Origin: Liquidambar formosana
Taxonomy: Eukaryota; Streptophyta; Magnoliopsida; Saxifragales; Altingiaceae
Length of the DNA: 64,000 bases
Reading direction: 5' to 3'
Assembly (NCBI GenBank): GCA_039720395.1
Contig: CM077823.1
Location: forward strand, 10,062,107-10,126,106
Part shown: piece after piece, positions 1 to 64,000 of the stretch
How the letters are laid out: every line of letters starts with the position of its first letter
Numbering within the stretch: position 1 is the first letter of the stretch
Notes under the pieces: model-generated
Told to the model about the DNA's origin: nothing
Seen by the model: only the letters and a program-made list of their open reading frames with translations
Databases searched by the model: none
Position numbers and translations under genes: made by a program

Positions 1-102
1 ACGGTCGTTTTGGCTTTTATTTTGTCAAAATCAAACTTAATTTGAAGATTTTAGGACTTCTGAAGCAAGTAGAAGTCAAAACCGAAGCGGAAAGGGAGAG
101 CT

Positions 103-182
103 CTCGGGTAACCGTCCGGGGCTGGACGGTCAGCCGTCCAAGCCCAGATGGCTAACCGTCTAGGCCTAGTTGGTCACCCGAG
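103..182. repeat. GC-rich inverted-repeat cluster upstream of TATA
   Basis: Outer arms CTCGGGTAACC (103-113) and GGTCACCCGAG (172-182) pair with one mismatch. Inside them CCGTCC, GGACGG and CCGTCC recur (112-139). A similar cluster lies upstream of the antisense ORF promoter at 6473-6530. Confidence 0.6.
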
Positions 183-370
183 AGACTCCGTCTTCAACTC
201 AACTTCTGACTCTTTCTTCCCTCTTTTGACGGTTTCCTTCGCCAAAACAACTTGTTTGAGCTTAGGAGTGTGTAAGTTTGAGTTGTTTGAGCACCAAGAG
301 AGTCTCTAATAGCCCTAGGATCATCATTTAATGAATTAATTTTAGCCATTGGTTTAGGGGGTCAGTTCTC

Positions 371-378
371 TATATAAA
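371..378 (+). promoter_or_regulatory. TATA box of the left LTR-like fragment
   Basis: TATATAAAG sits about 50 bases before a GA-rich leader and 170 bases before a splice-donor-like AG|GTAAGC. The spacing resembles that in the element E LTR. Confidence 0.5.
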
Positions 379-787
379 GGACATGATATTCAGCACATGG
401 GGAGAGGTTAATTGCACTTTACACTTAGAGAGAGAGGGAGCTACTAGTTTGGAGAGATAGAAGGACATCAAGAGGAGGCTCTTCAACCACAAGCAAGCAA
501 GGAAACAAGGACTTTGAAGACAAGGAAGAGTCTACAAGAGGTAAGCATGTCCCATTGATGCTGAACATGAGTTTTCTGCTTCTCCTTCTTCTCCTTCTTC
601 TAAGGTAGCTATAGTGCATGAAATAGCTTTTCTTATGGATTGAATTCAATGCTTGTGTGATGTTGTATGAATGATTTTAAGATGATTTATGGCTTTATAT
701 GCTTAATAATCCCTGGTTTACTAAGGATTTGAAAGTATTATCTCTTTTTATCCTCTTATATCACGCGTAGTTCGTTTGTTTAGGTTG

Positions 788-1173
788 TGTGAACCCCGGA
801 AATTGGGCCCACAAGGGATTGAAAGAAAATGGGTTTGAAAAAGAAAAAGGAAAGGAGTCGCCACCTTATTTTTTAAAGGAAACAAGGAAAACCCTAAAAA
901 TAGTTTGTTTTAGGAAAACAATTTGAATGACTCCATAAAAAAGGAAAGGCAAAAACTAATCTTTTGAAAACCAAAGAAATCGGGGATTCAGAGGCTAAGT
1001 TATGACATGGGAAGGTTCTAGGCAAAGCCTATAGGCACCCATGTCACCCTTTCGGTCTCTCAGTTCATTTGGGCTAAATCAAGATCTTTCCATACAAAAA
1101 TCAGCAAGTATATCATCACAAGAATTGCATGCATATCATATATTTCATTCATCCATCCATGCATAATAAGCGC
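788..1173 (-). repeat. Truncated LTR fragment of the main family (C/D subtype)
   Basis: This is the last 384 or so bases of an LTR in minus orientation, beginning TGTGAACCCC on the plus strand. It ends at AAGCGC, where a second, full LTR begins. At the diagnostic site it reads AAATAGTTTG, like the LTRs of C and D, whereas the adjoining LTR at 1174 reads AAATCAGGTTG. It is therefore probably a pre-existing LTR into which element A1 inserted (possible target duplication AGCGC), not a tandem copy of the neighbouring LTR. Confidence 0.75.
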
Positions 1174-3987
1174 TGTGAACCCCGGAAATTGGGCCCACAA
1201 GGGATTGAAAGAAAATGGATTTGAAAAAGAAAAAGGAAAGGAGTCGCCACCTTATTTTTTAAAGGAAACAAGGAAAACCCTAAAAATCAGGTTGTTTTAG
1301 GAAAACAATTTGAATGACTCCATAAAAAAAGGAAAGGCAAAAACCAATCTTTTGAAAACCAAAGAAATCGGGGATTCGGAGGCTAAGTTATGACATGGGA
1401 AGGTTCTAGGCAAAGCCTATAGGCACCCATGTCACCCTTTCGGTCTCTCAGTTCATTTGGGCTAAATTAAGATCTTTCCCATACAAAAATCAGCAAGTAT
1501 ATCATCACAAGAATTGTATGCATATCATATATTTCATTCATCCATCCATGCATAATAAGCACATAAAAACAGAAAATAAAGAAGAACAAAACAAAACAAA
1601 AAGAAGCCTAGGATGCTTGGATCCTAGAACGGACTTGAGCCTCACGAAGAGCGCCTACGTACCATGCAACGAAATACATGGATCAAAGTCCACGTAGTTC
1701 GATTAGAACTAAGGTTAAGACTTAATACAAACCTATGGTTAAAACCCTAGGTTTCCTTATTTGATCAAAAGAGTTGAATTTGATAGAGAGTTTGATTTTA
1801 GAAAGAACTCCACAAAATGGAAACTTTAATAAAAACCAGAATTTTATTTATGAAGGAAACCTTTGATTAAACCATAGACTTGTATTAAAAATTAACCCTA
1901 AATAGGGAGAAGAGAAGGGATAAGGAAGAAAGGTGAATTGGGGCACCTTCACACCCACTTACCTGAGCGCAATTGCTCCAAACATTAGCCATTTCAGACA
2001 TAAGCAGCCCTATTTGCCATAGGACAAATACCACACCTATTTGCACCCTTACAAGTGCTCAAAACCATGCAAAAACACTAACATGCAAATCTGGACAGAA
2101 TAGTATTATGACCTAAAATCATCCACTAAGCATGCCAATAGCAAAAACAGCGAACAATAATAAGTCCTAACATATTCCTAGAACCATATCATGCATAAAA
2201 ACCCTAAAACATACTAACATGCATGCAAAACTATTATGTTTACTCCATATGAAAAACATATACAGCAAACACGAAGAAAAACCAATAAAAAAGTCTACTT
2301 TATCATGCTATATGAAAACAAACACGAAACAATGACTCTAAAACCCTAAACTCACAAATATGCTTAAAAACTCACAAGACATACTTTAATCATGCTAAAA
2401 CCAAACTAAACAGAAATTATATCATGCATATTAACTAACTAAAGCAATATAACATGATGAAAATCCTAACTCTAACATGCAATGACACTAATCCTAGCAC
2501 AAGGATAGACAGGAGCACAAGAATCATAACTATGCATTAAAAACCTAAAGGACAGCCCTAAAGCATGCTAAACAGTAGATAAAAAATAGATATTCCATGT
2601 ATATTAACTAGCTAGAGTGTTAATACATGATAAAAAAGGCTACTTTTAACATGCAATAAGCCTAACCCATATGAAAACCTAGTTTAAGCTTGAATAGAGA
2701 AGGAGAATACCTTATTCTCTCTCAAACACTCAAGTATTAATGCATAAAGTGGCTCCCCTTGTGTTTGTAATTGTTCGTGGCTCCTCAGGTCTTTAGAGTG
2801 AATCAAACCAACACGAATCCTCCTCTTTGTCAAAGTGGTATCACAGCAAAGAGATCAAAACTCAACTCAACTTTGAAAAGAAATAGAAAACAAAAAGAGA
2901 ACAAGAGAAAAGAAAAGTGATTTTCGTCACTTTGCAGCAGCAGCAACTTCAATCGCATTTTTGGGTATGAAAACGTTGGATTTGGACAAAGCTTGTGAAA
3001 TACAAAGTTGTAGAGAATTGAATTATCTTTCTAACAAGACCAATTTCATCAAATTCTGACTTCGGATGAAAAAGTTATGATTAAAATACGACTGCTGGTT
3101 TTCAGAAAATCTGCTGCTGAATTATGACGAATTTCACTCCCTCCAAACCCTCTTCTCCTCCTCCTTGTTTAAAGACATTAAGAGAGTATTTATAGCTGAA
3201 ATCTGGAGTTTCCCTTTCCTTCCTGGACTAGGTTTCTTTGGAGAATAATCAAAAGGTATTTTATAATGATAAAAGACTTCTAATCTGAATAGGAAAAGGA
3301 AATTGTCTTTTATAAAAATTGGGAGACTGACCGCTAACACGCATGCACATGTATCGTATGTGCGTACACACACTCATCACATACGTACACGTGTTAGTGT
3401 CATGATAAAAATGGCTAATTTAATAAAATAATTTTCTTTTCATTTTAACCAAAAATCTCATGCTGTGATTCGCACTAATTCTTCAAGGATAATCCGTAAA
3501 TAACCACACTAAACTCATCATCAGGCCATATCAAAATTGAACTTCATGAAACACTTTTGAGGGTAAAATGATGACTAATGAAAGTCAATTTGAAAAGATT
3601 TGGTTGGTAATTGTGAGTCAATTAGAGCTAACCCAAGGAAGGGTCAATTAACCAACTTGAACTACATCGAGCCATTTTAATCCCGAGCCATTGACTTACC
3701 AAATTGAACCTAGAAATACCTCTTATGCATCCATATGAACTCCAATTGACAATTTGGAGATCATTTCAAGGTCAAATGAAAAGTTTGGGACTTAAAAGAC
3801 GATTATGCCCCTCAAGTCACAAAAGCTCTTATTATCCCTCAAGATCAACTCCAATTTGAACCAAAATTCATATCCATTGTCCTTGTGACTCTAGAAAACT
3901 AATGCAAGTGACTAGACTCAAAAACAAAACAAAAACATGCATGAAATGATGAGCCCTAGTAAGGTGGTGCAAAAATGGGGTGTGACA
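1174..3987 (-). repeat. LTR of element A1 (3' LTR)
   Basis: 2,814 bp, beginning TGTGAACCCC and ending GGGGTGTGACA on the plus strand, i.e. TG...CA termini in the element's sense. It holds a TATA box on the minus strand (3187-3194) and a splice-donor-like CTCAG|GTAAGTG shared by all copies. It is nearly identical to the LTRs at 20468-21381/38894-40797 and 54397-57211. The minus-strand exon-like leader lacks the AAGGAAGGCCCTTCC variant seen in C and D, so it is the A/B subtype. Short ORFs here are unsupported. Confidence 0.95.
3187..3194 (-). promoter_or_regulatory. LTR TATA box, element A1
   Basis: TATAAATA on the minus strand, in the context AGCTATAAATACTCTC. It is conserved in every LTR copy: 22175-22182, 36761-36768, 39997-40004, 50144-50151 and 56411-56418. 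Transcription would start about 30 bases downstream. Confidence 0.75.
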
Positions 3988-4094
3988 GAAGCCCCTCATT
4001 GGCGAACAAGTTACACTTGTGAACCAATGATAAAGAACAACCCATTTTTGGCCAAAAAGCCCGGAGAAATCACACACTGATACCAACAATGATG
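3988..4094 (-). promoter_or_regulatory. Polypurine tract and adjoining 107 bp present only in A1
   Basis: In the element's sense the LTR is preceded by AATGAGGGGCTTC, with the purine run GAGGGG at 3992-3997. Element E has GAGGGGCAAC at the same place before its 3' LTR. The whole segment 3988-4094 is absent from B and C, where the LTR abuts a sequence ending TTTTCAACCTCC. A polypurine tract primes plus-strand DNA synthesis. Confidence 0.65.
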
Positions 4095-4104
4095 GGAGGT
4101 TGAA

Positions 4105-6205
4105 AACCTGAGACTGAAATAAGGAAGTGTACTCAAGTCATGAGTATACTTAAACCACTGAGGGTTGAGAATTGATAAGAGAAGCATATTCAAGCCACTA
4201 CGAATGAACATACTTTTGAAATGGAAAGATATATTCTAGTCACGAATATATTTGACCAAGTGATGAGAATGAAATCTGAGAAGTACGTTCAAGTGATGAA
4301 CATACCTTTGAAATGGAGAAATATATCCAAGCGATGGATATACTTAACCAAGTAAGTGACAAAATATCTGAGAAGTATACTCAAGTGATGAGTATACCAT
4401 TGAAATGGAGAAATATATTCAGGTCACGAATATATTTAACCAAGTAATCTGAGAATGAAATCTGAGAAGTATACTCAAGTGGTGAGGATACTTAATGATT
4501 GAGAAGGACTGAGAAGTACGTTCAAGTGATGAACATACTTTCGAAAAATGAGAAATATATTCAGGTCACGAATATATTTAACTAAGAAAGATAGAGAATG
4601 AACTGAGAAGTATACTCAAGTGATGAGTATACCATTGAAATGGAGAAATATATTCAAGTGATGAATATATTTAACCAAGTAATAATCTGAGAAGTATGTT
4701 CAAGTGATGAACATACCATTGAAATGGAGAAATATACCCAAGCGATGGATATACTTAACCAAGTAGGATAAGAATAATCTGAGAGGTGTATTCAAGTGAT
4801 GAGTGTACTTTTGAAATGGAGAAATATATTCAGGTCACGAACATATTTACCCAAGTGATGAAAAAGATGCTGAGAAATATACTCAAGTGATGAGTATACT
4901 TAATGATTGAAAAAGACTGAGAAGTACGTTCAAGTGATGAACATACTTTTGAAATGGAGAAATGTATCCAAGTGATGGATATATTTAACCAAGTAAGCTG
5001 AGAAGTACACTCAAGTGATGAGCATACCATTGAAATGGAGAAATATATCCAAACGACGGATATATTTAACCAAGTAAGATAAGAATAATCTGAGAAGTGT
5101 ACTCAAGTGATGAGTACACCATTGAAATGGAGAAATATATTCTAGTCACGAATATACTTAACCAAGTAAGTGACAAGTATGTTTAAGTGATAAACATACC
5201 ATTGAAATAGAGAAATATATCCAAGTGATGGATATACTTAACCAAGTAAGTGACAAGTATGTTTAAGTGATAAACATACCATTGAAATAGAGAAATATAT
5301 CCAAGCGATGGATATACTTAAGCAAGTAAGATAGAGAATAATCTGAGAAGTGTACTCAAGTGATGAGTACACCATTGAAATGGAGAAATATATTCTAGTC
5401 ATGAATATATTTAACCAAGTAAGTGACAAATATTCTGAGAAGTATGTTCAAGTGATGAACATACTATTGAAATGGAGAAATATATTCAAGTGATGAATAT
5501 ACTTAACCAAGTAAGTGGCAAAATATCTGAGAAGTATACTCAAGTGATGAGTATACCATTGAAATGGAAAAAAAATATACCCAAGTGGTGGATATACTTA
5601 ACCAAGTAAGTGACAAATGATCTGAGAAGTATGTTCAAGTGATGAACATACCATTGAAATGGAAAAAATATACCCAAGTGGTGGATATACTTAACCAAGT
5701 AAGTGACAAATGATCTGAGAAGTATGTTCAAGTGATGAACATACCATTGAAATGGAGAAATATACCCAAGCGATGGATATACTTAACCAAGTAAGTGACG
5801 AAATATCTGAGAAGTATACTCGAGTGATGAGTATACCATTGAAATAGAGAAATATATTCAAGTGATGAATATATTTAACCAAGTAAGTGATAATGAGGAT
5901 CTGAAACTAGGAAGCATATTCAATGGGTGAACATGCTTTTGAAATGGAAGAATATATTCAAGTGATGAATATATTCAACCAAGTATGATAGAGAATGAGA
6001 ATTTGAAGCTGAGAAGCATATTCAAAGAGTGAATACACTTTTGAAATGGAAGAATATATTCAAGTGATGAGTATATTCAACCAAGTGGGATGGAAAATCA
6101 AGAATTTGAAACTGAGGAGTATATTCAAAGGGTGAATACACTTTTGAAATGGAAGAATATATTCAAGTGATGAATACATTCAACCAAGTGAGATGAAAAA
6201 TCAAG
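4105..6205. repeat. Tandem array of about 45 short inverted repeats (hairpin array), A1
   Basis: The array alternates two classes of imperfect palindrome, each about 23 bases: nine-base arms around a five-base loop, usually AGTGA. Class 1 arms include GTATACTCA/TGAGTATAC (4375-4397), GTATGTTCA/TGAACATAC (4694-4716), GTGTACTCA/TGAGTACAC (5097-5119) and GTATGTTTA/TAAACATAC (5177-5199). Class 2 arms include ATATATTCA/TGAATATAT (4648-4670) and ATATATCCA/TGGATATAC (4321-4343). Spacers are fixed words such as CATTGAAATGGAGAA and TTAACCAAGTAAGTGACAA, so a pair repeats about every 75-95 bp. Arms change together so that pairing is kept. It lies between the antisense ORF promoter and the 3' LTR. No coding function is supported. 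Confidence 0.9.
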
Positions 6206-6472
6206 ATTTGACATGAGGATATATGATCAATTTATCAAGATTGAACAGGCATGGTGCAAGAGGAAAGTGTCTTAACACATTGTCACTTGAGTTGGCATGG
6301 CACAGGGGAAATATATTCAACCCTTTTGAACATAAAATCAATTCGAGGAATTGATTTCAAGATGGAATTTGATTGATTTTAAGCTCAAAAAGTGTTGAAT
6401 ATCTCATTTGGAAGGAGGTTTGATCACGCGTCAAGGCGAGACAAAGCGAGAAGCAAAACCAAAACAAAGTGG
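6206..6472. other. Unique spacer between hairpin array and antisense ORF promoter
   Basis: AT-rich sequence with no credible ORF, conserved in B and C. It contains a short perfect inverted repeat, AATCAATTC/GAATTGATT (around 6335-6358). Probably upstream regulatory sequence of the antisense ORF. Confidence 0.5.
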
Positions 6473-6530
6473 CTTGGGTGACCACCAGGCCTCGGGAGGC
6501 TAGCCGCCCAGGCCTGGGTGGTTACCCGAG
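6473..6530. repeat. GC-rich hairpin upstream of the antisense ORF promoter
   Basis: Arms CTTGGGTGACCACCAGGCCT (6473-6492) and AGGCCTGGGTGGTTACCC (6510-6527, extending to GAG) pair with few mismatches. The palindrome GGCTAGCC (6498-6505) lies between them. It is conserved upstream of the antisense ORF in B and C and resembles the cluster at 103-182. Confidence 0.65.
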
Positions 6531-6617
6531 CCCGAAGTGGAAATCCCACTTTGAATAGGAAACTTCCTATTCTGATGGGTTTTTTCCTATTTGAACTTGG
6601 ATTTGTGACCTTTTCCC

Positions 6618-6625
6618 TATAAAAA
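6618..6625 (+). promoter_or_regulatory. TATA box of the antisense ORF, A1
   Basis: CCCTATAAAAACAC lies 56 bp before the original ATG (6674). The motif is conserved in B (43123-43130) and C (33727-33734, minus). It suggests the ORF has its own promoter, independent of the LTR. Confidence 0.7.
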
Positions 6626-6673
6626 CACATCCAAGAGGTTCCTAAACCTACTTGTATTCATTCATTAGAAATT

Positions 6674-7961
6674 ATGGAGGCTCTAGACAAATTTTTAGGA
6701 GGGTTTTTTGAGAGTTATGAGTGCTGAAGCAAAATCTGAGTTCAAGTGCTTTGGCTTGGATCCATTGCTCTCCTTGAGGCATGTGAGGTTTGAAACGAAC
6801 CTCTTGACTGCTGCTACATATTTTTGGGATCCTCAAGTTCATGTGTTCCGCTTCAACTATGAAGAACTGTGCCCAACCATGGAGGAATTCTGTGCATTGT
6901 ATGGAGTTTCAACGGTAGGTCCTTTCATTCTCCCTACTCCTCGCCCAAGCTTTCTTACTTCTTTGTCCAATCTACTTGGGATTCACTCACAATATGCCTC
7001 TACGTTTGTAAAGGACCATATGGTAGACTTGATGAAATTGGCAACCTCTTTTTTAGCTTGTGATAGTAAAGGTATTCTGAATTTTACCTTTCCTATTAAG
7101 CATGCACTTGCCTTTTGCCTCATTGGTCGTTTTCTTATTTCCACTGGTACTCCACATGTTCCCGTTCAAATCTGTGACTTGATTCCTCTCCTTGCCAAGG
7201 GCCATAACTTGATTCCCATGGTGCTAGCTAAAACCCTGAATGGTTTGGATAAAACTCATGCGGACCCAAAGGTTCCTTTAGGAGGTAGCCCCATTCTACT
7301 GCAGATGTGGTTGCTTGAAAGACTGAATTTCTTGTCACCAGTTGCCATTACACCATACAAGCCCCAGCATTACTGCCTTCGCCGCATTGAATTACCTGGG
7401 CAATTTTCATTGAGAGATTGGCTAGGTTACTACCAAACCCTTTCTTGGAGGAGTGTCAAGTGGTTTGTATTCATATGGGGCTGCAGTGACCAGGTGCTTC
7501 TGCGGACTTCTGGATGCGCCATGGTGAGACTCATAGGACTGAGGTCTACTTCCTTCTATTGGCTTTCAAGGGTTCTACGTCAGATGGGCGCCATGCAAAC
7601 CATACCCACTTCCTTGAAAGGTGACTATCCTGTGGTGCCCGCGGGTCTTTCTGTAGTGAATTGGGCGAAGGACCGATGGCCTAGCAAGTTGATACTAACC
7701 CAAGTTACGAATACTGATGGTCCATATATGATGAGCCTCGAGTATAAGGAATGGTTGAAAAGCAATTTAGGTGGGAGAGAGACTACTCGAAGAGAAAGGA
7801 TTTTTGGACTTATCAAGAACAACGAACTTGGATCTTGCAGAGAAGATATAATGGAAGCAGTGACAGCAGCTTATGAACATGACTTGAGGAAGAAAAGAAG
7901 ACATGCAAGAGAGGAGAAGAAAGCTGAAGAGCGAGCTGCAAAGAAGCCCAAGAAAAACTGA
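6674..7961 (+). CDS. Antisense accessory ORF of Tat element (A1 copy), N-terminal frameshift
   Basis: The ORF runs opposite to gag-pol and converges on pol. By comparison with the intact B copy the start is ATG 6674, but one extra T in the run at 6704-6709 shifts the frame after about ten codons. The frame is open from ATG 6717 to 7961 (414 aa). The stretch FRFNYEELCPTMEEFCALYG resembles a motif of plant retroelement proteins related to the plant mobile domain (a recalled DUF7745-like match, not checked). The C-terminus is very basic (KKRRHAREEKKAEERAAKK), like a bipartite nuclear localisation signal. Antisense extra ORFs are known in Tat elements, but their function is unknown. Initiation at 6717 would lose only the first residues, so a product is still possible. 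Confidence 0.75.
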
Positions 7962-8269
7962 AGACTCAATAGAATAGGATATTTATGGCATATTTATAGT
8001 TCTTTTACTTAATACCAATGAATTGCTATGTCAATCAATTTTAGTTTTGAATAAATTGCCAATACTAAATCGAATTTGGGATTTTGTTGTTTGATTTAGA
8101 CCGCACCCAAGGTAACTTTATGGGTTGCCTACGTATCTCCATGGTTTTTTTTTTCTTCTTTTTTTTTGTTTTTTGTTTTTTTTTTGTTTTTTTTGTTTTT
8201 TTGTTTTTTTGTTTTTTTGTTTTTTTGTTTTTTTTTGTTTTTGAATGGAGAATCAGGTCTTACGTAGTT
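7962..8269. repeat. Spacer between convergent ORFs with (T)nG tract
   Basis: This gene-free spacer separates the end of the antisense ORF from the end of pol. It contains a low-complexity plus-strand T-tract interrupted by single G or C bases (8144-8241). B (44649-44710) and C (32153-32211, as A-tract) carry tracts of different length. The 65-aa ORF here is an artefact of the tract. Confidence 0.8.
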
Positions 8270-8324
8270 CTTATGCCTTAACTTTTGCCTAGGCCGCCCT
8301 TACGGGTTTTCAACCTAGCAGGCT
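8270..8324 (-). other. Conserved post-pol stem-loop block, A1
   Basis: Directly after the pol stop in the element's sense. It matches the block at 32070-32125 in C: CTAGGTT pairing with GGCCTAG, and an inner CCC-GTAA-GGG hairpin. A diverged form occurs in element E at 61051-61105. Confidence 0.65.
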
Positions 8325-11300
8325 TCAAACATGATATTTCCTCAATTGATCCAAATTAGTTGGACGAGCGAACTCAATTCCATCTAAATCCATGAGGCGA
8401 ACAGCCCCTGCTGGCAATGTCTCTTTGATAATGTATGGCCCACCCCAACTTGGCTTGAATTTTCCCCGCGGATCGAACACTGGAGCTCTGATTTCTTTCA
8501 GCACTACATCCCCTTTCTTTAGACCTCGATCTTTGACATGCTTGTTGAATGCTCTAGCAACTCTCCGTTGATACCCCTGAACATGATACAGCGCCCTTAA
8601 ACGCCTTTCATCCAGTAAAGCTAACTCATCATAGCGGCTCTTAACCCAGTCCACTTCTGTTATCTGGCTCTCCACGGCAACCCTTAGTGAAGGAACCTCT
8701 AATTCAACTGGCAACACGGCCTCCATTCCATAAACTAGAGAATAAGGGGTAGCCCCTGTTGACGACCTTATTGATGTTCTATAACCCCATAAAGCCAATG
8801 GTAACTTCTCATGCCAGTCTGTGTGCGAGTCCGCAGTCTTCTGTAGTATCTTCTTGATGTTCTTGTCAGCTGCTTCCACCGCTCCATTAGTCTGAGGACG
8901 GTATGGTGACGACAGATGGTGGGCTATGCCGTACTTTTGCAAGAGCTCATGGGTTTCTTTCTGAAAGTGCTGGCCATTGTCTGAGATAACTTCATGCGGT
9001 ACCCCATATCGATAGATGATGCTGTGCTGTATGAACTGTGCTACCTTCTTGGAATTCAAGGTCTTGAACGACGCTGCTTCCACCCACTTAGTGAAGTAGT
9101 CGATGGCAACCAGGATGTATTCATGCCCATTTGACGCCTTTGGCTTGATCTGTCCGATGATATCTATCCCCCATACCGCGAATGGCCATGGTGACGACAT
9201 ACTTATTAAAGGCATAGAAGGCAAATGTTGTCTACTGGCGAACAGTTGGCATTTGTGGCACTTCTTGACATGTGCGTGGCAGTCTCTTTCCATGGTGGAC
9301 CAATAATAGCCTAGCCTCATGATTTTCTTAGCCAACATATAGCCGTTCATGTGCGGAGCCCCTGTCCCTTCATGGATTTCTTTAATCAGATGCTCGGCTT
9401 CCTCCTCGGTGACATACAGCAGTTGGATCCCGTCGTATGATCTCCGATATAGCTTTCCTCCACAAAGTACATAGTGACTCGCCAACCGCCTTAGGGTTTT
9501 TCTATCGATACGAGATGCTCCTTCTGGGTATTCCCTTTCTTCAATGAACTTCTTTATGTCATGGAACCACGGACGGCCATCATTTACCTCTCCTCCTCGG
9601 ATTGCACAACAGTACACAGGCTTGTCTCGGCATTCTATCACCAACAGCTTCACATTTCCCTCTTCAGGTATCTCCACCATGGATGCTAGGGTCGCCAAGG
9701 CATCGGCGAACTGGTTCTTGTTCCTTGAAAGGTAGTTAAATTCTATCTCTGAGAACTCCTTGGTTAGAGCTTCCAGGTAGGCATGGTAGGGTAGCAGCTT
9801 CTCATCTCGAGTTTTCCATTCCCCTTTTATCTGACAAATGATTAGTGCCGAGTCCCTGAACACTTCTAATTCTTTGATCCCCAATTCAAATGCCGCTTCC
9901 AGTGATAGGATACAGGCCTCATACTCAGCAATGTTGTTGGTAGCTTCGAACCCCAACTTGACCGCCAACGGTGTAAATGCCTCTTCAGGTTAGACCAACA
10001 GGACTCCTATCCCATAACCTTTCTTATTGGCTGCCCCATCGAAGTATACTCTCCAAATTTTTCTGCCAATCTCTAGCACGTCCTCGTCTGGGAACTGATC
10101 GTTGAATGGAGCAGATGATGACACCGGACAGCTGGCTAGGTAGTCTGCGATGACGCTTCCCTTGATAGACTTCTGATTCACGTACTTGATGTCGAATTCG
10201 TTGAGGAGAATTGACCATTGAGCAGTTCTGAATGACAATACCGGCCTTTCTACCAGGTACTTTAACGGGTCCATGCGACTTATCAAGAACACTTCGAAGG
10301 ACATCATGTAGTGCCGGAGTTTCTGCGTCGCCCATACTAGTGCCACACAAGCCTTTTCAATTGCATTGTACTTCACTTCATAGTCTGTCATTTTCTTGCT
10401 TAGGTAGTAGATGGCATTCTCCTTTGTAGACCCTTCGAGATATTGAGCTAACAAAGCTCCCGTCGCGGTTTCGGTGACCGTTAAGTATAACAAAAGCGGC
10501 GCACCTTGCCGTGGGGGAACTAAGATTGGAGGATTGCTCAAGTATCTCTTAATGGTCTCAAAGGCCTCTTGGCATTCTTTGTTCCATACTTTTGGCACAC
10601 CTTTCTTAAGCAATTTGAAGATTGGTTCGCAAACCATGGTTAAGTTGGCAATGAATCGGCTTATGTATTGAACTCTTCCCAGAAAACCCCGGATCTGCTT
10701 CTCAGTGCTAGGCGGCTCCATCTCCACAATAGCTTTTATCTTCCCTGGGTCCACTTCGATACCTCTTTGAGTGATCATAAACCCCAATAGCTTGCCTGCA
10801 GTGACGCCGAAGCACACTTCTGTGGGTTGAGACGGAGATTGTACTTTTTTGCTCGCTCTAAGAATTTCTCTAGTGCCTTGAAATGCCCTTCCCTATCCAC
10901 GGACTTCACGATCATATCATCGACGTAAACCTCGACTTCCTTATGGATCATATCATGCAATAGGGTCGTAGCTGCTCTTTGGTAAGTAGCCCCAGCGTTT
11001 CTTAAGCCAAAAGGCATTACCTTGTAATAGTACGTTCCCCATTGCGTGATAAAGGCTGTTTTCTCCATGTCTTGAGGCGCCATCTTTATCTGGTTATACC
11101 CGGAGAATCCGTCCATGAAGGAGAGGAGTGCATGTCCCACTGTACTATCCACCAACACGTCGATATGGGGTAAAGGAAAGTCATCCTTAGGGCTCGCGGC
11201 GTTGAGATCTCGGAAATCGACACACATCCTTACTTTCCCATCTTTTTTTAGGCACAGGCACTATATTCGACAACCACTCGGGGTACTCCACAACTTGGAG

Positions 11301-11684
11301 GAAACCCGCGTCTAGTTGTTTAGTTACCTCTTCTTTTACTTTTAGAGCCCATTCTAGTTTTAATCTTCTGAGTTTCTGCTTTACCGGCTTCTTTAGGGAA
11401 TTAGTGGGGATATAGTGTTGCACAATATCGGGGTCGATGCCAGGCATGTCTTCATAAGACCATGCAAAAGCCATAATGTTGGCTTTCAAGAGGGAGATCA
11501 TCTTTTCTTTTTCAACGGGGGAGAGGGTTTTCCCAATTTTAACTATTCTTGGCAATTCATTCGTCCCTAAGTTGATTGATTCCAATTCATCCATATGAGG
11601 TTCGGTGACGCTACTTTTCCTTTGCTCAACGAGCTCCGGGGGGACATCGTTCCTAGGATCTATATCCATGCCATAAATATCCAT
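8325..11684 (-). pseudogene. pol (RT, RNase H, aRNase H, integrase), A1, broken
   Basis: Same 3,360-bp extent as the other pol copies (about 1,119 codons). It encodes RT, a degenerate Ty3-type RNase H, an archaeal-type RNase H and integrase. Three lesions are visible. A seventh T in the run at 11243-11249 shifts the frame near codon 148. One base is missing around 10806-10811, near codon 292. A TCA-to-TAA change at 9988-9990 falls near codon 565, between the first residues and the active site of the second RNase H. The aRNase H motif reads FRDSAL instead of FGDSAL. The integrase part from 9968 down is open, including H-H-C-C and D-D-E residues. Confidence 0.95.
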
Positions 11685-11703
11685 AGAGGAGAGAAAAGAG
11701 ACA

Positions 11704-11874
11704 CTGCATATATAGAGAAAGAAAGCACACTTTATTGACTAGGAATAATGGGAATGACACACAAAAGAAAGAAAGAAAACAAACAAATCTGTACCAATAC
11801 TATGACTCCACAAAGTGAGTTAAGTAGATACATCTTATTGAATTAGGGAAATATTACTAAGCTAAGACACCTAC
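11704..11874 (-). other. Candidate pro-RT intron, A1
   Basis: 171 bp, T-rich in the element's sense. The donor is CTT|GTAGGTGTC, overlapping the gag-pro TAG stop; the acceptor is CTATATATGCAG. Removal would keep the frame (phase 2) from gag-pro into pol. An intron between protease and RT is established for Ogre elements; here it is inferred from sequence. Confidence 0.6.
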
Positions 11875-13751
11875 AAGCTGCTGTCAGGTAGGCCAAGGTC
11901 TTCTTCTTCATGGAGTTCCGCAATGACACCACATTCAAGGTACCAATTCAGGAGTGGCATGGTAGCATGGCTAATGGATGAACCCTGGAGTTCTTCAATG
12001 GTCGAGTCTTCCACGGTGAGGATCATATCTTGGAACATTTTAGTCATAGCCCCTGCATCAAGGTTCTCTGCCCAGTCCTCCTCTTTCTTTTCCCAGAACT
12101 CATCATTGATGGCTTCATCATCCACCATTTCAGCTGTGATTGGATACCATTCGGTGAAGAAGATTTCAAAACCCGGAACTCGGATCTTGGTAGCTTGGTC
12201 AAAGGTGGGCTCTGGAAACCCGCAATATAGAAAATCATCCCCTTCTTTGACGAAGTAACCATTCAAAGTAGGTCGATATGGCGAGATCCTCAGGTTTGGC
12301 ACCCTTCCCTCGGCTTTGGCTCTTACCTTCTCCTTATTCCTCTTCAGCATTTCCACATGATCATTTCTGGAGGGCTCATATCCTAACCCAAAAGTATATG
12401 AGGTGACACGGCTTTGAATAGACGTAGGGATCCCTTGTTGGTGACGCCCTAGCCCCATGCCTGGAAAGAAACTCATTCTTCTCATGATTTCACCAACATG
12501 CAAGTTGCCATGGGGACAAAAGTCCAAGGGTATTAATTCACCCTTTTCGAGCTCTTTCTCAATGCATTGGACATACTCAAACCCAGATAGCGGTGTCGCT
12601 GCTGATTCGGGTTGTATCTCACATATAGGCACACCTGCGAGTTTCAATTCATAGTCCCCTTGAAGCGTTACTATGGCTCCTTCATAAGGAAACTTCACCT
12701 TTTGATGGAGTGAAGATGGCACAGCCCCTGCAGGATGGATCCAAGGTCGGCCCAACAGCAAGTTGAAACATGATGGCACATCCAACACTTGGAATTCCAC
12801 CCTAAATTCAGTGGGTCCCATGATGAGAGGCAAAGTAACTACCCCTATAACTTCTCGGCGGGTGTTGTCATAAGCTCTTACAGTCTGCCCAGATGGCATG
12901 AAGTCGGTGGGTCCCAAACCCAAAACAGTGGCAGTTCGGAGAGGACATACATTCAGTGCGGACCCATTGTCGATAAGGACGGTAGGAACCCTCTTCCCCA
13001 TAGTGTCAACGGTCACGTAGAGAGCTTGAGAATGGCTTGGCCCGCTTTTGGGTAGGTCTACATCGGTGAACACGATGGTTGAGTTCTTGGGAGTTGGATT
13101 CACCAAATGTACCAATCCCTCGGGGGATGTGTCAAAAGGCACTTGTATCTGATTCAGCAATTTCAACACGGTCTGTCTGTGCTTGTGCGAGGCCATGAGT
13201 AAGCCCCAGATAGTGATGTTGGCATTGGTCTTCTTCAGCTGCCTAAGCACTTCATCCTCTTCTTCTTGCAAGCTAGGACGCCTCTGCCCTTCCAAATCTT
13301 CCAACGGATTCTCAGATTCTAGGTGGGGAGGCTTGAAATGGCGACCCCCTCTGGTTATATGATCCAGCTCATCATCACTAGCCCATATATCATGGACTTC
13401 CTCGGAGTCATTCATTAAGTCATCCCATTCTATCATGTCAATGCTCTCCATCTCTGTCGGCAAGTCATCCCATCCTGAAGGGACTATCGGCTCATCTGAT
13501 ATTGGACTTGGGCTTGAGTACAGCACATAGTAATCAAATTTCCCCGACGCTTCACCTAATAGGCCAACCTGAGGATCCCCTGCTTCATATCTTTCTTTCA
13601 GCTCTTGTTGGATAGATTTCTTTGGCAACAACAAAACCTTTTGGTCAATGAGGTCTGGATGATCTTTTTTAGTAGGAACAAGCCTCGGTGTCATGACCGG
13701 GTGCACATGGTATTGGCAATATTGGTGAGGGGTTGAGGGTCTTGGCTTTGG
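11871..13751 (-). pseudogene. gag-protease C-terminal part, A1, cut by assembly gap
   Basis: Encodes the second zinc-knuckle region, the acidic linker, the aspartic protease (LIDNGSALNVCP, then LLLGRPWIHP) and a G-patch-like segment (FFPGMGLGRHQQG...TFGLGYEP), ending with the TAG at 11871-11873. Three single-base deletions lie between about 13654 and 13706, relative to A2. They scramble the knuckle CQYHRAPGHDTEAC but together restore the frame. The N-terminal gag is lost in the N run. Because the lesions cluster within 100 bp of the gap, poor consensus at a contig end is a likely cause. Confidence 0.85.
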
Positions 13752-13851
13752 NNNNNNNNNNNNNNNNNNNNNNNNNNNNNNNNNNNNNNNNNNNNNNNNN
13801 NNNNNNNNNNNNNNNNNNNNNNNNNNNNNNNNNNNNNNNNNNNNNNNNNNN
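13752..13851. other. Assembly gap (100 N)
   Basis: Exactly 100 Ns, a conventional scaffold gap of unknown size. It joins gag sequence of one element to integrase sequence of another in the same orientation. The missing stretch must include at least N-terminal gag, leader and 5' LTR of A1, and the integrase end, antisense ORF, array and 3' LTR of A2, or the join is wrong. Confidence 0.98.
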
Positions 13852-16351
13852 CCAAGGGTGACGACATACTTGTTAAAGGCATAGAAGGCAAATGTTGTCC
13901 ACTGGCGAACAGTTGGCATTTGTGGCACTTCTTGACATGTGCGTGGCAGTCCCTTTCCATGGTAGACCAGTAATAGCCTAGTCTCATGATTTTCTTAGCT
14001 AACATATAGCCATTCATATGCGGAGCCCCTGTCCCTTCATGGATTTCTTTAATCAGATGCTCGACTTCCTCCTCGGTGACACACAGCAGGTGGATCCCGT
14101 CGTATGATCTCCGATATAGCTTTCCTCCACAAAGTACATAGTGACTCGCCAATCGCCTTAGGGTTTTTCTATCGATACGAGATGCTCCTTCTGGGTATTC
14201 CCTTTCTTCAATGAACTTCTTTATGTCATGGAACCACAGACGGCCATCATTTACCTCTCCTCCTCGGATTGCACAACAGTACACAGGCTTGTCTCGGCAT
14301 TCTATCACCAACGGCTTCACATTTCCCTCTTCAGGTATCTCCACCATGGATGCTAGGGTCGCCAAGGCATCGGCGAACTGGTTCTTGTTCCTTGAAAGGT
14401 AGTTAAATTCTATCTCTGAGAACTCCTTGGTTAGAGCTTCCAGGTAGGCATGGTAGGGTAGCAGCTTCTCATCTCGTGTTTTCCATTCCCCTTTTATCTG
14501 ACAAATGATTAGCGCCGAGTCCCCGAACACTTCTAATTCTTTGATCCCCAATTCAAGTGCCGCTTCCAGTGCTAGGATACAGGCCTCATACTCAGCAATG
14601 TTGTTGGTGGCTTCGAACCCCAACTTGACCGCCAACGGTGTAAATGCCTCTTCGGGTGAGACCAGCAGGACTCCTATCCCATAACCTTTCTTATTGGCTG
14701 CTCCATCGAAGTATACTCTCCAAGTTTTTCTACCAATCTCTAGCACGTCCTCATCTGGGAATTGGTCGTTAAACGGAGCGGATGATGACACCGTACAGCT
14801 AGCTAGGTAGTCTGCGATGACGCTTCCCTTGATAGACTTCTGATTTACGTACTTGATGTCAAATTCATTGAGGAGAATTGACCATCGAGCAGTTCTGAAT
14901 GACAATACCGGCCTCTCTATCAAGTACTTCAACGGATCCATGCGACTTATCAAGAATACTTCAAAGGACATCATGTAGTGTCGGAGTTTCTGCGTCGCCC
15001 ATACTAGTGCCACACAAGCTTTTTCAATGGCATTGTACTTCACTTCATAGTCTGTCATTTTCTTGCTTAGGTAGTAGATGGCATTCTCCTTTGTAGACCC
15101 TTCGAGATATTGAGCTAACATAGCTCCCGTCGCGGTTTCGGTGACCGCTAAGTATAACAAGAGCGGTGCACCTTGCCGTGGGGGAACTAAGATTGGAGGA
15201 TTGCTTAAGTATCTCTTAAAGGTCTCAAAGGCTTCTTGGCATTCTTCGTTCCATACTTTTGGCACACCTTTCTTAAGCAATTTGAAGATTGGTTCGCAAA
15301 CCATGGTCAAGTTGGCAATGAATCGACTGATGTATTGAACTCTTCCCAGAAAACCCCGGATCTGCTTCTCAGTGCTAGGCGGCTCCATCTCCACAATAGC
15401 TTTTATCTTCCCTGGGTCCACTTCGATGCCCCTCTGAGTGATCATGAACCCTAATAGCTTGCCTGTAGTGACACCAAAAGCGCACTTCTGTGGGTTTAGA
15501 CGGAGATTGTACTTTTTTGCTCGCTCTAGGAATTTCTCTAGTGCCTTGAAATGCCCTTCTCTATCGACGGACTTCACGATCATATCATCGACATAAACCT
15601 CGACTTCCTTATGGATCATATCATGCAATAAGGTCGTAGCTACTCTTTGGTAAGTAGCCCCAGCGTTTCTTAAGCCAAAAGGCATTACCTTGTAACAGTA
15701 CGTTCCCCATTGCGTGATAAAGGCTGTTTTCTCCATGTCTTGAGGCGCCATCTTTATCTGGTTATACCCGGAGAATCCGTCCATAAAGGAGAGGAGTGCA
15801 TGTCCCACTGTACTATCCACCAACACGTCGATATGGGGTAAAGGAAAGTCATCCTTAGGGCTCGCGGCGTTGAGATCTCGGAAATCGACACACATCCTTA
15901 CTTTCCCATCTTTTTTAGGCACAGGCACTATATTCGACAACCACTCGGGGTACTCCACAACTTGGAGGAAACCCGTGTCTAGTTGTTTAGTTACCTCTTC
16001 TTTTACTTTTAGAGCCCATTCTGGTTTTAATCTTCTGAGTTTCTGCTTTACCGGCTTCTTTAGGGAATTAGTGGGGATATAGTGTTGCACAATATCGGGG
16101 TCGATGCCAGGCATGTCTTCATAAGACCATGCAAAAGCCATAATGTTGGCTTTCAAGAGGGAGATCATCTTTTCTTTTTCAACGGGGGAGAGGGTTTTCC
16201 TAATTTTAACTATTCTTGGCAATTCATTCGTCCCTAAGTTGATTGATTCCAATTCATCCATATTAGGTTCAGTGACGCCCCTTTTCCTTTGCTCAACGAG
16301 CTCCGGGGGGACATCGTTCCTAGGATCTATATCCATGCCATAAATATCCAT
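13852..16351 (-). CDS. pol, A2, C-terminus lost in gap
   Basis: Open from ATG 16351 to the gap, about 833 of the expected 1,119 residues. RT spans about residues 120-315, with catalytic D191 (FMDGFSG) and YVDD at 253-256. The Ty3-type RNase H follows (about 395-465), but its usual first Asp motif reads TVTETATGA, so it looks like a connection domain. The archaeal-type RNase H (about 541-668) has D549 (YFDGAA), E587 (NIAEYEAC), D611 (GDSAL) and D661 (FADALA), all four acidic residues. The integrase zinc region has H771, H778, C809 and C812. Sequence ends at SMSSP, before the integrase catalytic core. The product copies element RNA into DNA. The upstream frame stays open to the intron acceptor at 16371, so ATG 16351 need not be the true start. 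Confidence 0.93.
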
Positions 16352-16370
16352 AGAGGAGAGAAAAGAGACA

Positions 16371-16541
16371 CTGCATATATAGAGAAAGAAAGCACACTTT
16401 ATTGACTAGGAATAATGGGAATGACACACAAAAGAAAGAAGGAAAACAAACAAATCTGTATCAATACTATGACTCCACAAAGTGAGTAAAGTAGATACAT
16501 CTTATTGAATTAGGGAAATATTACTAAACTAAGACACCTAC
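16371..16541 (-). other. Candidate pro-RT intron, A2
   Basis: Same 171-bp GT-AG segment as at 11704-11874. The donor G is at 16541, one base into the last sense codon of gag-pro, and the acceptor AG ends at 16371. It contains T-rich stretches in the element's sense. Confidence 0.6.
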
Positions 16542-19500
16542 AAGCTGCTATCAGGTAGGCCAAGGTCTTCTTCTTCATAGATCTCCGCAATGACACCACA
16601 TTCAAGGTACCAATTCAGAAGTGGCATGGTAGCATGGCTAATGGATGAACCCTGGAGTTCTTCAATGGTCGAGTCTTCCACGGTGAGGATCATGTCTTGG
16701 AACATTTCAGTCATAGCCCCCGCATCAAGGTTCTCTGCCCAGTCTTCCTCTTTCAAGCTTCCATATAGATCTTGGATAGAGTGGTACCAACTTGTCAAAC
16801 TTTGAGGATTCGGCCCTTCTGTGAAGTATCTATCACCAAAACTTTTATCTGCCACGGCTGGGTCGGAACTTGGATAAAAAGTATATGGGATGTACTGCTT
16901 TATAGAAGAGTAATGGCGCGATGATTCATTCAGCTCTTTCTCAATGCATTGGACATAATCAAACCCAGATAGCGGTATCACTGCTGATTCGGGTTGTATC
17001 TCACATATAGGCACACCTGCGAGTTTCAATTCATAGTCCCCTTGAAGCGTTACTATGGCTCCTTCATAAGGAAACTTCACCTTTTGATGGAGTGAAGATG
17101 GCACAGCCCCAGCAGGATGGATCCAAGGTCGGCCCAACAGCAAGTTGAAACGTGACGGCACATCCAACACTTGGAATTCCACCCTAAATTCAGTGGGTCC
17201 CATGATAAGAGGCAAAGTAACTACCCCTATTACTTCTCGGCGGGTGTTGTCATAAGCTCTTACGGTCTGCCCGGATGGCGCGAAATCAGTGGGTCCCAAA
17301 CCCAAAACAGTGGCAGTTCGGAGAGGACATACATTCGGTGCGGACCCATTGTCGATAAGAACGGTGGGAACCCTCTTCCCCATAGTGTCAACGGTCACAT
17401 AGAGAGCTTGAGAATGGCTCAACCCGCTTTTAGGTAGGTCTACATCGGTGAACACGATGGTTGAGTTCTTGGGAGTTGGATTCACCAAATGTACCAATCC
17501 CTCGGGGGATGTGTCAACAGGCACTTGTATCTGATTCAACAGTTTCAACACGGTCTGTCTGTGCTTATGCGAGGCCATAAGCAAGCCCCAAATAGTAATG
17601 TTGGCATTGGTCTTCTTCAGCTGCCTAAGCACTTCATCCTCTTCTTCTTGCAAGCTAGGACGCCTCTGCCCTTCCAAATCTTCCAACGGATTTTCAGATT
17701 CTAGGTGGGGGGGCTTGAAATGACGACCCCCTCTGGTTATATGGTCCAACTCATCATCGCTAGCCCATATGTCATGGACTTCCTCGGAGTCATTCATCAA
17801 GTCATCCCATTCTATCATGTCGATGCTCTCCATCTCTGTCGGCAAGTCATCCCAACCTGAAGGGACTATCGGCTTATCTGATATCGGACTTGGGCTTGAG
17901 TACAGCACATAGTAATCATATTTCCCCGACGCTTCACCTAATAGGCCAACCTGAGGATCCCCTGCTTCATATCTTTCTTTCAGCTCTTGTTGGATAGATT
18001 TCTTTGGCAACAACAAAACCTTTTGGTCAATGAGGTCTTGGATGATCTTCTTTAGTATAAAACAAGCCTCGGTGTCATGGCCGGGTGCACGATGGTATTG
18101 GCAATATTGGTGAGGGGTTGATGGTCTTGGCTTTGGTGGAAGTGGCATGATAAGGCTGTTATTGCGGCAAATGGTGAAGAGACAGGTTAAGGTCATGGGG
18201 AGCGGAGTGTATTGTCTTATGGGATGGCGAGGGCGAGAGGATTCAACCCCAATGGCATTTATGGTGTTAGGTGGGGGTGTGTTGTTGGGTGATGGGAGAG
18301 GATTACGGGTGACATTTGGACGGGTTGGTGGTGAAATGACTTGCTTGTCAATGAGGTCTTGGACTTGGTGGCGAAGGCGAATACAGCGATTGGTGGCATG
18401 GCCTTTGGATTGGTGGTACTTGCAGTACTCATTCTCATTGTAGCTCTTGGGTAAGGGATTTGGTGGAGGTCTTGGGTCGAGTGGCTTCAATAGGTCACGA
18501 CTTATGAGCTTTTCAAGGACTCTTTCGAGTGGCATGAATAGGTCAGTGAATTGGCGAGGTGGGTTGACATCATTGAGAGAAAAGGGTTGGATTGGTTGAG
18601 TTATGGTGTTGACCTCGGCATTGTTCTTCCCAGTAAAGTTTGTCTTGCGACTCCTCACTTCCTCAGTATTGATTGTCCCATCATTGATAGCATCTTCAAC
18701 CTGCGTGCCAGCCCCAATGAGAGCTTTGAAATTTGGGAAATAGTGGGCAAATAGGTGCTTGTGATACACGGGCAGCAGGTTCTTAACCACTAACTGAATT
18801 TGGTCCTCCTCATTCGGCCTATCCGTCATTCTTGACGCCTTTTGTCTCCACCTTGTAATGTAAGCGGAGAAAGTTTCATGAGTCCCTTGCTTGGTAGTTT
18901 CTAGGTCCCTTCGAGTAACGTCCACCTCTGTGTTATACTTGTAGTGCTCTGAAAACTCATTGCATATGTCTTCCCAAGTCCGGGTTCTATTCTCATCCAA
19001 GGATAAGAACCATTTCAAAGCAGAAGTGGCCAAGGTTTCATGGAACATTTGAGCTAAAAGCTCGTCAGTAGCCCCTCGAGGGTGCATAGCTCGCACGTAC
19101 ATCTTCAAATGAGTCTTAGGGCAACCCGTCCCATCGAACTTTTCTAACTCCGGCATCTTGAATTGTAGTGGAATACGAGCCGTTGGAAACAGGGATAGAG
19201 TCCGCACATCGACCATGTCATCAGCCTTGCGAATCCCTTTTATGGTTCTCTCCAAAGCTTCTACCTTGCTAGCTAACACGGAATCACTGCTAGTACCTTT
19301 CCCCTTGGCTTCCCCTTCTAGGTTGGTGACCTCAGGTTTCGAGCTACTTTCCCCCCTTGTCTTGGTGTTCTCATTGGATTGAGGTCCCTCTTCGGTGCCA
19401 GCCCCATGAGGTATACTCGAGGAATGGGCCTTAGAGCCATTTTGTTCAAGATCCGCCATCTTCTGTTGGTTCTCTTGAGCCATTTTCAATGCGGTATTGG

Positions 19501-19591
19501 ATGTCTCGGCGGTGTGGTCAAGCTTGGCCGTGATGGCTTTCAGGCAAGCCTCAAGGTCAAAGTGCCCCTCACTAGTTCTTTCGTCGGCCAT
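16538..19591 (-). CDS. gag-protease, A2, intact, G-patch region replaced
   Basis: 1,017 aa from ATG 19591. The frame is open upstream to a GTG at 19657, but no earlier ATG is available. Order: charged N-terminus; retrotransposon Gag domain (about 165-300, with ALKWFLSLDE and FSAYITRWRQKASRM); two C-X2-H-X4-GH-X4-C knuckles (CKYHQSKGHATNRC near 390-403 and CQYHRAPGHDTEAC near 497-510); acidic linker; retropepsin-like protease (about 727-835) with active-site LIDNGSA (D747) and LLLGRPWIHP. Gag forms the particle and the protease cleaves the polyprotein. After the protease, about 60 residues (16753-16932) replace the roughly 155-residue G-patch segment of A1 and C. The frame ends at TAG 16538-16540, which overlaps the candidate intron donor. 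Confidence 0.93.
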   Translation of the reverse strand: MADERTSEGHFDLEACLKAITAKLDHTAETSNTALKMAQENQQKMADLEQNGSKAHSSSIPHGAGTEEGPQSNENTKTRGESSSKPEVTNLEGEAKGKGTSSDSVLASKVEALERTIKGIRKADDMVDVRTLSLFPTARIPLQFKMPELEKFDGTGCPKTHLKMYVRAMHPRGATDELLAQMFHETLATSALKWFLSLDENRTRTWEDICNEFSEHYKYNTEVDVTRRDLETTKQGTHETFSAYITRWRQKASRMTDRPNEEDQIQLVVKNLLPVYHKHLFAHYFPNFKALIGAGTQVEDAINDGTINTEEVRSRKTNFTGKNNAEVNTITQPIQPFSLNDVNPPRQFTDLFMPLERVLEKLISRDLLKPLDPRPPPNPLPKSYNENEYCKYHQSKGHATNRCIRLRHQVQDLIDKQVISPPTRPNVTRNPLPSPNNTPPPNTINAIGVESSRPRHPIRQYTPLPMTLTCLFTICRNNSLIMPLPPKPRPSTPHQYCQYHRAPGHDTEACFILKKIIQDLIDQKVLLLPKKSIQQELKERYEAGDPQVGLLGEASGKYDYYVLYSSPSPISDKPIVPSGWDDLPTEMESIDMIEWDDLMNDSEEVHDIWASDDELDHITRGGRHFKPPHLESENPLEDLEGQRRPSLQEEEDEVLRQLKKTNANITIWGLLMASHKHRQTVLKLLNQIQVPVDTSPEGLVHLVNPTPKNSTIVFTDVDLPKSGLSHSQALYVTVDTMGKRVPTVLIDNGSAPNVCPLRTATVLGLGPTDFAPSGQTVRAYDNTRREVIGVVTLPLIMGPTEFRVEFQVLDVPSRFNLLLGRPWIHPAGAVPSSLHQKVKFPYEGAIVTLQGDYELKLAGVPICEIQPESAVIPLSGFDYVQCIEKELNESSRHYSSIKQYIPYTFYPSSDPAVADKSFGDRYFTEGPNPQSLTSWYHSIQDLYGSLKEEDWAENLDAGAMTEMFQDMILTVEDSTIEELQGSSISHATMPLLNWYLECGVIAEIYEEEDLGLPDSSL
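16753..16932 (-). other. Replacement segment inside gag-pro (A2/B subfamily)
   Basis: In A2 and B the sequence between KEL and EEDWAENL is about 60 residues with no likeness to the G-patch region of A1 and C. It includes QYIPYTFYPSSDPAVADKSF and LTSWYHSIQDLYGSLK. I do not recognise it. It keeps the frame open in A2. Confidence 0.8.
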
Positions 19592-20446
19592 GTCTGTCTG
19601 ATGGGTAGACTCAACACTCACTAGACGCCCTTGTGGATTGCGGATCCAAGCCAGCACGTCTATGGATAGAAAAGTTTTAACCTTTAGCCTAAGGATCTGT
19701 CCTAAACCTCCATATTTTCCTTAATGAACTCGGTCTCTACACCATGTTCAATTAATTCATTCCTTTTATCCAATTACCTTTACAAGGGTCATGGATTAAG
19801 GGTATGTTTTAAAGAATAGGGCATAGAGTCCTTCAATTAGGTTTAATTAATCCCCTAGGACTAGCACATCACAAACATAGCTTTACATCCTATTTCCTTA
19901 ATTTATTCCTCCTAACCCATGGCCTTAACGAAGGCTAGGGTTTAAAGGTCTATGTTAAGGGCATAAGATACAAAGCCTCACACCACAAACACGGCATAGC
20001 ATCATTACAAACAAATGTGGGTGCATAATGGTGAGACCGTAGTGTCCTACAAGTCTGTCTACATGAACTAATGATAAGGGTAGGCTGGGGTCCTTCACTT
20101 GCTTGAGCAATCCTTATACCTAACCACATGTGGCATCAGGAACGCCGCGTGGGTCCAGCAGTACGTGATTAACTCATTTAATATACCCAAGGGCAAGCCC
20201 AAGGGTACTAGGCAAGAGAGGTTGATAGCTTTCGCCCCAACACATGGAATCAGGAAAACCAAGGTTGAGACTAGGCTGATCGTTGGCAAGGATACATCGA
20301 GGGACATCGATCCTAACATGCAAGAGTTTGCGCATACAATGCAATAAATGAAAGCACACAATCAAGCGGATGCAATGTGATTGATTTTAATTAAACATAA
20401 GAAATTAACCTAGCCCAATTAAACTTTATAGAGTCTAGCCCACAAA
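19592..20446 (-). other. 5' leader of A2
   Basis: About 855 bp between primer site and gag start, nearly identical in B and C. Just before gag it has CTTTTCTATCCATAG in the element's sense, a good splice acceptor. Short ORFs of 82-88 codons occur on both strands; the one in the element's sense lacks an ATG, so I do not call them genes. Confidence 0.75.
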
Positions 20447-20464
20447 TCCCCAGTGGAGTCGCCA
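20447..20464 (-). other. Primer binding site, A2
   Basis: TGGCGACTCCACTGGGGA on the minus strand, three bases (GTT) inside the LTR end. It would pair with a tRNA ending ...GAGTCGCCA. This is the PBS type I recall for Ogre/Tat elements (tRNA-Arg). Confidence 0.85.
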
Positions 20465-20467
20465 AAC

Positions 20468-21381
20468 TGTGAACCCCGGAAATTGGGCCCACAAGGGATT
20501 GAAAGAAAATGGGTTTGAAAAAGAAAAAGGAAAGGAGTCGCCACCTTATTTTTTAAAGGAAACAAGGAAAACCCTAAAAATCAGGTTGTTTTAGGAAAAC
20601 AATTTGAATGACTCCATAAAAAAAGGAAAGGCAAAAACCAATCTTTTGAAAACCAAAAAAATCGGGGATTCGGAGGCTAAGTTATGACATGGGAAGGTTC
20701 TAGGCAAAGCCTATAGGCACCCATGTCACCCTTTCGGTCTCTCAGTTCATTTGGGCTAAATTAAGATCTTTCCCATACAAAAATCAACAAGTATATCATC
20801 ACAAGAATTGCATGCATATCATATATTTCATTCATCCATCCATGCATAATAAGCACATAAAAACAGAAAAAGAAAACGAAGAAAAGAAAACAAAAATAAA
20901 CCTAGGATGCTTGGATCCTAGAACGGACTTGAGCCTCACGAAGAGCGCCTACGTACCATGCAGCGAAATACATGGATCAAAGTCCACGTAGTTCGAATAG
21001 AATTAGGGTTAAGACCTAATATAAACCTATGGTTAAAACCCTAGGTTTCCTTATTTGATCAAAAGAGTTGAATATGATAGAAAGTTTGATTTTAGGAAAG
21101 AAATCCACAAAATGGAAACTTTAATAAAAACCAGAATTTTATTTACGAAGGAAACCTTTGATTAAACCATAGACTTGTATTAAAAATTAACCCTAGATAG
21201 GGAGAAGAGAAAGAGTTAAGAAGAAAGGTGAATTGGGGCACCTTCACACCCACTTACCTGAGCGCAATTACTCCAAACATTAGCTATTTCAGACATAAGC
21301 AGCCCTATTTGCCATAGGACAAATACCACACCTATTTGCACCCTTACAAGTGCTCAAAACCATGCGAAGACACAAACATGC
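20468..21381 (-). repeat. LTR shared by A2 and B, left half (interrupted by C)
   Basis: Begins TGTGAACCCC next to A2's primer site, so it is A2's 5' LTR. It breaks off after CATGC at the element C boundary and resumes with CATGC at 38894. The two halves minus the 5-bp duplication give about 2,813 bp, the normal LTR length. Confidence 0.95.
21377..21381. repeat. Target-site duplication of element C, left copy
   Basis: CATGC directly before TGTCACACCCC; repeated at 38894-38898 after the 3' LTR. Confidence 0.9.
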
Positions 21382-22174
21382 TGTCACACCCCATTTTTGC
21401 ACCACCTTACTAGGGCTCATCATTTCATGCATGTTTTTGTTTTGTTTTTGAGTCTAGTCACTTGCATTAGTTTTCTAGAGTCACAAGGACAATGGATATG
21501 AATTTTGGTTCAAATTGGAGTTGATCTTGAGGGATAATAAGAGCTTTTGTGACTTGAGGGGCATAATCGTCTTTTAAGTCCCAAACTTTTCATTTGACCT
21601 TGGAATGATCTCCAAATTGTCAATTGGAGTTCATATGGATGCATATGAGGTATTTCTAGGTTCAATTTGGTAAGTCAATGGCTCGGGATTAAAATGGCTC
21701 GATGTAGTTCAAGTTGGTTAATTGACCCTTCCTTGGGTTAGCTCTAATTGACTCACAATTACCAACCAAATCTTTTCAAATTGACTTTCATTAGTCATCA
21801 TTTTACCCTCAAAAGTGTTTCATGAAGTTCAATTTTGATATGGCCTGATGATGAGTTTAGTGTGGTTATTTACGGATTATCCTTGAAGAATTAGTGCGAA
21901 TCACAGCATGAGATTTTTGGTTAAAATGAAAAGAAAATTATTTTATTAAATTAGCCATTTTTATCATGACACTAACACGTGTACGTATGTGATGAGTGTG
22001 TGTACGCACATACGATACATGTGCATGCGTGTTAGCGGTCAGTCTCCCAATTTTTATAAAAGACAATTTCCTTTTCCTATTCAGATTAGAAGTCTTTTAT
22101 CATTATAAAATACCTTTTGATTATTCTCCAAGGAAACCTAGTCCAGGAAGGAAAGGAAAACTCCAGATTTCAGC

Positions 22175-22182
22175 TATAAATA
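22175..22182 (+). promoter_or_regulatory. LTR TATA box, element C 5' LTR
   Basis: TATAAATA in CAGCTATAAATACTCTC. It is the likely core promoter for the genomic RNA; transcription start is expected near 22205-22215. Confidence 0.75.
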
Positions 22183-22628
22183 CTCTCTTAATGTCTTTAA
22201 ACAAGGGGGAGGAGAAGAGGGTTTGGAGGGAGTGAAATTCGTCATAATTCAGCAGCAGATTTTCTGAAAACCAGCAGTCGTATTTTAATCATAACTTTTT
22301 CATCCGAAGTCAGAATTTGATGAAATTGGTCTTGTTAGAAAGATAATTCAATTCTCTACAACTTTGTATATCACAAGCTTTGTCCAAATCCAACGTTTTC
22401 ATACCCAAAAACGCGATTGAAGTTGCTGCTGCTGCAAAGTGACGAAAATCACTTTTCTTTTCTCTTGTTCTCTTTTTGTTTTCTATTTTCTTTTCAAAGT
22501 TGAGTGAGTTTTGATCTCTTTGCTGTGATACCACTTTGACAAAGAGGAGGATTTGTGTTGGTTTGATTCACTCTAAAGACCTGAGGAGCCACGAACAATT
22601 ACAAACACAAAGGAAGGCCCTTCCTAAG

Positions 22629-23290
22629 GTATTCTCCTTCTCTATTCAAGCTTAAACTAGGTTTTCATATGGGTTAGGCTTATTGCATGTTAAAGGTAAC
22701 TTTTTTATCATGTATTAACACTCTAGCTAGTTAATATACATGGAATATCTATTGTTTATCTACTGTTTAGCATGCTTTAGGGCTGTCCTTTAGGTTTTTA
22801 ATGCATAGTTATGATTCTTGTGCTCCTGTTTGTCCTTGTGCTAGGATTAGTGTCATTGTATGTTAGAGTTAGGATTTTCATCATGTTATATTGCTTTAGT
22901 TAGTTAATATGCATGATTTAATTTCTGTTTAGTTTGGTTTTAGCATGATTAAAGTATGTCTTGTGAGTTTTTAAGCATATTTGTGAGTTTAGGGTTTTAG
23001 AGTCATTGTTTCGTGTTTGTTTTCATATAGCATGATAAAGTAGACTTTTTTATTGGTTTTTCTTCGTGTTTGCTGTATATGTTTTTCATATGGAGTAAAC
23101 ATGATAGTTTTGCATGCATATTAGTATGTTCTAGGGTTTTTATGCATGATATGGTTCTAGGAATATGTTAGGACTTATTATTGTTCGCTGTTTTTGCTAT
23201 TGGCATGCTTAGTGGATGATTTTAGGTCATAATACTATTCTGTCCAGATTTGCATGTTAGTGTTTTCGCATGGTTTTGAGCACTTGTAAG
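22629..23290 (+). other. Candidate LTR leader intron
   Basis: 662 bp from CCTAAG|GTATTC to CACTTGTAAG|G, very T-rich throughout as plant introns are. Solo LTR D lacks exactly this segment: its minus-strand sequence reads CTTCCTAAG directly joined to GGTGCAAATAGG. The equivalent segment in the 3' LTR is 37215-37876, also 662 bp. Microhomology TAAGG at both ends means a simple deletion is an alternative. Confidence 0.55.
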
Positions 23291-24162
23291 GATGCAAATA
23301 GGTGTGGTATTTGTCCTATGGCAAATAGGGCTGCTTATGTCTGAAATGGCTAAATGCTTGGAGCTAATTGCGCTCAGGTAAGTGGGTGTGAAGGTGCCCC
23401 AATTCACCTTTCTTCTTAACTCATTCTCTTCTCCCTATCTAGGGTTAATTTTTAATATGATCCTATGGTTTAATTAGAGGTTTCCTTAACCAACAAAATT
23501 CTGGTTTTTATTAAGGTTTCCATTTTGTGGATTTCTTTCCTAAAATCAAACTTTCTATCAATTCTCTTTTGATCAAATAAGGAAACCTAGGGTTTTTACC
23601 ATAGGTTTGTATTAGGATTTAACCTTAGTTCTAATCGAACTACGTGAACTTTGATCCATGTATTTCGTTGCATGGTACGTAGGCGCTCTTCGTGAGGCTC
23701 AAGTCCGTTCTAGGATCCAAGCATCCTAGGTTTATTTTTGTTTTCTTTTCTTCTTTTTCTTTTTTCTGTTTTTATGTGCTTATTATGCATGGATGGATGA
23801 ATGAAATATATGATATGCATGCAATTCTTGTGATGATATACTTGCTGATTTTTGTATGGAAAGATCTTGATTTAGCCCAAATGAACTGAGAGACCGAAAG
23901 GGTGACATGGGTGCCTATAGGCTTTACCTAGAACCTTCCTATGTCATAACTTAGCCTCCGAATCCCCGATTTCTTTGGTTTTCAAAAGATTGGTTTTTGC
24001 CTTTCCTTTTTTATGGAGTCATTCAAATTGTTTTCCTAAAACAAACTATTTTTAGGGTTTTCCTTGTTTCCTTTAAAAAATAAGGTGGCGACTCCTTTCC
24101 TTTTTTCTTTTTCAAACCCATTTTCTTTCAATCCCTTGTGGGCCCAATTTCCGGGGTTCACA

Positions 24163-24309
24163 GGAGTCATTCAAATTGTTTTCCTAAAACAAACTATTTT
24201 TAGGGTTTTCCTTGTTTCCTTTAAAAAATAAGGTGGCGACTCCTTTCCTTTTTCTTTTTCAAACCCATTTTCTTTCAATCCCTTGTGGGCCCAATTTCCG
24301 GGGTTCACA
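24163..24309 (+). repeat. 147-bp tandem duplication at the LTR end
   Basis: Begins GGAGTCATTCAAATTG right after a first GGGGTTCACA and repeats the terminal part of the LTR. The 3' LTR has the same duplication at 38747-38893, so it was present in both LTRs at integration. Confidence 0.9.
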
Positions 24310-24312
24310 GTT

Positions 24313-24330
24313 TGGCGACTCCACTGGGGA
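24313..24330 (+). other. Primer binding site, element C
   Basis: TGGCGACTCCACTGGGGA, three bases after the LTR end. Identical to A2. Confidence 0.88.
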
Positions 24331-25185
24331 TTTGTGGGCTAGACTCTATAAAGTTTAAATGGGCTAGGTTAATTTCTTATGTTTAATTAAAATCAATCAC
24401 ATTGCATCCGCTTGATTGTGTGTTTTCATTTATTGCATTGTGTGCGCAAACTCTTGCATGTTAGGATCGATGTCCCTCAATGTATCCTTGCCAACGATCA
24501 GCCTAGTCTCAACCTTGGTTTTCCTGATTCCATGTGTTGGGGCGAAAGCTATCAACCTCTCTTGCCTAGTACCCTTGGGCTTGCCCTTGGGTATATTAAA
24601 TGAGTTAATCACGTACTGCTGGACCCACGCGGCGTTCCTGATGCCACATGTGGTTAGGTATAAGGATTGCTCAAGCAAGTGAAGGACCCTAGCCTACCCT
24701 TATCATTAGTCCATATAGACAGACTTGTAGGACACTACAGTCTCACCTTTATGCACCCACAATTGTTTGTAATGATGCTATGCCGTGTTTGTGGTGTGAG
24801 GCTTTATATCTTATGCCCTTAATATAGACCTTTAAACCCTAGCCTTCGTTAAGGCCATGGGTTAGGAGGAATAAATTAAGGAAATAGGATGTAAAGCTAT
24901 GTTTGTGATGTGCTAGTCCTAGGGGATTAATTAAACCTAATTGAAGGACTCTATGCCCTATTCTTTAAAACATACCCTTAATCCATGACCCCTGTAAAGG
25001 TAATTGGATAAAAGGAATGAATTAATTGAACATGGTGTAGAGACCGAATTCATTAAGGAAAATATGGAGGTTTAGGACAGATCCTTAGGCTAAATGTTAA
25101 AACTTTTCTATCCATAGACGTGCTGGCTTGGATCCGCAATCCACAAGGGCGTCTAGTGAGTGTTGAGTCTACCCATCAGACAGAC
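24331..25185 (+). other. 5' leader of element C
   Basis: About 855 bp without a supported gene. It ends with a strong acceptor-like CTTTTCTATCCATAG (AG at 25116-25117), 68 bp before the gag ATG. Together with the donor at 23378 this would define a 1,740-bp leader intron that includes the primer site. Confidence 0.7.
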
Positions 25186-28100
25186 ATGGCCGACGAAAGA
25201 ACTAGTGAGGGGCACTTTGACCTTGAGGCTTGCCTGAAAGCCATCATGGCCAAGCTTGACCATACCGCCGAGACATCCGATACCGCATTGAAAATGGCTC
25301 AAGAGAACCAACAGAAGATGGCGGATCTTGAACAAAATGGCTCTAAGGCCCATTCCTCGGGTATACCTCATGGGGCTGGCACCGAAGAGGGACCTCAATC
25401 CAATGAGAACACCAAGACAAGGGGGAAAGTAGCTCGAAACCTGAGGTCACCAACCTAGAAGGGGAAGCCAAGGGGAAAGGTACTAGCAGTGATTCCGTGT
25501 TAGCAAGCAAGGTAGAAGCTTTAGAGAGAACCATAAAAGGGATTCGCAGGGCTGATGACATGGTCGATGTGCGGACTCTATCCCTGTTTCCAACGGCTCG
25601 TATTCCACTACAATTCAAGATGCCAGAGTTAGAAAAGTTCGATGGGACGGGTTGCCCTAAGACTCATTTGAAGATGTACGTGCGAGCTATGCACCCTCGA
25701 GGGGCTACTGACGAGCTTTTAGCTCAAATGTTCCATGAAACCTTGGCCACTTCTGCTTTGAAATGGTTCTTATCCTTGGATGAGAATAGAACCCGGACTT
25801 GGGAAGACATATGCAATGAGTTTTCAGAGCACTACAAGTATAACACAGAGGTGGACGTTACTCGAAGGGACCTAGAAACTACCAAGCAAGGGGCTCATGA
25901 AACTTTCTCCGCTTACATTACAAGGTGGAGACAAAAGGCGTCGAGAATGACGGATAGGCCGAATGAGGAGGACCAAATTCAGTTGGTGGTTAAGAACCTG
26001 CTGCCCGTGTATCACAAGCACCTATTTGCCCACTATTTCCCAAATTTCAAAGCTCTCATTGGGGCTGGCACGCAGGTTGAAGATGCTATCATTGATGGGA
26101 CAATCAAGACTGAGGAAGTGAGGAGTCGCAAGACAAACTTTACTGGGAAGAACAATGCCGAGGTCAACACCATAACTCAACCAATCCAACCCTTTTCTCT
26201 CAATGATGTCAACCCACCTCGCCAATTCACTGACCTATTCATGCCACTCGAAAGAGTCCTTGAAAAGCTCATAAGTCGTGACCTATTGAAGCCACTCGAC
26301 CCAAGACCTCCACCAAATCCCTTACCCAAGAGCTACAATGAGAATGAGTACTGCAAGTACCACCAATCCAAAGGCCATGCCACCAATCGCTATATTCGCC
26401 TTCGCCACCAAGTCCAAGACCTCATTGACAAGCAAGTCATTTCACCACCAACCCGTCCAAATGTCACCCGTAATCCTCTCCCATCACACAACAACACACC
26501 CCCACCTAACACCATAAATGCCATTGGGGTTGAATCCTCTCGCCCTCGCCATCCCATAAGACAATACACTCCGCTCCCCATGACCTTAACCCGTCTCTTC
26601 ACCATTTGCCGCAATAACAGCCTTATCATGCCACTTCCACCAAAGCCAAGACCATCAACCCCTCACCAATATTGCCAATACCATCGTGCACCCGGCCATG
26701 ACACCGAGGCTTGTTCTATACTAAAGAAGATCATCCAAGACCTCATTGACCAAAAGGTTTTGTTGTTGCCAAAGAAATCTATCCAACAAGAGCTGAAAGA
26801 AAGATATGAAGCAGGGGATCCTCAGGTTGGCCTATTAGGTGAAGCGTCGGGGAAATATGATTACTATGTGCTGTACTCAAGCCCAAGTCCGAAATCAGAT
26901 GAGCCGATAGTCCCTTCAGGTTGGGATGACTTGCCGACAGAGATGGAGAGCATCGACATGATAGAATGGGATGACTTGATGAATGACTCCGAGGAAGTCC
27001 ATGACATATGGGCTAGCGATGATGAGTTGGACCATATAACCAGAGGGGGTCGTCATTTCAAGCCCCCTCACCTAGAATCTGAAAATCCGTTGGAAGATTT
27101 GGAAGGGCAGAGGCGTCCTAGCTTGCAAGAAGAAGAGGATGAAGTGCTTAGGCAGCTGAAGAAGACCAATGCCAACATTACTATTTGGGGCTTGCTCATG
27201 GCCTCGCATAAGCACAGACAGACCGTGTTGAAACTGTTGAATCAGATACAAGTGCCTGTTGACACATCCCTCGAGGGATTGGTACATTTGGTGAATCCAA
27301 CTCCCAAGAACTCAACCATCGTGTTCACCGATGTAGACCTATCTAAAAGCGGGCTGAGCCATTCTCAAGCTCTCTATGTGACCGTTGACACTATGGGGAA
27401 GAGGGTTCCCACCGTTCTTATCGACAATGGGTCCGCACTGAATGTATGTCCTCTCCGAACTGCCACTGTTTTGGGTTTGGGACCCATTGATTTCACGCTA
27501 TCCGGGCAGACCGTAAGAGCTTATGACAACACCCGCCGAGAAGTAATAGGGGTAGTTACTTTGCCTCTTATCATGGGACCCACTAAATTTAGGGTGGAAT
27601 TCCAAGTGTTGGATGTGCCGTCATGTTTCAACTTGCTGTTGGGCCGACCTTGGATCCATCCTGCTGGGGCTGTGCCATCTTCACTCCATCAAAAGGTGAA
27701 GTTTCCTTATGAAGGAGCCATAGTAACGCTTCAAGGGGACTATGAATTGAAACTCGCAGGTGTGCCTATATGTGAGATACAACCCAAATCAGCAGCGATA
27801 CCGCTATCTGGGTTTGACTATGTCCAATGCATTGAGAAAGAGCTCGAAAAGGGTGAATTAATACCCTTGGACTTTTGCCCCCATGGCAACTTGCATGTTG
27901 GTGAAATCATGAGAAGGATGAGTTTCTTTCCAGGTATGGGGCTAGGGCGTCGCCAACAAGGGATCCCTACGTCTATTCAAAGCCGTGTCACCTCATATAC
28001 TTTTGGGTTAGGATATGAGCCCTCCAAAAATGATTATGCGGAAATGCTGAAGAGGAACAAAGAGAAAGTAAGAGCCAAAGCCGAGGGAAGGGTGCTAGAC

Positions 28101-28523
28101 CTGAAGATCTCGCCATATCGACCTACTTTGAATGGTTACTTCGTCAAAGAAGGGGATAATTTTCTATATTGCGGGTTTCCAGAGCCCACCTTTGACCAAG
28201 CTACCAAGATCCGAGTTCCGGGTTTTGAAATCTTCTTCACCGAATGGTATCCAATCACAGTTGAAATGGTGGATGATGAAGCCATCAATGATGAGTTCTG
28301 GGAAAAGAAAGAGGAAGACTGGGTAGAGAACCTTGATGCGGGGGCTATGACTGAAATGTTCCAAGACATGATCCTCACCGTGGAAGACTCGACCATTGAA
28401 GAACTCCAGGGTTCATCCATTAGCCATGCTACCGTGCCATTCCTGAATTGGTACCTTGAATGTGGTGTCATTGCGGAGATCCATGAAGAAGAAGACCTTG
28501 GCCTACCTGATAGCAGCTTGTAG
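25186..28523 (+). pseudogene. gag-protease, element C, frameshifted
   Basis: ATG 25186 (MADERTSEGH). A G-run at 25421-25425 has five Gs where A2 and B have six, shifting the frame at about codon 80. The remaining frame is open from 25497 to 28523. Gag domain, two zinc knuckles (in the first, RC is changed to RY: GHATNRYIRL), acidic linker and protease (LIDNGSALNVCP) are as in A2. Unlike A2 and B it retains the G-patch-like segment (FFPGMGLGRRQQG, TFGLGYEP; about 27844-28310), which in related elements follows the protease. It ends at TAG 28521-28523, overlapping the intron donor. As it stands the frameshift would leave only an 80-residue Gag fragment. Confidence 0.95.
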
Positions 28524-28690
28524 GTGTCTTAGTTTAGTAATATTTCCCTAATTCAATAAGATGTATCTACTTTACTCACTTTGTGGAGTCATAGTATTGA
28601 TACAGATTTGTTTGTTTTCCTTCTTTCTTTTGTGTGTCATTCCCATTATTCCTAGTCAATAAAGTGTGCTTTCTTTCTCTATATATGCAG
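28520..28690 (+). other. Candidate pro-RT intron, element C
   Basis: 171 bp. Donor CTT|GTAGGTGTC creates the gag-pro stop codon across the exon edge; the acceptor is CTATATATGCAG at 28690. Pyrimidine-rich before the acceptor. Splicing gives a phase-2 junction into an open frame that leads to the pol ATG at 28710. Confidence 0.62.
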
Positions 28691-28709
28691 TGTCTCTTTT
28701 CTCTCCTCT

Positions 28710-31700
28710 ATGGATATTTATGGCATGGATATAGATCCTAGGAACGATGTCCCCCCGGAGCTCGTTGAGCAAAGGAAAAAGGGCGTCACCGAACCTAATA
28801 TGGATGAATTAGAATCAATCAACTTAGGAACGAATGAATTGCCAAGAATAGTTAAAATTGGGAAAACCCTCTCCCCCGTTGAAAAAGAAAAGATGATCTC
28901 CCTCTTGAAAGCCAACATTATGGCTTTTGCATGGTCTTATGAAGACATGCCTGGCATCGACCCCGATATTGTGCAACACTATATCCCCACTAATTCCCTA
29001 AAGAAGCCGGTAAAGCAGAAACTCAGAAGATTAAAACCAGAATGGGCTCTAAAAGTAAAAGAAGAGGTAACTAAACAACTAGACGCGGGTTTCCTCAAAG
29101 TTGTAGAGTACCCCGAATGGTTGTCGAATATAGTGCCTGTGCCTAAAAAAGATGGGAAAGTGAGGATGTGTGTCGATTTCCGAGATCTCAACGCCGCGAG
29201 CCCTAAGGATGACTTTCCTTTACCCCATATCGACGTGTTGGTGGATAGTACAGTGGGACATGCGCTCCTCTCCTTCATGGACGGATTCTCCGGGTATAAC
29301 CAGATAAAGATGGCACCTCAAGACATGGAGAAAACAGCCTTTATCACACAATGGGGAACGTACTGTTACAAGGTAATGCCTTTTGGCTTAAGAAACGCTG
29401 GGGCTACTTACCAAAGAGCAGCTATGACCTTATTGCATGATATGATCCATAAGGAAGTCGAGGTTTATGTCGATGATATGATCGTAAAGTCCGTGGATAG
29501 AGAAGGGCATTTCAAGGCACTAGAGAAATTCCTAGAGCGAGCAAAAAAGTACAATCTCCGTCTCAACCCACAGAAGTGCGCTTTTGGTGTCACTGCAGGC
29601 AAGTTATTGGGGTTTATGATCACTCAGAGAGGTATCGAAGTGGACCCAGGGAAGATAAAAGCTATTGTGGAGATGGAGCCGCCTAGCACTGAGAAGCAGA
29701 TCCGGGGTTTTCTGGGAAGAGTTCAATACATAAGCCGATTCATTGCCAACTTGACCATGGTTTGCGAACCAATCTTCAAATTGCTTAAGAAAGGTGTGCC
29801 AAAAGTATGGAACGAAGAATGCCAAGAGGCCTTTGAGACCATTAAGAGATACTTGAGCAATCCTCCAATCTTAGTTCCCCCACGGCAAGGTGCGCCGCTT
29901 TTGTTATACTTAACGGTCACCGAAACCGCGACGGGAGCTTTGTTAGCTCAATATCTCGAAGGGTCTACAAAGGAGAATGCCATCTACTACTTAAGCAAGA
30001 AAATGACAGACTATGAAGTGAAGTACAATGCAATTGAAAAGGCTTGTGTGGCACTAGTATGGGTGACGCAGAAACTCCGGCACTACATGATGTCCTTCGA
30101 AGTGTTCTTGATAAGTCGCATGGACCCGTTGAAGTACCTGGTAGAAAGGCCAATATTGTCATTCAGAACCGCTCGATGGTCAATTCTCCTCAATGAATTC
30201 GACATCAAGTACGTGAATCAGAAGTCTATCAAGGGAAGCGTCATCGCAGACTACCTAGCCAGCTGTCCGGTGTCATCATCCGCTCCGTTCAACGATTAAT
30301 TCCCAGATGAGGACGTGCTAGAGATTGGTAGAAAAACTTGGAGAGTATACTTCGATGGGGCAGCCAATAAGAAAGGTTATGGGATAGGAGTCCTGCTGGT
30401 CTCACCCGAAGAGGCATTTACACCGTTGGCGGTCAAGTTGGGGTTCGAAGCCACCAACAACATTGCTGAGTATGAGGCCTGTATCCTAGCACTGGAAGCG
30501 GCACTTGAATTGGGGATCAAAGAATTAGAAGTGTTCGGGGACTCGGCGCTAATCATTTGTCAGATAAAAGGGGAATGGAAAACACGAGATGAGAAGCTGC
30601 TACCCTACCATGCCTACCTGGAAGCTCTAACCAAGGAGTTCTCAGAGATAGAATTTAACTACCTTTCAAGGAACAAGAACCAGTTCGCCGATGCCTTGGC
30701 GACCCTAGCATCCATGGTGGAGATACCTGAAGAGGGAAATGTGAAGCCGTTGGTGATAGAATGCCGAGACAAGCCTGTGTACTGTTGTGCAATCCGAGGA
30801 GGAGAGGTAAATGATGGCCGTCTGTGGTTCCATGACATAAAGAAGTTCATTGAAGAAAGGGAATACCCAGAAGGAGCATCTCGTATCGATAGAAAAACCC
30901 TAAGGCGATTGGCGAGTCACTATGTACTTTGTGGAGGAAAGCTATATCGGAGATCATACGACAGGATCCACCTGCTGTGTATCACCGAGGAGGAAGCCGA
31001 GCATCTGATTAAAGAAATCCATGAAGGGACAGGGGCTTCGCATATGAATGGCTATATGTTAGCTAAGAAAATCATGAGCCTAGGCTATTACTGGTCTACC
31101 ATGGAAAGGGACTGCCACGCACATGTCAAGAAGTGCCACAAATGCCAACTGTTCGCCAGTGGACAACATTTGCCTTCTATGCCTTTAACAAGTATGTCGT
31201 CACCATGGCCATTCGCGGTATGGGGGATAGATATCATCGGACAGATCAAGCCAAAGGCGTCAAATGGGCATGAATACATCCTGGTTGCCATCGATTACTT
31301 CACTAAATGGGTGGAAGCAGCATCCTTCAAGACCTTGAATTCCAAGAAGGTAGCACAGTTCATACAGCACAGCATCATCTATCGATATGGGGTACCGCAT
31401 GAAGTTATCTCAGACAATGGCCAGCACTTTTAGAAAGAAACCCATGAGCTCTTGCAAAAGTATGGCATAGCCCACCATCTGTCATCACCATACCGTCCTC
31501 AGACTAATGGAGCGGTGGAAGCAGCTAACAAGAACATCAAGAAGATACTACAGAAGACTGCGGACTCACACACAGACTGGCATGAGAAGTTGCCATTGGC
31601 TCTATGGGGTTACAGAACATCAATAAGGTCGTCAACAGGGGCTACCCCTTATTCTCTAGTTTATGGAATGGAGGCCGTATTGCCAGTTGAATTGGAAGTT

Positions 31701-32069
31701 CCTTCACTAAGAGTTGCCGTGGAGAGCCAGATAACAGAAGTGGACTGGGTTAAGAGCCGCTATGATGAGTTAGCTTTGCTGGATGAAAGGCGTTTAAGGG
31801 CGCTGTATTATGTTCAGGGGTATCAACGGAGAGTTGCCAGAGCATTCAACAAGCATGTTAAAGATCGAGGTCTAAAGAAAGGGGATGTAGTGCTGAAAGA
31901 AATCAGAGCTCCAGTGTTCGATCCGCGGGGAAAATTCAAGCCAAGTTGGGGTGGGCCATACATTATCAAAGAGATATTGCCAGCAGGGGCTGTTCGCCTC
32001 ATGGATTTAGATGGAATTGAGTTTGCTCGTCCAACTAATTTGGATCAATTGAAGAAATATCATGTTTGA
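28710..32069 (+). pseudogene. pol (RT, RNase H, aRNase H, integrase), element C, two nonsense codons
   Basis: Full length, 1,119 codons. Stops occur at codon 530 (CAA to TAA, 30297-30299), between RT-RNase H and the second RNase H, and at codon 908 (CAG to TAG, 31431-31433), just after the integrase SDNGQHF motif. Otherwise in frame. RT has YVDD. The second RNase H has its four acidic residues. Integrase has H-H-C-C, D841, D902 and E937 (34 residues between the last two by my count), then a C-terminal WGGPY segment ending LKKYHV without a chromodomain. Both stops are single C-to-T changes. Confidence 0.96.
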
Positions 32070-32125
32070 AGCCTGCTAGGTTGAAAACCCGTAAGGGCGG
32101 CCTAGGCAAAAGTTAAGGCATGAGA
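32070..32125 (+). other. Conserved post-pol stem-loop block, element C
   Basis: CTAGGTT (32076-32082) can pair with GGCCTAG (32099-32105), with two G-U pairs in RNA. Inside it CCC-GTAA-GGG (32088-32097) forms a short stem with a GNRA-type loop. The element E version keeps the stem with different bases. Confidence 0.65.
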
Positions 32126-32391
32126 ACTACGTAAGACCTGATTCTCCATTCAAAAACAAAAAAAAAAAAACAAAAAAAAAAAAACAAAAAAAAAAGAAGA
32201 AAAAAAAAAAACCATAGAGATACGTAGGCAACCCATAAAGTTACCTTGGGTGCGGTCTAAATCAAACAAGAAAATCCCAAATTTGATTTATTGGCAATTT
32301 ATTCAAAACTAAAATTGATTGACATAGCAATTCATTGGTATTAAGTAAAAGAACTATAAATATGCCATAAATATCCTATTCTATTGAGTCT
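32126..32391. repeat. A-rich spacer between convergent ORFs, element C
   Basis: Contains an A-tract with interspersed C and G (32153-32211), complementary in orientation to the T-tract of A1. No gene. Confidence 0.8.
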
Positions 32392-33678
32392 TCAGTTTTT
32401 CTTGGGCTTCTTTGCAGCTCGCTCCTCAGCTTTCTTCTTCTCTCTTTCATGTCTTCTTTTATTCCTCAAGTCATGTTCATAAGCTGCTGTCACTGCTTCC
32501 ATAATATCTTCTCTGCAAGATCCAAGTTCGTTGTTCTTGATAAGTCCAAAAATCCTTTCTCTTCGAGTAGTCTCTCTCTCACCTAAATTGCTTTTCAACC
32601 ATTCCTTATACTCGAGGCTCATCATATACGGACCATCAGTATTCGTAACTTGGGTTAGTATCAACTTGCTAGGCCATCAGTCCTTCGCCCAAGTCACTAC
32701 AGAAAGACCCGCGGGCACCACAGGATAGTCACCTTTCAAGGAAGTGGGTATGGTTTGCATGGCGCCCATCTGACGCAGAACCCTTGAAGGCCAATAGAAG
32801 GAAGTAGACCGCAGTCCTATGAGTCTCACCATGGCGCATCCAGAAGTCCGCAGAAGCACCTGGTCACTGCAGCCCCATATGAATACAAACCACTTGACAC
32901 TCCTCCAAGAAAGGGTTTGGAAGTAACCTAGCCAATCTCTCAATGAAAATTGCCCAGGTAGTTCAATGCGGCGAAGGCAGTAATGTTGGGGCTTGTATGG
33001 TGTAATGGCAACTGGTGACAAGAAATTCAGTCTTTCAAGCAACCACATTTGCAGCAGAATGGGGCTACCTCCTAAAGGAACCTTTGGGTCCTCATGAGTT
33101 TTATCCAAACCATTCAGGGTTTCAGCTAGCACCATGGGAATCAAGTTATGGCCCTTGGCAAGGAGAGGAATCAAGTCACAGATTTGAATGGGAACATGTG
33201 GAGTACCAGTGGAAATAAGAAAACGACCAATGAGGCAAAAGGCAAGAGCACGCTTAATAGGAAAGGTAAAATTCAGAATACCTTTACTATCATAAGCTAA
33301 AAAAGAGGTTGCCAATTTCATCAAGTCTACCATATGGTCCTTTACAAACGTAGAGGCATATTGTGGGTGAATCCCAAGTAGATTAGAGAAAGAAGTAAGA
33401 AAGCTTAGGCGGGGAGTAGGGAGAATGAAAGGACCTACCGTTGAAACTCCATACAATGCACAGAATTCCTCCATGGTTGGGCACAGTTCTTCATAGTTGA
33501 AGCGGAACACATGAACTTGAGGATCCCAAAAATATGTAGCAGCAGTCAAGAGGTTCGTTTCAAGCCTCACATGCCTCAAGGAGAGCAATGGATCCAAGCC
33601 AAATCACTTGAACTCAGATTTTGCTTCAGCACTCATAACTCTCAAAAACCCTCCTAAAAATTTGTCTAGAGCCTCCAT
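32392..33678 (-). pseudogene. Antisense accessory ORF, element C, two nonsense codons
   Basis: Same 428-codon frame as the intact B copy, from ATG 33678. TGC to TGA at codon 25 (33604-33606) and CGA to TGA at codon 334 (32677-32679) interrupt it. The central conserved region (FRFNYEELCPTMEEFCALYG) and basic tail are kept. Its TATA box is at 33727-33734. Confidence 0.88.
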
Positions 33679-33726
33679 AATTTCTAATGAATGAATACAA
33701 GTAGGTTTAGGAACCTCTTGGATGTG

Positions 33727-33734
33727 TTTTTATA
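33727..33734 (-). promoter_or_regulatory. TATA box of antisense ORF, element C
   Basis: TATAAAAA on the minus strand; the base before it differs from A1 and B (CTTATAAAAA rather than CCTATAAAAA). It lies 49 bp upstream of the ATG. Confidence 0.6.
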
Positions 33735-34149
33735 AGGAAAAGGTCACAAATCCAAGTTCAAATAGGAAAAAACCCATCAGAATAGGAAGTTTCCTATTCA
33801 AAGCGGGATTTCCGCTTTGGGCTCGGGTAACCACCCAGGCCTGGGCGGCTAGCCTCCCGAGGCCTGGTGGTCACCCAAGCCACTTTGTTTTGGTTTTGCT
33901 TCTCGCTTTGTCTCGCCTTGACGCGTGATCAAACCTCCTTCCAAATGAGATATTCAACACTTTTTGAGCTTAAAATCAATCAAATTCCATCTTGAAATCA
34001 ATTCCTTGAATTGATTTTATGTTCAAAAGGGTTGAATATATTTCCCCTGTGTCATGCCAACTCAAGTGACAATGTGTTAAGTCACTTTCCTCTTGCACCA
34101 TGCCTGTTCAATCTTGATAAATTGATCATATATCCTCATTTCAAATCTT

Positions 34150-35950
34150 GATTTTTCATCCTACTTGGTTGAATATATTCATCGCTTGAATATGTTCTTC
34201 CATTTCAAAAGTGTATTCACCCTTTGAATATGCTTCTCAGTTTCAAATTCTCATTCTCTATCATACTTGGTTGAATATATTCATCACTTGAATATATTCT
34301 TCCATTTCAAAAGCATGTTCGCCCATTGAATATGCTTCCTAGTTTCAGATCCTCATTATCACTTACTTGGTTAAATATATTCATCACTTGAATATATTCC
34401 TCCATTTCAATGGTATGTTCATCACTTGAACATACTTCTCAGATATTTTGTCACTTACTTGGTTAAGTATATCCATCGCTTGGGTACACTTCTCCATTTC
34501 AATGGTATGTTCATCACTTGAACATACTTCTCAGATCATTTGTCACTTACTTGGTTAAGTATATCCACCACTTGGGTATATTTTTTCCATTTCAATGGTA
34601 TACTCATCACTTGAGTATACTTCTCAGATATTTTGCCACTTACTTGGTTAAGTATATCCATCGCTTGGGTATATTTCTCCATTTCAATGGTATGTTCATC
34701 ACTTGAACATACTTCTCAGAATATTTGTCACTTACTTGGTTAAATATATTCATGACTAGAATATATTTCTCCATTTCAATGGTGTACTCATCACTTGAGT
34801 ACACTTCTTAGATTATTCTCTATCTTACTTGCTTAAGTATATCCATCGCTTGGATATATTTCTCTATTTCAATGGTATGTTTATCACTTAAACATACTTG
34901 TCATTTACTTGGTTAAGTATATCCATCACTTGGATATATTTCTCTATTTCAATGGTATGTTTATCACTTAAACATACTTGTCACTTACTTGGTTAAGTAT
35001 ATTCGTGACTAGAATATATTTCTCCATTTCAATGGTGTACTCATCACTTGAGTACACTTCTCAGATTATTCTTATCTTACTTGGTTAAATATATCCGTCG
35101 TTTGGATATATTTCTCCATCTCAATGGTATGCTCATCACTTGAGTGTACTTCTCAGCTTACTTGGTTAAATATATCCATCACTTGGATACATTTCTCCAT
35201 TTCAAAAGTATGTTCATCACTTGAACGTACTTCTCAGTCTTTTTCAATCATTAAGTATACTCATCACTTGAGTATATTTCTCAGCATCTTTTTCATCACT
35301 TGGTTAAATATGTTCGTGACCTGAATATATTTCTCCATTTCAAAAGTACACTCATCACTTGAACATACTTCTCAGATTATTACTTGGTTAAATATATTCA
35401 TCACTTGAATATATTTCTCCATTTCAATGGTATACTCATCACTTGAGTATACTTCTCAGTTCATTCTCTATCTTACTTAGTTAAATATATTCGTGACCTG
35501 AATATATTTCTCATTTTTCAAAAGTATGTTCATCACTTGAACGTACTTCTCAGTCCTTCTCAATCATTAAGTATCCTCACCACTTGAGTATACTTCTCAG
35601 ATTTCATTCTCAGATTACTTGGTTAAATATATTCGTGACCTGAATATATTTCTCCATTTCAATGGTATACTCATCACTTGAGTATACTTCTTAGATATTT
35701 TGTCACTTACTTGGTTAAGTATATCCATCACTTGGATATATTTCTCCATTTCAAAGGTATGTTCATCACTTGAACGTACTTCTCAGATTTCATACTCATC
35801 ACTTGGTCAAATATATTCGTGACTAGAATATATCTTTCCATTTCAAAAGTATGTTCATTCGTAGTGGCTTGAATATGCTTCTCTTATCAATTCTCAACCC
35901 TCAGTGGTTTAAGTATACTCATGACTTGAGTACACTTCCTTATTTCAGTC
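34150..35950. repeat. Hairpin array, element C
   Basis: Same alternating inverted repeats as 4105-6205, reverse-complemented, between the antisense ORF and 3' LTR. Order and variants are largely those of A1 and B, with local gain or loss of units. Confidence 0.9.
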
Positions 35951-35967
35951 TCAGGTTTTCAACCTCC

Positions 35968-38893
35968 TGTCACACCCCATTTTTGCACCACCTTACTAGG
36001 GCTCATCATTTCATGCATGTTTTTGTTTTGTTTTTGAGTCTAGTCACTTGCATTAGTTTTCTAGAGTCACAAGGACAATGGATATGAATTTTGGTTCAAA
36101 TTGGAGTTGATCTTGAGGGATAATAAGAGCTTTTGTGACTTGAGCGGCATAATCGTCTTTTAAGTCCCAAACTTTTCATTTGACCTTGGAATGATCTCCA
36201 AATTGTCAATTGGAGTTCATATGGATGCATATGAGGTATTTCTAGGTTCAATTTGGTAAGTCAATGGCTCGGGATTAAAATGGCTCGATGTAGTTCAAGT
36301 TGGTTAATTGACCCTTCCTTGGGTTAGCTCTAATTGACTCACAATTACCAACCAAATCTTTTCAAATTGACTTTCATTAGTCATCATTTTACCCTCAAAA
36401 GTGTTTCATGAAGTTCAATTTTGATATGGCCTGATGATGAGTTTAGTGTGGTTATTTACGGATTATCCTTGAAGAATTAGTGCGAATCACAGCATGAGAT
36501 TTTTGGTTAAAATGAAAAGAAAATTATTTTATTAAATTAGCCATTTTTATCATGACACTAACACGTGTACGTATGTGATGAGTGTGTGTACGCACATACG
36601 ATACATGTGCATGCGTGTTAGCGGTCAGTCTCCCAATTTTTATAAAAGACAATTTCCTTTTCCTATTCAGATTAGAAGTCTTTTATCATTATAAAATACC
36701 TTTTGATTATTCTCCAAGGAAACCTAGTCCAGGAAGGAAAGGGAAACTCCAGATTTCAGCTATAAATACTCTCTTAATGTCTTTAAACAAGGGGGAGGAG
36801 AAGAGGGTTTGGAGGGAGTGAAATTCGTCATAATTCAGCAGCAGATTTTCTGAAAACCAGCAGTCGTATTTTAATCATAACTTTTTCATCCGAAGTCAGA
36901 ATTTGATGAAATTGGTCTTGTTAGAAAGATAATTCAATTCCCTACAACTTTGTATTTCACAAGCTTTGTCCAAATCCAACGTTTTCATACCCAAAAACGC
37001 GATTGAAGTTGCTGCTGCTGCAAAGTGACGAAAATCACTTTTCTTTTCTCTTGTTCTCTTTTTGTTTTCTATTTTCTTTTCAAAGTTGAGTGAGTTTTGA
37101 TCTCTTTGCTGTGATACCACTTTGACAAAGAGGAGGATTTGTGTTGGTTTGATTCACTCTAAAGACCTGAGGAGCCACGAACAATTACAAACACAAAGGA
37201 AGGCCCTTCCTAAGGTATTCTCCTTCTCTATTCAAGCTTAAACTAGGTTTTCATATGGGTTAGGCTTATTGCATGTTAAAGGTAACTTTTTTATCATGTA
37301 TTAACACTCTAGCTAGTTAATATACATGGAATATCTATTGTTTATCTACTGTTTAGCATGCTTTAGGGCTGTCCTTTAGGTTTTTAATGCATAGTTATGA
37401 TTCTTGTGCTCCTGTTTGTCCTTGTGCTAGGATTAGTGTCATTGCATGTTAGAGTTAGGATTTTCATCATGTTATATTGCTTTAGTTAGTTAATATGCAT
37501 GATTTAATTTCTGTTTAGTTTGGTTTTAGCATGATTAAAGTATGTCTTGTGAGTTTTTAAGCATATTTGTGAGTTTAGGGTTTTAGAGTCATTGTTTCGT
37601 GTTTGTTTTCATATAGCATGATAAAATAGACTTTTTTATTAGTTTTTCTTCGTGTTTGCTGTATATGTTTTTCATATGGAGTAAACATGATAGTTTTGCA
37701 TGCATATTAGTATGTTCTAGGGTTTTTATGCATGATATGGTTCTAGGAATATGTTAGGACTTATTATTGTTCGCTGTTTTTGCTATTGGCATGCTTAGTA
37801 GATGATTTTAGGTCATAATACTATTCTGTCCAGATTTGCATATTAGTGTTTTCGCATGGTTTTGAGCACTTGTAAGGGTGCAAATAGGTGTGGTATTTGT
37901 CCTATGGCAAATAGGGCTGCTTATGTCTGAAATGGCTAAATGCTTGGAGCTAATTGCGCTCAGGTAAGTGGGTGTGAAGGTGCCCCAATTCACTTTTCTT
38001 CTTAACTCATTCTCTTCTCCCTATCTAGGGTTAATTTTTAATATGATCCTATGGTTTAATTAGAGGTTTCCTTAACCAACAAAATTCTGGTTTTTATTAA
38101 GGTTTCCATTTTGTGGATTTCTTTCCTAAAATCAAACTTTCTATCAATTCTCTTTTGATCAAATAAGGAAACCTAGGGTTTTTACCATAGGTTTGTATTA
38201 GGATTTAACCTTAGTTCTAATCGAACTACGTGGACTTTGATCCATGTATTTCGTTGCATGGTACGTAGGCGCTCTTCGTGAGGCTCAAGTCCGTTCTAGG
38301 ATCCAAGCATCCTAGGTTTATTTTTGTTTTCTTTTCTTCTTTTTCTTTTTCTGTTTTTATGTGCTTATTATGCATGGATGGATGAATGAAATATATGATA
38401 TGCATGCAATTCTTGTGATGATATACTTGCTGATTTTTGTATGGAAAGATCTTGATTTAGCCCAAATGAACTGAGAGACCGAAAGGGTGACATGGGTGCC
38501 TATAGGCTTTGCCTAGAACCTTCCCATGTCATAACTTAGCCTCCGAATCCCCGATTTCTTTGGTTTTCAAAAGATTGGTTTTTGCCTTTCCTTTTTTATG
38601 GAGTCATTCAAATTGTTTTCCTAAAACAAACTATTTTTAGGGTTTTCCTTGTTTCCTTTAAAAAATAAGGTGGCGACTCCTTTCCTTTTTCTTTTTCAGA
38701 CCCATTTTCTTTCAATCCCTTGTGGGCCCAATTTCCGGGGTTCACAGGAGTCATTCAAATTGTTTTCCTAAAACAAACTATTTTTAGGGTTTTCCTTGTT
38801 TCCTTTAAAAAATAAGGTGGCGACTCCTTTCCTTTTTCTTTTTCAAACCCATTTTCTTTCAATCCCTTGTGGGCCCAATTTCCGGGGTTCACA
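35968..38893 (+). repeat. 3' LTR of element C
   Basis: 2,926 bp, TGTCACACCCC to GGGGTTCACA. It abuts a sequence ending TTTTCAACCTCC, without the GAGGGG purine run seen in A1. It has a TATA box at 36761-36768, the candidate intron at 37215-37876 and the terminal 147-bp duplication at 38747-38893. Confidence 0.95.
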
Positions 38894-38898
38894 CATGC
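38894..38898. repeat. Target-site duplication of element C, right copy
   Basis: CATGC, matching 21377-21381. Confidence 0.9.
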
Positions 38899-40797
38899 AA
38901 ATCTGGACAGAATAGTATTATGGCCTAAAATCATCCACTAAGCATGCCAATAGCAAAAACAGCGAACAATAATAAGTCCTAACATATTCCTAGAACCATA
39001 TCATGCATAAAAACCCTAAAAATATACTAACATGCATGCAAAACTATCATGTTTACTCCATATGAAAAACATATACAGCAAACACGAAGAAAAACCAATA
39101 AAAAAGTCTACTTTATCATGCTATATGAAAACAAACACGAAACAATGACTCTAAAACCCTAAACTCACAAATATGCTTAAAAACATACAAAACATACTTT
39201 AATCATGCTAAAACCAAACTAAACAGAAATTAAATCATGCATATTAACTAACTAAAGCAATATAACATGATGAAAATCCTAACTCTAACATGCAATGACA
39301 CTAATCCTAGCACAAGGACAAACAGGAGCACAAGAATCATAACTGTGCATTGAAACATAAAGGACAGCCCTAAAGCATGCTAAACAGTAGATAAAAAATA
39401 GATATTCCATGTATATTAACTAGCTAGAGTGTTAATACATGATAAAAAGGCTACCTTTAACATGCAATAAGCCTAACCCATATGAAAACCTAGTTTAAGC
39501 TTGAATAGAGAAGGAGAATACCTTATTCTCTCTCAAACACTCAAGTATTAATGCATAAAGTGGCTCCCTTTGTGTTTGTAATTGTTCGTGGCTCCTCAGG
39601 TCTTTAGAGTGAATCAAACCAACACGAATCCTCCTCTTTGTCAAAGTGGTATCACAGCAAAGAGATCAAAACTCACTCAACTTTGAAAAGAAATAGAAAA
39701 CAAAAAGAGAACAAGAGAAAAGAAAAGTGATTTTCGTCACTTTGCAGCAGCAGCAACTTCAATCGCGTTTTTGGGTATGAAAACCTTGGATTTGGACAAA
39801 GCTTGTGAAATACAAAGTTGTAGAGAATTGAAATATCTTTCTAACAAGACCAATTTCATCAAATTCTGACTTCGGATGAAAAAGTTATGATTAAAATACG
39901 ACTGCTGGTTTTCAGAAAATCTGCTGCTGAATTATGACGAATTTCACTCCCTCCAAACCCTCTTCTCCTCTCCCCTGTTTAAAGACATTAAGAGAGTATT
40001 TATAGATGAAATCTGGAGTTTCCCTTTCCTTCCTGGACTAGGTTTCTTTGGAGAATAATCAAAAGGTATTTTATAATGATAAAAGACTTCTAATCTGAAT
40101 AGGAAAAGGAAATTGTCTTTTATAAAAATTGGGAGACTGACCGCTAACACGCATGCACATGTATCGTATGTGCGTACACACACTCATTATATCCGTACAC
40201 GTGTTAGTGTCATGATAAAAATGGCTAATTTAATAAAATAATTTTCTTTTCATTTTAACCAAAAATCTCATGCTGTGATTCGCACTAATTCTTCAAGGAT
40301 AATCCGTAAATAACCACACTAAACTCATCATCAGGCCATATCAAAATTGAACTTCATGAAACACTTTTGAGGGTAAAATGATGACTAATGAAAGTCAATT
40401 TGAAAAGATTTGGTTGGTAATTGTGAGTCAATTAGAGCTAACCCAAGGAAGGGTCAATTAACCAACTTGAACTACATCGAGCCATTTTAATCCCGAGCCA
40501 TTGACTTACCAAATTGAACCTAGAAATACCTCATATGCATCCATATGAACTCCAATTGACAATTTGGAGATCATTCCAAGGTCAAATGAAAAGTTTGGGA
40601 CTTAAAAGACGATTATGCCGCTCAAGTCACAAAAGCTCTTATTATCCCTCAAGATCAACTCCAATTTGAACCAAAATTCATATCCATTGTCCTTGTGACT
40701 CTAGAAAACTAATGCAAGTGACTAGACTCAAAAACAAAACAAAAACATGCATGAAATGATGAGCCCTAGTAAGGTGGTGCAAAAATGGGGTGTGACA
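38894..40797 (-). repeat. LTR shared by A2 and B, right half
   Basis: Continues the LTR broken at 21381 and ends GGGGTGTGACA at 40797. What follows is the 3' internal end of B, so this single LTR closes A2 on one side and B on the other. TATA box at 39997-40004. Confidence 0.93.
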
Positions 40798-40809
40798 GGA
40801 GGTTGAAAA

Positions 40810-42700
40810 CCTGAGACTGAAATAAGGAAGTGTACTCAAGTCATGAGTATACTTAAACCACTGAGGGTTGAGAATTGATAAGAGAAGCATATTCAAGCCA
40901 CTACGAATGAACATACTTTTGAAATGGAAAGATATATTCTAGTCACGAATATATTTGACCAAGTGATGAGTATGAAATCTGAGAAGTACGTTCAAGTGAT
41001 GAACATACCTTTGAAATGGAGAAATATATCCAAGCGATGGATATACTTAACCAAGTAAGTGACAAAATATCTGAGAAGTATACTCAAGTGATGAGTATAC
41101 CATTGAAATGGAGAAATATATTCAGGTCACGAATATATTTAACCAAGTAATCTGAGAATGAAATCTGAGAAGTATACTCAAGTGGTGAGGATACTTAATG
41201 ATTGAGAAAGACTGAGAAGTACGTTCAAGTGATGAACATACTTTTGAAAAATGAGAAATATATTCAGGTCACGAATATATTTAACTAAGTAAGATAGAGA
41301 ATGAACTGAAAAGTATACTCAAGTGATGACTATACCATTGAAATGGAGAAATATATTCAAGTGATGAATATATTTAACCAAGTAATAATCTGAGAAGTAT
41401 GTTCAAGTGATGAACATACCATTGAAATGGAGAAATATACCCAAGCGATGGATATACTTAACCAAGTAGGATAAGAATAATCTGAGAGGTGTATTCAAGT
41501 GATGAGTGTACTTTTGAAATGGAGAAATATATTCAGGTCACGAACATATTTACCCAAGTGATGAAAAAGATGCTGAGAAATATACTCAAGTGATGAGTAT
41601 ACTTAATGATTGAAAAAGATTGAGAAGTACGTTCAAGTGATGAACATACTTTTGAAATGGAGAAATGTATCCAAGTGATGGATATATTTAACCAAGTAAG
41701 CTGAGAAGTACACTCAAGTGACGAGCATACCATTGAAATGGAGAAATATATCCAAACGACGGATATATTTAACCAAGTAAGATAAGAATAATCTGAGAAG
41801 TGTACTCAAGTGACGAGTACACCATTGAAATGGAGAAATATATTCTAGTCACGAATATACTTAACCAAGTAAGTGACAAGTATGTTTAAGTGATAAACAT
41901 ACCATTGAAATAGAGAAATATATCCAAGTGATGGATATACTTAACCAAGTAAGTGACAAGTATGTTTAAGTGATAAACATACCATTGAAATAGAGAAATA
42001 TATCCAAGCGATGGATATACTTAAGCAAGTAAGATAGAGAATAATCTGAGAAGTGTACTCAAGTGATGAGTACACCATTGAAATGGAGAAATATATTCTA
42101 GTCATGAATATATTTAACCAAGTAAGTGACAAATAATATGAGAAGTATGTTCAAGTGATGAACATACCATTGAAATGGAGAAATATACCCAAGCGATGGA
42201 TATACTTAACCAAGTAAGTGGCAAAATATCTGAGAAGTATACTCAAGTGATGAGTATACCATTGAAATGGAAAAAATATACCCAAGTGGTGGATATACTT
42301 AACCAAGTAAGTGACAAATGATCTGAGAAGTATGTTCAAGTGATGAACATACCATTGAAATGGAGAAGTATACCCAAGCGATGGATATACTTAACCAAGT
42401 AAGTGACAAATGATCTGAGAAGTATGTTCAAGTGATGAACATACCATTGAAATGGAGAAATATATTCAAGTGATGAATATATTTAACCAAGTAAGTGATA
42501 ATGAGGATCTGAAACTAGGAAGCATATTCAATGGGTGAACATGCTTTTGAAATGGAAGAATATATTCAAGTGATGAATATATTCAACCAAGTATGATAGA
42601 GAATGAGAATTTGAAACTGAGAAGCATATTCAAAGGGTGAATACACTTTTGAAATGGAAGAACACATTCAAGCGATGAATATATTCAACCAAGTAGGATG
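40810..42700. repeat. Hairpin array, element B
   Basis: Closely follows the A1 array, but lacks some units found near 5570-5800 of A1 and has small differences in stems (for example a TGACTATAC arm near 41330). It begins right at the LTR because the 107-bp polypurine segment is missing. Confidence 0.9.
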
Positions 42701-43122
42701 AAAAATCAAGATTTGAAATGAGGATATATGATCAATTTATCAAGATTGAACAGGCATGGTGCAAGAGGAGAGTGACTTAACACATTGTCACTTGAGTTGG
42801 CATGACACAGGGGAAATATATTCAACCCTTTTGAACATAAAATCAATTCAAGGAATTGATTTCAAGATGGAATTTGATTGATTTTAAGCTCAAAAAGTGT
42901 TGAATATCTCATTTGGAAGGAGGTTTGATCACGCGTCAAGGCGAGACAAAGCGAGGGAGAAAGCCAAAACAAGGTGGCTTGGGTGACCACCAGGCCTCAG
43001 GAGGCTAGCCGCCCAGGCCTGGGTGGTTACCCGAGCCCGAAGCGGAAATCCTACTTTGAATAGGAAACTTCCTATTCTGATGGGTTTTTTCCTATTAGAA
43101 CTTGGATTTGTGACCTTTTCCC

Positions 43123-43130
43123 TATAAAAA
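43123..43130 (+). promoter_or_regulatory. TATA box of antisense ORF, element B
   Basis: CCCTATAAAAACAC, 56 bp before ATG 43179. Upstream lies the GC-rich hairpin (about 42970-43035), as in A1. Confidence 0.7.
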
Positions 43131-43178
43131 CACATCCAAGAGGTTCCTAAACCTACTTGTATTCATTCATTAGAAATT

Positions 43179-44465
43179 ATGGAGGCTCTAGACAAATTTT
43201 TAGGAGGGTTTTTGAGAGTTATAAGTGCTGAAGCAAAATCTGAGTTCAAGTGCTTTGGCTTGGATCCATTGCTCTCCTTGAGGCATGTGAGGCTTGAAAC
43301 GAACCTCTTGACTGCTGCTACATATTTTTGGGATCCTCAAGTTCATGTGTTCCGCTTCAACTATGAAGAACTGTGCCCAACCATGGAGGAATTCTGTGCA
43401 TTGTATGGAGTTTCAACGGTAGGTCCTTTCATTCTCCCTACTCCTCGCCCAAGCTTTCTTACTTCTTTCTCCAATCTACTTGGGATTCACTCACAATATG
43501 CCTCTACGTTTGTAAAGGACCATATGGTAGACTTGATGAAATTGGCAACCTCTTTTTTAGCTTGTGATAGTAAAGGTATTCTGAATTTTACCTTTCCTAT
43601 TAAGCATGCTCTTGCCTTTTGCCTCATTGGTCGTTTTCTTATTTCCACTGGTACTCCACATGTTCCCATTCAAATCTGTGACTTGATTCCTCTCCTTGCC
43701 AAGGGCCATAACTTGATTCCCATGGTGCTAGCTGAAACCCTGAATGGTTTGGATAAAACTCATGAGGACCCAAAGGTTCCTTTAGGAGGTAGCCCCATTC
43801 TACTGCAGATGTGGTTGCTTGAAAGACTGAATTTCTTGTCACCAGTTGCCATTACACCATACAAGCCCCAGCATTACTGCCTTCGCCGCATTGAACTACC
43901 TGGGCAATTTTCATTGAGAGATTGGCTAGGTTACTTCCAAACCCTTTCTTGGAGGAGTATCAAGTGGTTTGTATTCATATGGGGCTGCAGTGACCAGGTG
44001 CTTCTGCGGACTTCTGGATGCGCCATGGTGAGACTCATAGGACTGAGGTCTACTTCCTTCTATTGGCCTTCAAGGGTTCTGCGTCAGATGGGCGCCATGC
44101 AAACCATACCCACTTCCTTGAAAGGTGACTATCCTGTGGTGCCCGCGGGTCTTTCTGTAGTGACTTGGGCGAAGGACCGATGGCCTAGAAAGCTGACACT
44201 GACTCAAGTGACGAATACTGATGGTCCGTATATGATGAGCCCCGAGTATAAGGAATGGTTGAAAAGCAATTTAGGTGAGAGAGAGACTACTCGAAGAGAA
44301 AGGATTTTTGGACTTATCAAGGACAATGAACTTGGATCTTGCAGAGAAGATATTATGGAAGCAGTGACAGCAGCTTATGAACATGACTTGAGGAAGAAAA
44401 GAAGACATGCAAGAGAGGAGAAGAAAGCTGAAGAGCGAGCTGCAAAGAAGCCCAAGAAAAACTGA
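43179..44465 (+). CDS. Antisense accessory ORF of Tat element, intact
   Basis: 428 aa with its own TATA box, transcribed against gag-pol and converging on it. No signal peptide or membrane segment is evident. Residues about 45-75 (FWDPQVHVFRFNYEELCPTM and following) resemble a motif of plant mobile-domain/DUF7745-like retroelement proteins; this is recalled, not searched. The last 40 residues are strongly basic (KKRRHAREEKKAEERAAKKP), suggesting nuclear localisation or nucleic-acid binding. Comparison with A1 and C shows mostly scattered substitutions, so the frame has been kept across copies apart from recent lesions. Function unknown; related antisense ORFs occur in other Tat elements. Confidence 0.85.
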   Translation: MEALDKFLGGFLRVISAEAKSEFKCFGLDPLLSLRHVRLETNLLTAATYFWDPQVHVFRFNYEELCPTMEEFCALYGVSTVGPFILPTPRPSFLTSFSNLLGIHSQYASTFVKDHMVDLMKLATSFLACDSKGILNFTFPIKHALAFCLIGRFLISTGTPHVPIQICDLIPLLAKGHNLIPMVLAETLNGLDKTHEDPKVPLGGSPILLQMWLLERLNFLSPVAITPYKPQHYCLRRIELPGQFSLRDWLGYFQTLSWRSIKWFVFIWGCSDQVLLRTSGCAMVRLIGLRSTSFYWPSRVLRQMGAMQTIPTSLKGDYPVVPAGLSVVTWAKDRWPRKLTLTQVTNTDGPYMMSPEYKEWLKSNLGERETTRRERIFGLIKDNELGSCREDIMEAVTAAYEHDLRKKRRHAREEKKAEERAAKKPKKN

Positions 44466-44739
44466 AGACTCAATAGAATAGGATATTTATGGCATATTTA
44501 TAGTTCTTTTACTTAATACCAATGAATTGCTATGTCAATCAATTTTAGTTTTGAATAAATTGCCAATAATAAATCAAATTTGGGATTTACTTGTTTGATT
44601 TAGACTGCACCCAAGGTAACTTTATGGGTTACTTACGTATCTCCATGGTTTTTTTTTCTTCTTTTTTTTTGTTTTTTTTTTTTTTGTTTTGTTTTTTTTT
44701 TTTTTGTTTTTGAATGGAGAATCAGGTCTTACGTAGTTC
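44466..44739. repeat. Spacer between convergent ORFs with T-tract, element B
   Basis: T-tract with single G or C interruptions (44649-44710). No gene. Confidence 0.8.
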
Positions 44740-44793
44740 TCATGCCTTAACTTTTGCCTAGGCCGCCCTTACGGGTTTTCAACCTAGCAGGCT
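44740..44793 (-). other. Conserved post-pol stem-loop block, element B
   Basis: Same block as 32070-32125, on the minus strand, immediately after the pol stop. Confidence 0.65.
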
Positions 44794-47700
44794 TCAAACA
44801 TGATATTTCTTCAATTGATCCAAATTAGTTGGACGAGCGAACTCAATTCCATCTAAATCCATGAGGCGAACAGCCCCTGCTGGCAATATCTCTTTGATAA
44901 TGTATGGCCCACCCCAACTTGGCTTGAATTTTCCCCGCGGATCGAACACTGGAGCTCTGATTTCTTTCAGCACTACATCCCCTTTCTTTAGACCTCGATC
45001 TTTGACATGCTTGTTGAATGCTCTGGCAACTCTCCGTTGATACCCCTGAACATGATACAGCGCCCTTAAACGCCTTTCATCCAGCAAAGCTAACTCATCA
45101 TAGCGGCTCTTAACCCAGTCCACTTCTGTTATCTGGCTCTCCACGGCAACTCTTAGTGAAGGAACTTCCAATTCAACTGGCAACACGGCCTCCATTCCAT
45201 AAACTAGAGAATAAGGGGTAGCCCCTGTTGACGACCTTATTGATGTTCTGTAACCCCATAGAGCCAATGGCAACTTCTCATGCCAGTCTGTGTGTGAGTC
45301 CGCAGTCTTCTGTAGTATCTTCTTGATGTTCTTGTTAGCTGCTTCCACTGCTCCATTAGTCTAAGGACGGTATGGTGACGACAGATGGTGGGCTATGCCA
45401 TACTTTTGCAAGAGCTCATGGGTTTCTTTCTGAAAGTGCTGGCCATTGTCTGAGATAACTTCATGCGGTACCCCATATCGATAGATGATGCTGTGCTGTA
45501 TGAACTGTGCTACCTTCTTGGAATTCAACGTCTTGAAGGATGCTGCTTCCACCCATTTAATGAAGTAATCGATGGCAACCAGGATGTATTCATGCCCATT
45601 TGACGCCTTTGGCTTGATCTGTCCGATGATATCTATCCCCCATACCGCGAATGGCCATGGTGACGACATACTTGTTAAAGGCATAGAAGGCAAATGTTGT
45701 CCACTGGCGAACAGTTGGCATTTGTGGCACTTCTTGACATGTGCGGGGCAGTCCCTTTCCATGGTAGACCAGTAATAGCCTAGCCTCATGATTTTCTTAG
45801 CTAACATATAGCCATTCATATGCGGAGCCCCTGTCCCTTCATGGATTTCTTTAATCAGATGCTCGGCTTCCTCCTCGGTGACACACAGCAGGTGGATCCC
45901 GTCGTATGATCTCCGATATAGCTTTCCTCCACAAAGTACATAGTGACTCGCCAATCGCCTTAGGGTTTTTCTATCGATACGAGATGCTCCTTCTGGGTAT
46001 TCCCTTTCTTCAATGAACTTCTTTATGTCATGGAACCACGGACGGCCATCATTTACCTCTCCTCCTCGGATTGCACAACAGTACACAGGCTTGTCTCGGC
46101 ATTCTATCACCAACGGCTTCACATTTCCCTCTTCAGGTATCTCCACCATGGATGCTAGGGTCGCCAAGGCATCGGCGAACTGGTTCTTGTTCCTTGAAAG
46201 GTAGTTAAATTCTATCTCTGAGAACTCCTTGGTTAGAGCTTCCAGGTAGGCATGGTAGGGTAGCAGCTTCTCATCTCGAGTTTTCCATTCCCCTTTTATC
46301 TGACAAATGATTAGCGCCGAGTCCCCGAACACTTCTAATTCTTTGATCCCCAATTCAAGTGCCGCTTCCAGTGCTAGGATACAGGCCTCATACTCAGCAA
46401 TGTTGTTGGTGGCTTCGAACCCCAACTTGACCGCCAACGGTGTAAATGCCTCTTCGGGTGAGACCAGCAGGACTCCTATCCCATAACCTTTCTTATTGGC
46501 TGCCCCATCGAAGTATACTCTCCAAGTTTTTCTACCAATCTCTAGCACGTCCTCATCTGGGAATTGATCGTTGAACGGAGCGGATGATGACACCGGACAG
46601 CTGGCTAGGTAGTCTGCGATGACGCTTCCCTTGATAGACTTCTGATTCACGTACTTGATGTCGAATTCATTAAGGAGAATTGACCATCGAGCAGTTCTGA
46701 ATGACAATACTGGCCTTTCTACCAGGTACTTCAACGGGTCCATGCGACTTATCAAGAACACTTCGAAGGACATCATGTAGTGCCGGAGTTTCTGCGTCGC
46801 CCATACTAGTGCCACACAAGCCTTTTCAATTGCATTGTACTTCACTTCATAGTCTGTCATTTTCTTGCTTAGGTAGTAGATGGCATTCTCCTTTGTAGAC
46901 CCTTCAAGATATTGAGCTAACAAAGCTCCCGTCGCGGTTTCGGTGACCGTTAAGTATAACAAAAGCGGCGCACCTTGCCGTGGGGGAACTAAGATTGGAG
47001 GATTGCTCAAGTATCTCTTAATGGTCTCAAAGGCCTCTTGGCATTCTTCGTTCCATACTTTTGGCACACCTTTCTTAAGCAATTTGAAGATTGGTTCGCA
47101 AACCATGGTCAAGTTGGCAATGAATCGGCTTATGTATTGAACTCTTCCCAGAAAACCCCGGATCTGCTTCTCAGTGCTAGGTGGCTCCATCTCCACAATA
47201 GCTTTTATCTTCCCTGGGTCCACTTCGATACCTCTCTGAGTGATCATAAACCCCAATAACTTGCCTGCAGTGACACCAAAAGCGCACTTCTGTGGGTTGA
47301 GACGGAGGTTGTACTTTTTTGCTCGCTCTAGGAATTTCTCTAGTGCCTTGAAATGCCCTTCTCTATCCACGGACTTCACGATCATATCATCGACATAAAC
47401 CTCTACTTCCTTATGGATCATATCATGCAATAAGGTCGTAGCTGCTCTTTGGTAAGTAGCCCCAGCGTTTCTTAAGCCAAAAGGCATTACCTTGTAACAG
47501 TACGTTCCCCATTGCGTGATAAAGGCTGTTTTCTCCATGTCTTGAGGCGCCATCTTTATCTGGTTATACCCGGAGAATCCGTCCATGAAGGATAGGAGTG
47601 CATGTCCCACTGTACTATCCACCAACACGTCGATATGGGGTAAAGGAAAGTCATCTTTAGGGCTCGCGGCGTTGAGATCTCGGAAATCGACACACATCCT

Positions 47701-48153
47701 TACTTTCCCATCTTTTTTAGGCACAGGCACTATATTCGACAGCCACTCGGGGTACTCCACAACTTGGAGGAAACCCGCGTCTAGTTGTTTAGTTACCTCT
47801 TCTTTTACTTTTAGAGCCCATTCTGGTTTTAATCTTCTGAGTTTTTGCTTTACCGGCTTCTTTAGGGAATTAGTGGGGATATAGTGTTGCACAATATCGG
47901 GGTCGATGCCAGGCATGTCTTCATAAGACCATGCAAAAGCCATAATGTTAGCTTTCAAGAGGGAGATCATCTTTTCTTTTTCAACGGGGGAGAGGGTTTT
48001 CCCAATTTTAACTATGCTTGGCAATTCATTCGTCCCTAAGTTGATTGATTCCAATTCATCCATATTAGGTTCGGTGACGCCCCTTTTCCTTTGCTTAACG
48101 AGCTCCGGGGGGACATCGTTCCTAGGATCTATATCCATGCCATAAATATCCAT
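44794..48153 (-). pseudogene. pol, element B, single nonsense codon in integrase
   Basis: 1,119 codons from ATG 48153, with all RT, RNase H and integrase motifs as in A2. The only break is CAG to TAG at 45361-45363 (codon 931), six codons before the integrase catalytic Glu (E937). A truncated protein would keep RT and both RNase H domains but not a complete integrase core. The T in YFTKW is changed to I (YFIKW). Confidence 0.96.
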
Positions 48154-48172
48154 AGAGGAGAGAAAAGAGACA

Positions 48173-48343
48173 CTGCATATATAGAGAAAGAAAGCACACT
48201 TTATTGACTAGGAATAATGGGAATGACACACAAAAGAAAGAAGGAAAACAAACAAATCTGTATCAATACTATGACTCCACAAAGTGAGTAAAGTAGATAC
48301 ATCTTATTGAATTAGGGAAATATTACTAAACTAAGACACCTAC
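48173..48343 (-). other. Candidate pro-RT intron, element B
   Basis: 171 bp with the same donor (G at 48343) and acceptor (AG ending 48173) as in A1, A2 and C. Confidence 0.6.
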
Positions 48344-48821
48344 AAGCTGCTATCAGGTAGGCCAAGGTCTTCTTCTTCATGGATCTCCGCAATGACACCA
48401 CATTCAAGGTACCAATTCAGGAATGGCACGGTAGCATGGCTAATGGATGAACCCTGGAGTTCTTCAATGGTCGAGTCTTCCACGGTGAGGATCATGTCTT
48501 GGAACATTTCAGTCATAGCCCCCGCATCAAGGTTCTCTGCCCAGTCTTCCTCTTTCAAGCTTCCATATAGATCTTGGATAGAGTGGTACCAACTTGTCAA
48601 ACTTTGAGGATTCGGCCCTTCTGTGAAGTATCTATCACCAAAACTTTTATCTGCCACGGCTGGGTCGGAACTTGGATAAAAAGTATATGGGATGTACTGC
48701 TTTATAGAAGAGTAATGGCGTATGATTCATTCAGCTCTTTCTCAATGCATTGGACATAATCAAACCCAGATAGCGGTATCGCTGCTGATTCAGGTTGTAT
48801 CTCACATATAGGCACACCTGC
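48340..48821 (-). pseudogene. gag-protease 3' part, element B (G-patch replaced, frameshifted)
   Basis: Contains the same replacement segment as A2 (48553-48732) instead of the G-patch region. One base is missing near 48720 (GGCGTATGATT where A2 has GGCGCGATGATT), shifting the frame. It is separated from the rest of gag-pro by solo LTR D. The stop overlaps the intron donor. Confidence 0.85.
48817..48821. repeat. Target-site duplication of solo LTR D, left copy
   Basis: CCTGC, repeated at 50945-50949. Confidence 0.9.
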
Positions 48822-50944
48822 TGTGAACCCCGGAAATTGGGCCCACAAGGGATTGAAAGAAAATGGGTTTGAAAAAGAAAAAGGAAAGGAGTCGCCACCT
48901 TATTTTTTAAAGGAAACAAGGAAAACCCTAAAAATAGTTTGTTTTAGGAAAACAATTTGAATGACTCCATAAAAAAGGAAAGGCAAAAACCAATCTTTTG
49001 AAAACCAAAGAAATCGGGGATTCGGAGGCTAAGTTATGACATGGGAAGGTTCTAGGCAAAGCCTATAGGCACCCATGTCACCCTTTCGGTCTCTCAGTTC
49101 ATTTGGGCTAAATTAAGATCTTTCCCATACAAAAATCAGCAAGTATATCATCACAAGAATTGCATGCATATCATATATTTCATTCATCCATCCATGCATA
49201 ATAAGCGCATAAAAACAGAAAAAGAAAAAGAAGAAAAGAAAACAAAAATAAACCTAGGATGCTTGGATCCTAGAACGGACTTGAGCCTCACGAAGAGCGC
49301 TTACGTACCATGCAGCGAAATACATGGATCAAAGTCCACGTAGTTCGAATAGAATTAGGGTTGAATCCTAATATAAACCTATGGTAAAAACCCTAGGTTT
49401 CCTTATTTGAATCAAAAGAGTTGAATATGATAGAAAGTTTGATTTTAGGAAAGAAATCCACAAAATGGAAACTTTAATAAAAACCAGAATTTTATTTATG
49501 AAGGAAACCTTTGATTAAACCATAGGATCATATTAAAAATTAACCTTAGATAGGGAGAAGAGAAGGGATAAGGAAGAAAGGTGAATTGGGGCACCTTCAC
49601 ACCCACTTACCTGAGCGCAATTGGCTCCAAACATTAGCCATTTCAGACTTGAGCAGCTCTATTTGCCATAGGACAAATACCACACCTATTTGCACCCTTA
49701 GGAAGGGCCTTCCTTGTGTTTGTAATTGTTCGTGGCTCCTTAGGTCTTTAGAGTGAATCAAACCAACACGAATCCTCCTCTTTGTCAAAGTGGTATCACA
49801 GCAAAGAGATCAAAACTCACTCAACTTTGAAAAGAAATAGAAAACAAAAAAAGAGAACAAGAGAAAAGAAAAGTGATTTTCGTCACTTTGCAGCAGCAGC
49901 AACTTCAATCGCGTTTTTGGGTATGAAAACGTTGGATTTGGACAAAGCTTGTGAAATACAAAGTTGTAGAGAATTGAATTATCTTTCTAACAAGACCAAT
50001 TTCATCAAATTCTGACTTCGGATGAAAAAGTTATGATTAAAATACGACTGCTGGTTTTCAGAAAATCTGCTGCTGAATTATGACGAATTTCACTCCCTCC
50101 AAACCCTCTTCTCCTCTCCCCTTGTTTAAAGACATTAAGAGAGTATTTATAGCTGAAATCTGGAGTTTCCCTTTCCTTCCTGGACTAGGTTTCCTTGGAG
50201 AATAATCAAAAGGTATTTTATAATGATAAAAGACTTCTAATCTGAATAGGAAAAGGAAATTGTCTTTTATAAAAATTGGGAGACTGACCGCTAACACGCA
50301 TGCACATGTATCGTATGTGCGTACACACACTCATCACATACGTACACGTGTTAGTGTCATGATAAAAATGGCTAATTTAATAAAATAATTTTCTTTTCAT
50401 TTTAACCAAAAATCTCATGCTGTGATTCGCACTAATTCTTCAAGGATAATCCGTAAATAACCACACTAAACTCATCATCAGGCCATATCAAAATTGAACT
50501 TCATGAAACACTTTTGAGGGTAAAATGATGACTAATAAAAGTCAATTTGAAAAGATTTGGTTGGTAATTGTGAGTCAATTAGAGCTAACCCAAGGAAGGG
50601 TCAATTAACCAACTTGAACTACATCGAGCCATTTTAATCCCGAGCCATTGACTTACCAAATTGAACCTAGAAATACCTCTTATGCATCCATATGAACTCC
50701 AATTGACAATTTGGAGATCATTTCAAGGTCAAATGAAAAGTTTGGGACTTAAAAGACGATTATGCCCCTCAAGTCACAAAAGCTCTTATTATCCCTCAAG
50801 ATCAACTCCAATTTGAACCAAAATTCATATCCATTGTCCTTGTGACTCTAGAAAACTAATGCAAATGACTAGACTCAAAAACAAAACAAAAACATGCATG
50901 AAATGATGAGCCCTAGTAAGGTGGTGCAAAAATGGGGTGTGACA
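48822..50944 (-). mobile_element. Solo LTR D, lacking the intron-like segment
   Basis: 2,123 bp, TGTGAACCCC to GGGGTGTGACA, flanked by CCTGC. It has no internal region, so it is a solo LTR left by LTR-LTR recombination. It carries the C subtype marks (AAATAGTTTG; AAGGAAGGCC leader variant). About 660 bp present in all other LTRs are absent at 49696/49697; the junction matches exact removal of the GT-AG segment. TATA box at 50144-50151. Confidence 0.93.
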
Positions 50945-50949
50945 CCTGC
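50945..50949. repeat. Target-site duplication of solo LTR D, right copy
   Basis: CCTGC, matching 48817-48821. Confidence 0.9.
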
Positions 50950-53520
50950 GAGTTTCAATTCATAGTCCCCTTGAAGTGTTACTAAGGCTCCTTCATAAGG
51001 AAACTTCACCTTTTGATGGAGTGAAGATGGCACAGCCCCAGCAGGATGGATCCAAGGTCGGCCCAACAACAAGTTGAAACATGACGGCACATCCAACACT
51101 TGGAATTCTACCCTAAATTCAGTGGGTCCCATGATAAGAGGCAAAGTAACTACCCCTATTACTTCTCGGCGGGTGTTGTCATAAGCTCTTACGGTCTGCC
51201 CAGATAGCGTGAAATCAGTGGGTCCCAAACCCAAAACAGTGGCAGTTCGAAGAGGACATACATTCAGTGCGGACCCATTGTCGATAAGAACGGTGGGAAC
51301 CCTCTTCCCCATAGTGTCAACGGTCACATAGAGAGCTTGAGAATGGCTCGGCCCGCTTTTAGGTAGGTCTACATCGATGAACACGATGGTTGAGTTCTTG
51401 GGAGTTGGATTCACCAAATGTACCAATCCCTCGGGGGATGTGTCAACAGGCACTTGTATCTGATTCAACAGTTTCAACACGGTCTGTCTGTGCTTATGCG
51501 AGGCCATGAGCAAGCCCCAAATAGTAATGTTGGCATTGGTCTTCTTCAGCTGCCTAAGCACTTCATCCTCTTCTTCTTGCAAGCTAGGACGCCTCTGCCC
51601 TTCCAAATCTTCCAACGGATTTTCAGATTCTAGGTGGGGGGGCTTGAAATGACGACCCCCTCTGGTTATATGGTCCAACTCATCATCGCTAGCCCATATG
51701 TCATGGACTTCCTCGGAGTCATTCATCAAGTCATCCCATTCTATCATGTCGATGCTCTCCATCTCTGTCGGCAAGTCATCCCAACCTGAAGGGACTATCG
51801 GCTTATCTGATATCAGACTTGGGCTTGAGTACAGCACATAGTAATCATATTTCCCCGACGCTTCACCTAATAGGCCAACCTGAGGATCCCCTGCTTCATA
51901 TCTTTCTTTCAGCTCTTGTTGGATAGATTTCTTTGGCAACAACAAAACCTTTTGGTCAATGAGGTCTTGGATGATCTTCTTTAGTATAGAACAAGCCTCG
52001 GTGTCATGGCCGGGTGCACGATGGTATTGGCAATATTGGTGAGGGGTTGATGGCCTTGGCTTTGGTGGAAGTGGCATGATAAGGCTGTTATTGCGGCAAA
52101 TGGTGAAGAGACGGGTTAAGGTCATGGGGAGCGGAGTGTATTGTCTTATGGGATGGCGAGGGCGAGAGGATTCAACCCCAATGGCATTTATGGTGTTAGG
52201 TGGGGGTGTGTTGTTGTGTGATGGGAGAGGATTACGGGTGACATTTGGACGGGTTGGTGGTGAAATGACTTGCTTGTCAATGAGGTCTTGGACTTGGTGG
52301 CGAAGGCGAATACAGCGATTGGTGGCATGGCCTTTGGATTGGTGGTACTTGTAGTACTCATTCTCATTGTAGCTCTTGGGTAAGGGATTTGGTGGAGGTC
52401 TTGGGTCGAGTGGCTTCAATAGGTCACGACTTATGAGCTTTTCAAGGACTCTTTCGAGTGGCATGAATAGGTCAGTGAATTGGCGAGGTGGGTTGACATC
52501 ATTGAGAGAAAAGGGTTGGATTGGTTGAGTTATGGTGTTGACATCGGCATTGTTCTTCCCAGTAAAGTTTGTCTTGCGACTCCTCACTTCCTCAGTCTTG
52601 ATTGTCCCATCATTGATAGCATCTTCAACCTGCGTGCCAGCCCCAATGAGAGCTTTGAAATTTGGGAAATAGTGGGCAAATAGGTGCTTGTGATACACGG
52701 GCAGCAGGTTCTTAACCACTAACTGAATTTGGTCCTCCTCATTCGGCCTATCCGTCATTCTCGACGCCTTTTGTCTCCACCTTGTAATGTAAGCGGAGAA
52801 AGTTTCATGAGCCCCTTGCTTGGTAGTTTCTAGGTCCCTTCGAGTAACGTCCACCTCTGTGTTATACTTGTAGTGCTCTGAAAACTCATTGCATATGTCT
52901 TCCCAAGTCCGGGTTCTATTCTCATCCAAGGATAAGAACCATTTCAAAGCAGAAGTGGCCAAGGTTTCATGGAACATTTGAGCTAAAAGCTCGTCAGTAG
53001 CCCCTCGAGGGTGCATAGCTCGCACGTACATCTTCAAATGAGTCTTAGGGCAACCCGTCCCATCGAACTTTTCTAACTCCGGCATCTTGAATTGTAGTGG
53101 AATACGAGCCGTTGGAAACAGGGATAGAGTCCGCACATCGACCATGTCATCAGCCCTGCGAATCCCTTTTATGGTTCTCTCCAAAGCTTCTACCTTGCTA
53201 GCTAACACGGAATCACTGCTAGTACCTTTCCCCTTGGCTTCCCCTTCTAGGTTGGTGACCTCAGGTTTCGAGCTACTTTCCCCCCTTGTCTTGGTGTTCT
53301 CATTGGATTGAGGTCCCTCTTCGGTGCCAGCCCCATGAGGTATACCCGAGGAATGGGCCTTAGAGCCATTTTGTTCAAGATCCGCCATCTTCTGTTGGTT
53401 CTCTTGAGCCATTTTCAATGCGGTATCGGATGTCTCGGCGGTATGGTCAAGCTTGGCCATGATGGCTTTCAGGCAAGCCTCAAGGTCAAAGTGCCCCTCA
53501 CTAGTTCTTTCGTCGGCCAT
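50945..53520 (-). pseudogene. gag-protease 5' part, element B, interrupted by LTR D
   Basis: Open from ATG 53520 (MADERTSEGH) through the Gag domain, both zinc knuckles (the first has YYKYH in place of YCKYH, losing a Cys) and the protease (LIDNGSALNVCP, LLLGRPWIHP). It then runs into LTR D just after KLAGV. Otherwise no stop or frameshift in this part. Its continuation is at 48340-48821. Confidence 0.95.
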
Positions 53521-54375
53521 GTCTGTCTGATGGGTAGACTCAACACTCACTAGACGCCCTTGTGGATTGCGGATCCAAGCCAGCACGTCTATGGATAGAA
53601 AAGTTTTAACCTTTAGCCTAAGGATCTGTCCTAAACCTCCATATTTTCCTTAATGAATTCGGTCTCTACACCATGTTCAATTAATTCATTCCTTTTATCC
53701 AATTACCTTTACAGGGGTCATGGATTAAGGGTATGTTTTAAAGAATAGGGCATAGAGTCCTTCAATTAGGTTTAATTAATCCCCTAGGACTAGCACATCA
53801 CAAACATAGCTTTACATCCTATTTCCTTAATTTATTCCTCCTAACCCATGGCCTTAACGAAGGCTAGGGTTTAAAGGTCTATATTAAGGGCATAAGATAT
53901 AAAGCCTCACACCACAAACACGGCATAGCATCATTACAAACAATTGTGGGTGCATAAAGGTGAGACCGTAGTGTCCTACAAGTCTGTCTATATGGACTAA
54001 TGATAAGGGTAGGCTAGGGTCCTTCACTTGCTTGAGCAATCCTTATACCTAACCACATGTGGCATCAGGAACGCCGCGTGGGTCCAGCAGTACGTGATTA
54101 ACTCATTTAATATACCCAAGGGCAAGCCCAAGGGTACTAGGCAAGAGAGGTTGATAGCTTTCGCCCCAACACATGGAATCAGGAAAACCAAGGTTGAGAC
54201 TAGGCCGATCGTTGGCAAGGATACATCGAGGGACATCGATCCTAACATGCAAGAGTTTGCGCACACAATGCAATAAATGAAAGCACACAATCAAGCGGAT
54301 GCAATGTGATTGATTTTAATTAAACATAAGAAATTAACCTAGCCCAATTAAACTTTATAGAGTCTAGCCCACAAA
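53521..54375 (-). other. 5' leader of element B
   Basis: About 855 bp, same layout as in A2 and C, including the acceptor-like CTATCCATAG just upstream of gag. No supported gene. Confidence 0.75.
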
Positions 54376-54393
54376 TCCCCAGCGGAGTCGCCA
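54376..54393 (-). other. Primer binding site, element B
   Basis: TGGCGACTCCGCTGGGGA on the minus strand; it differs from A2 and C by G for A at position 11. Three bases from the LTR. Confidence 0.85.
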
Positions 54394-54396
54394 AAC

Positions 54397-57211
54397 TGTG
54401 AACCCCGGAAATTGGGCCCACAAGGGATTGAAAGAAAATGGGTTTGAAAAAGAAAAAGGAAAGGAGTCGCCACCTTATTTTTTAAAGGAAACAAGGAAAA
54501 CCCTAAAAATCAGGTTGTTTTAGGAAAACAATTTTAATGACTCCATAAAAAAAGGAAAGGCAAAAACCAATCTTTTGAAAACCAAAGAAATCGGGGATTC
54601 GGAGGCTAAGTTATGATATGGGAAGGTTCTAGGCAAAGCCTATAGGCACCCATGTCACCCTTTCGGTCTCTCAGTTCATTTGGGCTAAATTAAGATCTTT
54701 CCATACAAAAATCAGCAAGTATATCATCACAAGAATTGTATGCATATCATATATTTCATTCATCCATCCATGCATAATAAGCACATAAAAACAGAAAAAG
54801 AAAAAGAAGAAAAGAAAACAAAAATAAACCTAGGATGCTTGGATCCTAGAACGGACTTGAGCCTCACGAAGAGCGCCTACGTACCATGCAACGAAATACA
54901 TGGATCAAAGTCCACGTAGTTCGATTAGAATTAGGGTTGAATCCTAATATAAACCTATGGTAAAAACCCTAGGTTTCCTTATTTGAATCAAAAGAGTTGA
55001 ATATGATAGAAAGTTTGATTTTAGGAAAGAAATCCACAAAATGGAAACTTTAATAAAAACCAGAATTTTATTTACGAAGGAAACCTTTGATTAAACCATA
55101 GACTTGTATTAAAAATTAACCCTAGATAGGGAGAAGAGAATGAGTTAAGAAGAAAGGTGAATTGGGGCACCTTCACACCCACTTACCTGAGCGCAATTAC
55201 TCCAAACATTAGCTATTTCAGACATCAGCAGCCCTATTTGCCATAGGACAAATACCACACCTATTTGCACCCTTACAAGTGCTCAAAACCATGCGAAAAC
55301 ACTAACATGCAAATCTGGACAGAATAGTATTATGGCCTAAAATCATCCACTAAGCATGCCAATAGCAAAAACAGCGAACAATAATAAGTCCTAACATATT
55401 CCTAGAACCATATCATGCATAAAAACCCTAAAACATACTAACATGCATGCAAAACTATCATGTTTACTCCATATGAAAAACATATACAGCAAACACGAAG
55501 AAAAACTAATAAAAAAGTCTACTTTATCATGCTATATGAAAACAAACATGAAACAATGACTCTAAAACCCTAAACTCACAAATATGCTTAAAAACTCACA
55601 AAACATACTTTAATCATGCTAAAACCAAACTAAACAGAAATTATATCATGCATATTAACTAACTAAAGCAATATAACATGATGAAAATCCTAACTCTAAC
55701 ATGCAATGACACTAATCCTAGCACAAGGACAAACAGGAGCACAAGAATCATAACTATGCATTAAAAACCTAAAGGACAGCCCTAAAGCATGCTAAACAGT
55801 AGATAAAAAATAGATATTCCATGTATATTAACTAGCTAGAGTGTTAATACATGATAAAAAGGCTACCTTTAACATGCAATAAGCCTAACCCATATGAAAA
55901 CCTAGTTTAAGCTTGAATAGAGAAGGAGAATACCTTATTCTCTCTCAAACACTCAAGTATTAATGCATAAAGTGGCTCCCCTTGTGTTTGTAATTGTTCG
56001 TGGCTCCTCAGGTCTTTAGAGTGAATCAAACCAACACGAATCCTCCTCTTTGTCAAAGTGGTATCACAGCAAAGAAATCAAAACTCAACTCAACTTTGAA
56101 AAGAAATAGAAAACAAAAAGAGAACAAGAGAAAAGAAAAGTGATTTTCGTCACTTTGCAGCAGCAGCAACTTCAATCGCGTTTTTGGGTATGAAAACCTT
56201 GGATTTGGACAAAGCTTGGGAAATACAAAGTTGTAGAGAATTGAATTATCTTTCTAACAAGACCAATTTCATCAAATTCTGACTTCGGATGAAAAAGTTA
56301 TGATTAAAATACGACTGCTGGTTTTCAGAAAATCTGCTGCTGAATTATGACGAATTTCACTCCCTCCAAACCCTCTTCTCCTCTCCCCTTGTTTAAAGAC
56401 ATTAAGAGAGTATTTATAGCTGAAATCTGGAGTTTCCCTTTCCTTCCTGGACTAGGTTTCCTTGGAGAATAATCAAAAGGTATTTTATAATGATAAAAGA
56501 CTTCTAATCTGAATAGGAAAAGGAAATTGTCTTTTATAAAAATTGGGAGACTGACCGCTAACACGCATGCACATGTATCGTATGTGCGTACACACACTCA
56601 TCACATACGTACACGTGTTAGTGTCATGATAAAAATGGCTAATTTAATAAAATAATTTTCTTTTCATTTTAACCAAAAATCTCATGCTGTGATTCGCACT
56701 AATTCTTCAAGGATAATCCGTAAATAACCACACTAAACTCATCATCAGGCCATATCAAAATTGAACTTCATGAAACACTTTTGAGGGTAAAATGATGACT
56801 AATGAAAGTCAATTTGAAAAGATTTGGTTGGTAATTGTGAGTCAATTAGAGCTAACCCAAGGAAGGGTCAATTAACCAACTTGAACTACATCGAGCCATT
56901 TTAATCCCGAGCCATTGACTTACCAAATTGAACCTAGAAATACCTCTTATGCATCCATATGAACTCCAATTGACAATTTGGAGATCATTTCAAGGTCAAA
57001 TGAAAAGTTTGGGACTTAAAAGACGATTATGCCCCTCAAGTCACAAAAGCTCTTATTATCCCTCAAGATCAACTCCAATTTGAACCAAAATTCATATCCA
57101 TTGTCCTTGTGACTCTAGAAAACTAATGCAAGTGACTAGACTCAAAAACAAAACAAAAACATGCATGAAATGATGAGCCCTAGTAAGGTGGTGCAAAAAT
57201 GGGGTGTGACA
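54397..57211 (-). repeat. 5' LTR of element B
   Basis: 2,815 bp, A/B subtype, complete termini. TATA box on minus at 56411-56418. Its outer edge at 57211 abuts the LTR end region of element E; the flank CCCAT is not repeated at the left edge of A1. Confidence 0.95.
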
Positions 57212-57774
57212 CCCATGCGTACGCACGGTTGGGTGTGCGTATGCATGGTTTGGTTCTAATCACATTTTTTTACTTTTCCTACCTTTTTTCGTTACTTCCT
57301 TATTCCTACTTTTCTCACCTTTCTTCTATTAGTTTCTTTATTGTTTCCTGATTCCCCTTTATTACCTTTTCTTTACTTTGTTTATTATTTCCTTCATCTC
57401 ATTTATTTGTTATTTCTTTTATTCTACCTTGTAAATACATATTCTTTAATCGCTTGCATATTGTATAAACGTCATAGTGTGTGTATTTTAATTCTTTGCA
57501 TGAATAGGGGTAATTTTAATTAAATTAAATAATTAAATATGATTAATAGACATAAAGTGGGGGCCGATCTACGGATCGGGCGCCATTGGGTGCCTAACAC
57601 CTTCCTAATGGTATACCCTAGCTCCGAACCTAATCTAGTAATGACGAGTTAGACCCTTGCAAGGGGTCAGTTTGGTTCCCGGGTTTTCCTAGGTGGCGAC
57701 TCCTCTCCGCGCTAGTTCTTTGAGGCTAGTGCATATTCCCGAGTCGTGTGTGTTCGCGGGGCGCGTCACTCACA
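57212..57774 (+). repeat. 5' LTR of element E, 3' end only
   Basis: Ends GCGTCACTCACA directly before a primer site. It starts abruptly at the B boundary with GCGTACGCACGG-type words similar to those in E's 3' LTR U3. T-rich in 57265-57430. The 60-aa ORF here is not supported. Confidence 0.75.
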
Positions 57775-57775
57775 G

Positions 57776-57793
57776 TGGCGACTCCATTGGGGA
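57776..57793 (+). other. Primer binding site, element E
   Basis: TGGCGACTCCATTGGGGA, one base after the LTR end. Same tRNA class as the main family with one difference. Confidence 0.82.
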
Positions 57794-58815
57794 TAGAGAG
57801 TTAGATTCCATAATATCTGTTAATCATAATTAATAATTTGATTTAATTGAAATGACCAAAAATTGCACACACACACTCTTGGCCTTTGTTTACCCCGACG
57901 ACAGCTTGGTGAGGGTTCCCGGGTTCCATTCGTTCCTATGGGCAATCCACAACCTACATCGTCAACCCACAGCCTGTGCCACTAGCCTGTCATAAGCTAG
58001 TGTGTACGTTAACGGATGGCTCGTTTAGCATCCTAGCTTGGGTAACCCTTTGGAGCAATAAGGAGACCGTTTGGACTAACCACACGTAGTGAGCCCATGG
58101 ATAGCCTTTTTCAAGCCTTGTGTGAATGTGTGACATGCATCACTTGCATTTTAGGCCCAATAGATCATGGGAGTGGGGTGAAGCCCATCATGATTCAAAG
58201 TGTTTAAGCCTGAGCCCAATTGTGAGTTGGAGTGATTTTGTGAACGGGTTAGGCCAAAAAAAAAAAAAAGAAAAGAAAAAAAAAAGAAGAAAAGAAAAGA
58301 GAATGGGCCTAAACCTGTATGAAGAGTGGAATGTATTGGGCTTTAGCATAAGGGCTTTGAATTGTGACAAGGCTACACGGTTACGATAGACTGTACCCAC
58401 TTAGCGTGTGGATCCAAAAGGACTTAATCCTGGGAGGTAATTTTGGGTAATAAACAAAAATTTAATATCTTTTGAACTTAAGCCCTATGAGTGTGAGGAT
58501 AATAAAGAAATTTGTGTGATAGACCCAAGCCAAAAAAAAAAAGGAGGAAAAAAAAAAGAGGTGATAAACAAAAAAATATGGGCTTGGATTCAATTGAGAT
58601 AGTGAGGTATGTGAATTGTAAAGGGCTTGAGTTTAAAAGATAATAGATTTTGTTGGCCTATCACATGTGGACTCTCTGAAGAATTAGTAAACATGAGAAG
58701 GCCTATATGATGATAGTGAAATGGCTTTAATTGGACATGGAAAATTATAAAATTGGGACATGGACTTATTTGGGTTCGCTCTCCTACGACCAACAGATTG
58801 AAAAGAAGAAAAGTG
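57794..58815 (+). other. Leader of element E
   Basis: No supported gene. Contains A-rich low-complexity stretches (58255-58300, 58530-58560). ORFs of 70-135 codons across it are mostly translations of these tracts. Confidence 0.6.
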
Positions 58816-59817
58816 ATGGAAGACTTAGCCAAGATCATGGAGATGTTGACTAGATTGGATGCAACAGTGGCTGGGTTGGACATGCGTATACAGAAGTTGG
58901 AAAAAGACAAAAAGAAGAAAATGGCCGAAGGGGAAGAATCTTTCGAGAAAAGACTCCAACTGGAAAAGAAAGACAAGGGGAAAGGAAAGGAAGACATCGA
59001 AAGAAAGGAAAAATCCTAGGAGGGAGACAATGATCCATGGCAGAATAAAGATCTCACAGACTACCTACACAAAAAGAATTGGGAAAAGAAGTATGCTTCT
59101 GACCAAGAAGAAATGAAGGAAGAAGTAAATAAGATACATGCTGCAATGTGTAAGTCCCAGGGGCAGGATGACTTCATGTTCACAGGAAAGTTGTTTTCTG
59201 ATCCTTTATCAAAGTTGCCACCCAAATTCAAGATATGTGACTCAGAAAAATTCGACGGAACTGCGGATCCTAGGCAACATATCCAACGGTATATGAGGAT
59301 TGTTCGGATGAAAGGGTTAAACGAAATACAAGCAGTAGCTGCTTTCCCGCTATCCTTGGTAGAAGATGCATCAGATTGGTATTACGCTTTGGATGACACA
59401 TTGGTTTCCTCTTGAGAGTCTTTGATGAAGTCGTTTAAAGATCAATATAAGTACAACACTATGTTGGCAATGACTCTCCGTGATCTTGAGATGACGAAGC
59501 AGAAACTAAATGAGACATTTTCTGAGTTCTTGACTAGATGGAGGGACAAGGCTGACAAGATGACAACTTGACTAAATGAAAAGGATCAAATTAACATAAT
59601 TTTAAAGAATTTGGCTCCAGTATATTCCAATCTCATGTTGACTTCTCCTATTATGAATGTTGAGCAACTTTGTGATTGTGGCATGAGGATCTAGGATGTG
59701 GTAAACAAAGATTTCATTTACCGTACAGATACAGTCGAGGAAGATGAGGAGGTATGGAGTGAAGGGCTTGATGTTGAAGAAGAATTTGAAGAAAATGAGA
59801 TGTGGATTGAAGATTGA
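58816..59817 (+). pseudogene. gag of element E, several in-frame stops
   Basis: A single frame of 334 codons from ATG 58816 (MEDLAKIMEMLTRLDATVAG) holds a charged coiled-coil-like start and a recognisable Gag domain (KFDGTADPRQHIQRYMRIVR, LVEDASDWYYALDD, FSEFLTRWRDKADKM). Stops interrupt it at 59017-59019 (TAG), 59413-59415 (TGA), 59569-59571 (TGA) and 59692-59694 (TAG), and it ends at 59815-59817. No frameshift is needed to read through. Gag is diverged from that of A-C, so E is a separate family. No zinc knuckle is seen. Confidence 0.88.
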
Positions 59818-61050
59818 ATGGAGGATATAGCATTGCAGTGTCCGCTATGACTAGAGAGGCTGTCGTAGTTGACTTTACCAAGTTTATTACCTTTGCTGAT
59901 GGAATGACTGCTATGTAGACTTTGAATAAGAGGCAGAAATCGTAATAGGTGGTAAAGCTAATGATGAGCCCACTCCAATTGAGTTTTCATCTGAAGTAAC
60001 TTTAGAGTCTAGGGTTATGGGTTGGGTTTAATAATCTGTTGGTGGATCCTTTGTTTCCTCATTATAATGGATTCAATATCACTCAGTTTGGTGTGTCTCT
60101 TGTTAATAGAATTTCATAAATGCAAAACTCCTTTAATCTGAAAAAGATAATTAATGAGGACCAAGAAAGGAAAGTGCAATCCATCAAAATTGAAATTGTC
60201 CTAGTTAACTCAGGCATTGATAAGGATCCTAAAGAAATACAGATTGTTTCCACTCTATCCACATAGAAGCAAGTCGACCCCACAACTTGGTTGCATAAGT
60301 TCTATGACTTGTCAAAGGGATTGTGTCTTTGTTTTTCTAATGCCCAGATTGTGAACAATGGAAATCAAGATGAAGAGAGGCCATCATTTCTGCTACCCTT
60401 CAAAAATAAAATCCCTTGCTACCCGTTTGAGCCTGAACATTTCTTTCTAATACCTTTGTCAAGGATTACCCTTTATACTAGGGCAAAAGTTGAAGATAAA
60501 AGTTGTTTGGAATGAAAATTAAAAAAAAAAATAAAAAAAGGGAGAAAAAGAAAATAAAAGATAAAAATAAAAAAATAAAAAATAAAAAAAAGAGAAGAAA
60601 AAGAAAAAGAAAAGGAAAAGGGAAAAGGAAAGTGGTAGAGGTAAAATGCCAAAGTATGAAGAGTTGAAAGGAAAAGAAAGGATACATCATTTGGACAATG
60701 AGTAATGAGGTAATCCTTGACTGATAGGAACCTATGGAAATAAATTTTTGAGCCTTTATTATCCTTTCTTTCATAAGCCTAGAACCTTAAGCCTGCATTA
60801 TAGTCCTAATAAAAGCCCTCTTGGATTGATTGAAATTATTCAGATCTAAATAAACTATATTAGGCTTGATCCCTTTTGAGGTATGTAAGCAACTCGTGCA
60901 GGTGCAGCCACATCGGTTGAAGTCCAGGTGAAGGTACAACTGCATCCATGCATGGGGACACGAGTAAAAGGATTCAGGTGTGACAGTTCAAGAAGACAAG
61001 CTGTGGACCTTCTTTGCATTATCATATTTTTTGTAAGGTTGGGAAAGGAA
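59818..61050 (+). other. Decayed region of element E where protease and pol should be
   Basis: Short open pieces (for example MHKFYDLSKGLCLCFSNAQI at 60291) are not recognisable. A purine-rich low-complexity tract lies at 60515-60650. No RT, RNase H or integrase motif is visible in any frame. Confidence 0.6.
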
Positions 61051-61105
61051 AGCCCGCTAGGCTGCAAACCCAAAAAGGCAGCCTAGGCAAAAGTTAGGGC
61101 ATTAA
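61051..61105 (+). other. Post-pol stem-loop block, element E
   Basis: CTAGGCTGC (61057-61065) pairs perfectly with GCAGCCTAG (61078-61086). The flanks GCCCG and GCCTAGGCAAAAGTTA match the block after pol in C (32070-32125). It marks where pol used to end. Confidence 0.7.
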
Positions 61106-62284
61106 AAAGAGAGAAAAAACAGAAGAGAAAAGGAAAATAGAATAGAAGGAAAGAAGGGGTGAAAAAAGGGATTAGAAAGAAGAGTGAGTTCTACAGATAT
61201 CAAAACTGAATGGTGAGGACGGTAACTCCAATCTTCAATCAAGGGGCAACCCCATCAGAGCTGTTGAACCTCGAACTTAATAAAGTCTCCCAATTGCTAT
61301 ATGTGGACAGGGTAAGACTAATCTCGTAGAGTATTGAATGTCCTTGTTAGCCTAAGAGTTGACCAAGGACAGTGGAATTTTGTGAAAAGTAGCTAGTATA
61401 ACATTGATCCTTTTTAATTAACTCAGAAAGAAAATAGAGCAATTGCATGATTGGAATGAAATTAAAGAGAGACACATCTAGAATGAGTAAAGTTAGTACT
61501 TGTTTTATCGTTCTTGGTCTTGTCCAACTTTGTTGTCTGTTTGTCCTTCATAGCATTGTTTGAATCTATCATCCACTTTCTCATTCGCGTACATATGTCA
61601 TCCACATGTGTATGATTGTGGGTTTGGTACTTTGTTGGTGGGCTTTGGAGTGGGCTTCAAGCGTTTACATTCTCATAGCCTTTCAAAAGCAAATTCTGTC
61701 TTTGTTGATCTCCTATATAGTGCTATGTTTTCTGAACCCATTTGTCCCTGGGGTTTGTATTAGTGCTTGGGTACATGTGAATTTATAGCTATGGAAAAGG
61801 AGCTACAACTTTACTCAATGCTGTGAAAATGTTTTAATGAATGTGTTGAAGGTAAAGATTACATCGACGAAGTGAATGAGTACATGTCCTAATAAAATTG
61901 ATGACCATGTCCAAAATAAAGATCAAAAGAATGAATGAGAGAACAGTGAGTGACCTCGCCATCAAAGCCCCGATTTTGATTAAACTGCATATAGAATGGG
62001 AATGGGTTTCGCACGGTAAATGCTTGAGTGTTGGATGTCGATTTTTTAATTTGACACCTTGAATGGACCTCTTGTTGGGTATGTTCCTTGAGGAGTTTCT
62101 TCTTTGAGAATAAAATGCCTTCTGTGTGGGGTTTAAATTCCCTTGGTGGGTCCAAGTACCCTCATTTAGTTATGGTAGGGATGAATTCCATTTAGGTAAG
62201 AGTACCTAGATTTGGTTCTGAATAGGGATAAATTCATTTGATAAGTTCAAGTACCCGCATTCAATTTTTGAACATTTGCCTTGA
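61106..62284 (+). other. Element E 3' region without recognised genes
   Basis: Purine-rich at first (61106-61190), then mixed sequence. No ORF with family resemblance, and no equivalent of the antisense ORF seen in A-C. Confidence 0.5.
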
Positions 62285-62905
62285 TTAGGCAAAAACATGA
62301 GTTTTTGATTGGGATGCTTCGGGACCAATCATGTCCTGACAGGACATTTGCAACTAGAATTGCTGGAATTTCTTGAGATTTGCTGTGGGAATCTCAAAAA
62401 CATGAATTTTTTACTAGGATGCTGTGGGACTAGTCATGTCCTGGCGGGACATTGGTAACTGGAATTGCTGCGGGGTTCTAGTATTTCTTGAGATTTGCTG
62501 CGGGGATCTTAAAAACATGAATTTTTGACTGGGATGCCGCGGGACCAGTCATGTCCTCACGGGACATTGGTAACTGAAATTGCTGTGGGGTTCCAAATTT
62601 ATGGGATTTGCCGTGGGGAGCTTGTATGGCACCTTGATTAGGCAAGTTAAGGAAATTTGGCTGGGATGCTGCGGGACTGGCCATGTTCGAATTTAGACCA
62701 TATTCGAATTTGGAATGTTTTGTGGAATTGCTGCAGGGTTCCAAATTTCTGGGATTTGCTGCGGGGATCCCACATCACCTTAATCTAGTGGTCACATGTG
62801 TTTTTGACTGGGATGCTGTGGGACCAGTTACTACACTTTATTGCCTAGCATTGTTGCGAGGTTCTAGAATGTTTGAGGGACTTGCTGCGGAGGTCCCACC
62901 TAATT
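62285..62905 (+). repeat. Tandem hairpin array of element E
   Basis: Five degenerate units of about 115-150 bp, each with the words GGGATGCTGCGGGA, CATGTCCTGACGGGACATTGG, AATTGCTGCGGGGTTC and GATTTGCTGCGGGGATC. In each unit the GGATGCTGYGGGA core is flanked by arms that pair although they differ: TGATTGG/CCAATCA (62306-62331), ACTAG/CTAGT (62413-62434), TGACTGG/CCAGTCA (62526-62551), TGGCT/GGCCA (62658-62683) and TGACTGG/CCAGTTA (62805-62830). Confidence 0.85.
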
Positions 62906-63086
62906 TCTTTGGATATGTTTTATTGCACTTTCGAACTACGTGTGGGTCTGATCTTTGCGAAGTACGTAGGCAGTTGGATACATCCAACTCGACCCCATGC
63001 ATTTGCATGAATGATTTGCATAGGGACAAAATGTCTGGTCTATGGATTTTTCTTCCGAAGTTCAACCCATGATTTGGGAAGAATTC
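62906..63086 (+). other. Element E spacer before the polypurine tract
   Basis: No supported gene. Contains CGAAGTACGTAGGCAG, like the TACGTAGGC word found in the leaders and LTRs of the main family. Confidence 0.4.
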
Positions 63087-63096
63087 GGAAGAGGGG
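63087..63096 (+). promoter_or_regulatory. Polypurine tract, element E
   Basis: GGAAGAGGGG, followed by CAAC and the LTR start TGTAGACACCCC at 63101. Similar to GAGGGGCTTC in A1. Confidence 0.75.
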
Positions 63097-63100
63097 CAAC

Positions 63101-64000
63101 TGTAGACACCCCATTTTGTCCCCATATTTTTATGAGTTCCCGATGATGAGGTCCGTAAAGTTTGCTGCCAATCCTAGGTTCCTTTTCTGATGAGTTGAGT
63201 GAATGTATTGATTAGTACGTACAAATTGTTGTGTTACGTGCACGTACACACTATTATAGCCCTTAAAAGTGAGTGAAAGGAAAGAATTGGGATGGGATGG
63301 TGCGTACGCATGAATGGGATATGTGTACGCATGACACCACCCTGCGTATGCATGGTGTGGTTATGTGTACGCATGGCCCGTTATGCGTACACATAACTTG
63401 TGCGGGTCAATTCAGAATTATGCGTACACATTGCAGCCATGCGTACGCGCCGTTTGATCGCGCGTACACGTGGAAATCTTTATTTTCCTTATTTTTCGAG
63501 ATGGTCTCCCCAAATCGTGGGGAGGGGGATTGCAGCCTACCTTTTAGGAACAAGTGGAACAGCGCTGAGTGGCTAGAGAGACTCCTCGGGTTCCAAAGGT
63601 TAACCTAATCCTTTCCTATATATAGCTAAGTATAGGGTTTGGAGAAGGAATTTGACTTTGGAGTTTTTGGAGGCTAGGGAAACGAGAGAAAAAGAGAAAA
63701 CTAAGAGAGAGAGAGAGAAAGAGAAAGAACCAGGAAGGATTGGCAGTGGACCTGAGGGGGCAATCAATCTATATTCTGCAACTGGTAAAATATTCCCCAC
63801 TTGGCCTATTTAATTTATTTGCATATTGGAATGATTTGCTGATTATTCACATGTGTTTTAGGAATAGTTTTGATGATTATTTATGATCAAATATGCATGC
63901 TTAGTACTGTGGTCATGGGTTTAGGATTGGTTCAATTGTAGAGAAAATTGTGATTTAATTTTAGATCATGGTGCGCGCGCATATGAAGGTGTGCGCACGA
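63101..64000 (+). repeat. 3' LTR of element E, truncated by window end
   Basis: Starts TGTAGACACCCCATTTTG. U3 holds many near-palindromic words of the form TGCGTACGCATG (63300-63475), a TATA box (63617-63624), a GA-rich leader (63680-63735) and a possible donor CTG|GTAAAA (63785). The R/U5 end lies beyond 64000. Confidence 0.82.
63617..63624 (+). promoter_or_regulatory. TATA box of element E LTR
   Basis: CCTATATATAGC, about 60 bases before a GA-rich leader. Confidence 0.65.

Follow-up and report, generated by a model that had tools for sequence, protein, structure and literature searches.

A hairpin array with paired stem changes next to the 3' LTR of a Tat-type plant retrotransposon

The window, by which we mean the whole 64-kb stretch of plant DNA analyzed here, contains three partial copies of one Ty3-type LTR retrotransposon, E1, E2 and E3, whose mutual identity is mostly 95-99% across the stretches that align. 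E1, on the left, and E3 are in minus orientation; E2, in the middle, is in plus orientation and is seemingly an insertion in an LTR common to E1 and E3. At 21382-38893, E2 seems to lie in an LTR that doubles as the 5' LTR of E1 and the 3' LTR of E3, and the layout of E1 and E3 resembles a tandem of the form LTR-internal-LTR-internal-LTR. The edge of the E2 LTR carries a 147-base direct duplication (38600-38893, 99% matches), and approximately 150 bases of LTR sequence recur at the start of the E1 and E2 internal regions. A 100-N gap at about 13752-13856, with pol duplicated on either side, suggests an assembly join inside E1. The 80 inverted-repeat matches in a 13-kb bin were discarded as an artefact of a 100-N gap, in which N had matched N.

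The 3' LTR of E1 occupies 1173-3988 on the minus strand (about 2.8 kb). The pol gene is represented by that of E3 (45361-48153, minus strand), which encodes reverse transcriptase (RT), RNase H (RH), an RNase H-like RVT_3 domain and integrase in the order RT, RH, RVT_3, Integrase_H2C2, rve, with RVT_3 at residues 548-666, downstream of RT_RNaseH at 395-497. We take RVT_3 to be a marker of the archaeal-type RNase H (aRH) domain. A second, archaeal-type RNase H is the criterion given for the Tat clade of plant Ty3/gypsy LTR retrotransposons in the accessible portion of PMC6317226, where the position of aRH between RH and integrase is the order of Ogre and Retand within Tat. The window element has both the second RNase H and this order. 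Placed by its domains and their order, it is a Tat-clade (Ogre/Retand-type) Ty3 retrotransposon, which bears out the assignment to Tat made in the original prediction from the sequence alone.

Between pol and the 3' LTR lies an antisense ORF (6708-7961, plus strand, in E1) with a plant mobile domain (PMD, PF10536; E 2.4e-17) and DUF7745; its copy in E3 is open from its ATG (43179-44465). PMD and DUF7745 were the sole Pfam matches to this ORF at E up to 1, and TRP28 (Transposase_28, PF04195) was not among them. Antisense ORFs of such elements are the subject of a review (PMC7264820). An antisense TRP28 ORF between pol and the 3' LTR is associated with Retand and is reported for 97% of clusters in PMC11963269 and for 23% of Retand elements in PMC6317226, which also gives 57% of Ogre elements as having a PMD-bearing extra ORF. 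The window element has an antisense ORF but not the TRP28 of Retand, and it shares the PMD-bearing extra ORF with Ogre, a placement made by ORF content rather than by an RT tree. The antisense gene has a putative TATA-like box, CTATAAAAA, at 6617-6625 on the plus strand, a motif read by eye.

An array of hairpins occupies the interval between this box (6617) and the 3' LTR (which ends at 3988), as had been predicted for an array between the antisense promoter and the 3' LTR, the promoter being the putative box. In E1 the array spans 4105-6205 (minus strand, 44 hairpins), with the first hairpin at 4127, approximately 140 bases inside the 3' LTR; E2 has 38 hairpins at 34133-35957 (plus strand, inverted relative to E1) and E3 has 40 at 40807-42722 (minus strand). 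Given this position, upstream of the antisense TATA-like box, the array would be missing from the antisense mRNA. It would instead belong to the 3' untranslated region of the sense genomic RNA, which for E1 is the minus strand. A miRNA-like Rfam match at 6308-6410 was below the gathering level and was taken as chance.

Within 4105-6205, 35 sites form an inverted repeat with nine-base arms and a five-base loop (9-5-9) in which at least 8 of 9 pairs are Watson-Crick, compared to a mean of 0.33 and a maximum of 3 such sites in 100 dinucleotide shuffles of the same interval. The hairpin counts come from a laxer scan with 9-base arms, a 5-base loop and transition-type mismatches allowed, in which 14 of 44 hairpins in E1, 13 of 38 in E2 and 12 of 40 in E3 were perfectly paired. 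The count of 44 in E1 agrees with the roughly 45 originally predicted, and all five stem pairs quoted at that time were found in the array. When the 718-Mb genome of the same plant was searched at the protein level, 98 antisense ORFs with 97-100% identity were scored among 6039 candidates. The array was present in all 20 further copies whose array regions were fetched from this genome and hence in all 23 copies examined, three in the window and 20 fetched, with 36 to 54 hairpin calls per copy, of which about two in the fetched copies probably lie outside the array.

The array is built from two kinds of hairpins, A (GTATACTCA type) and B (ATATATTCA type), which mostly alternate. In the window copies the distance from the start of A to the start of B is nearly always 38, followed by 42 to 65 to the next hairpin; across the 23 copies a start-to-start spacing of 38 was seen 374 times and other intervals vary. 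The near-constant spacers noted earlier are thus a property of the A-to-B step and not of the distance to the next hairpin. Similarly, the AGTGA-type loop described for the array is present in 480 of 962 hairpin calls from the 23 copies, and the remainder vary. The predicted 23-base units with nine-base arms are real as 9-5-9 hairpins, but they are of two kinds and their helices are longer on the sense strand, where the B helix has 11 pairs followed by a 2x2 internal loop and an outer 3-pair helix, and the A helix has 10 pairs. The repeat unit is a double hairpin of approximately 82 nt consisting of B, a 7-nt linker and A, with 5-nt loops in both; an example in sense orientation is found at 4275-4356 on the minus strand (B, 11 bp plus 2x2 loop plus 3 bp; A, 10 bp). 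Stems change about two-thirds as fast as flanks (2.3 versus 3.3 changes per site), and conservation of the loops does not clearly exceed that of the flanks (loop versus flank changes per site, 1.2 versus 1.9 in A and 1.6 versus 1.3 in B). The state of the loops gives no indication of a binder that reads them and, taken together with the rate of stem change, suggests that it is the fold, not the sequence, that counts.

Paired change was evident in 41 distinct units, in which standard sense-strand pairs made up 97.8% of 984 cells. Both sides had changed in 9 of 24 pairs, compared to a mean of 6.0 in shuffles (matched by 22 of 500), and 68 cells were doubly changed, compared to 22.6 in shuffles (reached by none of 500). 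When partners were slid by 1 to 3 columns, at most 8 doubly changed cells and at most 2 such pairs were obtained. The number of further pair types in these 41 units did not exceed that of shuffles, 489 of 500 being at least as high. Ancestry was taken into account with our own implementation of covariation tests, which is not R-scape itself. One null kept the tree and the changes per branch and moved changes to other columns; the other kept the changes per column and moved them to other branches. Each was run with two trees, one from all columns and one from unpaired columns only, giving four tests. For 40 distinct units, G was 207 against null maxima of 168, 136, 162 and 126 (0 of 1000 in all four), and the sense pairability of 0.977 was not reached by any null. 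For 146 distinct units from the 23 copies, G was 519 against maxima of 482, 392, 484 and 399 (0 of 300 in each). The result was weaker for 52 distinct single hairpins, in which G was reached by 11 of 500 and 1 of 500, and the share of paired cells by 0 of 500 in both nulls.

A re-matching test, in which left- and right-arm positions were re-paired at random, gave a similar answer. For 44 orthologous hairpins, the true partners were matched in 0 of 20000 trials overall, 1 of 20000 for type A alone and 44 of 20000 for type B; for the 146 units the values were 17 of 20000 (A) and 135 of 20000 (B). Since true partners outperform re-matched positions, linkage or unit conversion alone should not suffice to explain the pattern, and since the tree-aware nulls were exceeded, a few multiplied founder units do not explain the paired change. 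Paired change is therefore real and specific to the pairing. The claim that paired substitutions exceed a phylogeny-aware null is upheld, less strongly for the single hairpins, and the counter-case of a few founder units spread by unequal crossing over is largely refuted.

If the fold matters in one particular RNA, G-U pairs should be tolerated on that strand and A-C mismatches, which arise when the equivalent mutation strikes the opposite strand, should not. On the orthologue tree, 15 changes led from a Watson-Crick pair to sense G-U and 5 to sense A-C, a bias with a two-sided p of 0.006 relative to the element's own mutations outside the array, which predict 44% G-U, and of 0.04 relative to 1:1. 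A version of the test with 11 pairs was weaker (17:8, p 0.016 or 0.11). Restorations started from G-U and from A-C in a ratio of 6 to 1 on the best tree, and majority states included 25 G-U and 8 A-C. Among the nine doubly changed pairs, five had a G-U intermediate, two had only A-C or worse and two had none.

Folding shows a bias toward the same strand. In 13 array windows of 400 nt, which come from three near-identical copies and hence are not independent, z was -8.3 to -16.5 for the sense strand and -4.0 to -8.5 for the antisense strand, a mean sense-minus-antisense difference of -5.7 (-2.0 to -11.2), compared to -0.2 (sd 1.3, minimum -2.0) in 27 control windows. The raw difference in folding energy between strands is not unusual for the element and was ruled out as evidence, since control windows varied just as much (58 windows, sd 28.9 kcal/mol). 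The strands were compared by shuffle-corrected scores only.

Several observations bear on how far the strand bias extends. Antisense pairability was matched by 127 of 1000 in one null and by 1, 0 and 3 in the other three for the 40 units, and it was also above most nulls on the 146-unit tree (0, 4, 0 and 0 of 300). On that tree, G-U to A-C counts were 37:14 on terminal and 28:14 on internal branches; the excess is not stronger on internal branches, which is not what selection over time alone predicts. Unpaired sites on the same tree have the same lean in raw counts, 45 to 32, where base content is uneven. Private changes within the three window copies comprised 5 G-U, 3 A-C and 1 other. Across the 23 copies there were 39 G-U and 17 A-C private changes, but this count takes in some states known from other units, and about two of its 42 frames may be hairpins that lie beyond the array. 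Requiring new, unique 23-mers left 11 G-U, 7 A-C and 3 other in the 23 copies, and an age trend in the bias between private and shared changes was dropped for this reason. The 11:7 among new mutations differs from the 15:5 among events in the expected direction, and the difference is small and not clear. Private per-site rates in unpaired array columns of the 23 copies did not favor either strand (A>G 0.038, T>C 0.049, C>T 0.126, G>A 0.123). Overall, the evidence gives moderate support to sense RNA over DNA as the folded molecule. The original prediction had listed a fold in RNA, cDNA or cruciforms, a symmetric protein site and arm-to-arm conversion as possible causes; the G-U bias and the strand-biased folding favor sense RNA from this list for the window family, and template switching stays on it.

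Two related families occupy the corresponding slot with different arrays. In family C, antisense ORFs are 93-95% identical to P0002, itself 74% identical to the window ORF, and the element matches the window at 83% identity over 3619 to 4053, which comprises the LTR end and 65 bases inside. Its slot is occupied by another array (about L182:2340-3320), in which hairpins of three kinds occur, some with paired changes (CACCAGT/ACTGGTG and TGCCAGT/ACTGGCG), and blastn detected no similarity between this array and that of the window at E 1e-3. Folding of the family C array gave z of -2.4 to -8.3 for sense and -2.9 to -10.5 for antisense (15 windows, five copies), and single units had z of -3.9 and -2.1, within the range of 30 controls (minimum -4.8). 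Family B ORFs share 87-94% identity with P0005, which has 48% identity with the window ORF, and repeats of 127 to 161 bases with smaller hairpins lie between the LTR, whose edge was located in three of four copies tried (L171 gave no match), and the antisense TATA-like box. One stem of a repeated family B hairpin is doubly changed, from ATTTTAACA/TGTTAAAAT to ATCTTAACA/TGTTAAGAT; three single units had sense z of -0.1 to -3.1, and a tandem array outside the slot, in an intron-like place, was unstructured (z +0.7). One of six copies fetched as family B, L172, instead has a quite different array of TTCAGACGTCTGAA palindromes upstream of the antisense ORF (L172:2905-3030). The family B and C arrays have no sense bias in folding, and their folds are weaker than in the window family. 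The evidence from the two families speaks for a common slot more than for a common strength of folding, and the strong, strand-biased array is so far known from the window family only.

Searches elsewhere were less productive. Queries with pol and the antisense ORF against viral_contigs and genome_contigs yielded no usable relative, with a single 30% match, and a 16-base pattern matched at least 120 stretches of viral contigs. Model R1 had no match at E<1 outside the three known arrays in the 64-kb window, nor in the searched parts of families B and C (best E 1.8). A further protein relative of the antisense ORF, P0006, comes from a 933-base contig recorded as the bacterium Modestobacter lapidis, probably as a plant contaminant in that assembly. 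Families B and C also seem to have an additional antisense gene upstream of the PMD ORF (L180:148-2810; L170:4086-4236), with, by eye, a first exon followed by GT in both and further exons in C; by eye, none was seen in the window family.

Other palindromes were observed near promoters. A single GC-rich hairpin common to the window family and family C lies between the array and the antisense gene (6471-6540). Palindromes of this GGTGACCACC ... GGTGGTCACC type occur upstream of antisense genes in both families and also inside the family C LTR (L180:3057-3142; L182:1350-1434, 3775-3851). A small hairpin, GAATAGGAAACTTCCTATTC, at 6555-6580 between the GC-rich palindrome and the antisense TATA-like box is partly kept in family C. 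The LTR of the window family contains a palindrome, CTAACACG...CGTGTTAG (56557-56622), and ACCGGTT repeats are found in family B in the LTR, before the antisense TATA-like box and before the aORF (L170:1544, 3748-3790, 7806-7849). It may be that every promoter in these elements is preceded by a palindrome, which could be a site for a regulator that the element encodes.

Our preferred interpretation of the array is that about forty short RNA hairpins are maintained in the 3' untranslated region of the genomic RNA, where they would offer many docking sites at once to Gag or to an RNA-binding protein of the host, a reading to which we assign a probability of roughly 0.42. The array would be transcribed within the sense genomic RNA, its units would fold as a row of about forty hairpins, and the folds together could form a multivalent docking module that would aid RNA export or packaging. 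The idea of a dock derives from the many near-identical folds, their variable number, the absence of clear conservation in the loops and the position beside the 3' LTR. The excess of G-U over A-C and the G-U intermediates in five of nine doubly changed pairs suggest that the pairing is kept by selection on RNA and not by a mutation process. In some retroviruses, RNA export or packaging elements, for example constitutive transport elements, are located near the 3' LTR. The array would resemble these in being structured RNA, in some cases repetitive, that follows the last gene and precedes the 3' LTR, but it differs in having about forty units, and Rfam has no match to window 1000-9000 at the gathering level (two matches at E up to 1 were both below it).

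The chief rival is that, when DNA is replicated or reverse transcribed, template switching at the hairpins copies one arm onto the other and keeps the pairing without any function. There is documented precedent for such switching, and a single event can re-establish pairing (PMC8794818); little sequence conservation is required, in agreement with what is observed here, and hairpin-bearing arrays in three families suit a hairpin-driven process. However, it predicts no preference for G-U on one strand, contrary to the 15:5 events and 25:8 majority states, and no need for the G-U intermediates that exist for five of the nine doubly changed pairs. In addition, none of the 962 hairpins has the reverse complement of any of the five commonest loops, although, by the account in the available part of PMC8794818, loop inversions are rare under template switching too. 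That case, which concerns rRNA-type genes, is like the present one in that paired stem change could arise by mutation, and differs from it in lacking a long array with a G-U bias to one strand. Template switching explains the combination of free sequence and kept pairing but not the one-strand G-U preference, and we consider it somewhat unlikely.

Alternatively, the array could function as DNA, as cruciforms or as symmetric sites for a protein such as the antisense-encoded PMD protein, and regulate the antisense promoter. Its location directly upstream of the antisense TATA-like box would fit this role, as would the other palindromes that precede antisense genes and lie in LTRs of related families and the roughly equal folding of both strands in families B and C. 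We nevertheless find a DNA-level function improbable, because a protein site should hold its half-sites to a consensus and not let both drift together, the stems change at as much as about two-thirds of the flank rate, and a DNA structure should not distinguish G-U from A-C. Still less probable is that nothing is maintained and that a few founder hairpins, unequal crossing over and unit conversion mimic covariation. The repeat pattern makes clear that units were multiplied and, seemingly, exchanged, and 25 private double changes resemble unit exchange, but both the tree-aware nulls and the re-matching test, in which linkage should favor wrong partners equally, were exceeded, and this explanation is largely refuted.

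That Tat elements have tandem arrays between pol and the 3' LTR is already known, and these arrays have been found to seed satellite DNA (PMC11963269, PMC7004042, the latter for the satellites), and in the accessible parts of these two papers their origin and function are called unknown. The window array is in the same place and clade and, like those arrays, is variable and has family-specific repeats; there they are treated as tandem repeats or satellite seeds, whereas the window array consists of double hairpins whose stems show paired change. Neither "hairpin" nor "secondary structure" occurs in the main text of PMC11963269, and neither "hairpin" nor "palindrom-" in the available part of PMC7004042. 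No description of covarying hairpins was found in the open literature, mostly in titles and the beginnings of abstracts; Macas 2009 and Kejnovsky 2006 may mention inverted repeats. The earlier statement that no such array had been described in Tat elements is thus too broad for tandem arrays and stands for covarying hairpins in the literature searched. As far as these sources extend, the covarying hairpin structure is the new part and the presence of tandem arrays in this slot is the known part.

The absence of detectable array similarity among the three families suggests that sequence in the slot can be freely replaced. It is conceivable, though doubtful, that Tat elements in general have a "hairpin slot" just internal to the 3' LTR, a kilobase-scale array of RNA hairpins whose sequence can be replaced wholesale while the folded, multivalent form is kept. 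If true, this would provide a function for the long-puzzling 3' tandem repeats of Tat elements and a structural reason for their seeding of satellite DNA. These repeats are widespread and feed plant satellite DNA, and a kept fold makes it testable whether the genomic RNA needs this structure. With dozens of paralogous hairpins per copy and many copies, these elements could serve as a natural laboratory for distinguishing selection on RNA from template-switch mutation.
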